Origin: Betaproteobacteria bacterium
GTDB taxonomy: Bacteria > Pseudomonadota > Gammaproteobacteria > Burkholderiales > Burkholderiaceae_D
DNA length: 42,201 nt
Reading direction: 5' to 3'
NCBI GenBank assembly: GCA_903644065.1
Contig: CAHJXF010000001.1
Span: 1-42,201 of the forward strand
The position numbers and the translations under genes are program-made. The notes under the pieces were generated by a model. That model searched no databases and had not been told where the DNA came from. It saw only the letters and a program-made list of their open reading frames with translations. Of the stretch, positions 1 to 42,201 are shown in pieces (position 1 is the first letter of the stretch; every line of letters starts with the position of its first letter).

Positions 1-117
1 GCGCGCTGGTCGGGCGCCCGCCTGGTCCTGGCGCGCGACAGCGAGTTCGTGCTGTCGCAGGGCGGCGAGCGCCTGGCCTTCGCCATCGCGCCCGCGCCGC
101 GCCTGCGCGACGCCTGA
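1..117 (+). CDS. 3' end of a gene upstream of pyrB, possibly pyrR
   Basis: Frame 1 is open from the window edge and stops with TGA at 115-117, leaving 38 C-terminal residues that include LVLARDSEF and end in LRDA. In many Burkholderiales the gene before pyrB is pyrR (uracil phosphoribosyltransferase and pyr regulator), and the tail is compatible with the basic C-terminal strand of that family. No PRPP-binding motif lies in the visible part, so the assignment rests mainly on gene order. pyrB begins 17 bp downstream, which suggests one transcription unit. Confidence 0.4.
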
Positions 118-133
118 ACGCCCCCGGTCGGCG

Positions 134-1111
134 ATGCTCAATCCCCAGCTCAATCGCGACGGCAGCCTGAAGCACCTGCTGTCGATCGAAGGACTGCCGC
201 GCGCGCTGATCGTGCACATCCTCGACACGGCAGCCGGCTTCGCCGGTCTCGTCGATCCGCGCCGCGAGGTCAAGAAGCTGCCGCTGCTGCGGGGTCGCAG
301 CGTCTTCAATCTGTTCTTCGAAAATTCGACCCGAACCCGCACCACCTTCGAGATCGCGGCGGCCCGCCTGTCGGCCGACGTCATCAACCTCAATGTCGCC
401 GCGTCGTCCACCAACAAGGGCGAATCGCTGCTCGACACCATCGACAACCTGTCGGCGATGCATGCCGACATCTTCGTCGTGCGCCATGCGCAAAGCGGTG
501 CGCCTTACCTGATCGCCCGGCATCTCGATCGAGCCGCCCGCGACGACGAGCCGGCTCACGTGCACGTCATCAATGCCGGCGACGGCCGGCACGCGCACCC
601 CACGCAGGGCCTGCTCGACGCGTACACCATCCGTCACTACAAGGACGATTTTCGGAAGCTGCGCGTGGCGATCGTCGGCGACGTGCTGCATTCGCGCGTG
701 GCGCGCAGCGACATCCACGCGCTGACGACGCTCGGCGTGCCCGAGGTGCGCGTGATCGGCCCGCGCACGCTGCTGCCGTCGGGGCTGGAGCAGATGGGCG
801 TGTCGGTGTTCACGGACATGGCCCGGGGCCTGGCGGGCGTCGACGTGATCATGATGCTGCGGTTGCAGAACGAGCGGATGAACGGCGCGCTGCTGCCGTC
901 GGCGCACGAGTACTTCAAGAGCTACGGGCTGACGGCCGAGAAGCTGGCGCTGGCCGCGCCCGACGCGATCGTGATGCATCCGGGGCCGATGAATCGCGGC
1001 GTGGAGATCGAGTCGTCGGTAGCCGACGGCGCGCAGAGCGTGATCCTGCCGCAGGTCACGTTCGGCATCGCCGTGCGGATGGCGGTGATGAGCATCCTGG
1101 CGAGCGCCTGA
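134..1111 (+). CDS. pyrB: Aspartate carbamoyltransferase catalytic chain
   Basis: Catalyses carbamoyl phosphate + L-aspartate to N-carbamoyl-L-aspartate, the committed step of pyrimidine synthesis in the cytoplasm. The 325-residue protein has the carbamoyl-phosphate loop STRTRT at residues 65-70, the lysine loop SSTNKGES at 91-98, HPTQ at 155-158 and MHPGPMNRG at 281-289, so all expected catalytic elements are present. Length fits the family. The ATG at 134 follows the preceding stop by 17 bp; no strong Shine-Dalgarno sequence is visible. The pyrC-like gene downstream matches the arrangement in pseudomonads and relatives, where PyrB forms a dodecamer with an inactive PyrC homologue instead of PyrI. 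That partnership is inferred here. Confidence 0.97.
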
Positions 1112-1368
1112 CGCATGCGTCGCGCGGATCTCGGCGACATGTCGATCGAGGCGACGAGATCGGTCATCTCGACGATTGCGAGCGGCAGATCAAGCGGTAT
1201 CGGTCGGGAAGGCTTTCGCGAAGGTGAAGATGTGAGCGAGTTCGGCAGTCGGCGCTCGGTAGACAGGCTCCCGGATCAGTCGCGTCGCGGCTGCCCGGGA
1301 CGGACGGCAAGTGGCGAGTTCACGACCTCGCTGCGTCGCGCGCCGGCGGCCGGCACGTCCTGCGCCGC
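1112..1368 (+). other. Spacer between pyrB and the pyrC-like gene
   Basis: This 257 bp stretch is long for a pyr operon. A plus-strand open frame of 85 codons (1115-1372) crosses it, but its arginine- and serine-rich product resembles no family I know and it ends inside the next start codon. I see no convincing promoter, terminator hairpin or attenuator. Confidence 0.5.
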
Positions 1369-2706
1369 ATGAAGCTCGCGATCCGCAACGGCCGTGTCGT
1401 CGATCCCGCATCGCGCCTCGACGCGGTCCGCGACCTGTTGATCGACGACGGTCGCATCGTCGCCGTCGTCGACCCGGCGAGCCGCGCCGACGTCGACAGC
1501 GGCGTCGCGGCGGACCGCACGATCGACGCGACCGGGCTCGTCGTCTGTCCCGGCCTCGTCGACCTTTGCGCCCACCTGCGCGAACCCGGCTCCGAGTACC
1601 GCGCCACGCTCGAGTCCGAACTCGACGCCGCGCTGGCCGGCGGCGTCACGTCGCTGGTCTGTCCGCCCGACACCGATCCCGTCCTCGACGAGCCGGGCCT
1701 GGTCGAGATGCTCAAGCACCGCGCGCGCACGCTCAACCGCACGCACGTCCATCCGCTCGGCGCGTTGACGGTCGGCCTCGCGGGCGTGGCGTTGACCGAG
1801 ATGTCCGAGCTGCGCGATGCCGGCTGCGTCGGCTTCTCGCAGGCCAACGTGCCGATCGGCGACACGCAGGTGCTGCTGCGCGCGCTGCAGTACGCGCAGA
1901 CCTTCGGCTTCACCGTCTGGTGGCGGCCGCAGGACGCGTTCCTTGGGCGCGGCGGCGTGGCGGCGAGCGGGCCGGTCGCCGCCCGCCTCGGCCTGCCGTC
2001 GGTGCCGGTCACCAACGAGACCGTCGCGCTGCTGACCCTCTTCGAGCTGCTGCGCAGCTTCGGCCGCGAGCAGGGCGCGAGCACCGCGCCGCGCGTGCAC
2101 CTGTGCCGCCTGTCGTCGGCGGGTGGCCTGGCCCTGGTGCGTGCGGCGCGGGACGAAGGCCTGCCGGTGACCTGCGACGTCGGCGTCCATCACGTGCACC
2201 TGATCGACATCGACGTCGGCTTCTTCGATGCGCAATGCCGGGTCGACCCGCCGTTTCGCGCGCAACGCGACCGGGCGGCAATCCGTGCGGCGCTGATCGA
2301 CGGCACCATCGATGCGATCTGCTCCGACCACACGCCGGTCGACGACGACGCGAAGCTGCTGCCCTTCGGCGAAGCGGAGCCCGGCGCGACCGGGCTCGAA
2401 CTGTTGCTGCCGCTGGTGCTCAAGTGGGCCGACGAGGAGCGCGTGCCGCTGGTCGATGCGCTGGCGACGGTGACGCATCGCCCGGCCGGCGTGATCGTCG
2501 GGGCGGGTGGGCCGCTGCACGCCGGCCGCATCGAAGCGGGCGGCGCGGCCGACCTGTGCGTGTTCGATCCCGAGGCCCGCTGGGTCGTGTCGCCGCGCAC
2601 CCTGAAGAGCCAGGGCCGCAACACGCCGTTCGACGGCTACGAGATGCGCGGCCGCGTTCGCGCCACCGTGGTCGGCGGGGTCGTGGTGCATGAGAGTCCC
2701 GCTTGA
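1369..2706 (+). CDS. pyrC': Dihydroorotase-like protein, probably catalytically inactive (PyrC'-type)
   Basis: A 445-residue amidohydrolase of the type I dihydroorotase family: N-terminal beta domain, then the barrel. The family signature (DxHxHLREPG) reads DLCAHLREPG at 65-74, so the first metal-binding His is Cys67. The HVCH segment reads HLCRLS (244-249), losing a second ligand. DHAPH reads DHTPV (320-324), and the catalytic-Asp segment reads FSQANV (156-161). This is the pattern of inactive PyrC' proteins, which in Pseudomonas are needed to assemble the PyrB holoenzyme. I infer the same structural role; a true pyrC should lie elsewhere in the genome. The ATG at 1369 gives the normal N-terminus. 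Confidence 0.88.
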   Translation: MKLAIRNGRVVDPASRLDAVRDLLIDDGRIVAVVDPASRADVDSGVAADRTIDATGLVVCPGLVDLCAHLREPGSEYRATLESELDAALAGGVTSLVCPPDTDPVLDEPGLVEMLKHRARTLNRTHVHPLGALTVGLAGVALTEMSELRDAGCVGFSQANVPIGDTQVLLRALQYAQTFGFTVWWRPQDAFLGRGGVAASGPVAARLGLPSVPVTNETVALLTLFELLRSFGREQGASTAPRVHLCRLSSAGGLALVRAARDEGLPVTCDVGVHHVHLIDIDVGFFDAQCRVDPPFRAQRDRAAIRAALIDGTIDAICSDHTPVDDDAKLLPFGEAEPGATGLELLLPLVLKWADEERVPLVDALATVTHRPAGVIVGAGGPLHAGRIEAGGAADLCVFDPEARWVVSPRTLKSQGRNTPFDGYEMRGRVRATVVGGVVVHESPA

Positions 2707-3661
2707 GCCGCCGGCCGTCGCCTCGCTCCTGACGTCGGCGAAGCGCACGAGCGCGTGGCTGCGGGTGGCCGTCGTGCTGCCGCGCATGGCGCTGCACATC
2801 GTCGCGGCGCTGCTGATCATCGCGTGCTTCCGCCGCTTCGCGCCCGCGTCGACGCCCCGCCTGATCCGCTGGTGGTCGGGGCGCCTCCTCGCGATCTGCG
2901 GCCTGCGGCTCCGGGTCGTCGACCCGACCCGGGACAGCGACTCGCCGGCCGCGCTGGCGCTCCGCCCGGGTGGCGGTGCGATGCTGGTCCTCAACCATGT
3001 CTCGTGGGCCGACATCTTCGTCGTCCATGCGGTGCGGCCGGCCCGCTTCGTGGCCAAGGCGGAGATCGCGGGCTGGCCGCTGTTCGGCTATCTGACTCGA
3101 CACAGCGGCGCCATCTTCATCGAGCGCGGCAAGCGCCACCGCGTGCGCGAAGCGAACCTGCGGGCGGCGCAGGGCCTCGCCGCGGGCGACCTGGTGTGCC
3201 TGTTTCCCGAAGGCACGGTGAGCGACGGACGACGCCTGCTGCCGTTCCACGCCAACCTGATCCAGTCGGCGATCCGCGCGCACGTGCCGATCGTCGTGGC
3301 CGGTATCCGCTATCTCGACCCGCGCGGCCGGCCGGCCGCGGCGATGGACTTCACCGGCGACGTCACGATGCTGCAGTCGCTGATCCGCATCGCCCGACAC
3401 GGTCCGATCGACGTCGAGCTGCACCTCATCGACGTGCTGGACGGCGCGGCGAACACGCGCCACGCGGTGGCCCGCGCGGCCCGGACGCTGATCGCCGCGC
3501 GCTTCGGCTACGACGAAGACGACGAAGCGAACGAAGCCGGCGAGGCGGCGGACGCGTGGTCCGCGGTCGTCGTCGCCGACGACGCCGGGGTCACCCGGGA
3601 CGACGCGCTTCCGGGCAGGCCACCTGGCACACCGCCCGATCCTCGAGACGAACTGCCGTGA
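2690..3661 (+). CDS. plsC: 1-acyl-sn-glycerol-3-phosphate acyltransferase
   Basis: Acylates lysophosphatidic acid to phosphatidic acid at the inner membrane. The 323-residue protein has an N-terminal hydrophobic segment (about 26-47), the catalytic HX4D motif in NHVSWAD (102-108), a substrate motif around FIERGK (143-148) and FPEGTVSDG (172-180). Its ATG lies 17 bp inside the end of the pyrC-like gene, suggesting translational coupling. The C-terminal tail from about residue 265 is acidic and low in complexity (DEDDEANEAGEAAD), beyond the usual acyltransferase domain. Its last 71 nucleotides run antisense to the 3' end of apaH. A later start cannot be excluded, but the hydrophobic anchor supports the one used. 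Confidence 0.93.
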   Translation: MRVPLEPPAVASLLTSAKRTSAWLRVAVVLPRMALHIVAALLIIACFRRFAPASTPRLIRWWSGRLLAICGLRLRVVDPTRDSDSPAALALRPGGGAMLVLNHVSWADIFVVHAVRPARFVAKAEIAGWPLFGYLTRHSGAIFIERGKRHRVREANLRAAQGLAAGDLVCLFPEGTVSDGRRLLPFHANLIQSAIRAHVPIVVAGIRYLDPRGRPAAAMDFTGDVTMLQSLIRIARHGPIDVELHLIDVLDGAANTRHAVARAARTLIAARFGYDEDDEANEAGEAADAWSAVVVADDAGVTRDDALPGRPPGTPPDPRDELP

Positions 3662-4454
3662 GCGAGCCGCCCCACACGCAGCCGGTGTCGACGCCGATCA
3701 CGTCGTCGCGCATCGTCAGGCCGAGCGTGGACCAGTGGCCGAACACGACCAGCGTGTCGCGGCTGCGGCGACCGTCGATGTCGAACCACGCGTCGTAGCC
3801 CGCCGGCGGGGCGGGGAAGTGCGAGCCGGCCTGCGCCGGCGCGTCCTTCGATTCGAAGTCGATGCGACCGTCGGCGCTGCAGAAGCGCAAGCGGGTCAGC
3901 GCGTTGACGATCACGCGCAACCGGTCGGTCCCGGTCAACGACTCGCTCCATCGCTCGGGCCGGTTGCCGAACAGCACCGCCAGCGTGTCGCGCCAGTCGT
4001 CGGCGCGCAGCGCCGCCTCGAGCTCGGCGGCATGACGCATCGTGTCGTCGGCGCTCCAGCCGGGCAGCACGCCGGCGTGGACCATCAGCGTGTCGACCGC
4101 GCGGCCGCCGCTGACCAGCGTCTCCCGATGGGCGAGCGGCTGGTGGCGCACCCAGTCGAGCAGCGCGTCGGCGTCGGGCGCGGCGAGCAGCGGTGCCAGC
4201 GTGTCCCCACGGCCCTGCTTGCGGGCGCCGATCGAAGTCGCGAGCAGATGCAGGTCGTGATTGCCGAGCACGACGGTGGCCGCCCGGCCGAGGCCCATCA
4301 CGGCGCGCAACGCGGCGGCCGAGTCGGGACCCCGGTTGACGAGGTCGCCGACCAGCCACACGCGATCGACCGCGGGATCGAAGCGGATGCGTTCGAGCAG
4401 CGCGTCGAACGACGCGGCGCAGCCTTGCAGATCGCCGACGACGTAGATGGACAT
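3591..4454 (-). CDS. apaH: Bis(5'-nucleosyl)-tetraphosphatase, symmetrical
   Basis: Hydrolyses Ap4A to two ADP (metallophosphatase fold), limiting dinucleoside polyphosphates. The 287-residue product shows GDLQGC (7-12), GDLVNRGP (36-43) and GNHDLH (64-69), the three metal-binding blocks, then VHAG and a C-terminal GVDTGCVWGG. I use the ATG at 4454 because the family begins MSIYVVGDLQGC; the frame runs open to an ATG at 4484, adding ten residues not typical of the family. The gene is convergent with plsC and the two 3' ends overlap. In several Burkholderia species apaH marks the edge of the O-antigen locus, which agrees with what follows. Confidence 0.95.
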   Translation of the reverse strand: MSIYVVGDLQGCAASFDALLERIRFDPAVDRVWLVGDLVNRGPDSAAALRAVMGLGRAATVVLGNHDLHLLATSIGARKQGRGDTLAPLLAAPDADALLDWVRHQPLAHRETLVSGGRAVDTLMVHAGVLPGWSADDTMRHAAELEAALRADDWRDTLAVLFGNRPERWSESLTGTDRLRVIVNALTRLRFCSADGRIDFESKDAPAQAGSHFPAPPAGYDAWFDIDGRRSRDTLVVFGHWSTLGLTMRDDVIGVDTGCVWGGSLTAVRLEDRAVCQVACPEARRPG

Positions 4455-4681
4455 GGGAGAGATATCGCGACCGGCCGCGAGCACCGTGGGACAATGCGCG
4501 AGCCGCGAAGGCCGCGTGCGGGACTCGTCGTCGAGGTGCCGCCGACGCGCGTCGCATCGAGCGCGGACTGCGACCCGACCGGCTTCCGTCGACTATAACG
4601 CGTCCTCCCGACCGCGTCGGCCCGGCGATCTTCCATGGCACAACGCTCACCGATCAACGACGGCTGGTTCCGGATCCGGCG
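4455..4681. other. Divergent spacer between apaH and the GT9 gene
   Basis: The spacer separates minus-strand apaH from the plus-strand glycosyltransferase and should hold promoters for both. A TATAAC hexamer at 4594-4599 (plus), which reads TATAGT on the minus strand, is the best -10 candidate, but no good -35 accompanies it in either direction. I see no gene here. Confidence 0.35.
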
Positions 4682-5824
4682 ATGAACAAGCTAGCGCTCC
4701 GGTCGTGGATCGCCGTGCGTGCGCTGCTGTCGCGGATCGGGCCCCAGACGCAGCCCGGCGGACGCGTCGACCGTCTGCTCGTCGCTCATCACCTGCTGCT
4801 CGGCGACACCATCCTGCTGGCGCCGCTGCTGAAGGCGCTCGCGCTGCGCTATCCCGCTGCCGAGCGGGTGGTGCTGGCGCGTCCCGCGGTGGCCACGCTG
4901 TTCGCGGGGCGACCTTACGGCACGATCGTGCTGCCGTTCGATCGCCGCGATGCCGCCGGCCGGCAGCGGGTCATCGACAGCGGGCCGTACGACCTCGCGA
5001 TCGTCCCCGACGACAATCGCTACGCATGGCTGGCGCGGGCGGCTGGCGCCCGGCGCGTGATCGGCTTCGCGCACGATCGCCCGGCGTGGAAGAACTGGAT
5101 GCTCGATCGCGCGGTGCCGTATCCGCCGCGCGCGGGGGCCTGGGCCGATCTCGTGGCGCGCCACCTGCGCGACGACGATGCGCTCGACGACCCGCCGCCC
5201 TTCGTCGTCGGGGAATGGCCCGCGCCGGCCTGCGAGGACTTCGTCGCCCCGTCGCAACCCTACGCGGTGCTGCATGTCGGCGCCAGCACGCCGCTCAAGC
5301 AGTGGCCGGGCGAGCGCTGGCGAGCCGTGGCCGACCGCCTCGCGAGCGATGGCCTCGGCATCGTCTGGAGCGGCGGCGCGGGCGAGCGCGCCGTGGTCGA
5401 CGCGATCGACGGGCGCGTCGGCGAGCTGGACCTGGTGGGTCGACTCGACCTGCCGCAACTGTGGCGCCTGCTGGCCGGCGCGCGCTTGCTGATGTGCCCG
5501 GACACCGGCGTCGCCCATCTCGCGCGGGTCGTCGGCGTCCCGACCATCGCGCTGTTCGGCCCCGGTTCCAGCGTGGTCCATGGCGCCGGGCGATTCTGGG
5601 GCGATGCCCGTTTGTCAACGGTCACGGTCGACGGATTCGCCTGCCGCGATCAGCGCACGCTGTACCGGCGCGACGTCGCGTGGGTCCGACGTTGCGGCCG
5701 TCGTTTCGATGCGTCCGCCGCACCGGGCGGGCGCATCGATCCGGGCGCCTGCAGCCGTGCGCTGTGCATGGAGGCCATCGACCGCTGCGCCGTCGAGGCG
5801 GCCATGTCGCGCCTGCCGGGATGA
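4682..5824 (+). CDS. Glycosyltransferase family 9 (heptosyltransferase-like)
   Basis: 380 residues with the two-domain GT-B layout of ADP-heptose:LPS heptosyltransferases: N-terminal HHLLLGDTILLAPLL (36-50), a central VGASTPLKQWPGERW segment at the start of the C-terminal domain, and CPDTGVAHLARVVGVPT followed by ALFGPGS. The GDT motif at 41-43 is the usual nucleotide-proximal loop. It probably adds heptose or another sugar to the LPS core at the cytoplasmic face; acceptor and donor are not decided by the sequence. The Cys/Arg-rich C-terminus (CRDQRTLYRRD onward) is a little longer than in WaaC. It stops in an ATGA overlap with the ligase-like gene, suggesting coupled expression. It is distinct from the true waaC at the right end of the window. 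Confidence 0.88.
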   Translation: MNKLALRSWIAVRALLSRIGPQTQPGGRVDRLLVAHHLLLGDTILLAPLLKALALRYPAAERVVLARPAVATLFAGRPYGTIVLPFDRRDAAGRQRVIDSGPYDLAIVPDDNRYAWLARAAGARRVIGFAHDRPAWKNWMLDRAVPYPPRAGAWADLVARHLRDDDALDDPPPFVVGEWPAPACEDFVAPSQPYAVLHVGASTPLKQWPGERWRAVADRLASDGLGIVWSGGAGERAVVDAIDGRVGELDLVGRLDLPQLWRLLAGARLLMCPDTGVAHLARVVGVPTIALFGPGSSVVHGAGRFWGDARLSTVTVDGFACRDQRTLYRRDVAWVRRCGRRFDASAAPGGRIDPGACSRALCMEAIDRCAVEAAMSRLPG

Positions 5825-7164
5825 AAGCGCTCGCCACGCCCGGACGTCCGCTCGGACCGGCTGCCCTCGACCTCGGCGTCCGCGCCGTCTGGGTGGCGAT
5901 GATCGCCGTGACCGCTCTGGGGCACGTCACCGCGCTCCGCAACACGCTCACCGTGGTCGTGTCGATCGCGACCATCGCCGTCTTCCTGCGGGACTGGCGG
6001 GCGTTGCCTTGCAGGGTTTCGGTCGCCGCCCTGGCGCTGTGGGCCGTCGCATCGGTCCTCTGGTCGGCTGCGCCCGAGACGACGCTCAGCAAGCTGCGCA
6101 CCGACCTGCTGATCCCGCTGCTGGCCGGCGTCGCCGCCTTCTGCGTGGTCCGCGACGGGCCCGGCTTGCGGCCGGTGATCGCAGGACTGATCGCCGGCCT
6201 GCTCGCGCTGACCGCGCTGTCGGCGTTCGCCGTGGTCCCGCCGTCCGTGATGCCGTCGACGTGGATGCTCGAACAGTTCGGCGGCATCGTGCATCCGCTG
6301 CCGCACTGGTATCCCGGACCGGGGGACGCCAGCATGTTCACGATCCTGTCCATCGCGCCGCTGACGCTCGCGTATCGTGCCGAGCGGGGGCCGCTGGTTC
6401 GATGGCGTCGGGCGCTGATCGTCGCCGCGGGCGCCCTGCTCGCTTTCGTGCTGGTCGCCACCAACAACCGCAACGCCGTGCTCGTCGTGCCGCTGGTGGT
6501 GGCCTTGCACTGGCTGCTCGACCGGCGACCGGGCTCGCGCGTCGTCGTCAAGAGCGAGCGGGTCGAGCGTCGCCGCGTCGCGATCGCCGTCGCGGCGACG
6601 GTCACGACCATCGTGATCGTCGGAGCGTTGCTCGAACTCGGCGCGCGCCAGCGTCTCGAGTATCTGCACCGCCCACTCGTCGGCGACAGCGCGGCCGTCG
6701 AACTCGTGGCGTCGGACACCCGGCCGACGATCTGGCGCTACTTCGCGGCACGTGGGCTGGTGCATCCGTGGATCGGCATCGGCTTCGGCCGGACGGTACC
6801 CGGCATCGGCTGGCAGACCGAGCGCGATCGCGCACTGACGCAGGTCGAACCCAATGCGTACATCCACGCGCACAACGTCCTGTTGAACTGGTGGCTGCAA
6901 CTCGGCGCCGTCGGCTTGCTGCTGCTGGCCGGCGTGCTGCTCGACCTGGCGCGGTACGCGAGGCGCCTGGTGACCGCGGCCGGCGACTCGGTGGCGGCAC
7001 GCCGCGTCCATCACGCGCTGCTGGTCACCCTCGTGGCGACGCTGGCGCGCAACCTGACCGACGACTTCCTGGTGTTCGGCATGGCGACCGCGTTCTGCCT
7101 GCTCGTCGGGGCCCTGCTGGGCGAGTTGTCGCGCCTCGCGCGGGTCGCGATCCCGCGCGACTGA
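5821..7164 (+). CDS. O-antigen ligase/polymerase-like membrane protein (WaaL or Wzy)
   Basis: 447 residues, with about ten to twelve hydrophobic helices. The start is the ATG of an ATGA overlap with the preceding gene; the frame is open far upstream but only as antisense shadow. The Wzy_C-type core is visible: TNNRNAVLVV after a helix, a periplasmic loop with RGLVHPWIGIGFG, and IHAHN (348-352), where the second His matches the conserved histidine of WaaL. It would either join O-antigen from undecaprenyl diphosphate to lipid A-core or polymerise repeat units; sequence alone does not separate WaaL from Wzy. It ends 6 bp from the end of the convergent priming transferase gene. Coupling to a core-type GT9 gene slightly favours WaaL. 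Confidence 0.85.
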   Translation: MKALATPGRPLGPAALDLGVRAVWVAMIAVTALGHVTALRNTLTVVVSIATIAVFLRDWRALPCRVSVAALALWAVASVLWSAAPETTLSKLRTDLLIPLLAGVAAFCVVRDGPGLRPVIAGLIAGLLALTALSAFAVVPPSVMPSTWMLEQFGGIVHPLPHWYPGPGDASMFTILSIAPLTLAYRAERGPLVRWRRALIVAAGALLAFVLVATNNRNAVLVVPLVVALHWLLDRRPGSRVVVKSERVERRRVAIAVAATVTTIVIVGALLELGARQRLEYLHRPLVGDSAAVELVASDTRPTIWRYFAARGLVHPWIGIGFGRTVPGIGWQTERDRALTQVEPNAYIHAHNVLLNWWLQLGAVGLLLLAGVLLDLARYARRLVTAAGDSVAARRVHHALLVTLVATLARNLTDDFLVFGMATAFCLLVGALLGELSRLARVAIPRD

Positions 7165-7170
7165 CCGGCG

Positions 7171-8577
7171 TCACTTCGCACCGAAGCCGGTGAGGACGGT
7201 GCGGACCGTGCGAATGCCGATCACCAGGTCGAGCGCGAACGACAAGTGCTTGACGTAGTAGAGATCGTATTCGAGCTTGATGCGGGCATCGGCCACGTCG
7301 GTCACGTGCCCCTGGTTGACCTGCGCCCAGCCGGTGATGCCGGGCCGCACGAGATGGCGGTAAGGGTAGTGCGCGATGTGCTCGAAGAAGGCGCTGGCCG
7401 TCGCGGTCCACTCGGGCCGGGGTCCGATCAGGCTCATCGTCCCGTGCAACACGTTGAGCAGTTGCGGCAACTCGTCGAAGCGATACTTGCGCAAGCGACG
7501 GCCGAACGGCGTCACGCGGCCTGCCGCCTCGTCGCAGCTTTCCGGATCGGTCGAGCCCCGATCGCTGGCCCGCGCGTACATCGTGCGGAACTTGTACATC
7601 TCGAACGGGCGACCGTGCACGCCGACCCGGGGCTGGCGAAACAGCGCCCGGCCCGGCGACGTGGCCCGGATCGCCGCGGCGATCAGCAGCATCGGCACGC
7701 CGGCGATCGCGAGCAGCACGGCGGCGCCCCCGAGGTCGAGCGCGCGCTTCAACAGGCCGTACAGGACCTTGCCGGACGAATCGTCGAGGAAACTGTCTTC
7801 GGTCTGCTGCAGCGACAGGCGTCCGGTCAGCAGTTCGTGGACGTGATCGGCCGAGTAGATCCGCACGCCGCCCAGCTTGAGCGCGGTAATCAGACGTCGG
7901 AGCCCCTCGTCCTTGCTGGAATAGCGATCGATGACGACGCCGTCGAGCGTCGCGAGCAGGTCGAGGTCGCTGCTCGCCACCAACTCGGCACGCGCATGGG
8001 TGACCGGCGATTCGAGCGCCTCGCGCGCCTCGGACAGCAGGTGCATCACCGCCGGTTCGCAGATGCCCAGCCGCAGGACGTGGCCGCGGACCAGCAGCCG
8101 CACGCCGGCGCTCAGCCAGGCGGATTCGCCGACGAACGAGAGCATCAACACGGCGCGCGAATAGAGTCCGTGCGTCACGCCGAAGAAAGCCAGCAGCAGC
8201 CCGAACACCGCAGCCGTGCTGAAGACGATCCAGATGCTGCCCACCGTCGCCGGCGAATGGACGAAGCGGTCGACCAGCAACGTGGCGGGCACGCAGGCCG
8301 CAAGGCACAGCCACAACGTCTGAAGCGCGATCCGGTGGATCTCGGCATCGCCGTAGATCCACTGCGCGAACGCCGCCACCGCAGTCGCGGCCATCAGGCC
8401 GGCGCCGGACCATCGCAGCATGGCGACCCGTCGGCGTGCGCCTTCGGTCCGCCGCGGGTTCGCCGGGACGCTGTCTCGTTTCACCGCAACGACGCTCGTT
8501 CGCTCATCGGCGAGATGATGCGCGAACCCTCGCGTGGCCGGTGCGGCTTCTTGCGTTCGACGGTCGTCGACCGTCAT
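7171..8577 (-). CDS. Polyprenyl-phosphate sugar-1-phosphate transferase (WbaP/WcaJ-like)
   Basis: Transfers a sugar-1-phosphate from an NDP-sugar to undecaprenyl phosphate, starting a repeat unit. The 468-residue protein has about four N-terminal helices (roughly 54-165), a cytoplasmic Rossmann-like middle region, another membrane segment (about 283-302) and the catalytic bacterial sugar transferase domain with KFRTM (329-333), DELPQ (368-372) and PRP (386-388), then RPGITGWAQVNQG. The ATG at 8577 is chosen because it forms an ATGA overlap with the upstream gene; an ATG at 8637 would add 20 residues and a 64 bp overlap. It is the last gene of the rml/wzx unit. The substrate (Glc, Gal or another) is not predictable with confidence. 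Confidence 0.92.
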   Translation of the reverse strand: MTVDDRRTQEAAPATRGFAHHLADERTSVVAVKRDSVPANPRRTEGARRRVAMLRWSGAGLMAATAVAAFAQWIYGDAEIHRIALQTLWLCLAACVPATLLVDRFVHSPATVGSIWIVFSTAAVFGLLLAFFGVTHGLYSRAVLMLSFVGESAWLSAGVRLLVRGHVLRLGICEPAVMHLLSEAREALESPVTHARAELVASSDLDLLATLDGVVIDRYSSKDEGLRRLITALKLGGVRIYSADHVHELLTGRLSLQQTEDSFLDDSSGKVLYGLLKRALDLGGAAVLLAIAGVPMLLIAAAIRATSPGRALFRQPRVGVHGRPFEMYKFRTMYARASDRGSTDPESCDEAAGRVTPFGRRLRKYRFDELPQLLNVLHGTMSLIGPRPEWTATASAFFEHIAHYPYRHLVRPGITGWAQVNQGHVTDVADARIKLEYDLYYVKHLSFALDLVIGIRTVRTVLTGFGAK

Positions 8578-9719
8578 GCCAGCACCTGCGCATACATCGT
8601 CAGCGACGCGTCGACCATCGCCCGCATCGAGTAGCACCGCTCGACGCGCGCGCGGCCCTGCTCGCCCAGGCTAGCCGCGCGGTCGGGACGGGCGAGCAGC
8701 GCGGACAGCGCGGTCGCCAACGCCGCGGGATCGCCGGGTGCGACCGTCACGGCGCAGACGCCATCGGGTGCGACTTCGTTCACCGCATTGTTGAGTCGAC
8801 AGTTGACGATGGGCCGGGCGCACGCCATCGCTTCGACCTGCACCAGCCCGAAGGCTTCGCTGGTGGCGAGCGAAGGCAGGCAGAACACCGCGCACGCGTG
8901 ATAGTAGGCAGGCAGGTCGGCTTCCTCGATGCGACCGACGAAGCGCACGCGGTCGCCGCTTCCGGCCGCCGCGGCGCGCGCCTCGAGCTCGGACGTCAGC
9001 GGTCCGTGCCCTCCGAGGAGCAGGACGGCGTCCACGCTTCGCATCGCATCGATCAGCACGTCGAAACCCTTGTAGTACACGTGACGCCCGACCGCGAAGA
9101 CGATCGGCCGCGCGCCGGCCTGCTCGTGCAGGCGGGCGGCGCGCGCCGTCGTCTCCGGCGTCGCTGAAAAGCGTGCGACATCGACGCCGTACGGGACGAC
9201 CCGGCGCAGGCGGGGTCGAAACGACTCGATCTGCGGACTCGCCAGATGCGACGTCGTGGCGCCGGCGACCGCGGCCAGCGGGTCGAATAGCGTCCGCGCC
9301 GCCGCGCCGTAGAGCGCACCGAACCACCGTTGCCGGACGATGTCGCTGTGCCACGAGGCGACGCGCGCCGCGCCTTTCGCGAGCGGCAGGCAGGCGAAGG
9401 CGAACGGGTCGGGAAAATGGGCATGGACGACGTCGAACGGTGCCTGCGCCGACAGTCGCCGCGTCACCGCCGGCAGCGACGGTGCCAGCGCGAGACTGGC
9501 CAGCGTGCCGCGGCACGGCACGGCGACGAGCCGAACGTCGTTCACGCGCTCCTCGCTCGGGCCGTTTCCCACGGCGTCCCGGTCGTAGACCAGGTTGGTC
9601 ACGTCCAGCCCGGCGGCGGCCTGGCCTTCCGTCAGGCCCTTGACATGGGTTTCGATGCCGCCGAAGTAGCGCGGATGGAATTTGCCGAAGTGGAGGACGC
9701 GCAAGGGTCGCGATCCCAT
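8574..9719 (-). CDS. GT4 glycosyltransferase
   Basis: A 381-residue retaining GT-B enzyme. The N-terminal acceptor domain has GGIETHVKGL at 20-29; the donor domain has VGRHVYYKGFDVLI and the EX7E motif between Glu288 and Glu296 (SEAFGLVQVEAM). It probably adds a mannose- or rhamnose-type residue to the growing repeat unit at the cytoplasmic face. It overlaps the priming transferase gene by ATGA and lies 7 bp after the next GT4 gene, so it belongs to the rml-wzx operon. The ATG at 9719 leads straight into the expected first beta strand (LRVLHFGKF). No exact donor or acceptor can be assigned. Confidence 0.9.
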   Translation of the reverse strand: MGSRPLRVLHFGKFHPRYFGGIETHVKGLTEGQAAAGLDVTNLVYDRDAVGNGPSEERVNDVRLVAVPCRGTLASLALAPSLPAVTRRLSAQAPFDVVHAHFPDPFAFACLPLAKGAARVASWHSDIVRQRWFGALYGAAARTLFDPLAAVAGATTSHLASPQIESFRPRLRRVVPYGVDVARFSATPETTARAARLHEQAGARPIVFAVGRHVYYKGFDVLIDAMRSVDAVLLLGGHGPLTSELEARAAAAGSGDRVRFVGRIEEADLPAYYHACAVFCLPSLATSEAFGLVQVEAMACARPIVNCRLNNAVNEVAPDGVCAVTVAPGDPAALATALSALLARPDRAASLGEQGRARVERCYSMRAMVDASLTMYAQVLA

Positions 9720-9726
9720 GGAACGG

Positions 9727-10887
9727 TCAGTGTCGGCCGAGCACGCGGCGATAGACGGCGGCGGTCTGGCGCGCGCAACGTGCCCAAGAGAATTGTTGCG
9801 CCTTCGCCAAGCCCTGTGTCGAACGCAGCGCCCATTCGTCGTCGTCCTCGGCCAACCGCAGGATCGCGGTGCGCATGCCGTCGACGTCTTTGGGCGAGAC
9901 GGTGATGCCGGCGTCGCCCACGACCTCGGGAAGCGATGCGCGGTCCGAGGCGATCACCGGCACGCCGCTGGCCATGGCTTCCGCCGCGGGCAGGCCGAAC
10001 CCTTCGTACAGCGACGGGAAGACGAACATCCGCGCGGCACTGTAGATGATCGGAAGTTCGTGCTCCGGCAGGTAGCCGAGACGTCGCGCGCGACCGTTGC
10101 CGATCAGCGCCTCGAGCTCCGAATCGGTGCCCTCGGACTTCCAGCCCGCGCCGCCCACGATCACCAGCGGGTAACGCAACGCCAGGCTCGACGGCAGGCC
10201 GGCAAACGCGCGGATCACCTGCAGCAGGTTCTTGCGCGGCTCGAGCGTCCCGACGGCGAGCACGAATCTGCCGTAGGTCAGCCCATGTCGCCGCAAAACC
10301 GCGTCGCACTGCCCGACATCGCGCGGCGTGAACTCCTGCGACACGCCGAGCAGCGTCGTCGTGATGCGATCGGGTTCCACGCCGAACTCGTCGATCACCT
10401 CCCGGCGCGTGAACTCCGAGTCCGCGAGCAGGTGGGCCGCGCGCTCGATGGCCGGCGGCAGCAACTTGCTCATGATCTTCACCCTGAGGTCGGGATGCAT
10501 CTCCGGATAGCGCAGGTAGGACAGGTCGTGGATGGTCAGGATGGTCGGTCCCTCGAAGTCGAAGGGCAGGAAGTTGGGCTCGTGGTACAGCGCCGGCTTC
10601 CGGGCGAACAGGCCGGAGTTGAAGCGGTTCTGCTGGATCGCGCGGCTGACCTCGTACGGCTGCGGCAGCAGTCGTTTGAACCACTTCTTGATGAAGGCGA
10701 GGTTGGGGATCTCGCGCGGCAGCGCCTCGTCCGCCCATTCGTAGCCGAAGAAATAGTGCATGTCGAGGTCGGTCTCGGCGGCCAGCGCCTGCGCGACGTG
10801 GAGCGTGTACTGGCCGATGCCGGTCAACGGCCGGATCAGGCTCGATGTGCCCAGCGCGATCGACAGCGGTTCGCGGTCGACGATCAC
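9727..10887 (-). CDS. GT4 glycosyltransferase
   Basis: A 386-residue GT4 enzyme resembling the mannosyl/rhamnosyltransferases of O-antigen clusters: TGIGQYTLH (22-30), a DLSYLRYPE acceptor-domain segment near 121, [11 protein letters not shown] (155-165), [11 protein letters not shown] (212-222) and the EX7E pair Glu295/Glu303 in [12 protein letters not shown]. The start is the GTG at 10887, which overlaps the stop of the upstream methyltransferase (GTGA). The frame continues open upstream only as antisense shadow of that gene. It acts in the cytoplasm on lipid-linked intermediates. Given dTDP-L-rhamnose and GDP-D-rhamnose genes nearby, a rhamnosyltransferase role is plausible but unproven. 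Confidence 0.9.
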
Positions 10888-11489
10888 TTGACCACCGTCA
10901 GGTCGAAGTGGATCTGGTGCACGGGATAGATGTACGCGAAGCGTTCCTCGTAGAGCCGCCGATGCCGGTTGACGAGCATCAGCAACCAGCGGTCGAGACC
11001 CTTCCGCAACGGGATCAGCAGCGGATCGAAGGCCACGTGGTCGAGCCGCAGCGTGGCAGTGCTGTAGGCGTGGCGATGCACGTCGGTGCCGGCGATGAAG
11101 TAGTCGAACGAACGCGACGTGAAGGCGCGCCGATGGGTCGGATCCGAATGGAAGTTGATGCCGCTCATGAACGGCGCGGTGACCTCGATGCGGCAGCCGG
11201 CCTTGCCGATGCGCCACAGCTCTTCGATGGTCGGCACGAAATGATCGACGTGCTCGAGCACGTCGTGGCAGACGATGCGGTCCGCCACGTCGGACTCGAA
11301 CGGGTAGGGGAACACGTTCATGTCGTGCAGCACGTCCGCGGCCGAGCGCGGGTTGATGTCGACGCCGATCGCGCCGGGGGTCTTCGCGTTGCCGCAGCCG
11401 AACTCGATGATGGTCGGGGCGCTGGCCGATGCGGGAATCTTCATGGCGGAACGGAAGGTCGATGGCACGGCGGCGGGAAGCGGGCTCAT
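10884..11489 (-). CDS. Class I SAM-dependent methyltransferase
   Basis: 201 residues. The SAM-binding glycine loop is EFGCGN (29-34), followed by GVDINPR with the acidic residue for the ribose, a VLHDMNVFPYPF segment and CHDVLEHV (motif IV/post-I region). The fold is that of small-molecule or sugar methyltransferases. ATGA overlaps join it to the genes on both sides, so it is made with the glycosyltransferases and probably O-methylates a sugar of the repeat unit or its lipid-linked form. A second in-frame ATG at residue 16 would still keep the whole SAM domain. The target hydroxyl cannot be predicted. Confidence 0.82.
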   Translation of the reverse strand: MSPLPAAVPSTFRSAMKIPASASAPTIIEFGCGNAKTPGAIGVDINPRSAADVLHDMNVFPYPFESDVADRIVCHDVLEHVDHFVPTIEELWRIGKAGCRIEVTAPFMSGINFHSDPTHRRAFTSRSFDYFIAGTDVHRHAYSTATLRLDHVAFDPLLIPLRKGLDRWLLMLVNRHRRLYEERFAYIYPVHQIHFDLTVVK

Positions 11490-12223
11490 TTGCGCAGGAC
11501 GCAGATCGCGCCCGAGCGCCGGTCGACGGCACGGCGCAGGAGGCCGGCGACGCTTTTCAGCCGCCGGCCGAAACCGGGCTCCGGCGTTCCCGATTCGATG
11601 TTGGTCCCGTAGACGGCGCGGAACAGGGCGGTGGGATCGAGCAGCCGCTCGAACGACGTGAAGCCCGCGCGCTTGCCGAGCGCGAAGATGCGCGACGGCG
11701 GCATGTCCTTCTCGCTGACGCCGTAGCGGGCGATGGCGTCGATCGATTCGGCGCTGCGCGAATGCCCCTGGCCGGGCTCGTGCGTGATCAGCACGCCGCC
11801 GTGCCGGATGGCGCGGAAGGCCGACGCGATGGCGGCTTCCTCGTCCTCCGCATGATGCAGCGAGTCGAAGAACAGGCCGGCATCGAACTCGTCCCTGAAC
11901 GGCAGCGATTCGTAGTCGGACACGACGAACGACGCGGAGTGGGCCGCATGCCGGTCACGGTTGCGGTTGGCGAGCGCGATCATGTCCGGCGCGATGTCCT
12001 GGCCGACCACGCGATGGCCGTAGCTGGCCAGGAACCAGCTGGTCCAGCCGCTGCCGCAGCCGAGGTCGAGCACACGGGACGGCGGCGGCGGCAACAGGCT
12101 GAGGATCAGTCCGAGATCGACCAGATTCTTCGCGCAGGTCGCCTGCGAGAACGGCTTGTCGAACGCCTCCCGGTGACCGGTCTCCCCCAGCGTCTTCAGA
12201 TAATCGATCTCGCCCTGTTTCAT
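11486..12223 (-). CDS. Class I SAM-dependent methyltransferase
   Basis: 245 residues with VLDLGCGSGW at 51-60 (SAM loop), GQDIAPDMI (acidic residue after beta 2), FVVSDYESLPF and a FFDSLHHAEDE segment, the usual Methyltransf_11/25 layout. The C-terminal half (from about 150) includes DAIARYGVSEKDMPP and GKRAGFTSFERLL, often found in methyltransferases of polysaccharide loci. A purine-rich GAGAGAACG just before the ATG can serve as ribosome binding site. It lies 16 bp after the flippase gene and overlaps the next methyltransferase by ATGA. Likely role: modification of a sugar or of the glycan end. No substrate is evident. Confidence 0.83.
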   Translation of the reverse strand: MKQGEIDYLKTLGETGHREAFDKPFSQATCAKNLVDLGLILSLLPPPPSRVLDLGCGSGWTSWFLASYGHRVVGQDIAPDMIALANRNRDRHAAHSASFVVSDYESLPFRDEFDAGLFFDSLHHAEDEEAAIASAFRAIRHGGVLITHEPGQGHSRSAESIDAIARYGVSEKDMPPSRIFALGKRAGFTSFERLLDPTALFRAVYGTNIESGTPEPGFGRRLKSVAGLLRRAVDRRSGAICVLRK

Positions 12224-12239
12224 CGTTCTCTCGATGGCG

Positions 12240-13835
12240 TCAGGATGCCGGCCCCGGTCGGGCCTGTCCGACGCGCTTGACGAGAAGCCACTCGTGGTCG
12301 TGACCGAAGGTCAGCAGCCACAACGCCGGGAAGACGGCTGCCGCGGCGACAGCCGCCGACACGAGGGCGCTCCAGCTGTGCAGCAGCGGCGCGGCCGCGG
12401 CCAACGCCAGGGCGACCGGCCCACCCACCGCCGCGAGCCGGAGCAGCAGCGGCCAGGCGGTTCGCCGCGCAGCCGGTCCGATCTCCCGCGAGACGAGCGT
12501 ATTGAAGACGACGGTCTGCGACATGCCGATCAACGAAGCGACGGCCGCGCCCACGATGCCGAAACGCGGCGTCAGGACGACCAGCGAGCCGATCGTCAGC
12601 ACCCCGCCCAGGAACGCGAACAGCGCCGCGATGCGGGCCCTGCCGAGGCCCATCGTCACGTTGGCTGCCACGACCGACGCGGCGGCCAGCGCATAGCCGA
12701 TCGCGAGCAAGCGCAGGACGATCGCGTAGCGGTCCGCGAAAGCCTCGTCTAGCCACAGTGCGAGGAACGCATGCGCGAGTCCGAGGATGGGGACCAGCAT
12801 GGCCATCGCCAGCGTCGCGCACAGCCGCGCCGTCGCGCAGTAGGTCTCGAGCAGGGAATCGGCATCGCCCGCCGCGTGCAGTTGCGTCGCACGCGGAAAC
12901 GTGAAGGTGGCGGCCGATGCGATCACGAGGAGCGTCTTGTTCGCGAGGCCGGTGCAGATCGTGTAGGCACCCGCCGCGGCCGGCGACACGAGCGCCGACA
13001 CGAGCAGCTTGTCGGCATTGAAGGTCGCCAGCGACGACACCTGGGCGACGAACGCGCCGGCGCCGACCGGCAGGAACGCGCGGAGCAGGAGACGTCGATC
13101 GCGATCCGCCGACTGCCTCTCCACGATCGGCCGGACGACGCGCGGGTCGAGGGACGCCGCTTTGGGGTCGCTGCCGCGAGTCCGCATCGACGACGGCCTC
13201 TTGCCGACCACGAGCAGCGCGACGGTCGTCAGGGCGATGTTCGCGGTGCTTAGCGCGACCAGGTCGGCGATACCCCCGCCGTTGGCCGCCCAGGTCGTGC
13301 AGACGAGCCAGTACGCAGTGCCGCCGAACACCTGGATACGTGCGGCGCTGCCGTAGCGCTCGAGCGCGCGAAGCGGCACGAGCGCGGCCGCGTTGGCCAT
13401 CGCGAGCGGAATGCCGAGCGCCGCGGCGACCCAGGCCGGTGAATCGTCCCCGACCGTTTCGCCGAGCTTCAGTGCCTGCGCGACGACGTCGTGGCCGAGA
13501 TGGAAAAGCAGGCAGAGCAGCAAACCCCAGACGATCAGCAGGACCAGCGTCTCGTGGAACACGCGCCGGGCGCCGGCGTGATCCCCGTGCGCGCTGTACT
13601 GCGCGAAGCCGCGGGTCGCCGCCGTCGACAAGCCCAGGTCCAACTGGCCGGCTATCTGCGGGATCAGGTTGAAGAGCACCAGTGCGCCGTAGGGCTCGCG
13701 CCCGAGCGCGCGCAACAGGATCGGCGTGGAGACGATCAGCGCGATGAACGGAATGCCCTGCGCCGCGAGATTGGCGATCGCTCCGGCGGCCGTGCGGTTC
13801 GGCCGTTTCACCGCTGCGGCGCAGACACCGGGCAC
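12240..13835 (-). CDS. Wzx-type polysaccharide flippase
   Basis: A 531-residue integral membrane protein of the MOP superfamily with about 12-14 helices. The N-terminus (IANLAAQGIPFIALIVSTP) and the LLRALGREPYGALVLF segment are typical of RfbX/Wzx proteins; a central basic loop (about 213-245) is followed by the second helical bundle with FNADKLLVSALVSP, a hallmark in this family. It would flip an undecaprenyl-diphosphate-linked repeat unit to the periplasm. It sits 45 bp after rmlD and before the methyltransferase and glycosyltransferase genes, in the same unit as the priming transferase, forming a Wzx/Wzy-type set. The ABC exporter genes elsewhere in the locus make its presence notable. Confidence 0.88.
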   Translation of the reverse strand: MPGVCAAAVKRPNRTAAGAIANLAAQGIPFIALIVSTPILLRALGREPYGALVLFNLIPQIAGQLDLGLSTAATRGFAQYSAHGDHAGARRVFHETLVLLIVWGLLLCLLFHLGHDVVAQALKLGETVGDDSPAWVAAALGIPLAMANAAALVPLRALERYGSAARIQVFGGTAYWLVCTTWAANGGGIADLVALSTANIALTTVALLVVGKRPSSMRTRGSDPKAASLDPRVVRPIVERQSADRDRRLLLRAFLPVGAGAFVAQVSSLATFNADKLLVSALVSPAAAGAYTICTGLANKTLLVIASAATFTFPRATQLHAAGDADSLLETYCATARLCATLAMAMLVPILGLAHAFLALWLDEAFADRYAIVLRLLAIGYALAAASVVAANVTMGLGRARIAALFAFLGGVLTIGSLVVLTPRFGIVGAAVASLIGMSQTVVFNTLVSREIGPAARRTAWPLLLRLAAVGGPVALALAAAAPLLHSWSALVSAAVAAAAVFPALWLLTFGHDHEWLLVKRVGQARPGPAS

Positions 13836-13880
13836 GGCCTGCCGCGATGCAGGCCGCGAGGCATCCCGCAGCTCGTCGCC

Positions 13881-14864
13881 TCAATGCGCGATCGATCCCA
13901 GCAGTTCGTCGAGGCAGGCGTCGACATCGGCTTGCCAGGGCGGCGGCACGATGTCGAAGGTCCGGACGAAACGATCATGGTCGAGCAGCGAGTAGAGCGG
14001 TCTTCGGGCCGGCGTCGGATAGCCGGCGGTCGGGGTGGGCTGGATCGCGGAAGCCTCGAGGGTCCAGGGACCCTCGGGTCGACGCGCATGCAGTCCGGCG
14101 ACGACATGCTGCGCGTAAGCGTGCCAGGTGGTCGCGCCGGCGGCGGTCGCATGATACGTGCCCCGCGTGCGCGCCAGCGTCTCGAGCGCCGCCGCCGTCG
14201 TCGGCGCGCCACGCGCCGACGCATCGCCGGATGCCGGGCGCAGCATCGCTGCGATGAACGCGACGAGCCGGCGCGCGTCGGTCGGCGCACCCTGCTGGTC
14301 GGCCACCACGGTGATCGTGTCCTTGCTCGCGGCCAGCCGCATCATGGTCTTCAGGAAGTTCGCGCCACCGGCCGAGAAGACCCACGACGTGCGCAGGATC
14401 CAGTGCGGCACTCCGCTAGCGCGCACGGCCTCCTCGCCGGCGAGCTTGCTGTGTCCGTAGACGCCGAGCGGGCCGGTGGGGTCGTCCTCGCGGTACGGAC
14501 GGCTCGCAGCGCCGTCGAAGACGTAGTCGGTCGAGACGTGCACCAGCGCGCCGCCGCGCGGCGCGAGCCAGCAAGCGATGGCGCCGGGCGCCGTCGCGTT
14601 GACGGCCATCGCCGCGTCGACGTCGCTCTCGGCACGGTCCACCGCGGTGTAGGCGGCGGCATTGACGACGAGCCGCGGCGCGACCGATTCGAGGGTGCGC
14701 CGAACGCTGTCGGCGTCGCCCAGGTCCATGTCGTCGCGGCCGACGAAGACCACGTCGGCGTCGACCGGCTTCCAGGTATCGACGGACGCTTCGAGCGCAG
14801 CGCCGAGCTGTCCGCCGCGGCCGGTCACGAGCACCCGGGGCCGCTCGCCGTCCGGCCCGCTCAA
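13881..14864 (-). CDS. rfbD: dTDP-4-dehydrorhamnose reductase
   Basis: Last step of dTDP-L-rhamnose synthesis (NADPH-dependent reduction). The short-chain reductase fold shows VTGRGGQLGAAL near the N-terminus, VHVSTDYVFDG, and YGHSKLAGEEAV with the catalytic Tyr and Lys. I use the TTG at 14864, which overlaps the rfbC stop (TTGA) and gives 327 residues; a GTG at 14834 would start right at the first strand (VLVTG) and is also possible. No ATG lies in the proper place: the next upstream in-frame ATG is deep in rfbC. The C-terminal region has the expected PRPLYSLLD-like segment (ARRPLYSLLD). Gene order is rfbB-A-C-D. Confidence 0.93.
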   Translation of the reverse strand: MSGPDGERPRVLVTGRGGQLGAALEASVDTWKPVDADVVFVGRDDMDLGDADSVRRTLESVAPRLVVNAAAYTAVDRAESDVDAAMAVNATAPGAIACWLAPRGGALVHVSTDYVFDGAASRPYREDDPTGPLGVYGHSKLAGEEAVRASGVPHWILRTSWVFSAGGANFLKTMMRLAASKDTITVVADQQGAPTDARRLVAFIAAMLRPASGDASARGAPTTAAALETLARTRGTYHATAAGATTWHAYAQHVVAGLHARRPEGPWTLEASAIQPTPTAGYPTPARRPLYSLLDHDRFVRTFDIVPPPWQADVDACLDELLGSIAH

Positions 14865-15418
14865 GCGAAACACTCGGCGTCGGCGAACGGGATCCCCGCC
14901 CTGTCCTTCGCGGCCAGCAACGGCTCGCCGTCGAGCGGCCAGTCGATCGCCAGGCGCGCGTCGTTCCACAGCAGCGTGCGCTCGTGCTCGGGCGCCCAGT
15001 AGTCGGTCGTCTTGTAGAGGAACTCCGCCGATTCGGACAGCGTGACGAAACCATGTGCGAAACCGGGCGGAATCCACAGCTGCTTCTTGTTGGCGGCCGA
15101 CAGGACCAGGCCGAACCAGCGCCCGAAGGTCGGTGACGACCGTCGCAGATCGACCGCGACGTCGAACACCTCGCCGGCCGTGGCGCGCACCAGCTTGCCC
15201 TGCGCGTGCTCGATCTGGTAGTGCAGACCCCGCAGCACGCCCCGCGACGAGCGCGAATGGTTGTCCTGCACGAAGACCGGCGCCTGCCCCGTCAGTGCCT
15301 CGAAGGTGCGGGCGTTGTAGCTCTCGTAGAAGAAGCCGCGATCGTCGCCGAACACCGCGGGCTCGATGACGACGACGCCGGCGAGCGGTGTATCGGCAAC
15401 GGTGGCGCGCGCGCTCAC
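14861..15418 (-). CDS. rfbC: dTDP-4-dehydrorhamnose 3,5-epimerase
   Basis: A 185-residue cupin-type epimerase, the normal size for RmlC. Key segments are [30 protein letters not shown] (52-68, with the catalytic His66), [27 protein letters not shown] and [13 protein letters not shown]. It converts dTDP-4-dehydro-6-deoxy-glucose to the L-lyxo isomer for RmlD. The start is the GTG at 15418, which forms a GTGA overlap with the rfbA stop; the frame is open further upstream only as shadow of rfbA. Coupled on both sides, it is clearly part of the rml operon. Confidence 0.95.
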
Positions 15419-16299
15419 AGCACCGGATCCGTCAGCAGTTGCAGCAGGTACTGGCCGTAGCCGGTCTTCCTGAGCGGCTCGGCCAGCTTGCGGATCTGCT
15501 CGTGGTCGATCCAGTCCTGGCGCAACGCGATCTCTTCGGGGCACGACACCATCAGGCCCTGGCGACGCTGCAGGGTCGCGATGAAGGCGGACGCCTCGAG
15601 CAGCGAGTCGTGCGTGCCGGTGTCGAGCCAGGCGAAGCCGCGACCCATGATCTCGACGTTCAGCTGGCCCATCTCGAGGTAGCGGTTGTTGACGTCGGTG
15701 ATCTCGTATTCGCCGCGCGGGGACGGGGCGATGTCGGCCGCGATGTCGCACACCTGGTCGTCGTAGAAGTAGAGCCCGGTCACCGCGTAGTTGGAGCGCG
15801 GCTGCGCGGGCTTTTCGGCCAGCGAGACGGCCCGGCGATCGGCGTCGAACTCGACGACGCCGTAGCGCTCGGGATCCTGCACGTGATAAGCGAAGACGGT
15901 GGCGCCTTTCGTCGCGGCATCGGCATTGCCGAGCTGGGTCGGCAGGTCGTGGCCGTAGAAGATGTTGTCGCCGAGCACCAGCGACGACGGTGCGCCGCCG
16001 ACGAAGTCGCGGCCGATGACGAAGGCCTGCGCGAGGCCGTTGGGCACCTGCTGGACCGCATACGACAGCGAGATGCCCCACTGGCTGCCGTCGCCGAGCG
16101 TGGACTCGAAGCGCGGCGTGTCGGCCGGCGTCGAGATGATCAGAATGTCGCGGATGCCCGCCATCATCAGCGTGCTGAGCGGGTAGTAGATCATCGGCTT
16201 GTCGTACACCGGCAGCAGCTGCTTCGAGATCGCGTGCGTGATCGGATACAGCCGCGTCCCGGAGCCGCCGGCGAGGACGATGCCCTTGCGCGCCTTCAT
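15415..16299 (-). CDS. rfbA: Glucose-1-phosphate thymidylyltransferase
   Basis: Forms dTDP-glucose from Glc-1-P and dTTP. The 294-residue product begins [19 protein letters not shown], the signature nucleotide-binding loop, followed by [29 protein letters not shown] (metal-binding Asp) and [10 protein letters not shown]. Length and motifs match RmlA closely, including the C-terminal allosteric helices ([19 protein letters not shown]). The ATG at 16299 overlaps the rfbB stop as ATGA. Glc-1-P could be supplied by the phosphomannomutase/phosphoglucomutase encoded at 38065. Confidence 0.97.
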
Positions 16300-17408
16300 G
16301 TGGGATGCCCCTCGAGGACGTCGACCGTGTCGGTGGCCGTGCCGCCGCCCGCGTACTGGTGCTCGATCCAGTGGCGATAGCTGCCGTCCTTGACGTGCGC
16401 GACCCACGGCTGGTTGTCGAGATACCAGCGGACGGTCCGGTCGATGCCGGTCTCGAAGTTCTCCAAGGGCGACCAGCCTAGCCGCTCGCGCAGCTTGGTC
16501 GCGTCGATCGAATAGCGGCGGTCGTGGCCCGGCCGGTCCTTGACGTACGCGATCTGGTCGGCGTAGCGGCCGCTCGGCTTGGGACGCAACGCGTCGAGCG
16601 TCGCGCATAGCGTGTGGACGACTTCGAGATTGGTCCGTTCGTTCTCGCCGCCGACGTTGTAGACCTCACCGCAGGTTCCCTTGTCCAGGACCAGCGCGAT
16701 GGCCGAGCAATGATCGCCGACGAACAGCCAGTCGCGGACGTTCCGGCCGTCGCCGTAGATCGGCAGCGGCTTCCCTTCGAGGGCGTTGGTGATGGTCAGC
16801 GGGATCAACTTCTCCGGGAACTGGAACGGTCCGTAGTTGTTGGAGCAGTTGGTCGTCAGGACCGGCAGCCCGTAGGTATGGAAGTACGCGCGCACCAGGT
16901 GGTCCGACGCGGCCTTCGACGCCGAATATGGGCTGTTCGGCGCGTAGGGCGTGGTCTCGCTGAACGGCGCGTCGTCGGGCCCGAGCGAGCCGTAGACCTC
17001 GTCGGTCGACACGTGCAGGAAGCGGAAGGCGGCGGCCTCCTCGGCGCCGAGACCCTTCCAGTACGCCAGTGCGCACTGCAGCAGGTTGAAGGTGCCGTTG
17101 ATGTTGGTGCGGACGAATTCGGCGGGACCGAGGATCGAGCGGTCCACGTGGCTCTCGGCGGCGAAGTGGACGATGGCTCGCGGGCGGTGCTCGGCGAATA
17201 GGGCGGCGACCGCCGCCTCGTCGCAGATGTCGACCTGTTCGTGGCGATAGGCGGACGCGTTACTGTCCGCCGTCAGCGACGCCAGATTCTCGGCGTTGCC
17301 GGCATAGGTCAGGACGTCGAGATTGAGCACCGGCTCGTCGCATTGCGCGGCCCAGTGGAGGATGAAGTTGGCGCCGATGAAGCCCGCGCCGCCGGTAACG
17401 AAGATCAT
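16296..17408 (-). CDS. rfbB: dTDP-glucose 4,6-dehydratase
   Basis: First gene of the rml unit: converts dTDP-glucose to dTDP-4-dehydro-6-deoxyglucose with bound NAD. The 370-residue extended SDR has [11 protein letters not shown] near the N-terminus, [20 protein letters not shown] (catalytic Asp/Glu after the Thr), [11 protein letters not shown] (Tyr/Lys) and [16 protein letters not shown] clear ribosome binding site GGAAGG (17415-17420, minus) lies 6 bases before the ATG, stronger than at the coupled genes downstream, as expected for the first gene of a transcript. The 115 bp upstream hold a TATAAT box. Confidence 0.97.
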
Positions 17409-17486
17409 GATCTGCCTTCCGTTCGCGCCGCGGTGTCATCGCGGTACCGCTGCCAGACGAAATTTGTGCGCTGCACCAATCAAGCG

Positions 17487-17516
17487 ATTATAGACGTGCC
17501 CGAGCGACCGTGTTCG
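17487..17516 (-). promoter_or_regulatory. Candidate sigma-70 promoter of the rfbBACD-wzx unit
   Basis: On the minus strand a perfect TATAAT occupies 17492-17487. A weak -35 candidate, CGAACA (17516-17511), stands 18 bp upstream. It lies in the only gap of notable size (17409-17523) within about 30 kb of minus-strand genes and about 80 bp before the rfbB start. The -10 is convincing, the -35 is poor, so an activator may be needed or the unit may be read mainly from upstream. Confidence 0.5.
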
Positions 17517-17523
17517 CCGTCCG

Positions 17524-18435
17524 TCAACGCATGGCGTGGTACATGCCGGCGAGCGTCTCCCGCAGCGGAACGATGTCGAGCGGCCCGATCGCCTGGATCA
17601 ACGCGGCCGGATCGCCGGTCAGCTGCTTGATGTCGTTCCTGCGCACGAACGCCGGATTGACGCGGACGTCGATCTCGTAGCCCGCGATCTCTTCCATCAG
17701 GCGAATCACGTTCGTGAGGGAGGTGGCGATGCCGGTGCAGACGTTGAGCCTGGCGGACCGGATGTCGCTCGAGAGGAGTCGGCGATACACGTCGACCACC
17801 ATCCGCACGTCGGCGAAGTCGCGTTCGACGTCGGTGTTGCCGAGCTCGATGACGCGCTCCCCGCGCGCGAAGTGGGACACGATCTTGGGCACGAGGAAGG
17901 ACGTCGATTGCCCGACGCCGGTGTAGTTGAACGGGCGCGTCATGACGATTGGCAGGCGATCGAAATAAGTGGCGGCCATCGTCTCCATCGCCATCTTGCT
18001 GGCTGCGTAGTGACTGGCCGGCGCGAACGGTTGCGTCTCCGCGATCGAGGCACCGCCGATGTTGCCGTAGACGTTCGCGCTGCTGGCGAGCACCACCTTG
18101 AGCGGCTCGTGCTTCGACCGGCTCAACGCTTCGAGCAGATGCGTCGTGCCGACCACGTTGACGCGATAGAAGTCGGCGGCGTCTGCATGCGGCACGAAGC
18201 TGATGGCGGCAAGATGGATGACGTAGTCGGGCCGCACCCGGGCCACCACGTCGACGCACTGCTCGGCCGATGTCAGATCCAGTGCGACTTCGCCGGGCCC
18301 CGCCTTTTCGAGGACGGTCCCGATCACTTCGTAGCCGGCCTGCTCCAGCGTGCGACGCAGCGGCTCGCCCGTGAACCCGCGAGCGCCGGTGAGCAGCACG
18401 CGTGCGGGCGACGGCGGATCGGGTGCGGACGTCAT
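17524..18435 (-). CDS. rmd: GDP-6-deoxy-D-mannose (GDP-D-rhamnose) reductase
   Basis: 303 residues, extended SDR. It shows LLTGARGFTGEPL at the N-terminus, HLAAISFVPHA, SSANVYG (118-124), and Tyr143/Lys147 in HYAASKMAME. Unlike GDP-fucose synthase, the position next to the catalytic serine carries no Cys (fucose synthase has SSCIYP), so an epimerase function is unlikely and a simple 4-keto reduction to GDP-D-rhamnose fits. The adjacent gmd supplies the substrate. I use the ATG at 18435 (MTSAPDP), 37 bp after gmd; the frame is open to 18486, overlapping gmd. It is the last gene of the upstream minus-strand unit, before the 115 bp gap. Confidence 0.88.
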   Translation of the reverse strand: MTSAPDPPSPARVLLTGARGFTGEPLRRTLEQAGYEVIGTVLEKAGPGEVALDLTSAEQCVDVVARVRPDYVIHLAAISFVPHADAADFYRVNVVGTTHLLEALSRSKHEPLKVVLASSANVYGNIGGASIAETQPFAPASHYAASKMAMETMAATYFDRLPIVMTRPFNYTGVGQSTSFLVPKIVSHFARGERVIELGNTDVERDFADVRMVVDVYRRLLSSDIRSARLNVCTGIATSLTNVIRLMEEIAGYEIDVRVNPAFVRRNDIKQLTGDPAALIQAIGPLDIVPLRETLAGMYHAMR

Positions 18436-18472
18436 GTGGGTCGGGTCGTCGTGCGCCGAGCCGCCTCGCCGG

Positions 18473-19537
<1,065 letters not shown>

Positions 19538-20563
19538 TTATTGTGAGAGGCTCTTGCGATATTTCTCCGCTTCCCAGTCGAGCAGCGCGAAAACCGAGTC
19601 GTCCGAAAGCGAGGACGCCGACGCGGAGGTGCGCAGTCTAAGGCACACGTCGGCGTAGCAATCCAGCATGGCATCGACCACGCCCGACGCGTTCGCGTCG
19701 ATCCAGACCCCTTGTCCTTCGACGATCGCGCACGGGAACCGGGCACGCTGTTCGGCGTTCGTGACCTCGATCGCCGACCCGGCCGTCGCCAGGTCCGGGT
19801 AGATGCGCGCCTGTGGCCCGAGGAACACGGCATGGTCCGGATATAGCACCCAGTGTTCCTTCGCGAGCGTCAGGCTGACCGCATCGATTGCGAGCGACAT
19901 CGTCGCCGTGCGCTCGACCGGTCGATGTCCCTCCAGCGACGGCAGCCCGGCGGCCGATGGCGACGGCACGACGCGAGGATCCAGTCGCAACCGTCGCAGC
20001 GTCTCGAAGTAGAGCCGCTCGATCGCCGCGGTGTCGTCGGCACAAAAAACGATGCCGTGATTTGCGAGGATCAGGACGTCGGGTGCGGTGTCGCACTCGG
20101 CCAGCTGCTGCGCGATCCGGGACGCCAATTCCGCGCCTGGTTTGCAGTAGGGCACCCACATCCAGCGCAAGCCGTCGAGGCGTTCGGCGACGCCTTCGCG
20201 GCCGTCGATCCGCACCGCCCACGCGATCGCGTCGATCGCGTGCAGGTGGGCGACCAGCGTCTGCGGCATCAGGGCGTGCAGGGCGGTCTCGATCGACGGC
20301 CGCAGCGACGAGCCGCCCAGCCGGTGCTCGCCGTAGGTCTCCCGACCCTCGGCGATGCAGCGGCGTACGCCCGTCAGGTCGACCGGCACGAACAGGTCCT
20401 GTGAGCGAGCGTGCGCGAGCCAGGCGCCGGACGCTTTGATCCACAGCGTATCGCCTTCCTTCCACGAGACGTTGCCGCCGGCGCCCTGGATCAGCATCGG
20501 GTCGGAACCGACCCGCTCGGAAAAGGCTTCGACGTGTGCGCGCAGCGCGTCAGTGGAGGACAT
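19538..20563 (-). CDS. Class II aldolase/epimerase (AraD/FucA fold) family protein
   Basis: 341 residues, longer than typical AraD/FucA (about 215-230); the fold occupies roughly 8-205 and the rest is a C-terminal extension. Visible elements: phosphate-binding GAGGNVS (27-33) and KASG (43-46), the acid PSIETALH (89-96) with Glu92, zinc ligands in HLH (106-108) and NHG (168-170). Members split or epimerise ketose phosphates via an enediolate. Its neighbours are a HAD phosphatase, a PRK-like kinase and a nucleotidyltransferase rather than catabolic genes, so a biosynthetic role in an unusual sugar donor is plausible but inferred. Its ATG lies 14 bp inside the end of the upstream membrane-protein gene. 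Confidence 0.8.
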   Translation of the reverse strand: MSSTDALRAHVEAFSERVGSDPMLIQGAGGNVSWKEGDTLWIKASGAWLAHARSQDLFVPVDLTGVRRCIAEGRETYGEHRLGGSSLRPSIETALHALMPQTLVAHLHAIDAIAWAVRIDGREGVAERLDGLRWMWVPYCKPGAELASRIAQQLAECDTAPDVLILANHGIVFCADDTAAIERLYFETLRRLRLDPRVVPSPSAAGLPSLEGHRPVERTATMSLAIDAVSLTLAKEHWVLYPDHAVFLGPQARIYPDLATAGSAIEVTNAEQRARFPCAIVEGQGVWIDANASGVVDAMLDCYADVCLRLRTSASASSLSDDSVFALLDWEAEKYRKSLSQ

Positions 20564-22286
20564 AGTCGACGTCGTATTTGCTGGTCGGATCGATGTTGTA
20601 GAACCACGCGCACCCTTCCTGGACCAGGGTCAGTCGCAAAGTGTAGCGGCCGGGCTGGTCGGGAAAGTCGATCACGACCGGGACGACAGCGGTGGCATGC
20701 GCGGCAAGTCCCTCCGGCATGAAGCTACGCCGCCCGTCCTTCACGACGGTCTTGCCGTCCGCCGTCAGCCAGTGGTAGCTGACGTTGACCGAACCCGCCG
20801 TGGTGCTGGACCGATAGGCGACCTCGGAGGCGTTCGTCACTGCGATCCGGGCGATCTCGAGCCGTTCGCCGGTCAGCTTCGACATCAGGCTCTGCGAGCC
20901 GGGCACGTCTTCGATTCCCACCAGCGCGACCTGCGCCCGATAGTCCTTCAGGCAGGCGGTCGGCTCGTGCGAAGTCACCTGCGAAAGTCGCACGTAGCGA
21001 TCGAAATCGACGCTCGGCACGTTGATCCGGTCGTCCCACAGGTACGCCGCCATCAAAACGTCCGTCGCGACGAACAGCAGGACGAACGTCACCTTGCCGC
21101 CGCGACTGCACCATGCCAGCAAGAACGGAACGGCCAGGATGAAGATGCCGGCCGCCTTCATGTAGCCGAAATAGATCGTCATCACCACTTCGCCGAAGCA
21201 GGCGTACAGGACGCACAGGACCAGCAGCGACAACGCGAGCGTGCGCACCTCGACCTGCGCAACCGTGCTGCGTCGAAATGCCCGGAACGCGAGCCATGCG
21301 TTGCCGGCCAGCAGCAACATGAAGGCGACCAGCCCGGCGGCTTCCCAATACCCCCGCGCCCCGAGCACGATCGGGTGCTGCTCACGCAACGAGTCCGCCA
21401 GGAACAGGAACCATTTCTGGAAGGGCGGTGCAAGGATGCCCAGCGCCTGCGACGAGGGCGCATGGTGGAAGCGCAGGCGCAGGAACAGTTGCCAGGCCGC
21501 GAAGATCGCCACCGGGACGATGGCCGGCCACGCGCTCGTCCGTAGCCAACCGATCGCGGTGCCGCCCCAGTCCGTCGCCGCCATCGTCGGTCCGGTCGTT
21601 CGGGCGCGCCGCGACATGACCGTCTCGTACGCGCTCACCAGCAGATAGATCATCGGCACGATGACGTAGGCCTCGCGGGCGAGGCTGGCCAGCGTCGCGA
21701 TCACGGCGAAGCCTGCACGCTGCCTGCAGAACAGGCAGACCAGCGCGACCAGCAGCAGCGCATCGGCGGCGCCGTCGGGCAGCGCGTTGAGCACGGTCAG
21801 CTGGACCCCCAGCGACAGGCTCCAAAAAAGGATCCACTCCGGACGGGTGCCGACCCTGCGCAGATACAACGTGCCGACCAGGGTCGCGAACAGGATCAGT
21901 CCGAGATTGGTCAGGTAGTACGTGGTCGGGCTGACCCAGTCGCGGAACGCCGCCTTGCTCGCGATCCAGGCGAGCAGCGGCAGGCCGATGCGCTGGTAAC
22001 GGTAGGCATCCGCATCGAGATGGTCCGCGGTGTCGGCGCGATCCAGCGGATCGTTGGCGATGTAGTAATAGAACTGGCCGTCCCAGCCACTCTCCTTGCC
22101 CTGGTAGAACGGCACGAGCCCGTGGTCGAGCAACGCTCGGGGCATGCCGAAGACCTTCGCGGACAGGATGTGATTGTCGAGGTCGTCGGCGAGCACGTTG
22201 TGCCGATAGATCAACATCAGGACGACGCTGACGATCAGCGTCAGACCGGTGACGATGATCGGCGACAGCCAAGATCTCGCTTTCAT
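20550..22286 (-). CDS. Polytopic membrane protein, GT-C glycosyltransferase-like, with soluble C-terminal domain
   Basis: 578 residues. A first helix (about 8-27) is followed by a loop with GWDGQFYYYIANDPL (67-81), whose acidic/aromatic pattern recalls the first periplasmic loop of GT-C enzymes. About ten more hydrophobic stretches follow to about 418, then a soluble region (about 425-578). In that region SVNVSYHWLTADGKTV, FMPEGL and GRYTLRLTLVQEGCAWF suggest a beta sandwich. I do not recognise a named family. A lipid-linked sugar transferase working in the periplasm is the best guess, supported by nearby GtrA and DPM1-like genes. It starts in an ATGA overlap with the HAD gene and overlaps the aldolase start by 14 bp. 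Confidence 0.7.
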   Translation of the reverse strand: MKARSWLSPIIVTGLTLIVSVVLMLIYRHNVLADDLDNHILSAKVFGMPRALLDHGLVPFYQGKESGWDGQFYYYIANDPLDRADTADHLDADAYRYQRIGLPLLAWIASKAAFRDWVSPTTYYLTNLGLILFATLVGTLYLRRVGTRPEWILFWSLSLGVQLTVLNALPDGAADALLLVALVCLFCRQRAGFAVIATLASLAREAYVIVPMIYLLVSAYETVMSRRARTTGPTMAATDWGGTAIGWLRTSAWPAIVPVAIFAAWQLFLRLRFHHAPSSQALGILAPPFQKWFLFLADSLREQHPIVLGARGYWEAAGLVAFMLLLAGNAWLAFRAFRRSTVAQVEVRTLALSLLVLCVLYACFGEVVMTIYFGYMKAAGIFILAVPFLLAWCSRGGKVTFVLLFVATDVLMAAYLWDDRINVPSVDFDRYVRLSQVTSHEPTACLKDYRAQVALVGIEDVPGSQSLMSKLTGERLEIARIAVTNASEVAYRSSTTAGSVNVSYHWLTADGKTVVKDGRRSFMPEGLAAHATAVVPVVIDFPDQPGRYTLRLTLVQEGCAWFYNIDPTSKYDVDYVLH

Positions 22287-23032
22287 GACGGCGCCGTCAA
22301 TCCGTCGAGCATCGCGCTCAACTCGGAAAAGTGGCCGAAGCTGCAGTCGGGCAGTTCGTCGCCGGTACCCATCGCGACGCCCGCGTGGAGCTTTTGCAGC
22401 GTGACCGCGGCGATCTCGCGACGCGCACCCAGGATGTCGTTGTGCGGGTTGTCGCCGATCATCCAGATGCACGGACCCTTCGGCCGCATCTTCTCGACCG
22501 CCAGCGCGAAGGGTGCCCGGTGCGGCTTGTCGAAGCCCGCTTCCTCGCTGGTGACGATGTAGTCGAAGTACTGGTCGAGACCGAAGTACACGATCTTGCG
22601 AAACTGGATCTGCGCGGTCAGGTCGGTGACGACCGCCGTCGGGATGCCGGCCAGCCGCAGGTCGTCGAGGAACTCCTTCACGCCGGGAAACAGTTCTGCA
22701 TGGGTCAAGAAGGTGCGCCAGTAGGTCTGCTCCAGATCCAGCGCCAGCAGCACCTGCGAGCCGAGGCCGATCAGTTCGAGCATCCGCTGGAAATACAGCA
22801 GGCGGCTGTGCGATCCGGAGGTCGCGCCGAGCCGCGTCTTGGTCTCCTTGCGTGCCCGGTCGTAGGCTTCCTCGAACTGCGCGGCGCTCATCGAGAACAT
22901 CGACATCGCTTTCGTGCGGACCGCCTTGAAGCCTTCGTGATGGGACGGGTCGTACGGATAGAGCGTGTTGTCGGTGTCGAAGAGGACGGCGTCCGGCTTG
23001 ACCAGGAATTGCTCGGGACGGTGGAGCGTCAT
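22283..23032 (-). CDS. HAD superfamily phosphatase
   Basis: 249 residues. Motif I is LFDTDNTLYPYD with the nucleophile Asp19 and acid/base Asp21; a helical cap follows (about 30-110); motif II is the Thr in VVTD (134-137), motif III Lys169 in GFDKPHRAPF, and motif IV IGDNPHNDILGA (192-203) with Asp194 and Asp199. All catalytic residues are present. The DNTLYP signature is shared with YjjG/SDT1-type nucleotidases, but its position between the kinase-fusion gene and the GT-C-like gene suggests removal of phosphate from a sugar or polyol phosphate in the same pathway. ATGA overlaps on both sides. Confidence 0.85.
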   Translation of the reverse strand: MTLHRPEQFLVKPDAVLFDTDNTLYPYDPSHHEGFKAVRTKAMSMFSMSAAQFEEAYDRARKETKTRLGATSGSHSRLLYFQRMLELIGLGSQVLLALDLEQTYWRTFLTHAELFPGVKEFLDDLRLAGIPTAVVTDLTAQIQFRKIVYFGLDQYFDYIVTSEEAGFDKPHRAPFALAVEKMRPKGPCIWMIGDNPHNDILGARREIAAVTLQKLHAGVAMGTGDELPDCSFGHFSELSAMLDGLTAPS

Positions 23033-25107
23033 AGCAGGCGTTTCCGCATCCCTTCATGGATATGGGCGACCGTGATCAGTTGCATCAGTCCGGCGACCCC
23101 GTCGCGCCAGCAGGCACCCAGGTCCAGCAGTTCGTTGAGCCGCGGAATCAGTCGTCGCGCCGCCATTGCGATGTCTTCCGACGAACATTCGCCTTCGATC
23201 ACCAGTTCCACCTGCGCCCGGTCGCCGGTCAGCGTGTGCTCGACGTGCAGGCCGCAGACACCGACCAGGACGCGGGCCAGATCCTCGTCGAGCAGCCCCT
23301 GACGAAAGCGGACCGCGAGCTTGAGGCGCATCGGATGCTTGCCCGGCTCCTCGAGCAGCCGCGGATGGATCGGGCGCAGCGAGAAGACGACGTCGGCATG
23401 CTCGGCCTGCGGATGGATGAATTGCCGCGCATCGACCATGCGCCGATCCAGCGCCGCGACGACGCCCTGCATCTTGTGGCCGCGCTGCCCCACGTCGCGC
23501 TCGATCTTGAAGTGGCGCCGCAGCCCTTCGTCGATGTCGAGGTAGATGCTCAGGTCGTAGCACTCGCGCAGGATCGGCAGGTACAGCGCGTGCAGTCCGC
23601 TCGCCAGGATCACGTCGTTGCTGTGCACGCGATGCGGCTTGCCCTTGCGGCCGATCGAATGGTCGTAGTGGCGCTTGACAATGGTGCGCTTGCCGGCCAG
23701 CGCCATCAGGTCGTGCGCGAATTGCGACAGATCGTTGGCGCGCGGGTGAAGGTGCGTCATCACCTGCCACATCGGCTTGTGGCGGTCCCAGAAGTGATAG
23801 TCGTCGCCCGACAGCTTGGCGACCGAATGGCTGCCGAACAACCCTTCGAGCGAATCGACCAGCGTGTCCTTGCCCGCGCCCGAGTCACCGGCGACGCCGA
23901 TGATCAGCGGCTTGCGACTCATGCGGAAGTAGTCGTTGTCGACGATCGAGCCCTTCCACAGCCGCGCGCTGACCACGACGCCCAACCCGAACAGAACGGT
24001 CTCGAGCAACGCGATGCCGCGCGCGCCGATTGCATCGCGCGTCAGGGCGGCCGCCTGGTCGGGCAACGTCGTGCCGAGCAGCGACGGCATCGGCGTGATC
24101 AGCAGCGTGACCAGTACGTACAAGATCGAGAAGCCGGTCGCGAGCAGGATGGCGCGCCGGCCGTTCTGCACCTGGTAGAAGACCAGGAAGGGCAGGACCC
24201 ACACGAACCACCCCGGCGCCGCCGGTGTCAATAGCAACACCAGGAAGAAGACGACCCCGATGAACGCCACCAGCAGGTCGAAGCTCATGCGGCGCATCTG
24301 CCACGCGACGTACACCAGCAACAGCAGCGCGAGCGGCAGCAGGTAGATCTGAACGCCGGTGCCGAGCGGCAAGGTCAACTCGTAGGTCTTCGCGATCTCG
24401 GGGTTGCCCGCCAGCATCCGTACGGCGGCCGGCGATGCGAGATAGAAGATGGCCAGCAGCGCGAGCGACACCGCGAGTCCCATGACGAAGCGCGGTGCGA
24501 GTCGCCGCAGCCCCGGGTTGCGATACAGGTAGATCAACATGAAGGGGATGGGCAGCACCATGCTGGCCTTCGCGGAGACGGCGATGCCGCACAGCACCCC
24601 GGCCCGCCGCATGTCGAGCGAGCGGAACGACATCAGCGCGAGGCACAGCAGCGCGATCGGCACGACGTCGTTGAGGCCCAGCCAGTAGGTGGCGAAGAGG
24701 GCGATCGGCGAGCACCAGTAGAGCGTCAGCAGCACGCGTTCCGAGACCGCGATGAAGCGTCGCAGTACGAACACCAGCGCGATGTCGAACGCGAGCAGGG
24801 TCGCGGCGTAGCCGTAGATCACGGACAGCCCGGTCGCCTGGGCCAGCGCGCAGAGCGGCAGGAGGGCCAGCCACATCACGTAGCCGTACGGAAAGGCCCG
24901 CTCGTTGCCGCCGCTCGCGAGAAAGTCCGCCCACGGTGCGAAGCCCGGATGAGAGACGCTGTGCGCCATGAACGGTCCGTACCATTCGGTGGTCGCGCGT
25001 GGCAGCACCGCGACGATCAGCACGATGCGGATCGCCAGGCCGGCCAGGAACAGCGGATGGGCCAGGACCGGTCGCGCCTGCTGCAGCAGCGAACGCGGAT
25101 CGATCAC
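23029..25107 (-). CDS. Fusion: GT-C-like membrane domain and phosphoribulokinase-like kinase
   Basis: 692 residues from the GTG at 25107, which overlaps the upstream stop (GTGA). Residues 1-390 contain about ten hydrophobic helices with GLNDVVPIALL (144-154) and PGWFVWVLPF (298-307), resembling polyprenyl-phosphate-dependent GT-C transferases. Residues 398-692 form a P-loop kinase: GDSGAGKDT (407-415), GDDYHFWDR (434-442), HPRANDL (454-460), YDHSIGRKG (481-489), DLSIYLDID (518-526), KIERDVGQRGH (534-544) and FIHPQAEHAD (563-572). This order matches plant/cyanobacterial-type phosphoribulokinase. Where PRK has EGLHP, this protein has SGLHA (503-507), so a conserved Glu is replaced. The product and the reason for the fusion are unknown. 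Confidence 0.75.
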   Translation of the reverse strand: MIDPRSLLQQARPVLAHPLFLAGLAIRIVLIVAVLPRATTEWYGPFMAHSVSHPGFAPWADFLASGGNERAFPYGYVMWLALLPLCALAQATGLSVIYGYAATLLAFDIALVFVLRRFIAVSERVLLTLYWCSPIALFATYWLGLNDVVPIALLCLALMSFRSLDMRRAGVLCGIAVSAKASMVLPIPFMLIYLYRNPGLRRLAPRFVMGLAVSLALLAIFYLASPAAVRMLAGNPEIAKTYELTLPLGTGVQIYLLPLALLLLVYVAWQMRRMSFDLLVAFIGVVFFLVLLLTPAAPGWFVWVLPFLVFYQVQNGRRAILLATGFSILYVLVTLLITPMPSLLGTTLPDQAAALTRDAIGARGIALLETVLFGLGVVVSARLWKGSIVDNDYFRMSRKPLIIGVAGDSGAGKDTLVDSLEGLFGSHSVAKLSGDDYHFWDRHKPMWQVMTHLHPRANDLSQFAHDLMALAGKRTIVKRHYDHSIGRKGKPHRVHSNDVILASGLHALYLPILRECYDLSIYLDIDEGLRRHFKIERDVGQRGHKMQGVVAALDRRMVDARQFIHPQAEHADVVFSLRPIHPRLLEEPGKHPMRLKLAVRFRQGLLDEDLARVLVGVCGLHVEHTLTGDRAQVELVIEGECSSEDIAMAARRLIPRLNELLDLGACWRDGVAGLMQLITVAHIHEGMRKRLL

Positions 25108-25691
25108 GACCAGAGCTCGGGTCGCTTCGTGCAGACCGCGTCGGCGACGATGCCTTCGTCGGCCAGCAATGCGCGCAACGCGGGGATCTCGACTTCGGCG
25201 GGACGACCCTGCAGTTCGGGCGAGACGAGACACAGCCGGAAGCCGGCCTGCTGCAGCCGGGTCGCGTCGCGACCGTCGATCGGAAAACGGGTGAAGCAGT
25301 CGACCCACACCCAGTCGATCCGCCCGGCCAGCGTCAGCGCCGTCTCCATCGTCTCGAACTCGGAGACGCGGACCGCGCAGCGCCTCTCGCCCATGCGCGA
25401 CCACTTGACGAGGAACGGGAACGACTGGTCGAGGAAGAACCAGCTCGCGACGCGATGTCGCTCCATCGCGTCGATCAGCCGCGCCTCGAGGCCTTCCTCC
25501 TTGACGTTGAGGATCAGCGTGCCGTGGCGATAGGCGGTGATCCACGTCTCGAAGTCCTCGCCTGCAACGAACGGATCGTGGTGGATCACCAGCCGGTCGC
25601 CTTGGCTGCGCAGGTCGACCTCGATGCCGTAGGAGACCGGCGTGGCTTCGAGCTCGGTGACGGTATTGCGGCGATGCGCGATCAGGTGCAT
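25104..25691 (-). CDS. Short glycerophosphodiester phosphodiesterase-like protein
   Basis: 195 residues against about 240-300 for typical GDPDs. It retains the opening IAHRRN (4-9), IEVDLR (23-28) with Glu24 and Asp26, HHDPF (37-41) and a metal-binding-type NVKEEG (about 62-67), so the N-terminal active-site set His6, Arg7, Glu24, Asp26, His38 is complete. The C-terminal part (DWVWVDCFTRFPID, then a last strand FRLCLVSPEL) is compact. No signal peptide, so probably cytoplasmic. GDPDs cut glycerophosphodiesters; here the gene is coupled to the kinase fusion (GTGA) and follows the GT2 gene by one base, suggesting it acts on a pathway intermediate or phosphodiester-linked polyol. The substrate is unknown. 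Confidence 0.75.
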   Translation of the reverse strand: MHLIAHRRNTVTELEATPVSYGIEVDLRSQGDRLVIHHDPFVAGEDFETWITAYRHGTLILNVKEEGLEARLIDAMERHRVASWFFLDQSFPFLVKWSRMGERRCAVRVSEFETMETALTLAGRIDWVWVDCFTRFPIDGRDATRLQQAGFRLCLVSPELQGRPAEVEIPALRALLADEGIVADAVCTKRPELWS

Positions 25692-25692
25692 G

Positions 25693-26403
25693 TCAGGTGG
25701 GCGTGCGGCGCAGGTCGCGCTTCAGCTTCAGGCTGAAGTCGACGGTGCGCCGGATGAACTTGCGCTTGGCGGCCCAATCGACGTTCCAGTGCGACGTACC
25801 ATGCGCTCGTTCGCCGAACAGGACCGGGAAACGTCGCGCTCGCAGTCCTGCGCGGAGTGCGGTGTAGTAGACGTACAGATCGAGCGAAAAGTCGAGCGGC
25901 GGTTGTTTCCAGGTCGCCAGGAACGGCGCCGGGAACATCGTCGGCTGCGCGTTGATGTCGGACAGCGGCTTGCCGAGCAGCGCGGTCTCGAACGCGCTCA
26001 TGCCGGCAGTAAACAGGCGATCGCCCAGCGGCCGGCCGTAGCGCTTGCCCTTGACGAAGACGTCGGGCCCGAAGCGGTCGAACAGCGCCAGGCCCGCCAG
26101 CGCGTCCATCGGGTCGGTCTGCAGGTCCGCGTGGGTCCAGCCGAGGATGGTGCCGTGCGCCGCACGCAGCCCCTCGAGGATGCCGTGGCCGTAACCCCGG
26201 TTGACCGGCACGCGGATGCTGCGGACACCGCGCCGGTCCGCGAGCAGCGCGGCGAGCACCGCCGGCGAATCGTCGGAGGAGCCGTTGTCGACCAGTACGA
26301 CCTCGATGTCGCCGGCGGCCACCAGTTTCGCGCAGCGCTCGACGAGCAGCGGCAGGCTGCGCGCCTCGTTGTAGCAGGGGATGACGAGCGACAGGCGAGG
26401 CAT
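25693..26403 (-). CDS. GT2 glycosyltransferase, DPM1/GtrB-like catalytic domain
   Basis: 236 residues: LVIPCYNEARSL (6-17), VVLVDNGSSDDSP (35-47), NRGYGHGILEGL (68-79) and HADLQTDP (91-98), where the usual DAD metal motif reads HAD. This is the pattern of dolichol/undecaprenyl-phosphate sugar transferases (DPM1, GtrB, ArnC). The two C-terminal helices of GtrB are absent, so it would act as a peripheral protein like eukaryotic or archaeal DPM1. The adjacent GtrA fits: Und-P-sugar made here, flipped by GtrA, used by a GT-C enzyme outside. The ATG at 26403 shares one base with the gtrA stop (TGATG). The sugar is unknown. Confidence 0.85.
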   Translation of the reverse strand: MPRLSLVIPCYNEARSLPLLVERCAKLVAAGDIEVVLVDNGSSDDSPAVLAALLADRRGVRSIRVPVNRGYGHGILEGLRAAHGTILGWTHADLQTDPMDALAGLALFDRFGPDVFVKGKRYGRPLGDRLFTAGMSAFETALLGKPLSDINAQPTMFPAPFLATWKQPPLDFSLDLYVYYTALRAGLRARRFPVLFGERAHGTSHWNVDWAAKRKFIRRTVDFSLKLKRDLRRTPT

Positions 26404-26852
26404 CAGGCGAGCGGGACGCGTGGATGGAAGACCCAGAATTTCATGCCGACGAAGTTGAGCACGGCCGACAGGCCGGTGGCGCATAAGAAGGCCAGCAGCA
26501 CCGCGAAGGAAGCGGGGACGAATCGTAGCGCGATCGCCAGCACCACCGCGTTGGCCACGACGTTGACCAAAAGGGTCGACGCATAAAGCGCGGTGAAACG
26601 CCACCCGCTGCCGGTGCGCGGCCGGGCGTTCGAAAAGGTCCAGCGACGGTTGGCGAAGTAGGCGAACACCGTCCCCGTGACGAAGCCGGCTCCCTTGGCC
26701 ACCGCCACGTGCAGTCCGGCCGCGAGCAGCAGTCGATAGCCGACGAAGTCGACGAGTACCGTCAAGACCCCGATGACGAGGAAGCGGCCGAGTTCGCCTT
26801 GCAGGTCCGCGCGGGCCGCGACGGCGGCGGACCGGGGGGTGTCGTGGTTCAT
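26403..26852 (-). CDS. GtrA-family membrane protein
   Basis: 149 residues with four predicted helices (about 30-48, 53-72, 90-110, 115-136) in the GtrA pattern: RFLVIGVLTVLVDFVGYRLL, a small-residue second helix, FAYFANRRWTF and a C-terminal NFVGMKFWVF. GtrA proteins are thought to flip undecaprenyl-phosphate-linked monosaccharides in O-antigen and teichoic acid decoration. The start (MNHDTPRS) has a GAGCGG upstream and is 4 bp after the nucleotidyltransferase gene. Its place next to a DPM1-like GT2 and near two GT-C-like genes gives a complete Gtr-like set. Confidence 0.88.
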   Translation of the reverse strand: MNHDTPRSAAVAARADLQGELGRFLVIGVLTVLVDFVGYRLLLAAGLHVAVAKGAGFVTGTVFAYFANRRWTFSNARPRTGSGWRFTALYASTLLVNVVANAVVLAIALRFVPASFAVLLAFLCATGLSAVLNFVGMKFWVFHPRVPLA

Positions 26853-26856
26853 CCGC

Positions 26857-28557
26857 TCACCGCCCGACCGGGCCGCCGGGCGACGGCAGGGCCGGCGAGA
26901 CGATGCGATAGCGAGCTTCCAGCGTGTCCTTCGCGTCGGTCGGCACCCACGGATCGTCCTCGATGCGGTACGGATGGCCCGACCACTGGTGGAAGCACGA
27001 CTGCCAATACTCGAAGCTGCGCAGGTCGTCCGGCGTGCCCCATGACAGGTAGTGGTCGACCGCGAAGAGCCGGCAGTCGAGGCCCAGCGCCAGCGCATCG
27101 TTGACGCAGGTGTCGAGATAGAACTCGCCGTTCACGCGGCCGTCGCGTTCGATCATCCGCGCGAGGCAGGCGCGAAAGTCCGCGGCGCAACGGAACGTGA
27201 ACGTGCCGAGCACGATCGGGTCGTGCGCCGGATCGGCCAGCGGTTGCTTGACCGAGACGCGTTCGATGCGATCCGAGCCGTCCGCCGTCGCGATCCAGCC
27301 GAACATCTGCGGTCGCCGAACCGCGTTGACGTTGCCGCGCACGCCCCACACGACGACGTCGACCGTGGGGTCGTCGAGCAGCCGCTGCAGGGCCTCGGCG
27401 TCGTACAGGCAGCCGAAGTCGCAGGCCCCGAAAGTGATCGGTCCGCACGCCGCCTCGGCGCTTGCGGCCTCGAGCGCGTCGAGCCCGATCGCCGCCGTCA
27501 CGGCCTGCCCCTCCGTGAGCCGTTCGACGGTGGGCAACGCGGCGTCGGGATAGGCGCCCTGCAGCGCGTCCGTCACGGTGTCGAGGCCGGGCATGTCGGC
27601 CCGTACGACAAATGCGTGTCCGGTCGCCGCCGGAAGGCTGGCGATCGCCTGCATCACCATCGGTCGGCCCGAGACCGGGATCACCGGCTTGGCCAGCGCG
27701 TAACCGTCGCGCCGAAAGCGCTCTCCCATCCCCGCCATCGGGACGACGAGCGCACCGTGCGGCGTCATGCTCCGCGACGCGATCGAGTCGGCGTCGAGGA
27801 GCCGGCGGAAGGCCTGCGACCAGCCGAGGTATTCGCGGACGTCCTCGGGCGTGCCCCACTGCATGAAATGCTGCAAAGGATAGACGGCGACCCGGCTGCC
27901 GCGCGCCAACATCGGCTTGTAGGCGAGGCTCACGTAGTACTCGCCGTTGACGTGGTGGTCCGCGGCGACCGCGGCTTCGAACGCTTCGGCGAGGATGCGG
28001 CCCGACGCGAAATAGTAGGTGCCGCTCGACGCGTACTCGTTCATGCGCTGGTCGGTGTACGGCTGCTTTTCCTGGATGTCGAGCGCCCAGCCGTCGTGCT
28101 CGCGCAGGTAAGCGTAGTTGGTCGAGCCGAGCGAGTGCGGGTGGAAGCCGCGATAGGCCGGCAGGGCCCCGTCGCAACTCGACTCCGCGACGAAGCGCTT
28201 GAAGTGCGCCCAATCCCAATAGCACGTGAAATCGCAGTAGTTGACGATCACCGGTCGGTCCGGGTCGATCCAGTCGGACGCGCGCTGCACCGCATGCACC
28301 GGCCCCAGCTTGTGCGACGGGATACCGCGCACCGTACCGGTCGGACACAGCGCGGCGAGCGTCTCGGCCATCCGGTACTCGGGGTGATCCAGATGGTCCT
28401 GGTTGCAGATGAACAGCACGTCGCGCTCGCCGGGGAACAGGTCGAGCACGTGCGCGATGATCGGCTTGCCATCGATCTCGATCAGCGGTTTCGGCACCGC
28501 ATAGCCCGCCTTGCGGAAGCGTTCGCCGAAGCCGGACATCGGGATGACGATCTGCAT
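26857..28557 (-). CDS. Tandem sugar-nucleotidyltransferase-like protein
   Basis: 566 residues made of two copies of a nucleotidyltransferase (GT-A-like) domain. Copy 1 (1-265): IPMSGFGERFRKAGY (5-19), PKPLIEIDGKPI, CDF (108-110), EKQP (163-166), NGEYY (204-208), WGTPEDV (234-240). Copy 2 (268-566): VPMAGMGERFRRDGY (272-286), AKPVIPVSGRPM, CDF (379-381), VKQP (437-440), NGEFY (476-480), WGTPDDL (506-512). Both keep the loop, Lys and Asp motifs, so both may be active or one may be regulatory. Such enzymes activate sugar or polyol phosphates with NTP. The ATG at 28557 is used since it starts the first strand; the frame is open to 28617. Substrate unknown. Confidence 0.83.
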   Translation of the reverse strand: MQIVIPMSGFGERFRKAGYAVPKPLIEIDGKPIIAHVLDLFPGERDVLFICNQDHLDHPEYRMAETLAALCPTGTVRGIPSHKLGPVHAVQRASDWIDPDRPVIVNYCDFTCYWDWAHFKRFVAESSCDGALPAYRGFHPHSLGSTNYAYLREHDGWALDIQEKQPYTDQRMNEYASSGTYYFASGRILAEAFEAAVAADHHVNGEYYVSLAYKPMLARGSRVAVYPLQHFMQWGTPEDVREYLGWSQAFRRLLDADSIASRSMTPHGALVVPMAGMGERFRRDGYALAKPVIPVSGRPMVMQAIASLPAATGHAFVVRADMPGLDTVTDALQGAYPDAALPTVERLTEGQAVTAAIGLDALEAASAEAACGPITFGACDFGCLYDAEALQRLLDDPTVDVVVWGVRGNVNAVRRPQMFGWIATADGSDRIERVSVKQPLADPAHDPIVLGTFTFRCAADFRACLARMIERDGRVNGEFYLDTCVNDALALGLDCRLFAVDHYLSWGTPDDLRSFEYWQSCFHQWSGHPYRIEDDPWVPTDAKDTLEARYRIVSPALPSPGGPVGR

Positions 28558-28641
28558 TTTGTACGGGGCTCGATCGGTTGCGATGCGATCAGCGAACGCC
28601 GGCCGATCGCGTTGCACGGTGCTGCGGGAAGAGCGAGTTCG

Positions 28642-29481
28642 TCATGCGGGCACGAGCTGCCGGATCCGGTCGGCTTCGAAGGCGCCGACCAGGTTGCAGT
28701 ATTCGAGATGGAGGATGTGACGGTACATCGCGATATAGCGCTGGTCGTTGTTTCGCAGGTCGAGCGTCGAGTCGCCGTGCACTGCGTACAGGAACGGAAA
28801 GACGGCTAGCAGCTCGTCGAAGAAGTCCGGGACCGAGGTCCGCTGGAACGCGTTCAGGCACCAGTGATTCAGTTCAAGGACGACGACCGGACGATGGCGA
28901 TGGAGGGATGCCGTCAAACCGCGCAGCACGTGCAGCTCGAACCCTTCGACGTCGATCTTGACGAAATCGATCGGCTGCTCGCCCACCAGCGCGTCGCCGT
29001 TGCGTACCCGGATGGGCTCGACGGTATGCCCACCGCTCGCCTGCGTCTGGTTCGAGACGAAGGCCCCGGCACGGTTGGTCGGCGCGAAGGTGAGCGTCAG
29101 GTCCTCGTCGATCGTGCCGAGGCCGACGTTGTGCAGCGTGATGTTGCGCAGTTGCGAGCACCGAACGTTGCGCTGCAGGTAATCGAACGTCGTGGGTGAA
29201 GGTTCGAAAGCATCGACCCGTGCGGCCAGCTGGGCGAACAGGATGGCGGTGAAGCCGACGTTGGCGCCGATGTCGAGGCAACGATCTTCGCTGCGGACGA
29301 GTCGGCGGAACAGCTTTTCCATCGCTGGCTCGAAGGTCGTGCCGACGTGCGCCAGATAGTCGTCGTCCGACTCCATCAGGTAGGTGCCGTCCCCGATCTT
29401 CACGTTCGCCCTGCCGCCGCGGTCCATACGCTTCTCGTTGGCTACCTGCGCTGCACGACGTTTGCGCCAGGCGCCGATCAC
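28642..29481 (-). CDS. FkbM-family SAM-dependent methyltransferase
   Basis: 279 residues. The FkbM core shows CLDIGANVGFTAI (68-80, SAM loop), VDAFEPSP (89-96), and FVKIDVEGFELHVLRG (173-188), the family hallmark. The N-terminal 60 residues contain the usual VKIGDGTYLMESDDDYLAH segment. FkbM members O-methylate sugars, polyketides and other hydroxyls; in this position methylation of a glycan residue is likely. Its ATG overlaps the stop of the triple glycosyltransferase gene (ATGA), so the two are coupled, and 84 bp separate it from the nucleotidyltransferase gene. The exact acceptor is unknown. Confidence 0.88.
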   Translation of the reverse strand: MIGAWRKRRAAQVANEKRMDRGGRANVKIGDGTYLMESDDDYLAHVGTTFEPAMEKLFRRLVRSEDRCLDIGANVGFTAILFAQLAARVDAFEPSPTTFDYLQRNVRCSQLRNITLHNVGLGTIDEDLTLTFAPTNRAGAFVSNQTQASGGHTVEPIRVRNGDALVGEQPIDFVKIDVEGFELHVLRGLTASLHRHRPVVVLELNHWCLNAFQRTSVPDFFDELLAVFPFLYAVHGDSTLDLRNNDQRYIAMYRHILHLEYCNLVGAFEADRIRQLVPA

Positions 29482-32400
29482 TGCAGTCGCAACGTCTTGA
29501 TGTACAGCCCCAGCCGTCGCCTGTCCCCGCCGCCTGGCGAACGTGCGCCGGGGACGCGGATTTCGAGCCAGTTTTGCTCACCGAGCAGGATCGAGTCGCG
29601 AGGCAGGACCACCGAAATCACGTGGTCCGCCAGCGTATGTGTCTCGGCATACAACAGCACGTCGTTGAGAACGAGGAAGATGGTTTGCTGGTCGTAGGTA
29701 CCCACGACGATCTCCAGCGTCTTCGGGACCAGGCTGTCCCTCGGCAGCAGGAAGCCGATCCGCGACCGCTTGCCTTCGGTCCAGCGATGGGTCGGCTCGA
29801 CCACGGACCAGCCTTCCCAATCGAGCTTCAACGAGTCGAACGGCAGTGTCTCGGGCGGCTGGATGTACGCGGTGGCTTGCCACTGCCGCGTGCTGGGGCC
29901 GTCCATGCGCTGCATCAGCTGGCGGGCGCTCGCGGCCCATGAATAGAAGCGAATGCCCGTGGTCCCCGGCGCCTTGCCCGCTTCGAACAGCGCGATCCAT
30001 TGCCGAACGCTGGTGGCGAGGGCGTCCGCATCGGTACCTTCGAAGTAAAACGCGTGATCGCCCGCCACTTCGCGGAACACCTTCAAATCTCGCGCGATGA
30101 TCGGCAGGCCGTGTTGTGCCGACTCGATCAGCGGCAATCCGAAGCCCTCGCCGCGCGACGCGGCGATCAACGCGGTCGATGCGGGATAGATCTGGTCGAG
30201 GAACTCGTCGCTGATCCTCTCCAGCCAGAACAGGCGGGTGCCGAACTCCGCGTGATTCGTGACGCCCGTCAGAAACTCGTCCATCAACCAGCCCGACTTG
30301 CCGACGATCACGAGGCCCACGTCGAGACCCTCGGCCCACAACAGATCGAAGGCCGCCACGACCTGCGCATGACCCTTGCGCGGCTCGACGGTGCCGACCA
30401 TCAGGAAGCTGCGGCGCGCCCCGATCGCCTCGAGCATCGCTTCGCTGCCGGCCGGCAAGCCCTTGGTCGGCGCGCTCGCGCCGAGGTCGGCGCCCAGATG
30501 GAACGATCCCACCTGCAACGGCACCTGTCGCAGCGGCTGATTCTCTTCGAGCCATTCGACCAGATCATCGGCCACCGCGTCGGAGATGCACATCACGCGA
30601 TCGGCGAACTTGCCGATGGTCTGCAGCCACAGGCCGAAGGCGATGTCCATGCCCTTGGGAAAGAAGCCGGGCAGCTTGACGGGCAGGAGATCGTAGGCGA
30701 CGAAGACGATCCGTACGCCGTGTTCGCTTTGCGAACGAAACCAGTCGGGCATCAACGTGACGCAGTCGCCTGCAAGGTCCAGGCCCAGGAAGACGTCGCC
30801 GGGCTGCGTGTCGATGACTTCTTCCTCGACGTCGCTGGCCGCGGCGCCGCCCAGCAGGGTCGACAGATAATGGTCGGCTTTGCGATAGACGCTGTCGCCG
30901 AGGTGTGTTCGCACCGGTTCGATCCGGTAACCATCGGGCTGGTTGCGCAACAGTTCGAGCAGCATGGCACGGACGGTGCGTTGAATGCCGGTGCGCAGGT
31001 CGAGGTCGGCGATCGCCGAGACATCGACATAGAGACGTGGCTCGATTGCGATGTTCAACGCCCGCGCCATCGCTTGAGCGGTCGCCCCACGATGCCAGGC
31101 GGTACGCGGCGCGAACGCGGCCCATCGATCGGCAAATCGTTCGAGGCGTTGTGCATGGCGGCGCGGCGAGAAGCGCAGAGCCGTTTCGATCGCCGTCGCG
31201 TAACGGGCGGCCACCGCACCCGGGTCGTGCCGTTCGCGCACCTGCCGTCGTCCACGCTGCGCGAGTTCCGCGCGAAACGCATGATCGTCGGCGAGGCGGA
31301 CGATCGCCTGTTGGAGATGCATCGGGGTGACTTGCTCGGGCAGCTTGAGCACGACGTCCGACGGCAGCTCCGAAAGGCTGGCGTGGTCGTTTACGATCAG
31401 GGCGATCCCTGCGCCCAGCGCATCGAATACGGCCGCCGACGTTTCACCGCGCGAGGCGCCGCGCAACTGCACCACCACGTCGGCAGCGGCGAGGTAGGTG
31501 CGGTAACCGGCATTCGACACGTGGCCCGTGATGTCGAGCCGCTCGGACGACTCGCGCGCAATGCGTCCGGCGATCGTCGTGCCGTATACGCCGGCCTGGT
31601 TGGCGCCGACGAAGGTCAACCGCACGCGCTTGACCAGCGATATCGGCAACAGGTCCCATGCGTCCAAGATCAGATGATTGAGCTTGTGCGGCGCGATCAT
31701 GCCGAACGAGCAAATCAACAACTCGTGCGGCTGCACGCCCAGTTCGATGCGCGCATGGTGGCGTTCCTGCAGCCTGACCATCGCCCGCGGGAACGGAATG
31801 GGCACGTGGCGACGGGCGATGGAGCTGCCGTACCAGTAGCGCGCGAGGCCCGCTGCGTATTCCGAGTGCACGATGACGCAGTCGGCCGCCTCCAGCACAT
31901 CGAGGTTGCACGGCAATTCGGCGACCACCGCGTCGCGTCCCTCCTCGCTCAGCAGCAGCCGGCCGGCCGGACCGTGCGAATGCGCGACGGTCTGCTCGAA
32001 CCAGACGCCGTGACCGGGCTGCTGTTCGCGCCACATCTGCAGGTCGCCCAGGAAGAAGTCGTGCAGTACGACCACGCCTGGGAAGCGCTGCAGCAGGCCG
32101 AACATGTGCGAGTGGAACGGCGAGTTGCCGAAGTGGTAGAGCACCCGCTCGAACTGGTCGCCATGCTGCTCGAACCACTGCAGCGAGCGCAGCGGCATCC
32201 ACTCGGGTATCCACGATGTGTCCACGTCGGCCTGATCGACGATCAGCTCGAGGGCGTAGTGCGCCTGCAGCGCCGGGATCAGTTCGGCGCAGTAGTCGGC
32301 AATGCCGCTCGGTGCCGGTGGCAGCGGCGCGACGAAGGCCAGACGAGGCCGCGTGTTCTGCAGGGTCTGCAAATCGACCGGTGCGCCGGTGCCGCGCTGA

Positions 32401-33626
32401 TCGGAGAGCCGCCGCAGATGGGTCAGTGCGCGCTCGGCAACCTTGTCCCAACCGAAGCGAACCACCAGATCCTCGTGATTCATGCGCAGCCGCGCCAGGG
32501 CTTCGGGATCGCGCAGGACGCGATCGATGGCCGTGTGCAGCGACTGCGCGTCCCCGGCGGCCCGGGCCTCGGCGCGCAACTGCACTTCGCGCATCGCCGG
32601 CGTGTCGACCGTGAGCACCGGCGCGCCGCAGCTCATCGCCTCGAGTGCCGGCAGGCCGAAGCCTTCGTGCAGCGACGGAAAAACGAACAGTTCGCAGTGC
32701 TGATACAGCACGACGAGTTGCTCGTCGGTGACATGGCCGGTGAAGACGACGTCATCGCCCATCCGCAGGCCGGCACCTTCGATGCGGTCGGTGAGGCGAG
32801 TGAGCGCCGCGCTGGCACAGCGCCCGGCCAGCACCAGCTGGCGCCCGGCCCGCAACTCGCGATCGAGGCCGGCATAGGCCTCGACCAGGGCATCGAGGTT
32901 CTTGCGGCGGTCGTAGCCGCCCGCGTAGAGGATCGCCTTCCCGCGCACGCCGAGCGCCGAGAAAACGGCCGCAACTGCATCGCCGTCGCCACTCTCGGGC
33001 GGCACGAAGCGCGAGTCCAGTCCGGTCCCGATGATCGTCAGCTTCGCGTCGGCGATGCCGAGCAGCGTGGCGGCCTGTTCCTGGGCGGTCGTCGAGATCG
33101 ACAGCAGGACGTCCGCGTTGCGCAACGACGCAATCTTCCGCTCGTACCACGACCGCATCGTCGCATTCGCGAGGTACTCGTCGGGCGCGAGCATCGGGAT
33201 CAGGTCGTAGAGCATGACGGCGGTCGGCAGGTGGTTGACCCAGCCGCCGACCGACGTCACCGCCGACCCGCCGTACCCTTCGAAGAGACTCATCACGAGG
33301 ACCGCATCCGGTCGCAGTGCGCTGAGCGCGGCTTCGCGGATCACTTCACTGACGCCACGCCGTTCGTTGTTCTCGTCGTCGCTCCCGCTGGTTGCGCCGA
33401 TGCTGTGAAAACCGCGGATGCGGGCGGCGGGCACGATGTCGGCAAAGTCGGCGCGAAGCCGGGCCGCGGACTCGCGCATCGTCTCGTTGATGAACAGGAA
33501 CAATTCGTCTTCGGCGTCGGCGCGCAGCGCGGCGGCGATGGCGACGCAGAGGCCCATCGCGTAACGACCGATGCCGCGGAAGCGACTCTCGCTCTGGACG
33601 CACTGCATGTCGATCACGAGACGCAT
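29478..33626 (-). CDS. Three-module GT4 glycosyltransferase with C-terminal beta-rich domain
   Basis: 1382 residues. Module 1 (1-408): FRGIGRYAMGL, YAGGYDRRKNLDAL, EX7E Glu321/Glu329 in HEGFGLPALEA. Module 2 (426-820): PSGIADYCAELIPAL, SFGMIAPHKLNHLI and RGETSAAVFDALG, where the second Glu is missing. Module 3 (864-1245): DVSAIADLDLRTGIQRT, VGTVEPRKGHAQVV, EX7E Glu1160/Glu1168 in GEGFGLPLIES. A last part (about 1260-1382) looks like a beta sandwich. Multi-module GTs of this sort (for example WbdA) polymerise O-antigen of ABC-exported chains; with gmd/rmd nearby a D-rhamnan or mixed polymer is plausible. Located between the WbdD-like and fkbM genes; it ends in ATGA with fkbM. Confidence 0.88.
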   Translation of the reverse strand: MRLVIDMQCVQSESRFRGIGRYAMGLCVAIAAALRADAEDELFLFINETMRESAARLRADFADIVPAARIRGFHSIGATSGSDDENNERRGVSEVIREAALSALRPDAVLVMSLFEGYGGSAVTSVGGWVNHLPTAVMLYDLIPMLAPDEYLANATMRSWYERKIASLRNADVLLSISTTAQEQAATLLGIADAKLTIIGTGLDSRFVPPESGDGDAVAAVFSALGVRGKAILYAGGYDRRKNLDALVEAYAGLDRELRAGRQLVLAGRCASAALTRLTDRIEGAGLRMGDDVVFTGHVTDEQLVVLYQHCELFVFPSLHEGFGLPALEAMSCGAPVLTVDTPAMREVQLRAEARAAGDAQSLHTAIDRVLRDPEALARLRMNHEDLVVRFGWDKVAERALTHLRRLSDQRGTGAPVDLQTLQNTRPRLAFVAPLPPAPSGIADYCAELIPALQAHYALELIVDQADVDTSWIPEWMPLRSLQWFEQHGDQFERVLYHFGNSPFHSHMFGLLQRFPGVVVLHDFFLGDLQMWREQQPGHGVWFEQTVAHSHGPAGRLLLSEEGRDAVVAELPCNLDVLEAADCVIVHSEYAAGLARYWYGSSIARRHVPIPFPRAMVRLQERHHARIELGVQPHELLICSFGMIAPHKLNHLILDAWDLLPISLVKRVRLTFVGANQAGVYGTTIAGRIARESSERLDITGHVSNAGYRTYLAAADVVVQLRGASRGETSAAVFDALGAGIALIVNDHASLSELPSDVVLKLPEQVTPMHLQQAIVRLADDHAFRAELAQRGRRQVRERHDPGAVAARYATAIETALRFSPRRHAQRLERFADRWAAFAPRTAWHRGATAQAMARALNIAIEPRLYVDVSAIADLDLRTGIQRTVRAMLLELLRNQPDGYRIEPVRTHLGDSVYRKADHYLSTLLGGAAASDVEEEVIDTQPGDVFLGLDLAGDCVTLMPDWFRSQSEHGVRIVFVAYDLLPVKLPGFFPKGMDIAFGLWLQTIGKFADRVMCISDAVADDLVEWLEENQPLRQVPLQVGSFHLGADLGASAPTKGLPAGSEAMLEAIGARRSFLMVGTVEPRKGHAQVVAAFDLLWAEGLDVGLVIVGKSGWLMDEFLTGVTNHAEFGTRLFWLERISDEFLDQIYPASTALIAASRGEGFGLPLIESAQHGLPIIARDLKVFREVAGDHAFYFEGTDADALATSVRQWIALFEAGKAPGTTGIRFYSWAASARQLMQRMDGPSTRQWQATAYIQPPETLPFDSLKLDWEGWSVVEPTHRWTEGKRSRIGFLLPRDSLVPKTLEIVVGTYDQQTIFLVLNDVLLYAETHTLADHVISVVLPRDSILLGEQNWLEIRVPGARSPGGGDRRRLGLYIKTLRLQ

Positions 33627-33628
33627 GG

Positions 33629-35668
33629 TCAGTCCGTCTTCGCCGCGTGGACGGCCTGCACCGCGGACAGTCGACCGTAATAGCGCCGGACCGTCGAGGA
33701 CATCAGCGCGATGCGTTCCGCTTCATCCATCTGGTCGTCTTCCTCGTCGCGAAAGCGTGGGCCCAGCGCCGCCTCGACGCTGCGACCGTCCGACAGCGGA
33801 TTGATCAGCAGGTCTTTCTGCGACAGCGACCTCAGCACACGGTTGCGCAGTCCCGGTACGAGCCGAACCGCGGTACGACCGAGCTTCCAGACCCAGGGAA
33901 TCGACAGCACGCCGCGGCCGACCGGCGTTGTTCCGTCCGAGCTCGCCATGCCGGAGCGCAGTCGCGTCATCCACTTGGTCGTCGCCCGAAGCGGCGAGGT
34001 GATGCGCCACGAGACGCTGTCGACATAGAGCGCCGCCGTGCGCTCCGCCGCGTCGCGCACCGCCTGCTGCAGGCGTCGATCGGTTTCGGCCTGGCGGTCC
34101 TCGGCCTGGCTCGACTGACGGTCGACCAGCGCTTCGTGATTCGCGCGCCTGAGCGCATCGAGTGCGGCGACGATGCGGAATTCGCGCGCATCCGAGTTGC
34201 GTCGGGCGGTCGTCAGCGCCTGGCGCAGCGTGCCCTGGACGCTTTCGGCCTGTCGCGTCATCGCGACGCTGGTCCGTGTCATCGACTGCCCGAGTTCATC
34301 GTGCAGCGCGGCGATCTCCGTTCGGAGGCGGTCCAGCGTGTCGCGTGCCTGTTCGGCCGCGACCCGCCGCCGTGCCGTCTCGGCCTGCAAGTCCTCCGCC
34401 GCGGCGTGCAGCGGCTTGAGTGCGCGATGCAGAGAAGCGTTGCTCTGGGCCGCGACGCTCGCATGCTCGCGCGCCGCGATCGCCTGCAGGTCGGCCAGTG
34501 CCTCGGTCCGGACCGACAGCTTCCAGACCGCCTCCTGAACCTCCGCTCGCAAGCTGTCGATCGATGTCGCGCTGCGTGCCTCTGCCTCGGCCAGCAGATG
34601 GCGCACGTCGATCTGGCCGATCGCGTCGCGCAAACCGTGATCGGTGCGCTCGATCGATTCGCTCAGTTCCGCCTGGCGCACCTGGGTGTCCGCCACCAGA
34701 GCGCGGGTGGCGTCGCTCTCCGCATGCACCAGCGCGTGCAGCGCCGCGATCGAAGCATCGGTCCCGCTCAAGTGCTCCGCGAGAGGCGTGATCGTGTTGT
34801 AGACGGCTAGGATCGCTTCGTGGATCGCATCGCGCGACTCGAGGACGACGTGGCGCAGCACGTCGACGGTGGCCCCGTCGCCGCCGTCGTTCGCAATGGC
34901 CCGCGCCCGCTGGACCTGGTCGAACGCGCGAATCGCCTCGAGCTCGCTGGGCGGCGATTGCGTGGATCGATCGACTTGCACGCGGACCGCGTCCACATAC
35001 TGACGGTCGGACGTCTTCAGGCCGATCACCGCGTAGTCGAGCGCCGAGAAGAACAGGGGACGGATCGCGGCTTCGATCGAATCGACCGGGTCGATCCGGC
35101 GCTCGCCATTGATCCGCATGATGTGGGCGCTCGGCAGACCGGATTGTTCGAGATAGAACTGCAGCAGCAGCGGCGGGATCGGCTTCTCGTGCGTCGGATC
35201 CAGGTAGAAGTTGGAAGTGCCGACCATCACGTTCTCGGGATTGGGCGTCTCGAGGACGATCATGCCGTCGGCCGCCAGGACGCGGTTCATCTCCGCGAGG
35301 AACGTGAGCAGCAGTTCGGTGGGCAGGTGCTCGACCAGATGAAATGCGGTGACGAGTTGCACCGAGGCGTCGGGCAGGCTCGAGAGATGAGCGACGGCGT
35401 CGCCGAGCAGCGTCTTGACGCCGTGTTTCGACGCTTCGTCGAGCATGCGGCTGTTGCTGTCGATGCCCAGCGCGTCCCAGCCGCGGTGCATCAGCAACTC
35501 GAGCCATTCCCCTCGGCCGCAGCCGCAATCGACGGCACGCCGCGACGCGTGCCGCGATTCGAGCAGTTCGAGAAACGGGACGTAGTCGCCGAGCCGCTCG
35601 AGGATCGCGCCGCGCGGCCCGCGGAAGCGCTCCTCGAAGCGCGCATACAGATCGTCCACGCGACTCAC
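33629..35668 (-). CDS. Methyltransferase with long helical region (WbdD-like chain terminator candidate)
   Basis: 679 residues from the GTG at 35668 (GTGA with wzt). Residues about 30-215 are a class I methyltransferase: VDCGCGRGEW (46-55), LGIDSNS, FHLVEHLP and an ETPNPEN segment. From about 275 to 545 the protein is almost wholly helical, Ala/Glu/Arg-rich and heptad-like, consistent with coiled coil. Then comes SWRITSPLR and a basic C-terminus that could touch the membrane. E. coli WbdD joins a methyltransferase/kinase to a coiled coil that measures O-antigen length; here no kinase domain is seen. Between wzt and the polymerase-like GT, a terminator/ruler role is a good inference. Starting at the ATG at 35698 would add ten residues. 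Confidence 0.82.
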   Translation of the reverse strand: MSRVDDLYARFEERFRGPRGAILERLGDYVPFLELLESRHASRRAVDCGCGRGEWLELLMHRGWDALGIDSNSRMLDEASKHGVKTLLGDAVAHLSSLPDASVQLVTAFHLVEHLPTELLLTFLAEMNRVLAADGMIVLETPNPENVMVGTSNFYLDPTHEKPIPPLLLQFYLEQSGLPSAHIMRINGERRIDPVDSIEAAIRPLFFSALDYAVIGLKTSDRQYVDAVRVQVDRSTQSPPSELEAIRAFDQVQRARAIANDGGDGATVDVLRHVVLESRDAIHEAILAVYNTITPLAEHLSGTDASIAALHALVHAESDATRALVADTQVRQAELSESIERTDHGLRDAIGQIDVRHLLAEAEARSATSIDSLRAEVQEAVWKLSVRTEALADLQAIAAREHASVAAQSNASLHRALKPLHAAAEDLQAETARRRVAAEQARDTLDRLRTEIAALHDELGQSMTRTSVAMTRQAESVQGTLRQALTTARRNSDAREFRIVAALDALRRANHEALVDRQSSQAEDRQAETDRRLQQAVRDAAERTAALYVDSVSWRITSPLRATTKWMTRLRSGMASSDGTTPVGRGVLSIPWVWKLGRTAVRLVPGLRNRVLRSLSQKDLLINPLSDGRSVEAALGPRFRDEEDDQMDEAERIALMSSTVRRYYGRLSAVQAVHAAKTD

Positions 35669-36909
35669 GTGCCGACCTCGAAGCGCGCGGGCAGCCAACT
35701 GCTGCCGATGAACTGCGGATGTTCGAGATTGGCCACGTCAAAGACCAGCGCGTTGTCGACCCACTCGTAGTTCGCGCTGACGTGCGACTCGTCGGCGTGC
35801 AACGCGTAGCTGACGGCATACGAGCCCGGACCAAGGCGCGCCTCGAACGCCAGCCGAACGCCGATCACCTGTTCGGCGGCGAGGTCCAGCATCGGCTGGC
35901 CGGTATGCCAGGTGTTGGTGCCCCAGATCACGTTGCCAAACTTGTCGCGAATCAAGTAGCCGAGCACGAGGCGCGGGATGGGCACGTGCACCACGATCTC
36001 CGCGACCAGCGCGACCTCTTGCCCGACGTTGACCAACTGCAGCGCCAGATCGCTGTCGGCGTCGACCAGCTCGAGCGACCGCAGCACCGCTTCCTGCGAG
36101 CCGGAGCGCGTATACACCCAGTCGCCCTTCAGGCGTCGTTGCTCGATGTCGAGCTTGGCGTTCTCGCGTGCGGCGATCATCGCGTTGTAGTAGTCGACCA
36201 CCTCGTCGGCCGGACCGTCGCGCAGCACCCGCCCCGCGTCGAGCAGAACGACCCGTTCACAAAGGTTGCGCACGTCGGCCATCGCATGGCTCACGAAGAT
36301 CAGGCTGGTTCCCTCTTCACGGAATTGCTTGATCCGGTCGAAGCACTTGTGCTGGAAGTACGAGTCGCCGACGCTCAGGACCTCGTCGATGATCAGGATG
36401 TCCGGGCGGATCGCGGTAGCGACCGCGAAAGCGAGCCGCGCCTGCATGCCGCTCGAATAGGTACGCAGCGGTTCGTCGAAATACGAGCCGAGTTCGGCGA
36501 ATTCCGTGATCGACGGGATCAATACCTCGATCCGGCTGGAATGGACGCCCATCAGTCCCGCTGCGAGACGGACGTTCTCGCGGCCGCTGAACTCGGGATT
36601 GAAGCCGAGGCCGAGCTCGAGCATCGCGCTCAGGCGACCGTCGATACCGATCGTGCCGGCGGTCGCACGGACCGTGCCGGTGATCAGCTTGAGCAAGGTG
36701 CTTTTTCCCGCACCGTTTTGCCCGATGAGTGCCAACGATTCGCCCCGGTTCAACGACAAGCTGATCTCGCGCAGCGCCCAGTGTTCGCTATCCGGTTTGG
36801 CCGGAATGCCGAGCCAGCGGCCGAAGCGGCGGAAATTCGACTCGAATCCCAGATAGCACTTGCACACGCCATCGAGTCGCATGACGACCGGTCGAGGCGC
36901 GTCGCTCAC
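35665..36909 (-). CDS. wzt: ABC transporter ATP-binding protein with C-terminal cargo domain
   Basis: 414 residues. The nucleotide-binding domain has GQNGAGKST (63-71, Walker A), SSGMQ (152-156, signature), ILIIDE (171-176, Walker B) and FVSHAMADVRNLCERV (switch His). The region from about 255 to 414 is the Wzt-C type beta sandwich, with GYLIRDKFGNVIWGTNT and GSYAVSYALH, the fold that in E. coli O9a Wzt recognises the methylated chain end. The presence of this domain agrees with the methyltransferase encoded next. The start is the GTG at 36909 in a GTGA overlap with wzm; upstream frame continuation is shadow of wzm. It works at the inner membrane to export a finished polymer on undecaprenyl diphosphate. 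Confidence 0.95.
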   Translation of the reverse strand: MSDAPRPVVMRLDGVCKCYLGFESNFRRFGRWLGIPAKPDSEHWALREISLSLNRGESLALIGQNGAGKSTLLKLITGTVRATAGTIGIDGRLSAMLELGLGFNPEFSGRENVRLAAGLMGVHSSRIEVLIPSITEFAELGSYFDEPLRTYSSGMQARLAFAVATAIRPDILIIDEVLSVGDSYFQHKCFDRIKQFREEGTSLIFVSHAMADVRNLCERVVLLDAGRVLRDGPADEVVDYYNAMIAARENAKLDIEQRRLKGDWVYTRSGSQEAVLRSLELVDADSDLALQLVNVGQEVALVAEIVVHVPIPRLVLGYLIRDKFGNVIWGTNTWHTGQPMLDLAAEQVIGVRLAFEARLGPGSYAVSYALHADESHVSANYEWVDNALVFDVANLEHPQFIGSSWLPARFEVGT

Positions 36910-37691
36910 AGAGCGTCCACGAGTTCGGGACTGGCCCGACGGAACACGCTCATCGTCACCAGGATCAGCCCGGCTGCCAGCAGCGCAGGAATGATAAGCG
37001 CCGTGAAATCGGGCCAGCGGCCGAACACCAGCGCCTGCTGATAGATCGCGACCACCGGCGTCAAGGGATTGAGAGCGGTCAGCCACTGCAAGCGCGGGGG
37101 CAGGCTACTCGCGACATACACAATCGGCGTCAGCCAGAATGCGAACTGCATCGCGATGCCGAAGACGTGCCCCACGTCGCGCACGAAAACGTTCATCAAC
37201 CCGAGCAGGATGCCCAGTCCGAAGGCCAGGGCGGCGAGCAGCACGCTGCCGACCGGAACGACGATCCAGACCAGCGACGGTGGATAGTCCAGATAGAGCA
37301 GGACGAGGGCTGAGGCAAGCAACAGCACCGCGTGGTTGATCAGCGCGCTGCACGCCACGACGATCGGCAGGCACAAGCGGGGAAAGGCGATCTTCTTCAG
37401 GACGCTGCCGTACTCGATGAACACGGTCATGCAGCGCAGGAGGATCTCTGAAAACAAACTCCACGCGGCGGTGCCGGCGATCAGGTAAGCCGCGTAGGCG
37501 GAGCGGCTGTCGGTGCCCGGCAGACGCGCGCCGAGAATGTCGGCGAGTACGATCGCATAGATCGATGCCTGGGCCAGCGGGTGCAGCACGATCCAGGCGG
37601 CCCCGAGTCGCGAGCGGGCGAAGCGGTTCTTGAATTCGCCTTTGACCGACGCGACGATGAAGTTGCGGTAGGTCCAGACGGCCTCAAACAT
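36906..37691 (-). CDS. wzm: ABC-2 type polysaccharide exporter permease
   Basis: 261 residues with six predicted helices and the ABC-2 pattern: N-terminal amphipathic region YRNFIVASVKGEFKNRFARS, RLGAAWIVLHPLAQA, the LKKIAFPRLCLPI cytoplasmic segment and FWLTPIVYVASSLPP near the last third. It forms the channel with Wzt for undecaprenyl-diphosphate-linked polysaccharide. It is the first long gene of the minus-strand unit; its ATG at 37691 overlaps the stop of a 30-codon open frame (37684-37776). Stop overlaps the wzt start (GTGA). Confidence 0.95.
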   Translation of the reverse strand: MFEAVWTYRNFIVASVKGEFKNRFARSRLGAAWIVLHPLAQASIYAIVLADILGARLPGTDSRSAYAAYLIAGTAAWSLFSEILLRCMTVFIEYGSVLKKIAFPRLCLPIVVACSALINHAVLLLASALVLLYLDYPPSLVWIVVPVGSVLLAALAFGLGILLGLMNVFVRDVGHVFGIAMQFAFWLTPIVYVASSLPPRLQWLTALNPLTPVVAIYQQALVFGRWPDFTALIIPALLAAGLILVTMSVFRRASPELVDAL

Positions 37692-37909
37692 CGTAAAAGG
37701 CCCGAACGACGCTGCCCGGTCGGGTTTCGTCGTCCTGCTCTGCGTCGTGCGTGTGGGGGAGGTCGAGCCTGTTCATGAATTGCAATCGCGCACTGCAAAA
37801 TCGGCGAAATGCCTGCGTGGTACGGACGGGCTGGACGTTCGGGTCGGTTCGCGACGGGACCTGTGCGAACGAAGACTCGAGGCTCGCGTCGGTGTCGACG
37901 AAGCGCGCG

Positions 37910-37918
37910 ATTGTAGCA
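37910..37918 (-). promoter_or_regulatory. Candidate extended -10 promoter toward wzm
   Basis: On the minus strand 37918-37910 reads TGCTACAAT, an extended -10 (TGn plus TACAAT, five of six consensus bases). No good -35 lies at 16-18 bp, which extended -10 promoters can tolerate. A start here would leave an untranslated leader of about 210 nt before wzm, containing the 30-codon frame. It is the best candidate to drive the long wzm-to-rmd unit. Confidence 0.4.
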
Positions 37919-37984
37919 AGTCGCCTCCCGTTACTATCGACCGCATCGACGACGCCGAGGTTGCCGAGGGCCGGGAAGTCGTCC

Positions 37985-38012
37985 TTGCAACCACGGTCGA
38001 TTCTCCTAAACT
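37985..38012 (+). promoter_or_regulatory. Candidate promoter of the phosphomannomutase gene
   Basis: TTGCAA (37985-37990) and TAAACT (38007-38012) are separated by 16 bp and lie about 50 bp before the ATG at 38065. Each hexamer matches four of six consensus bases, so this is a moderate candidate only. Confidence 0.35.
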
Positions 38013-38064
38013 CGCCGTCTCGGGCCACGCAACAAGGGCCGTCACGCGGCCACTCCTCTTCTTC

Positions 38065-39447
38065 ATGATTTCACCCTCCATCTTCAAGGCCTACGACATC
38101 CGCGGCATCGTCGGCGACACGCTCACCGCCGACGTGGTGCGCGCGGTCGGTCGTGCCGTTGCCAGCGAGGCCAGGGCGCTCGGGCAGAAGGCGTTCGTGA
38201 TCGGTCGCGACGGACGCCTCTCGGGTCCCGATTTCGCCACGGCGCTGGCCGAAGGCATCCAGTCCGCCGGCCTCGACGTCATCGACCTCGGGATGGTCGC
38301 GACGCCGATGGTCTACTTCGGCGCCGTGCACCTCGGCACGCAATGCGGCGTGATGGTGACGGGTAGCCACAATCCGCCCGACTACAACGGGCTGAAGATG
38401 GTCGTCGCGGGCGACGCCATCCATGGCGATCGCATCCAGGCGCTGTACCGGCGCATCGTCGACGATCGCTTCGACAGCGGCGAGGGCAGTTACTCGACCC
38501 ACGACATCGCCGAGGACTACATCGAGCGCATCGTCGGCGACGTCAGACTGGCGGCGCCGATCAGGATCGCGATCGACTGCGGCAACGGCGTGGCCGGGGC
38601 GTTCGCCACGCGACTCTACGAGCGGATGGGCTGCGAGGTCGTCGAGTTGTTCTGCGAGGTAGACGGCACTTTCCCCAACCATCATCCGGACCCGGCGCAT
38701 CTCGAGAATCTCGAAGACCTGATTCGTGAATTGGCCACCGGCGACGCCGAGATCGGCCTCGCCTTCGACGGTGACGGCGATCGGCTGGGCGTCGTCACGA
38801 AAGACGGCAAGGTGATCTTCCCCGACCGCCAGCTGATGCTGTTCGCCGCCGACGTGTTGAGTCGCAGCCCGGGCGGCGAGGTGATCTACGACGTCAAGTG
38901 CACGCGCAACATCGCACCCTGGGTCGCGCGGCACGGCGGCAAGCCGGTGATGTGGAAGACCGGCCATTCGTTGATCAAGGCGCGGTTGAAGGAAAGCGGC
39001 GCGCCGCTCGCCGGCGAGATGAGCGGCCACATCTTCTTCAAGGAGCGCTGGTACGGCTTCGACGACGGCTTGTACGCCGGTGCACGCCTGCTCGAGATCC
39101 TGACGAAGGCGAAGGCGGCCGGGCAGGACCCGAACGACGTGCTGAACGAGCTCCCCGACGCGATCTCGACGCCCGAATTGCAGTGGAAGCTCGCCGAAGG
39201 CGAGAACTTCGCGCTGATCGATCGGCTGCGGAAGGAAGCGCGCTTCGAGGGCGCCGACTCGATCTCGATGATCGACGGGTTGCGGGTCGAATACCCCGAC
39301 GGCTTCGGTCTCGCCCGGTCGTCGAACACCACGCCGGTGATCGTGCTGCGCTTCGAATCCGACACCGGCGAGGGTCTCGTGCGAATCCAGGAAGACTTCC
39401 GTCGCGTGCTCACCGCGGTCAAGCCGGACGCGAATCTGCCTTTCTGA
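38065..39447 (+). CDS. Phosphomannomutase/phosphoglucomutase (AlgC/ManB family)
   Basis: 460 residues, the normal size of alpha-phosphohexomutases. Features: start MISPSIFKAYDIRGIVG, the phosphoserine loop TGSHNPP with Ser101, metal loop DGDGDR (235-240), sugar-binding GEMSGH (317-322) and the phosphate-binding RSSNTTPVIV near the C-terminus. Bifunctional members interconvert Man-6-P/Man-1-P and Glc-6-P/Glc-1-P, which would feed both the GDP-mannose to gmd branch and the rfbA branch. The upstream frame extends to 37747, but the ATG at 38065 gives the family N-terminus. It ends 12 bp from the end of the convergent epimerase gene. algC, manB or manB/pmm names would all be reasonable. Confidence 0.95.
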   Translation: MISPSIFKAYDIRGIVGDTLTADVVRAVGRAVASEARALGQKAFVIGRDGRLSGPDFATALAEGIQSAGLDVIDLGMVATPMVYFGAVHLGTQCGVMVTGSHNPPDYNGLKMVVAGDAIHGDRIQALYRRIVDDRFDSGEGSYSTHDIAEDYIERIVGDVRLAAPIRIAIDCGNGVAGAFATRLYERMGCEVVELFCEVDGTFPNHHPDPAHLENLEDLIRELATGDAEIGLAFDGDGDRLGVVTKDGKVIFPDRQLMLFAADVLSRSPGGEVIYDVKCTRNIAPWVARHGGKPVMWKTGHSLIKARLKESGAPLAGEMSGHIFFKERWYGFDDGLYAGARLLEILTKAKAAGQDPNDVLNELPDAISTPELQWKLAEGENFALIDRLRKEARFEGADSISMIDGLRVEYPDGFGLARSSNTTPVIVLRFESDTGEGLVRIQEDFRRVLTAVKPDANLPF

Positions 39448-39459
39448 GCGCGCCGGTCG

Positions 39460-40467
39460 CTAGCGGTCGTAGTAGCTGCTGAACCAGTCCGCGAAGCTCG
39501 CGAGCCCCTCCTCGAGCAACGTCGACGGCGCGAAACCGACGGCGGCCTGCAGCCGCGAGATGTCCGCGTACGTGTCCTTCACGTCGCCGTCCTGCATCGG
39601 CTTCAGTACCTTCTCGGTCGAGCGACCCAGCGCACGCTCCAGCGTCTCGATGTAGTCCAGCAGCTTCACGGATCGATGGTTGCCGATGTTGTAGATCCGC
39701 CAGGGCGCGATGCTCGATGCGCCATCGGGGGCGAACGGGTCGAAGCCGGTGTCGGGCGTCGCCGGCCGGTCGAGCACCCGCATCGTCCCCTCCACGATGT
39801 CTTCGACGTACGTGAAGTCCCTCGACATCTCGCCGTGGTTGAACACCTCGATCGGCCGGGCGTCCATGATGGCCCGCGCAAATAGCATCGGGCTCATGTC
39901 GGGCCGGCCCCACGGGCCGTACACCGTGAAGTAGCGCAGCCCGGTCGTCGGCAGCCCGTACAGGTGGCTGTAGCTGTGGGCCATCAGCTCGTTGGCCTTC
40001 TTGGTGGCCGCGTAGAAGCTGACCGGATGGTCGACCGGATCGGTTTCCGAGAACGGCAGCTTGCGGTTGCCGCCGTAGACCGACGACGTGCTCGCGTAGA
40101 CCAGGTGACCGACCGCGTTGCGGCGGCAGGCCTCGATCACGTTGGCGAAGCCGACCAGGTTGCTCTGCACGTAGGCCGCCGGGTTGACGAGCGAGTAGCG
40201 CACCCCGGCCTGCGCCGCGAGGTGCAGCACCCGGTCGAATCGCCCTTCCGCGAAGACCCGCGTGACGGACGCGACGTCGGCGATGTCGACCGTCTCGTGA
40301 CGAAAGCCGGGCAGGGCCTGCAACTGCCGCAGGCGGTCGTGCTTCAGGCGTACGTCGTAGTAGTTGTTGAGGTTGTCGATGCCGACCACCTCGTCGCCCC
40401 GCGCGAGCAGCGCCCGGCACGCGAAGAAGCCGATGAAGCCGGCGCAACCGGTGACGAGCGTGGTCAT
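39460..40467 (-). CDS. NAD-dependent epimerase, UDP-glucuronate 4-epimerase-like
   Basis: 335 residues, extended SDR: VTGCAGFIGFFACRALL (5-21), DNLNNYYDVRLKHDRLRQL (31-49), a segment strongly linked to UDP-GlcA 4-epimerases (CapI/LpsL), AAQAGVRYSLVNP, STSSVYGG, YAATKKANELM (catalytic Tyr/Lys) and YFTVYGPWGRPDM. It would turn UDP-glucuronate into UDP-galacturonate for LPS core or surface polysaccharide. The ATG at 40467 overlaps the stop of the core GT2 gene (ATGA), so the two are cotranscribed on the minus strand. Confidence 0.9.
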   Translation of the reverse strand: MTTLVTGCAGFIGFFACRALLARGDEVVGIDNLNNYYDVRLKHDRLRQLQALPGFRHETVDIADVASVTRVFAEGRFDRVLHLAAQAGVRYSLVNPAAYVQSNLVGFANVIEACRRNAVGHLVYASTSSVYGGNRKLPFSETDPVDHPVSFYAATKKANELMAHSYSHLYGLPTTGLRYFTVYGPWGRPDMSPMLFARAIMDARPIEVFNHGEMSRDFTYVEDIVEGTMRVLDRPATPDTGFDPFAPDGASSIAPWRIYNIGNHRSVKLLDYIETLERALGRSTEKVLKPMQDGDVKDTYADISRLQAAVGFAPSTLLEEGLASFADWFSSYYDR

Positions 40468-41291
40468 CGATGGCCGTGCAGCGGGTCGCCGGCCTCGACT
40501 CGCCCGGCGCTGTCGTGCTCCGGTGCGGCTCGTTCGATCTGCAGCGCGCGCAACTTGGCGTATTTGGCGAAGCTGTTGAAGCAGCCGATCGCGATGTGCA
40601 CCAGCCCCGGCAGCCCGTCGAGGAAGCCCAGACGGACGACGTAGAACTTGACGAAGCGCAGCGCCGGCGACAGCAGCAGCCGCCAGACGTTGGCTCGCTC
40701 GCCCGCGCGATACAGCGCGTCGGCCTGCAGGCTGGTGTAGCGGTTCTGCTTGTCGAGGTAGGTCGCGAGGCTCTCGGCCGAGTGGTGCATCAGCACGGCG
40801 CTCTCGGGCAACCGCCCCACCGGGCCGGACGTCACGACCTTCTCGTGGACCGCGTCGTCGCTCCACTGGGCCGAACGCCGGTCGAACAGGCGCAGGCTCC
40901 AGTCGGGAAAGCCTTCGCCGTGCCGCAGGTAGCGGCCCATGAAGCGGTTGGCGCGCGGCATGCGATACGCGACGTGGCGCGGCGCCTGCAACACGGCCGC
41001 GATGTCGGCGGCGAGCGCCGGCGACACTTCCTCGTCGGCATCGACGCACAGGACCCAGTCGTTGCGGGCCAGCGAAACCGCGAAGCGCTTCTGCGGCCCG
41101 AAACCGCGCCACGCCTCGTCGACGACGCGGGCGCCGTGGCGCCGCGCGATGTCCCGAGTGCCGTCGTCGCTGCCCGAATCCACCACGACGATCTCGTCGG
41201 CGAAGGCCAGCGAGCGCAGGCAGGACGCGAGTCGCTCGCCGGCGTTGCACGTGATCAGGACGGCCGACAGCGGCGGCGGGGCGACGAGCAT
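40464..41291 (-). CDS. GT2 glycosyltransferase, WaaE/KdtX-like
   Basis: 275 residues from the ATG at 41291: LSAVLITCNAGERLASCL (8-25), DEIVVVDSGSDDGT (32-45), VDADEEVS (83-90), then the long PRANRFMGRYLRHGEGFPDWSLRLF-type middle seen in WaaE/LgtF-like core glucosyltransferases, and a C-terminal membrane-associated region. It probably adds glucose to a core heptose. The frame is open to an ATG at 41375, but those 28 extra residues are unlike the family and would span a -10-like box for waaC, so the shorter start is preferred. Divergent from waaC, coupled to the epimerase gene. Confidence 0.87.
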   Translation of the reverse strand: MLVAPPPLSAVLITCNAGERLASCLRSLAFADEIVVVDSGSDDGTRDIARRHGARVVDEAWRGFGPQKRFAVSLARNDWVLCVDADEEVSPALAADIAAVLQAPRHVAYRMPRANRFMGRYLRHGEGFPDWSLRLFDRRSAQWSDDAVHEKVVTSGPVGRLPESAVLMHHSAESLATYLDKQNRYTSLQADALYRAGERANVWRLLLSPALRFVKFYVVRLGFLDGLPGLVHIAIGCFNSFAKYAKLRALQIERAAPEHDSAGRVEAGDPLHGHR

Positions 41292-41333
41292 CTGGCGATC
41301 TGGTGGATACCGGGAGGTGACGGCTGGAATCGG

Positions 41334-41339
41334 TAGAAT
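41334..41339 (+). promoter_or_regulatory. Candidate -10 box for waaC
   Basis: TAGAAT preceded by GG (GGTAGAATC) lies about 114 bp before the waaC ATG, in the spacer divergent from the GT2 gene. Five of six bases match the -10 consensus. No convincing -35 was found. Confidence 0.35.
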
Positions 41340-41452
41340 CCGGCGCTCCCGCGCCATCGGGCCGGATTGTGTCATAGACGTTTCGGGTCGCGGCCGGTGT
41401 CGGCGACCGAGCTCGTCCCCGCGCCTGTCTTCGCATGCCCCCGAAGGAATCG

Positions 41453-42201
41453 ATGACGCGCGTCCTTCTCATCAAGACCAGTTCGATGGGCGACATCGTG
41501 CACAACCTGCCGGTGGTCGCCGACCTGCGGCGGGCGTTGCCGACGGCGACCATCGACTGGGTGGTCGAGGAGGCCTACGTCGACCTGGTGCGCATGACCC
41601 GCGGGCTGACGCGCGTCCTGCCGGTGGCGCTGCGGCGCTGGCGACAGGCGCCGCACCGGCGCGAAGCCCTCGCCGAACGCCGCGCGTTCATCGACGGGCT
41701 GCGCAGCGAACGCTACGACCTCGTGCTCGACACGCAGGGCCTCCTGAAAAGCGCGCTGGTCGCTCGACGCGCGCGCCTCGCGCCGCGTGGCGCGCGCGTG
41801 GGCTTCTCGTTCGGCCTGGTGCGGGAGAGCGTCGCGCGACTGTTCTACGACCGCGCCTATGCCGTCGATCCGCGCCTGCACGCGATCGAGCGCATGCGCG
41901 CGCTCGCGGCCGCCGCGTTCGACTATCCGGCGCCGGTCGACCCGCCGCGCTTCGAGCTGGAGGTGCCGGCCTGCCGCTTCGACTGGTTGCCGGGCGCGGA
42001 CGCGCCGATCCATGTCGTGCTGCTGCACGCCACGGCGCGCGCCGAGAAAGCCTGGCCGCCGGAACGCTGGATCGCGCTGATGGAGCGGCTGTGCGCCGCG
42101 GGCCTCGTGCCGGTGCTGCCGTCGGGCAGTCCGGCCGAGCGCGAGGTGGCCGAGGCGCTGGCGCGCGACGCGACGCTGCGGCTCGCTCCGTCGATCGTGC
42201 G
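41453..42201 (+). CDS. waaC: Lipopolysaccharide heptosyltransferase I (5' part)
   Basis: The reading frame is open from the ATG at 41453 to the window edge (249 residues visible of about 320-340). AAGGA at 41444-41448 is a good ribosome binding site. The start LLIKTSSMGDIVHNLPVV is the WaaC signature; LDTQGLLKSALVARRA and the HATARAEKAWPPERW segment opening the donor domain agree. It adds the first L-glycero-D-manno-heptose to Kdo of lipid A-Kdo2 in the cytoplasm. The gene is cut by the window end, not by mutation as far as can be seen. Its neighbours are core GT2 and epimerase genes on the opposite strand. Confidence 0.95.
   Translation, partial: MTRVLLIKTSSMGDIVHNLPVVADLRRALPTATIDWVVEEAYVDLVRMTRGLTRVLPVALRRWRQAPHRREALAERRAFIDGLRSERYDLVLDTQGLLKSALVARRARLAPRGARVGFSFGLVRESVARLFYDRAYAVDPRLHAIERMRALAAAAFDYPAPVDPPRFELEVPACRFDWLPGADAPIHVVLLHATARAEKAWPPERWIALMERLCAAGLVPVLPSGSPAEREVAEALARDATLRLAPSIV

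Follow-up and report, generated by a model that had tools for sequence, protein, structure and literature searches.

The window, the whole stretch of 42,201 nt analysed here, carries eight translationally coupled genes at positions 19538-28557, all on the minus strand, which overlap or almost touch their neighbours throughout. From the upper end downward, they encode a tandem nucleotidyltransferase of 566 aa with two NTP-transferase domains (26857-28557; PF12804/PF00483), a GtrA-family membrane protein as candidate lipid-sugar flippase (26403-26852; PF04138, 1.4e-17), a GtrB-like GT2 glycosyltransferase as candidate undecaprenyl-phosphate loader (25693-26403; PF00535, 1.9e-21), and a minimal GDPD-fold protein of 195 aa (25104-25691; assigned by AF2 model and fold match). 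The GTG start of the next ORF (23029-25107) overlaps the GDPD stop; this single ORF comprises an N-terminal multi-pass membrane domain (23923-25107) and a C-terminal phosphoribulokinase (PRK)-like kinase domain (23029-23922; PF00485, 2.7e-33). It is followed by a HAD phosphatase whose closest curated family is RuBP 5-phosphatase (22283-23032; PF00702, 1.5e-23; NF053830), a second large membrane protein, Mem2, as candidate acceptor-specific transferase (20550-22286; NF046093), and a class II aldolase of the long, RhaD-like form (341 aa; 19538-20563; PF00596, 5e-18). A preliminary description had placed aldolase, kinase, phosphatase, nucleotidyltransferase, and GDPD here; all five are found at this place, but GtrA, GT2, Mem2, and the fusion of the kinase to a membrane domain had escaped it. 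An Rfam scan of the window detects no RNA element.

The gene set recurs in other genomes. Of the loci retrieved with the GDPD alone, 58 have 5 kb or more of flanking DNA in both directions. The kinase and the HAD each occur in 58/58 of these, the nucleotidyltransferase and the aldolase each in 56/58, and the complete set of five core families (membrane-kinase fusion, nucleotidyltransferase, aldolase, HAD, and GDPD) in 55/58. Thus, the co-occurrence check proposed earlier yields a conserved neighbourhood, and the cassette is not a chance assembly. GT2 accompanies the module in 51/58 loci, while Roseomonas-type loci have neither GT2 nor GtrA nearby. Moreover, the kinase is fused to a membrane domain in 78 of 81 loci, and a large multi-TM ORF, to which Pfam gave no family, adjoins the module in 63 of 71. 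Some module loci sit inside O-antigen clusters, and an E. coli plasmid carries the cassette as an IS26-flanked unit. The eight linked genes are a widely shared, horizontally moving kit. A phage origin was considered and rejected, the kinase having no match in 50,697 phage records.

The kinase domain matches PRK07429 best (190 bits versus 74 for udk), and PRK structures are its best fold matches in Foldseek. With the fusion protein as query, the matches listed all fell on the kinase half and none on the membrane half, which is all-helical in the AF2 model. The domain stays below the curated cut-off of NF005655 (190.3 versus 236 bits), as does the Yersinia proxima copy with 209 bits. P-loop Lys18 and an Asp where PRK has its catalytic base are each kept in 77/77 homologues. 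In M. hungatei PRK (MhPRK), Ru5P and phosphate are contacted by His55, Arg59, Tyr98, His100, Lys151, and Arg154, the last being an ATP contact (PMC5241800); the equivalent H43, R47, Y86, H88, K139, and R142 are retained in 73-77 of 77. In contrast, the Walker-B Glu is replaced by Ser, Thr, or Asn in 77/77 and the Walker-A Ser/Thr metal ligand by Asp in 71/77, and in four loci the kinase lacks both acidic ligands. Because these metal ligands are exchanged, we name the domain PRK-like rather than PRK, and its activity could differ from that of PRK. The exchanges and the fusion to a membrane domain would also fit a protein that has lost the usual Ru5P kinase function and serves elsewhere, for example in regulation or on an intermediate bound to a lipid, so that the aldolase alone would build a ketose phosphate out of DHAP plus an aldehyde. 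We regard this as improbable, since the P-loop Lys, the catalytic base, and the Ru5P contacts persist, unlike in a dead kinase, and the RuBP phosphatase-like HAD always adjoins the kinase.

The HAD scores 171.6 bits (2e-50) against the RuBP 5-phosphatase family NF053830, short of the curated cut-off of 330 bits, while its next-best family reaches 97 bits. Module HADs of five genomes score 171-191 bits against this model, compared to at most 73 bits for the other HADs of the same genomes. RuBP 5-phosphatase yields Ru1P (PMC9700705), and the similarity favours a comparable reaction for the module HAD, with removal of the C5 phosphate. The aldolase is the least conserved part of the module (median 39% identity), but its three His zinc ligands (His106/108/169) and catalytic Glu92 are present in 68/68 homologues, as in the class II aldolase superfamily. 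RhaD-type models score best, albeit below their curated cut-offs; against the ribulose-1-phosphate aldolase model NF053831, only 23.9 bits are reached (curated cut-off 300 bits). A related long aldolase occurs in a Sinorhizobium locus resembling polyol catabolism.

The homologies of kinase, HAD, and aldolase together point to pentulose phosphates as the substrate class, so that a pentulose-type precursor, as put forward in the preliminary description, is still the best guess. We infer all module reactions, their order, and the sugar identity as a route from Ru5P via RuBP, Ru1P, L-xylulose-1-P, an activated donor, and a lipid carrier to the O-antigen. The PRK-like domain would phosphorylate C1 of Ru5P to give RuBP, and the HAD would take off the C5 phosphate to leave ribulose-1-phosphate. 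The RhaD-like aldolase might then cleave and re-form the C3-C4 bond, producing the C4 epimer L-xylulose-1-phosphate; RhaD joins DHAP and glycolaldehyde in the L-xylulose configuration (PMC6202814). While the pathway type proposed earlier is largely right, its order of aldolase, kinase, and phosphatase is probably wrong, as homology favours kinase, HAD, and then an aldolase acting on a ketose-1-phosphate.

With the haloarchaeal non-carboxylating pentose bisphosphate pathway (PMC9700705), the cassette shares a RuBP 5-phosphatase-like HAD and, as the next enzyme, a class II aldolase for a ketose-1-phosphate. The cassette could, by analogy, serve catabolism or salvage, converting Ru5P via RuBP and Ru1P to DHAP and glycolaldehyde; both the HAD and the aldolase reaction occur in the haloarchaea, and the Sinorhizobium locus would suit such a role. 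However, RuBP in the cassette would come from the PRK-like kinase and not from R15P isomerase, the aldolases are only distantly related, and neither ribose-1-P kinase nor R15P isomerase was found among the module genes. The genomic context is biosynthetic, with nucleotidyltransferase and glycosyltransferases, and some loci lie within O-antigen clusters. Given the linkage to nucleotidyltransferase, GT2, and large membrane protein genes at the frequencies above, we reject a simple catabolic function as very improbable. The cassette also resembles the ADP/GDP-heptose pathways, in which kinase, phosphatase, and nucleotidyltransferase likewise move a phosphate before activation, but it uses different families; no isomerase GmhA and no HldE/HddA kinase turned up in the module, in agreement with the earlier view that this is not a standard NDP-sugar pathway.

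Activation of the ketose-1-phosphate to a glycosyl donor may be the joint work of tandem nucleotidyltransferase and GDPD-fold protein; this is the least certain step of the pathway. Both nucleotidyltransferase domains keep the GxGxR, Lys, and Asp motif residues in 72/72 homologues. The GDPD protein has no Pfam match up to E 5, and a PDB sequence search returned none either; its fold was therefore predicted. AF2 models it as a TIM barrel of the GDPD type (pLDDT 95), whose best PDB fold match in Foldseek is a GDPD (E 3.6e-8). Although the protein falls ~50 residues short of the GDPDs it matches, the HR, ExD, and HD residues (H6, R7, E24, D26, H38, D39) are invariant in 39 sequences. A ketofuranoside requires a C2-linked donor, which a C1 phosphate does not give directly. 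We tentatively propose that in many bacteria RuBP acts as a relay, moving a phosphate from C5 to C1 toward activated L-xylulofuranose, with a metal-ligand-swapped, membrane-fused kinase and with activation by nucleotidyltransferase and GDPD, possibly via a 1,2-cyclic phosphate that gives the C2-linked donor. RuBP is known as the substrate of Rubisco and from archaeal nucleoside degradation; if the proposal is true, it gains a role beyond carbon fixation and nucleoside breakdown. Activation of a ketose phosphate by a nucleotidyltransferase for a surface polysaccharide is also found in the CDP-6-D-fructose/CDP-6-D-glucitol pathway of C. jejuni HS:5 (PMC10918830). Unlike the cassette, that pathway starts from F6P and continues with a reductase, without a kinase, phosphatase, aldolase, or GDPD step.

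For transfer, GT2 (55-71% identical to its counterparts in other loci) would load undecaprenyl phosphate and GtrA would flip the product, before a membrane transferase, here the product of 20550-22286 and in other loci a protein of a different family, links it to the backbone. Mem2 matches the cell-surface glycopolymer family NF046093 (1.8e-39, below the cut-off), and its homologues adjoin the module in loci L041, L042, L048, and L063. The combination of GtrA and GT2 with a variable membrane protein suggests periplasmic side-chain addition, in which the product is lipid-linked, flipped, and then added as a side chain. Gtr modules (GtrA/GtrB/GtrC) likewise combine the GtrA flippase family, a putative lipid-loading GT2, and an adjacent variable large membrane protein in a small mobile unit that may sit outside the O-antigen locus, as the Y. 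proxima module does. In contrast to these, the cassette brings its own donor-synthesis genes, its donor is presumably not a common NDP-sugar, and its kinase is fused to an extra membrane domain. GtrA and GT2, the frequent large membrane ORF, and the loci inside O-antigen clusters all agree with the surface-polysaccharide role assigned in the preliminary description.

The cassette is embedded in rhamnan-type O-antigen genes, all on the minus strand. On one side lie Gmd, the GDP-mannose 4,6-dehydratase for the backbone precursor (18473-19510; PF16363, 1e-137), which shares 77% identity with its counterpart in the O-antigen locus of Y. proxima, and an Rmd-like reductase for GDP-D-rhamnose (17524-18486), which shares 48% with the gene adjoining gmd there. 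On the other side, a block at 29478-37691 is homologous to the O:10-like locus of Y. proxima and comprises a glycosyltransferase (29478-33626), a methyltransferase (33629-35698), Wzt (35665-37086; 44%), and Wzm (36906-37691; 38%). Mem2-type partners co-occur with Rmd in 6/6 genomes, compared to 2/13 for other partners. Y. proxima is the sole module carrier among 25 Yersinia species. Its O-antigen locus, which adjoins dcuC (terC-manC-manB-wzm-wzt-MT-GT-gmd-rmd-GT-GT-galF/galU), matches that of Y. enterocolitica O:10 gene-for-gene in its order. The O:10 O-antigen is a D-rhamnan with L-xylulofuranose (L-Xulf) branches on D-Rha, and its locus is devoid of xylulose genes (PMC11380512). The locus match points to L-Xulf as the module sugar. 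With a probability of about 0.5, we regard the cassette as a mobile, self-contained module for synthesizing an activated pentulose (most likely L-xylulose) and for attaching it, as a furanose side branch, to a rhamnan O-antigen of the ABC-transporter type.

The same type of module could instead deliver ribulose, another pentulose, a hexulose, or a tetrulose that the aldolase forms from DHAP and a different aldehyde, or a polyol, perhaps phosphate-linked rather than furanosidic. HAD and aldolase are related only distantly to the enzymes they resemble, the ketose-phosphate cytidylyltransferases of C. jejuni act on D-fructose-6-P (PMC10918830), and the partner membrane proteins, and hence the acceptors, vary. 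Another product nevertheless seems rather unlikely in view of the retained Ru5P contacts, the proximity of the HAD to RuBP phosphatase, and the Y. proxima/O:10 match, which favours L-Xulf.

Furanosidic pentuloses such as xylulose occur in polysaccharides of Y. enterocolitica O:10, E. coli O95, C. jejuni RM1221, and Devosia (PMC8707391). Our literature search, which most subscription journals lie outside and which is thus weak evidence, found no paper that names four of six families of this gene combination, no nucleotide-activated pentulose, and no description of how furanosidic pentuloses are made or of a donor for them. A text match that seemed to make the Xylella O-antigen another instance of xylulose proved to be an unrelated plant gene. 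With L-xylulose as its best candidate product, the module offers a full candidate gene set for a pentulose branch, tied to one serotype whose structure is published and for which xylulose genes are not known, and it predicts which strains should carry xylulose. It would represent a mobile O-antigen modification cassette with its own donor synthesis that has already reached an E. coli plasmid. E. coli O97 is another xylulose serotype. The cassette was not found on the E. coli chromosomes of the collection, among which no O95/O97 reference was identifiable, and its only E. coli carriers there are two IS26 plasmids.

The module spans 19538-28557 on the minus strand and is transcribed, from 28557 downward, in the order tandem nucleotidyltransferase (NT, 26857-28557), GtrA (26403-26852), GT2 (25693-26403), a GDPD-fold protein of 195 aa (25104-25691), a fusion ORF (23029-25107) whose multi-pass membrane domain is followed, from a Met at 23922, by a C-terminal phosphoribulokinase (PRK)-like domain, HAD phosphatase (22283-23032), the second large membrane protein Mem2 (20550-22286), and class II aldolase (19538-20563). 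The genes overlap or almost abut, with GTGA at the GDPD/fusion junction and ATGA at fusion/HAD and HAD/Mem2. All five families named in the preliminary description are present; the list has to be extended by GtrA and GT2 as well as by Mem2 and the membrane part of the kinase ORF. The module is real and conserved, fits no single curated pathway among those tested, and no published description of it was found in the literature searched. With a probability of about 0.75, we take its function to be the addition of an unusual ketose or polyol to a surface polysaccharide; it would work like Gtr-type O-antigen modification modules but carries its own donor pathway.

A kinase-domain search of the phylum sample returned four close homologues at 45-50% identity; each is part of a fused ORF and has GT2, GDPD, and HAD alongside. 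One of the four genomes, G057, carries its NT and aldolase on other contigs. A genome-wide scan with just the GDPD yielded 191 relatives, the best 80 of which were taken with up to 10 kb of flank per side. For 58 of these loci the flanks reach 5 kb or more in either direction; every one of the 58 holds kinase, membrane domain, and HAD, 56 have NT and 56 the aldolase, 51 have GT2, and 38 have GtrA. NT, GDPD, fusion, HAD, and aldolase occur all together in 55. Kinase and membrane domain form a single ORF in 78/81 loci, and two gene orders prevail, NT-GtrA-GT2-GDPD-fusion-HAD-Ald and Ald-NT-...-HAD (Ald, aldolase). Carriers include Massilia, Pseudomonas, Lysobacter, Erwinia, Yersinia, Legionella, Nitrosomonas, Roseomonas, Azospirillum, and Hirschia. 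The module is rare and patchy (4/369 genomes of the class, the window's own included; 1/25 Yersinia; 2/5,426 E. coli), and in both E. coli carriers the eight genes are flanked by IS26 copies on a plasmid; we read this distribution as horizontal transfer as a unit. The two E. coli plasmids, each of ~33 kb, come from two countries, one from human stool (NZ_CP145712.1, L119) and one from frog-farm sediment (NZ_JCAPUP010000005.1, L122). Pseudomonas piscis MC042 holds two modules with identical maps on two contigs (L101, L103).

The nearest curated model of the window kinase is PRK07429 (190 bits; udk, 74 bits), and the closest structures to the module kinase are PRKs. A quick tree places all module kinases in a single clade (stem support 0.66), with PRK07429-type kinases as its sister group. 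The equivalents of His55, Arg59, Tyr98, His100, Lys151, and Arg154 of M. hungatei PRK (PMC5241800), derived from alignment to cyanobacterial PRK, are conserved in 73-77 of 77 module kinases. This residue pattern argues well for phosphorylation of ribulose-5-phosphate to ribulose-1,5-bisphosphate (RuBP), with one serious doubt raised by the metal ligands. Walker-A GKS/T becomes GKD and Walker-B EG becomes SG or TG (window 23029-23922; 77 homologues): all 77 have Ser, Thr, or Asn in place of the Walker-B Glu, and 71/77 have Asp in place of the Walker-A Ser/Thr. This apparent swap of metal ligands distinguishes the family. Module kinases on uncultured gammaproteobacterial, Pseudomonadales, and Entotheonella chromosomes (L108, L109, L113, L118) carry GKST and TGLH, with neither acidic metal ligand.

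The top curated family of the window HAD is haloarchaeal RuBP 5-phosphatase (171.6 bits versus 97 for the next family; model cut-off 330). Against this model, the module HADs of five genomes reach 171-191 bits and the remaining HADs at most 73. The haloarchaeal enzyme converts RuBP to ribulose-1-phosphate (Ru1P), the substrate for subsequent cleavage by a class II aldolase (PMC9700705). By family, the module HAD would probably catalyze the same dephosphorylation. The top-scoring models of the window aldolase are RhaD-type, and neither the catalytic Glu nor the residues that bind zinc vary among homologues. D-Ribulose and L-xylulose are C4 epimers, and AraD epimerases, which are related to the aldolase, act via C3-C4 retro-aldol cleavage. 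RhaD adds DHAP to glycolaldehyde with L-xylulose stereochemistry (PMC6202814). The aldolase may convert Ru1P to L-xylulose-1-phosphate. A long class II aldolase with ~37% identity to it lies beside an FGGY kinase on Sinorhizobium meliloti pSymB (L142, 7956-9011), in a locus resembling polyol catabolism.

Both NT domains retain the full signature (72/72), and the GDPD-fold protein (AF2 pLDDT 95) keeps invariant GDPD-type residues in a barrel ~50 residues shorter than that of matched enzymes. Together they might activate the ketose-1-phosphate. A C2-linked donor is needed from this step; on purely chemical grounds, one possibility would be a 1,2-cyclic phosphate arising from a GDPD/PI-PLC-type reaction. 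The window's own genome encodes a second gene matching the second NT domain (G000:C122:7039-7380, L146; 1e-19).

By analogy to Gtr systems, GT2 would load the sugar on undecaprenyl phosphate and GtrA would flip it. Against this step stand the Roseomonas-group loci (L056, L067, L070, L079, L104, L111, L116), which hold the core module with both genes absent nearby. In 63/71 loci with room, a further large ORF with multiple TM segments is found no more than 3.5 kb from the module; these partners belong to several families without mutual match, a profile expected of acceptor-specific transferases. Mem2 homologues adjoin the module in L041, L042, Herbaspirillum (L048), and Yersinia proxima (L063), with weaker ones in L094, L114, and an Azospirillum plasmid (L120). 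An Rmd-like enzyme (at least 45% identity) is encoded in 6/6 Mem2-type genomes, the window included, versus 2/13 with other partner types; L120, whose record is the plasmid alone, was excluded. Fisher p is 0.001, or 0.004 counting an incomplete 1.8-Mb MAG without Rmd, for genomes that are not phylogenetically independent. Position and association suggest that Mem2-like proteins carry out the transfer.

The O-antigen of Y. enterocolitica O:10 is a D-rhamnan with L-Xulf-(b2-2)-D-Rha branches (Xulf, xylulofuranose), and its locus, dcuC-[terC]-manC-manB-wzm-wzt-methyltransferase-GT-gmd-rmd-GT-GT-galU/galF, contains no xylulose-synthesis gene (PMC11380512). The module-bearing Y. proxima genome has the same gene order at the same site, with gene names assigned from the sequences and Pfam for six of them; its module lies apart, near hut-like genes. 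Identities between the window and this Y. proxima O-antigen locus are 77% for Gmd, 48% for Rmd, 44% for Wzt, 43% for the methyltransferase, 39% for the GT at 9727-11532, 38% for Wzm, and 35% for the ManB-like gene. The order aldolase-gmd-rmd is common to the window and Herbaspirillum L048. Gene content is most simply explained if the module provides the L-xylulofuranose branch for which the O:10-type locus lacks genes; we give this specific pentulose/L-xylulose product roughly even odds. At 13881-17408, rmlB/A/C/D-like ORFs of the dTDP-L-rhamnose type adjoin gmd/rmd, and the O-antigen backbone may contain both D- and L-rhamnose.
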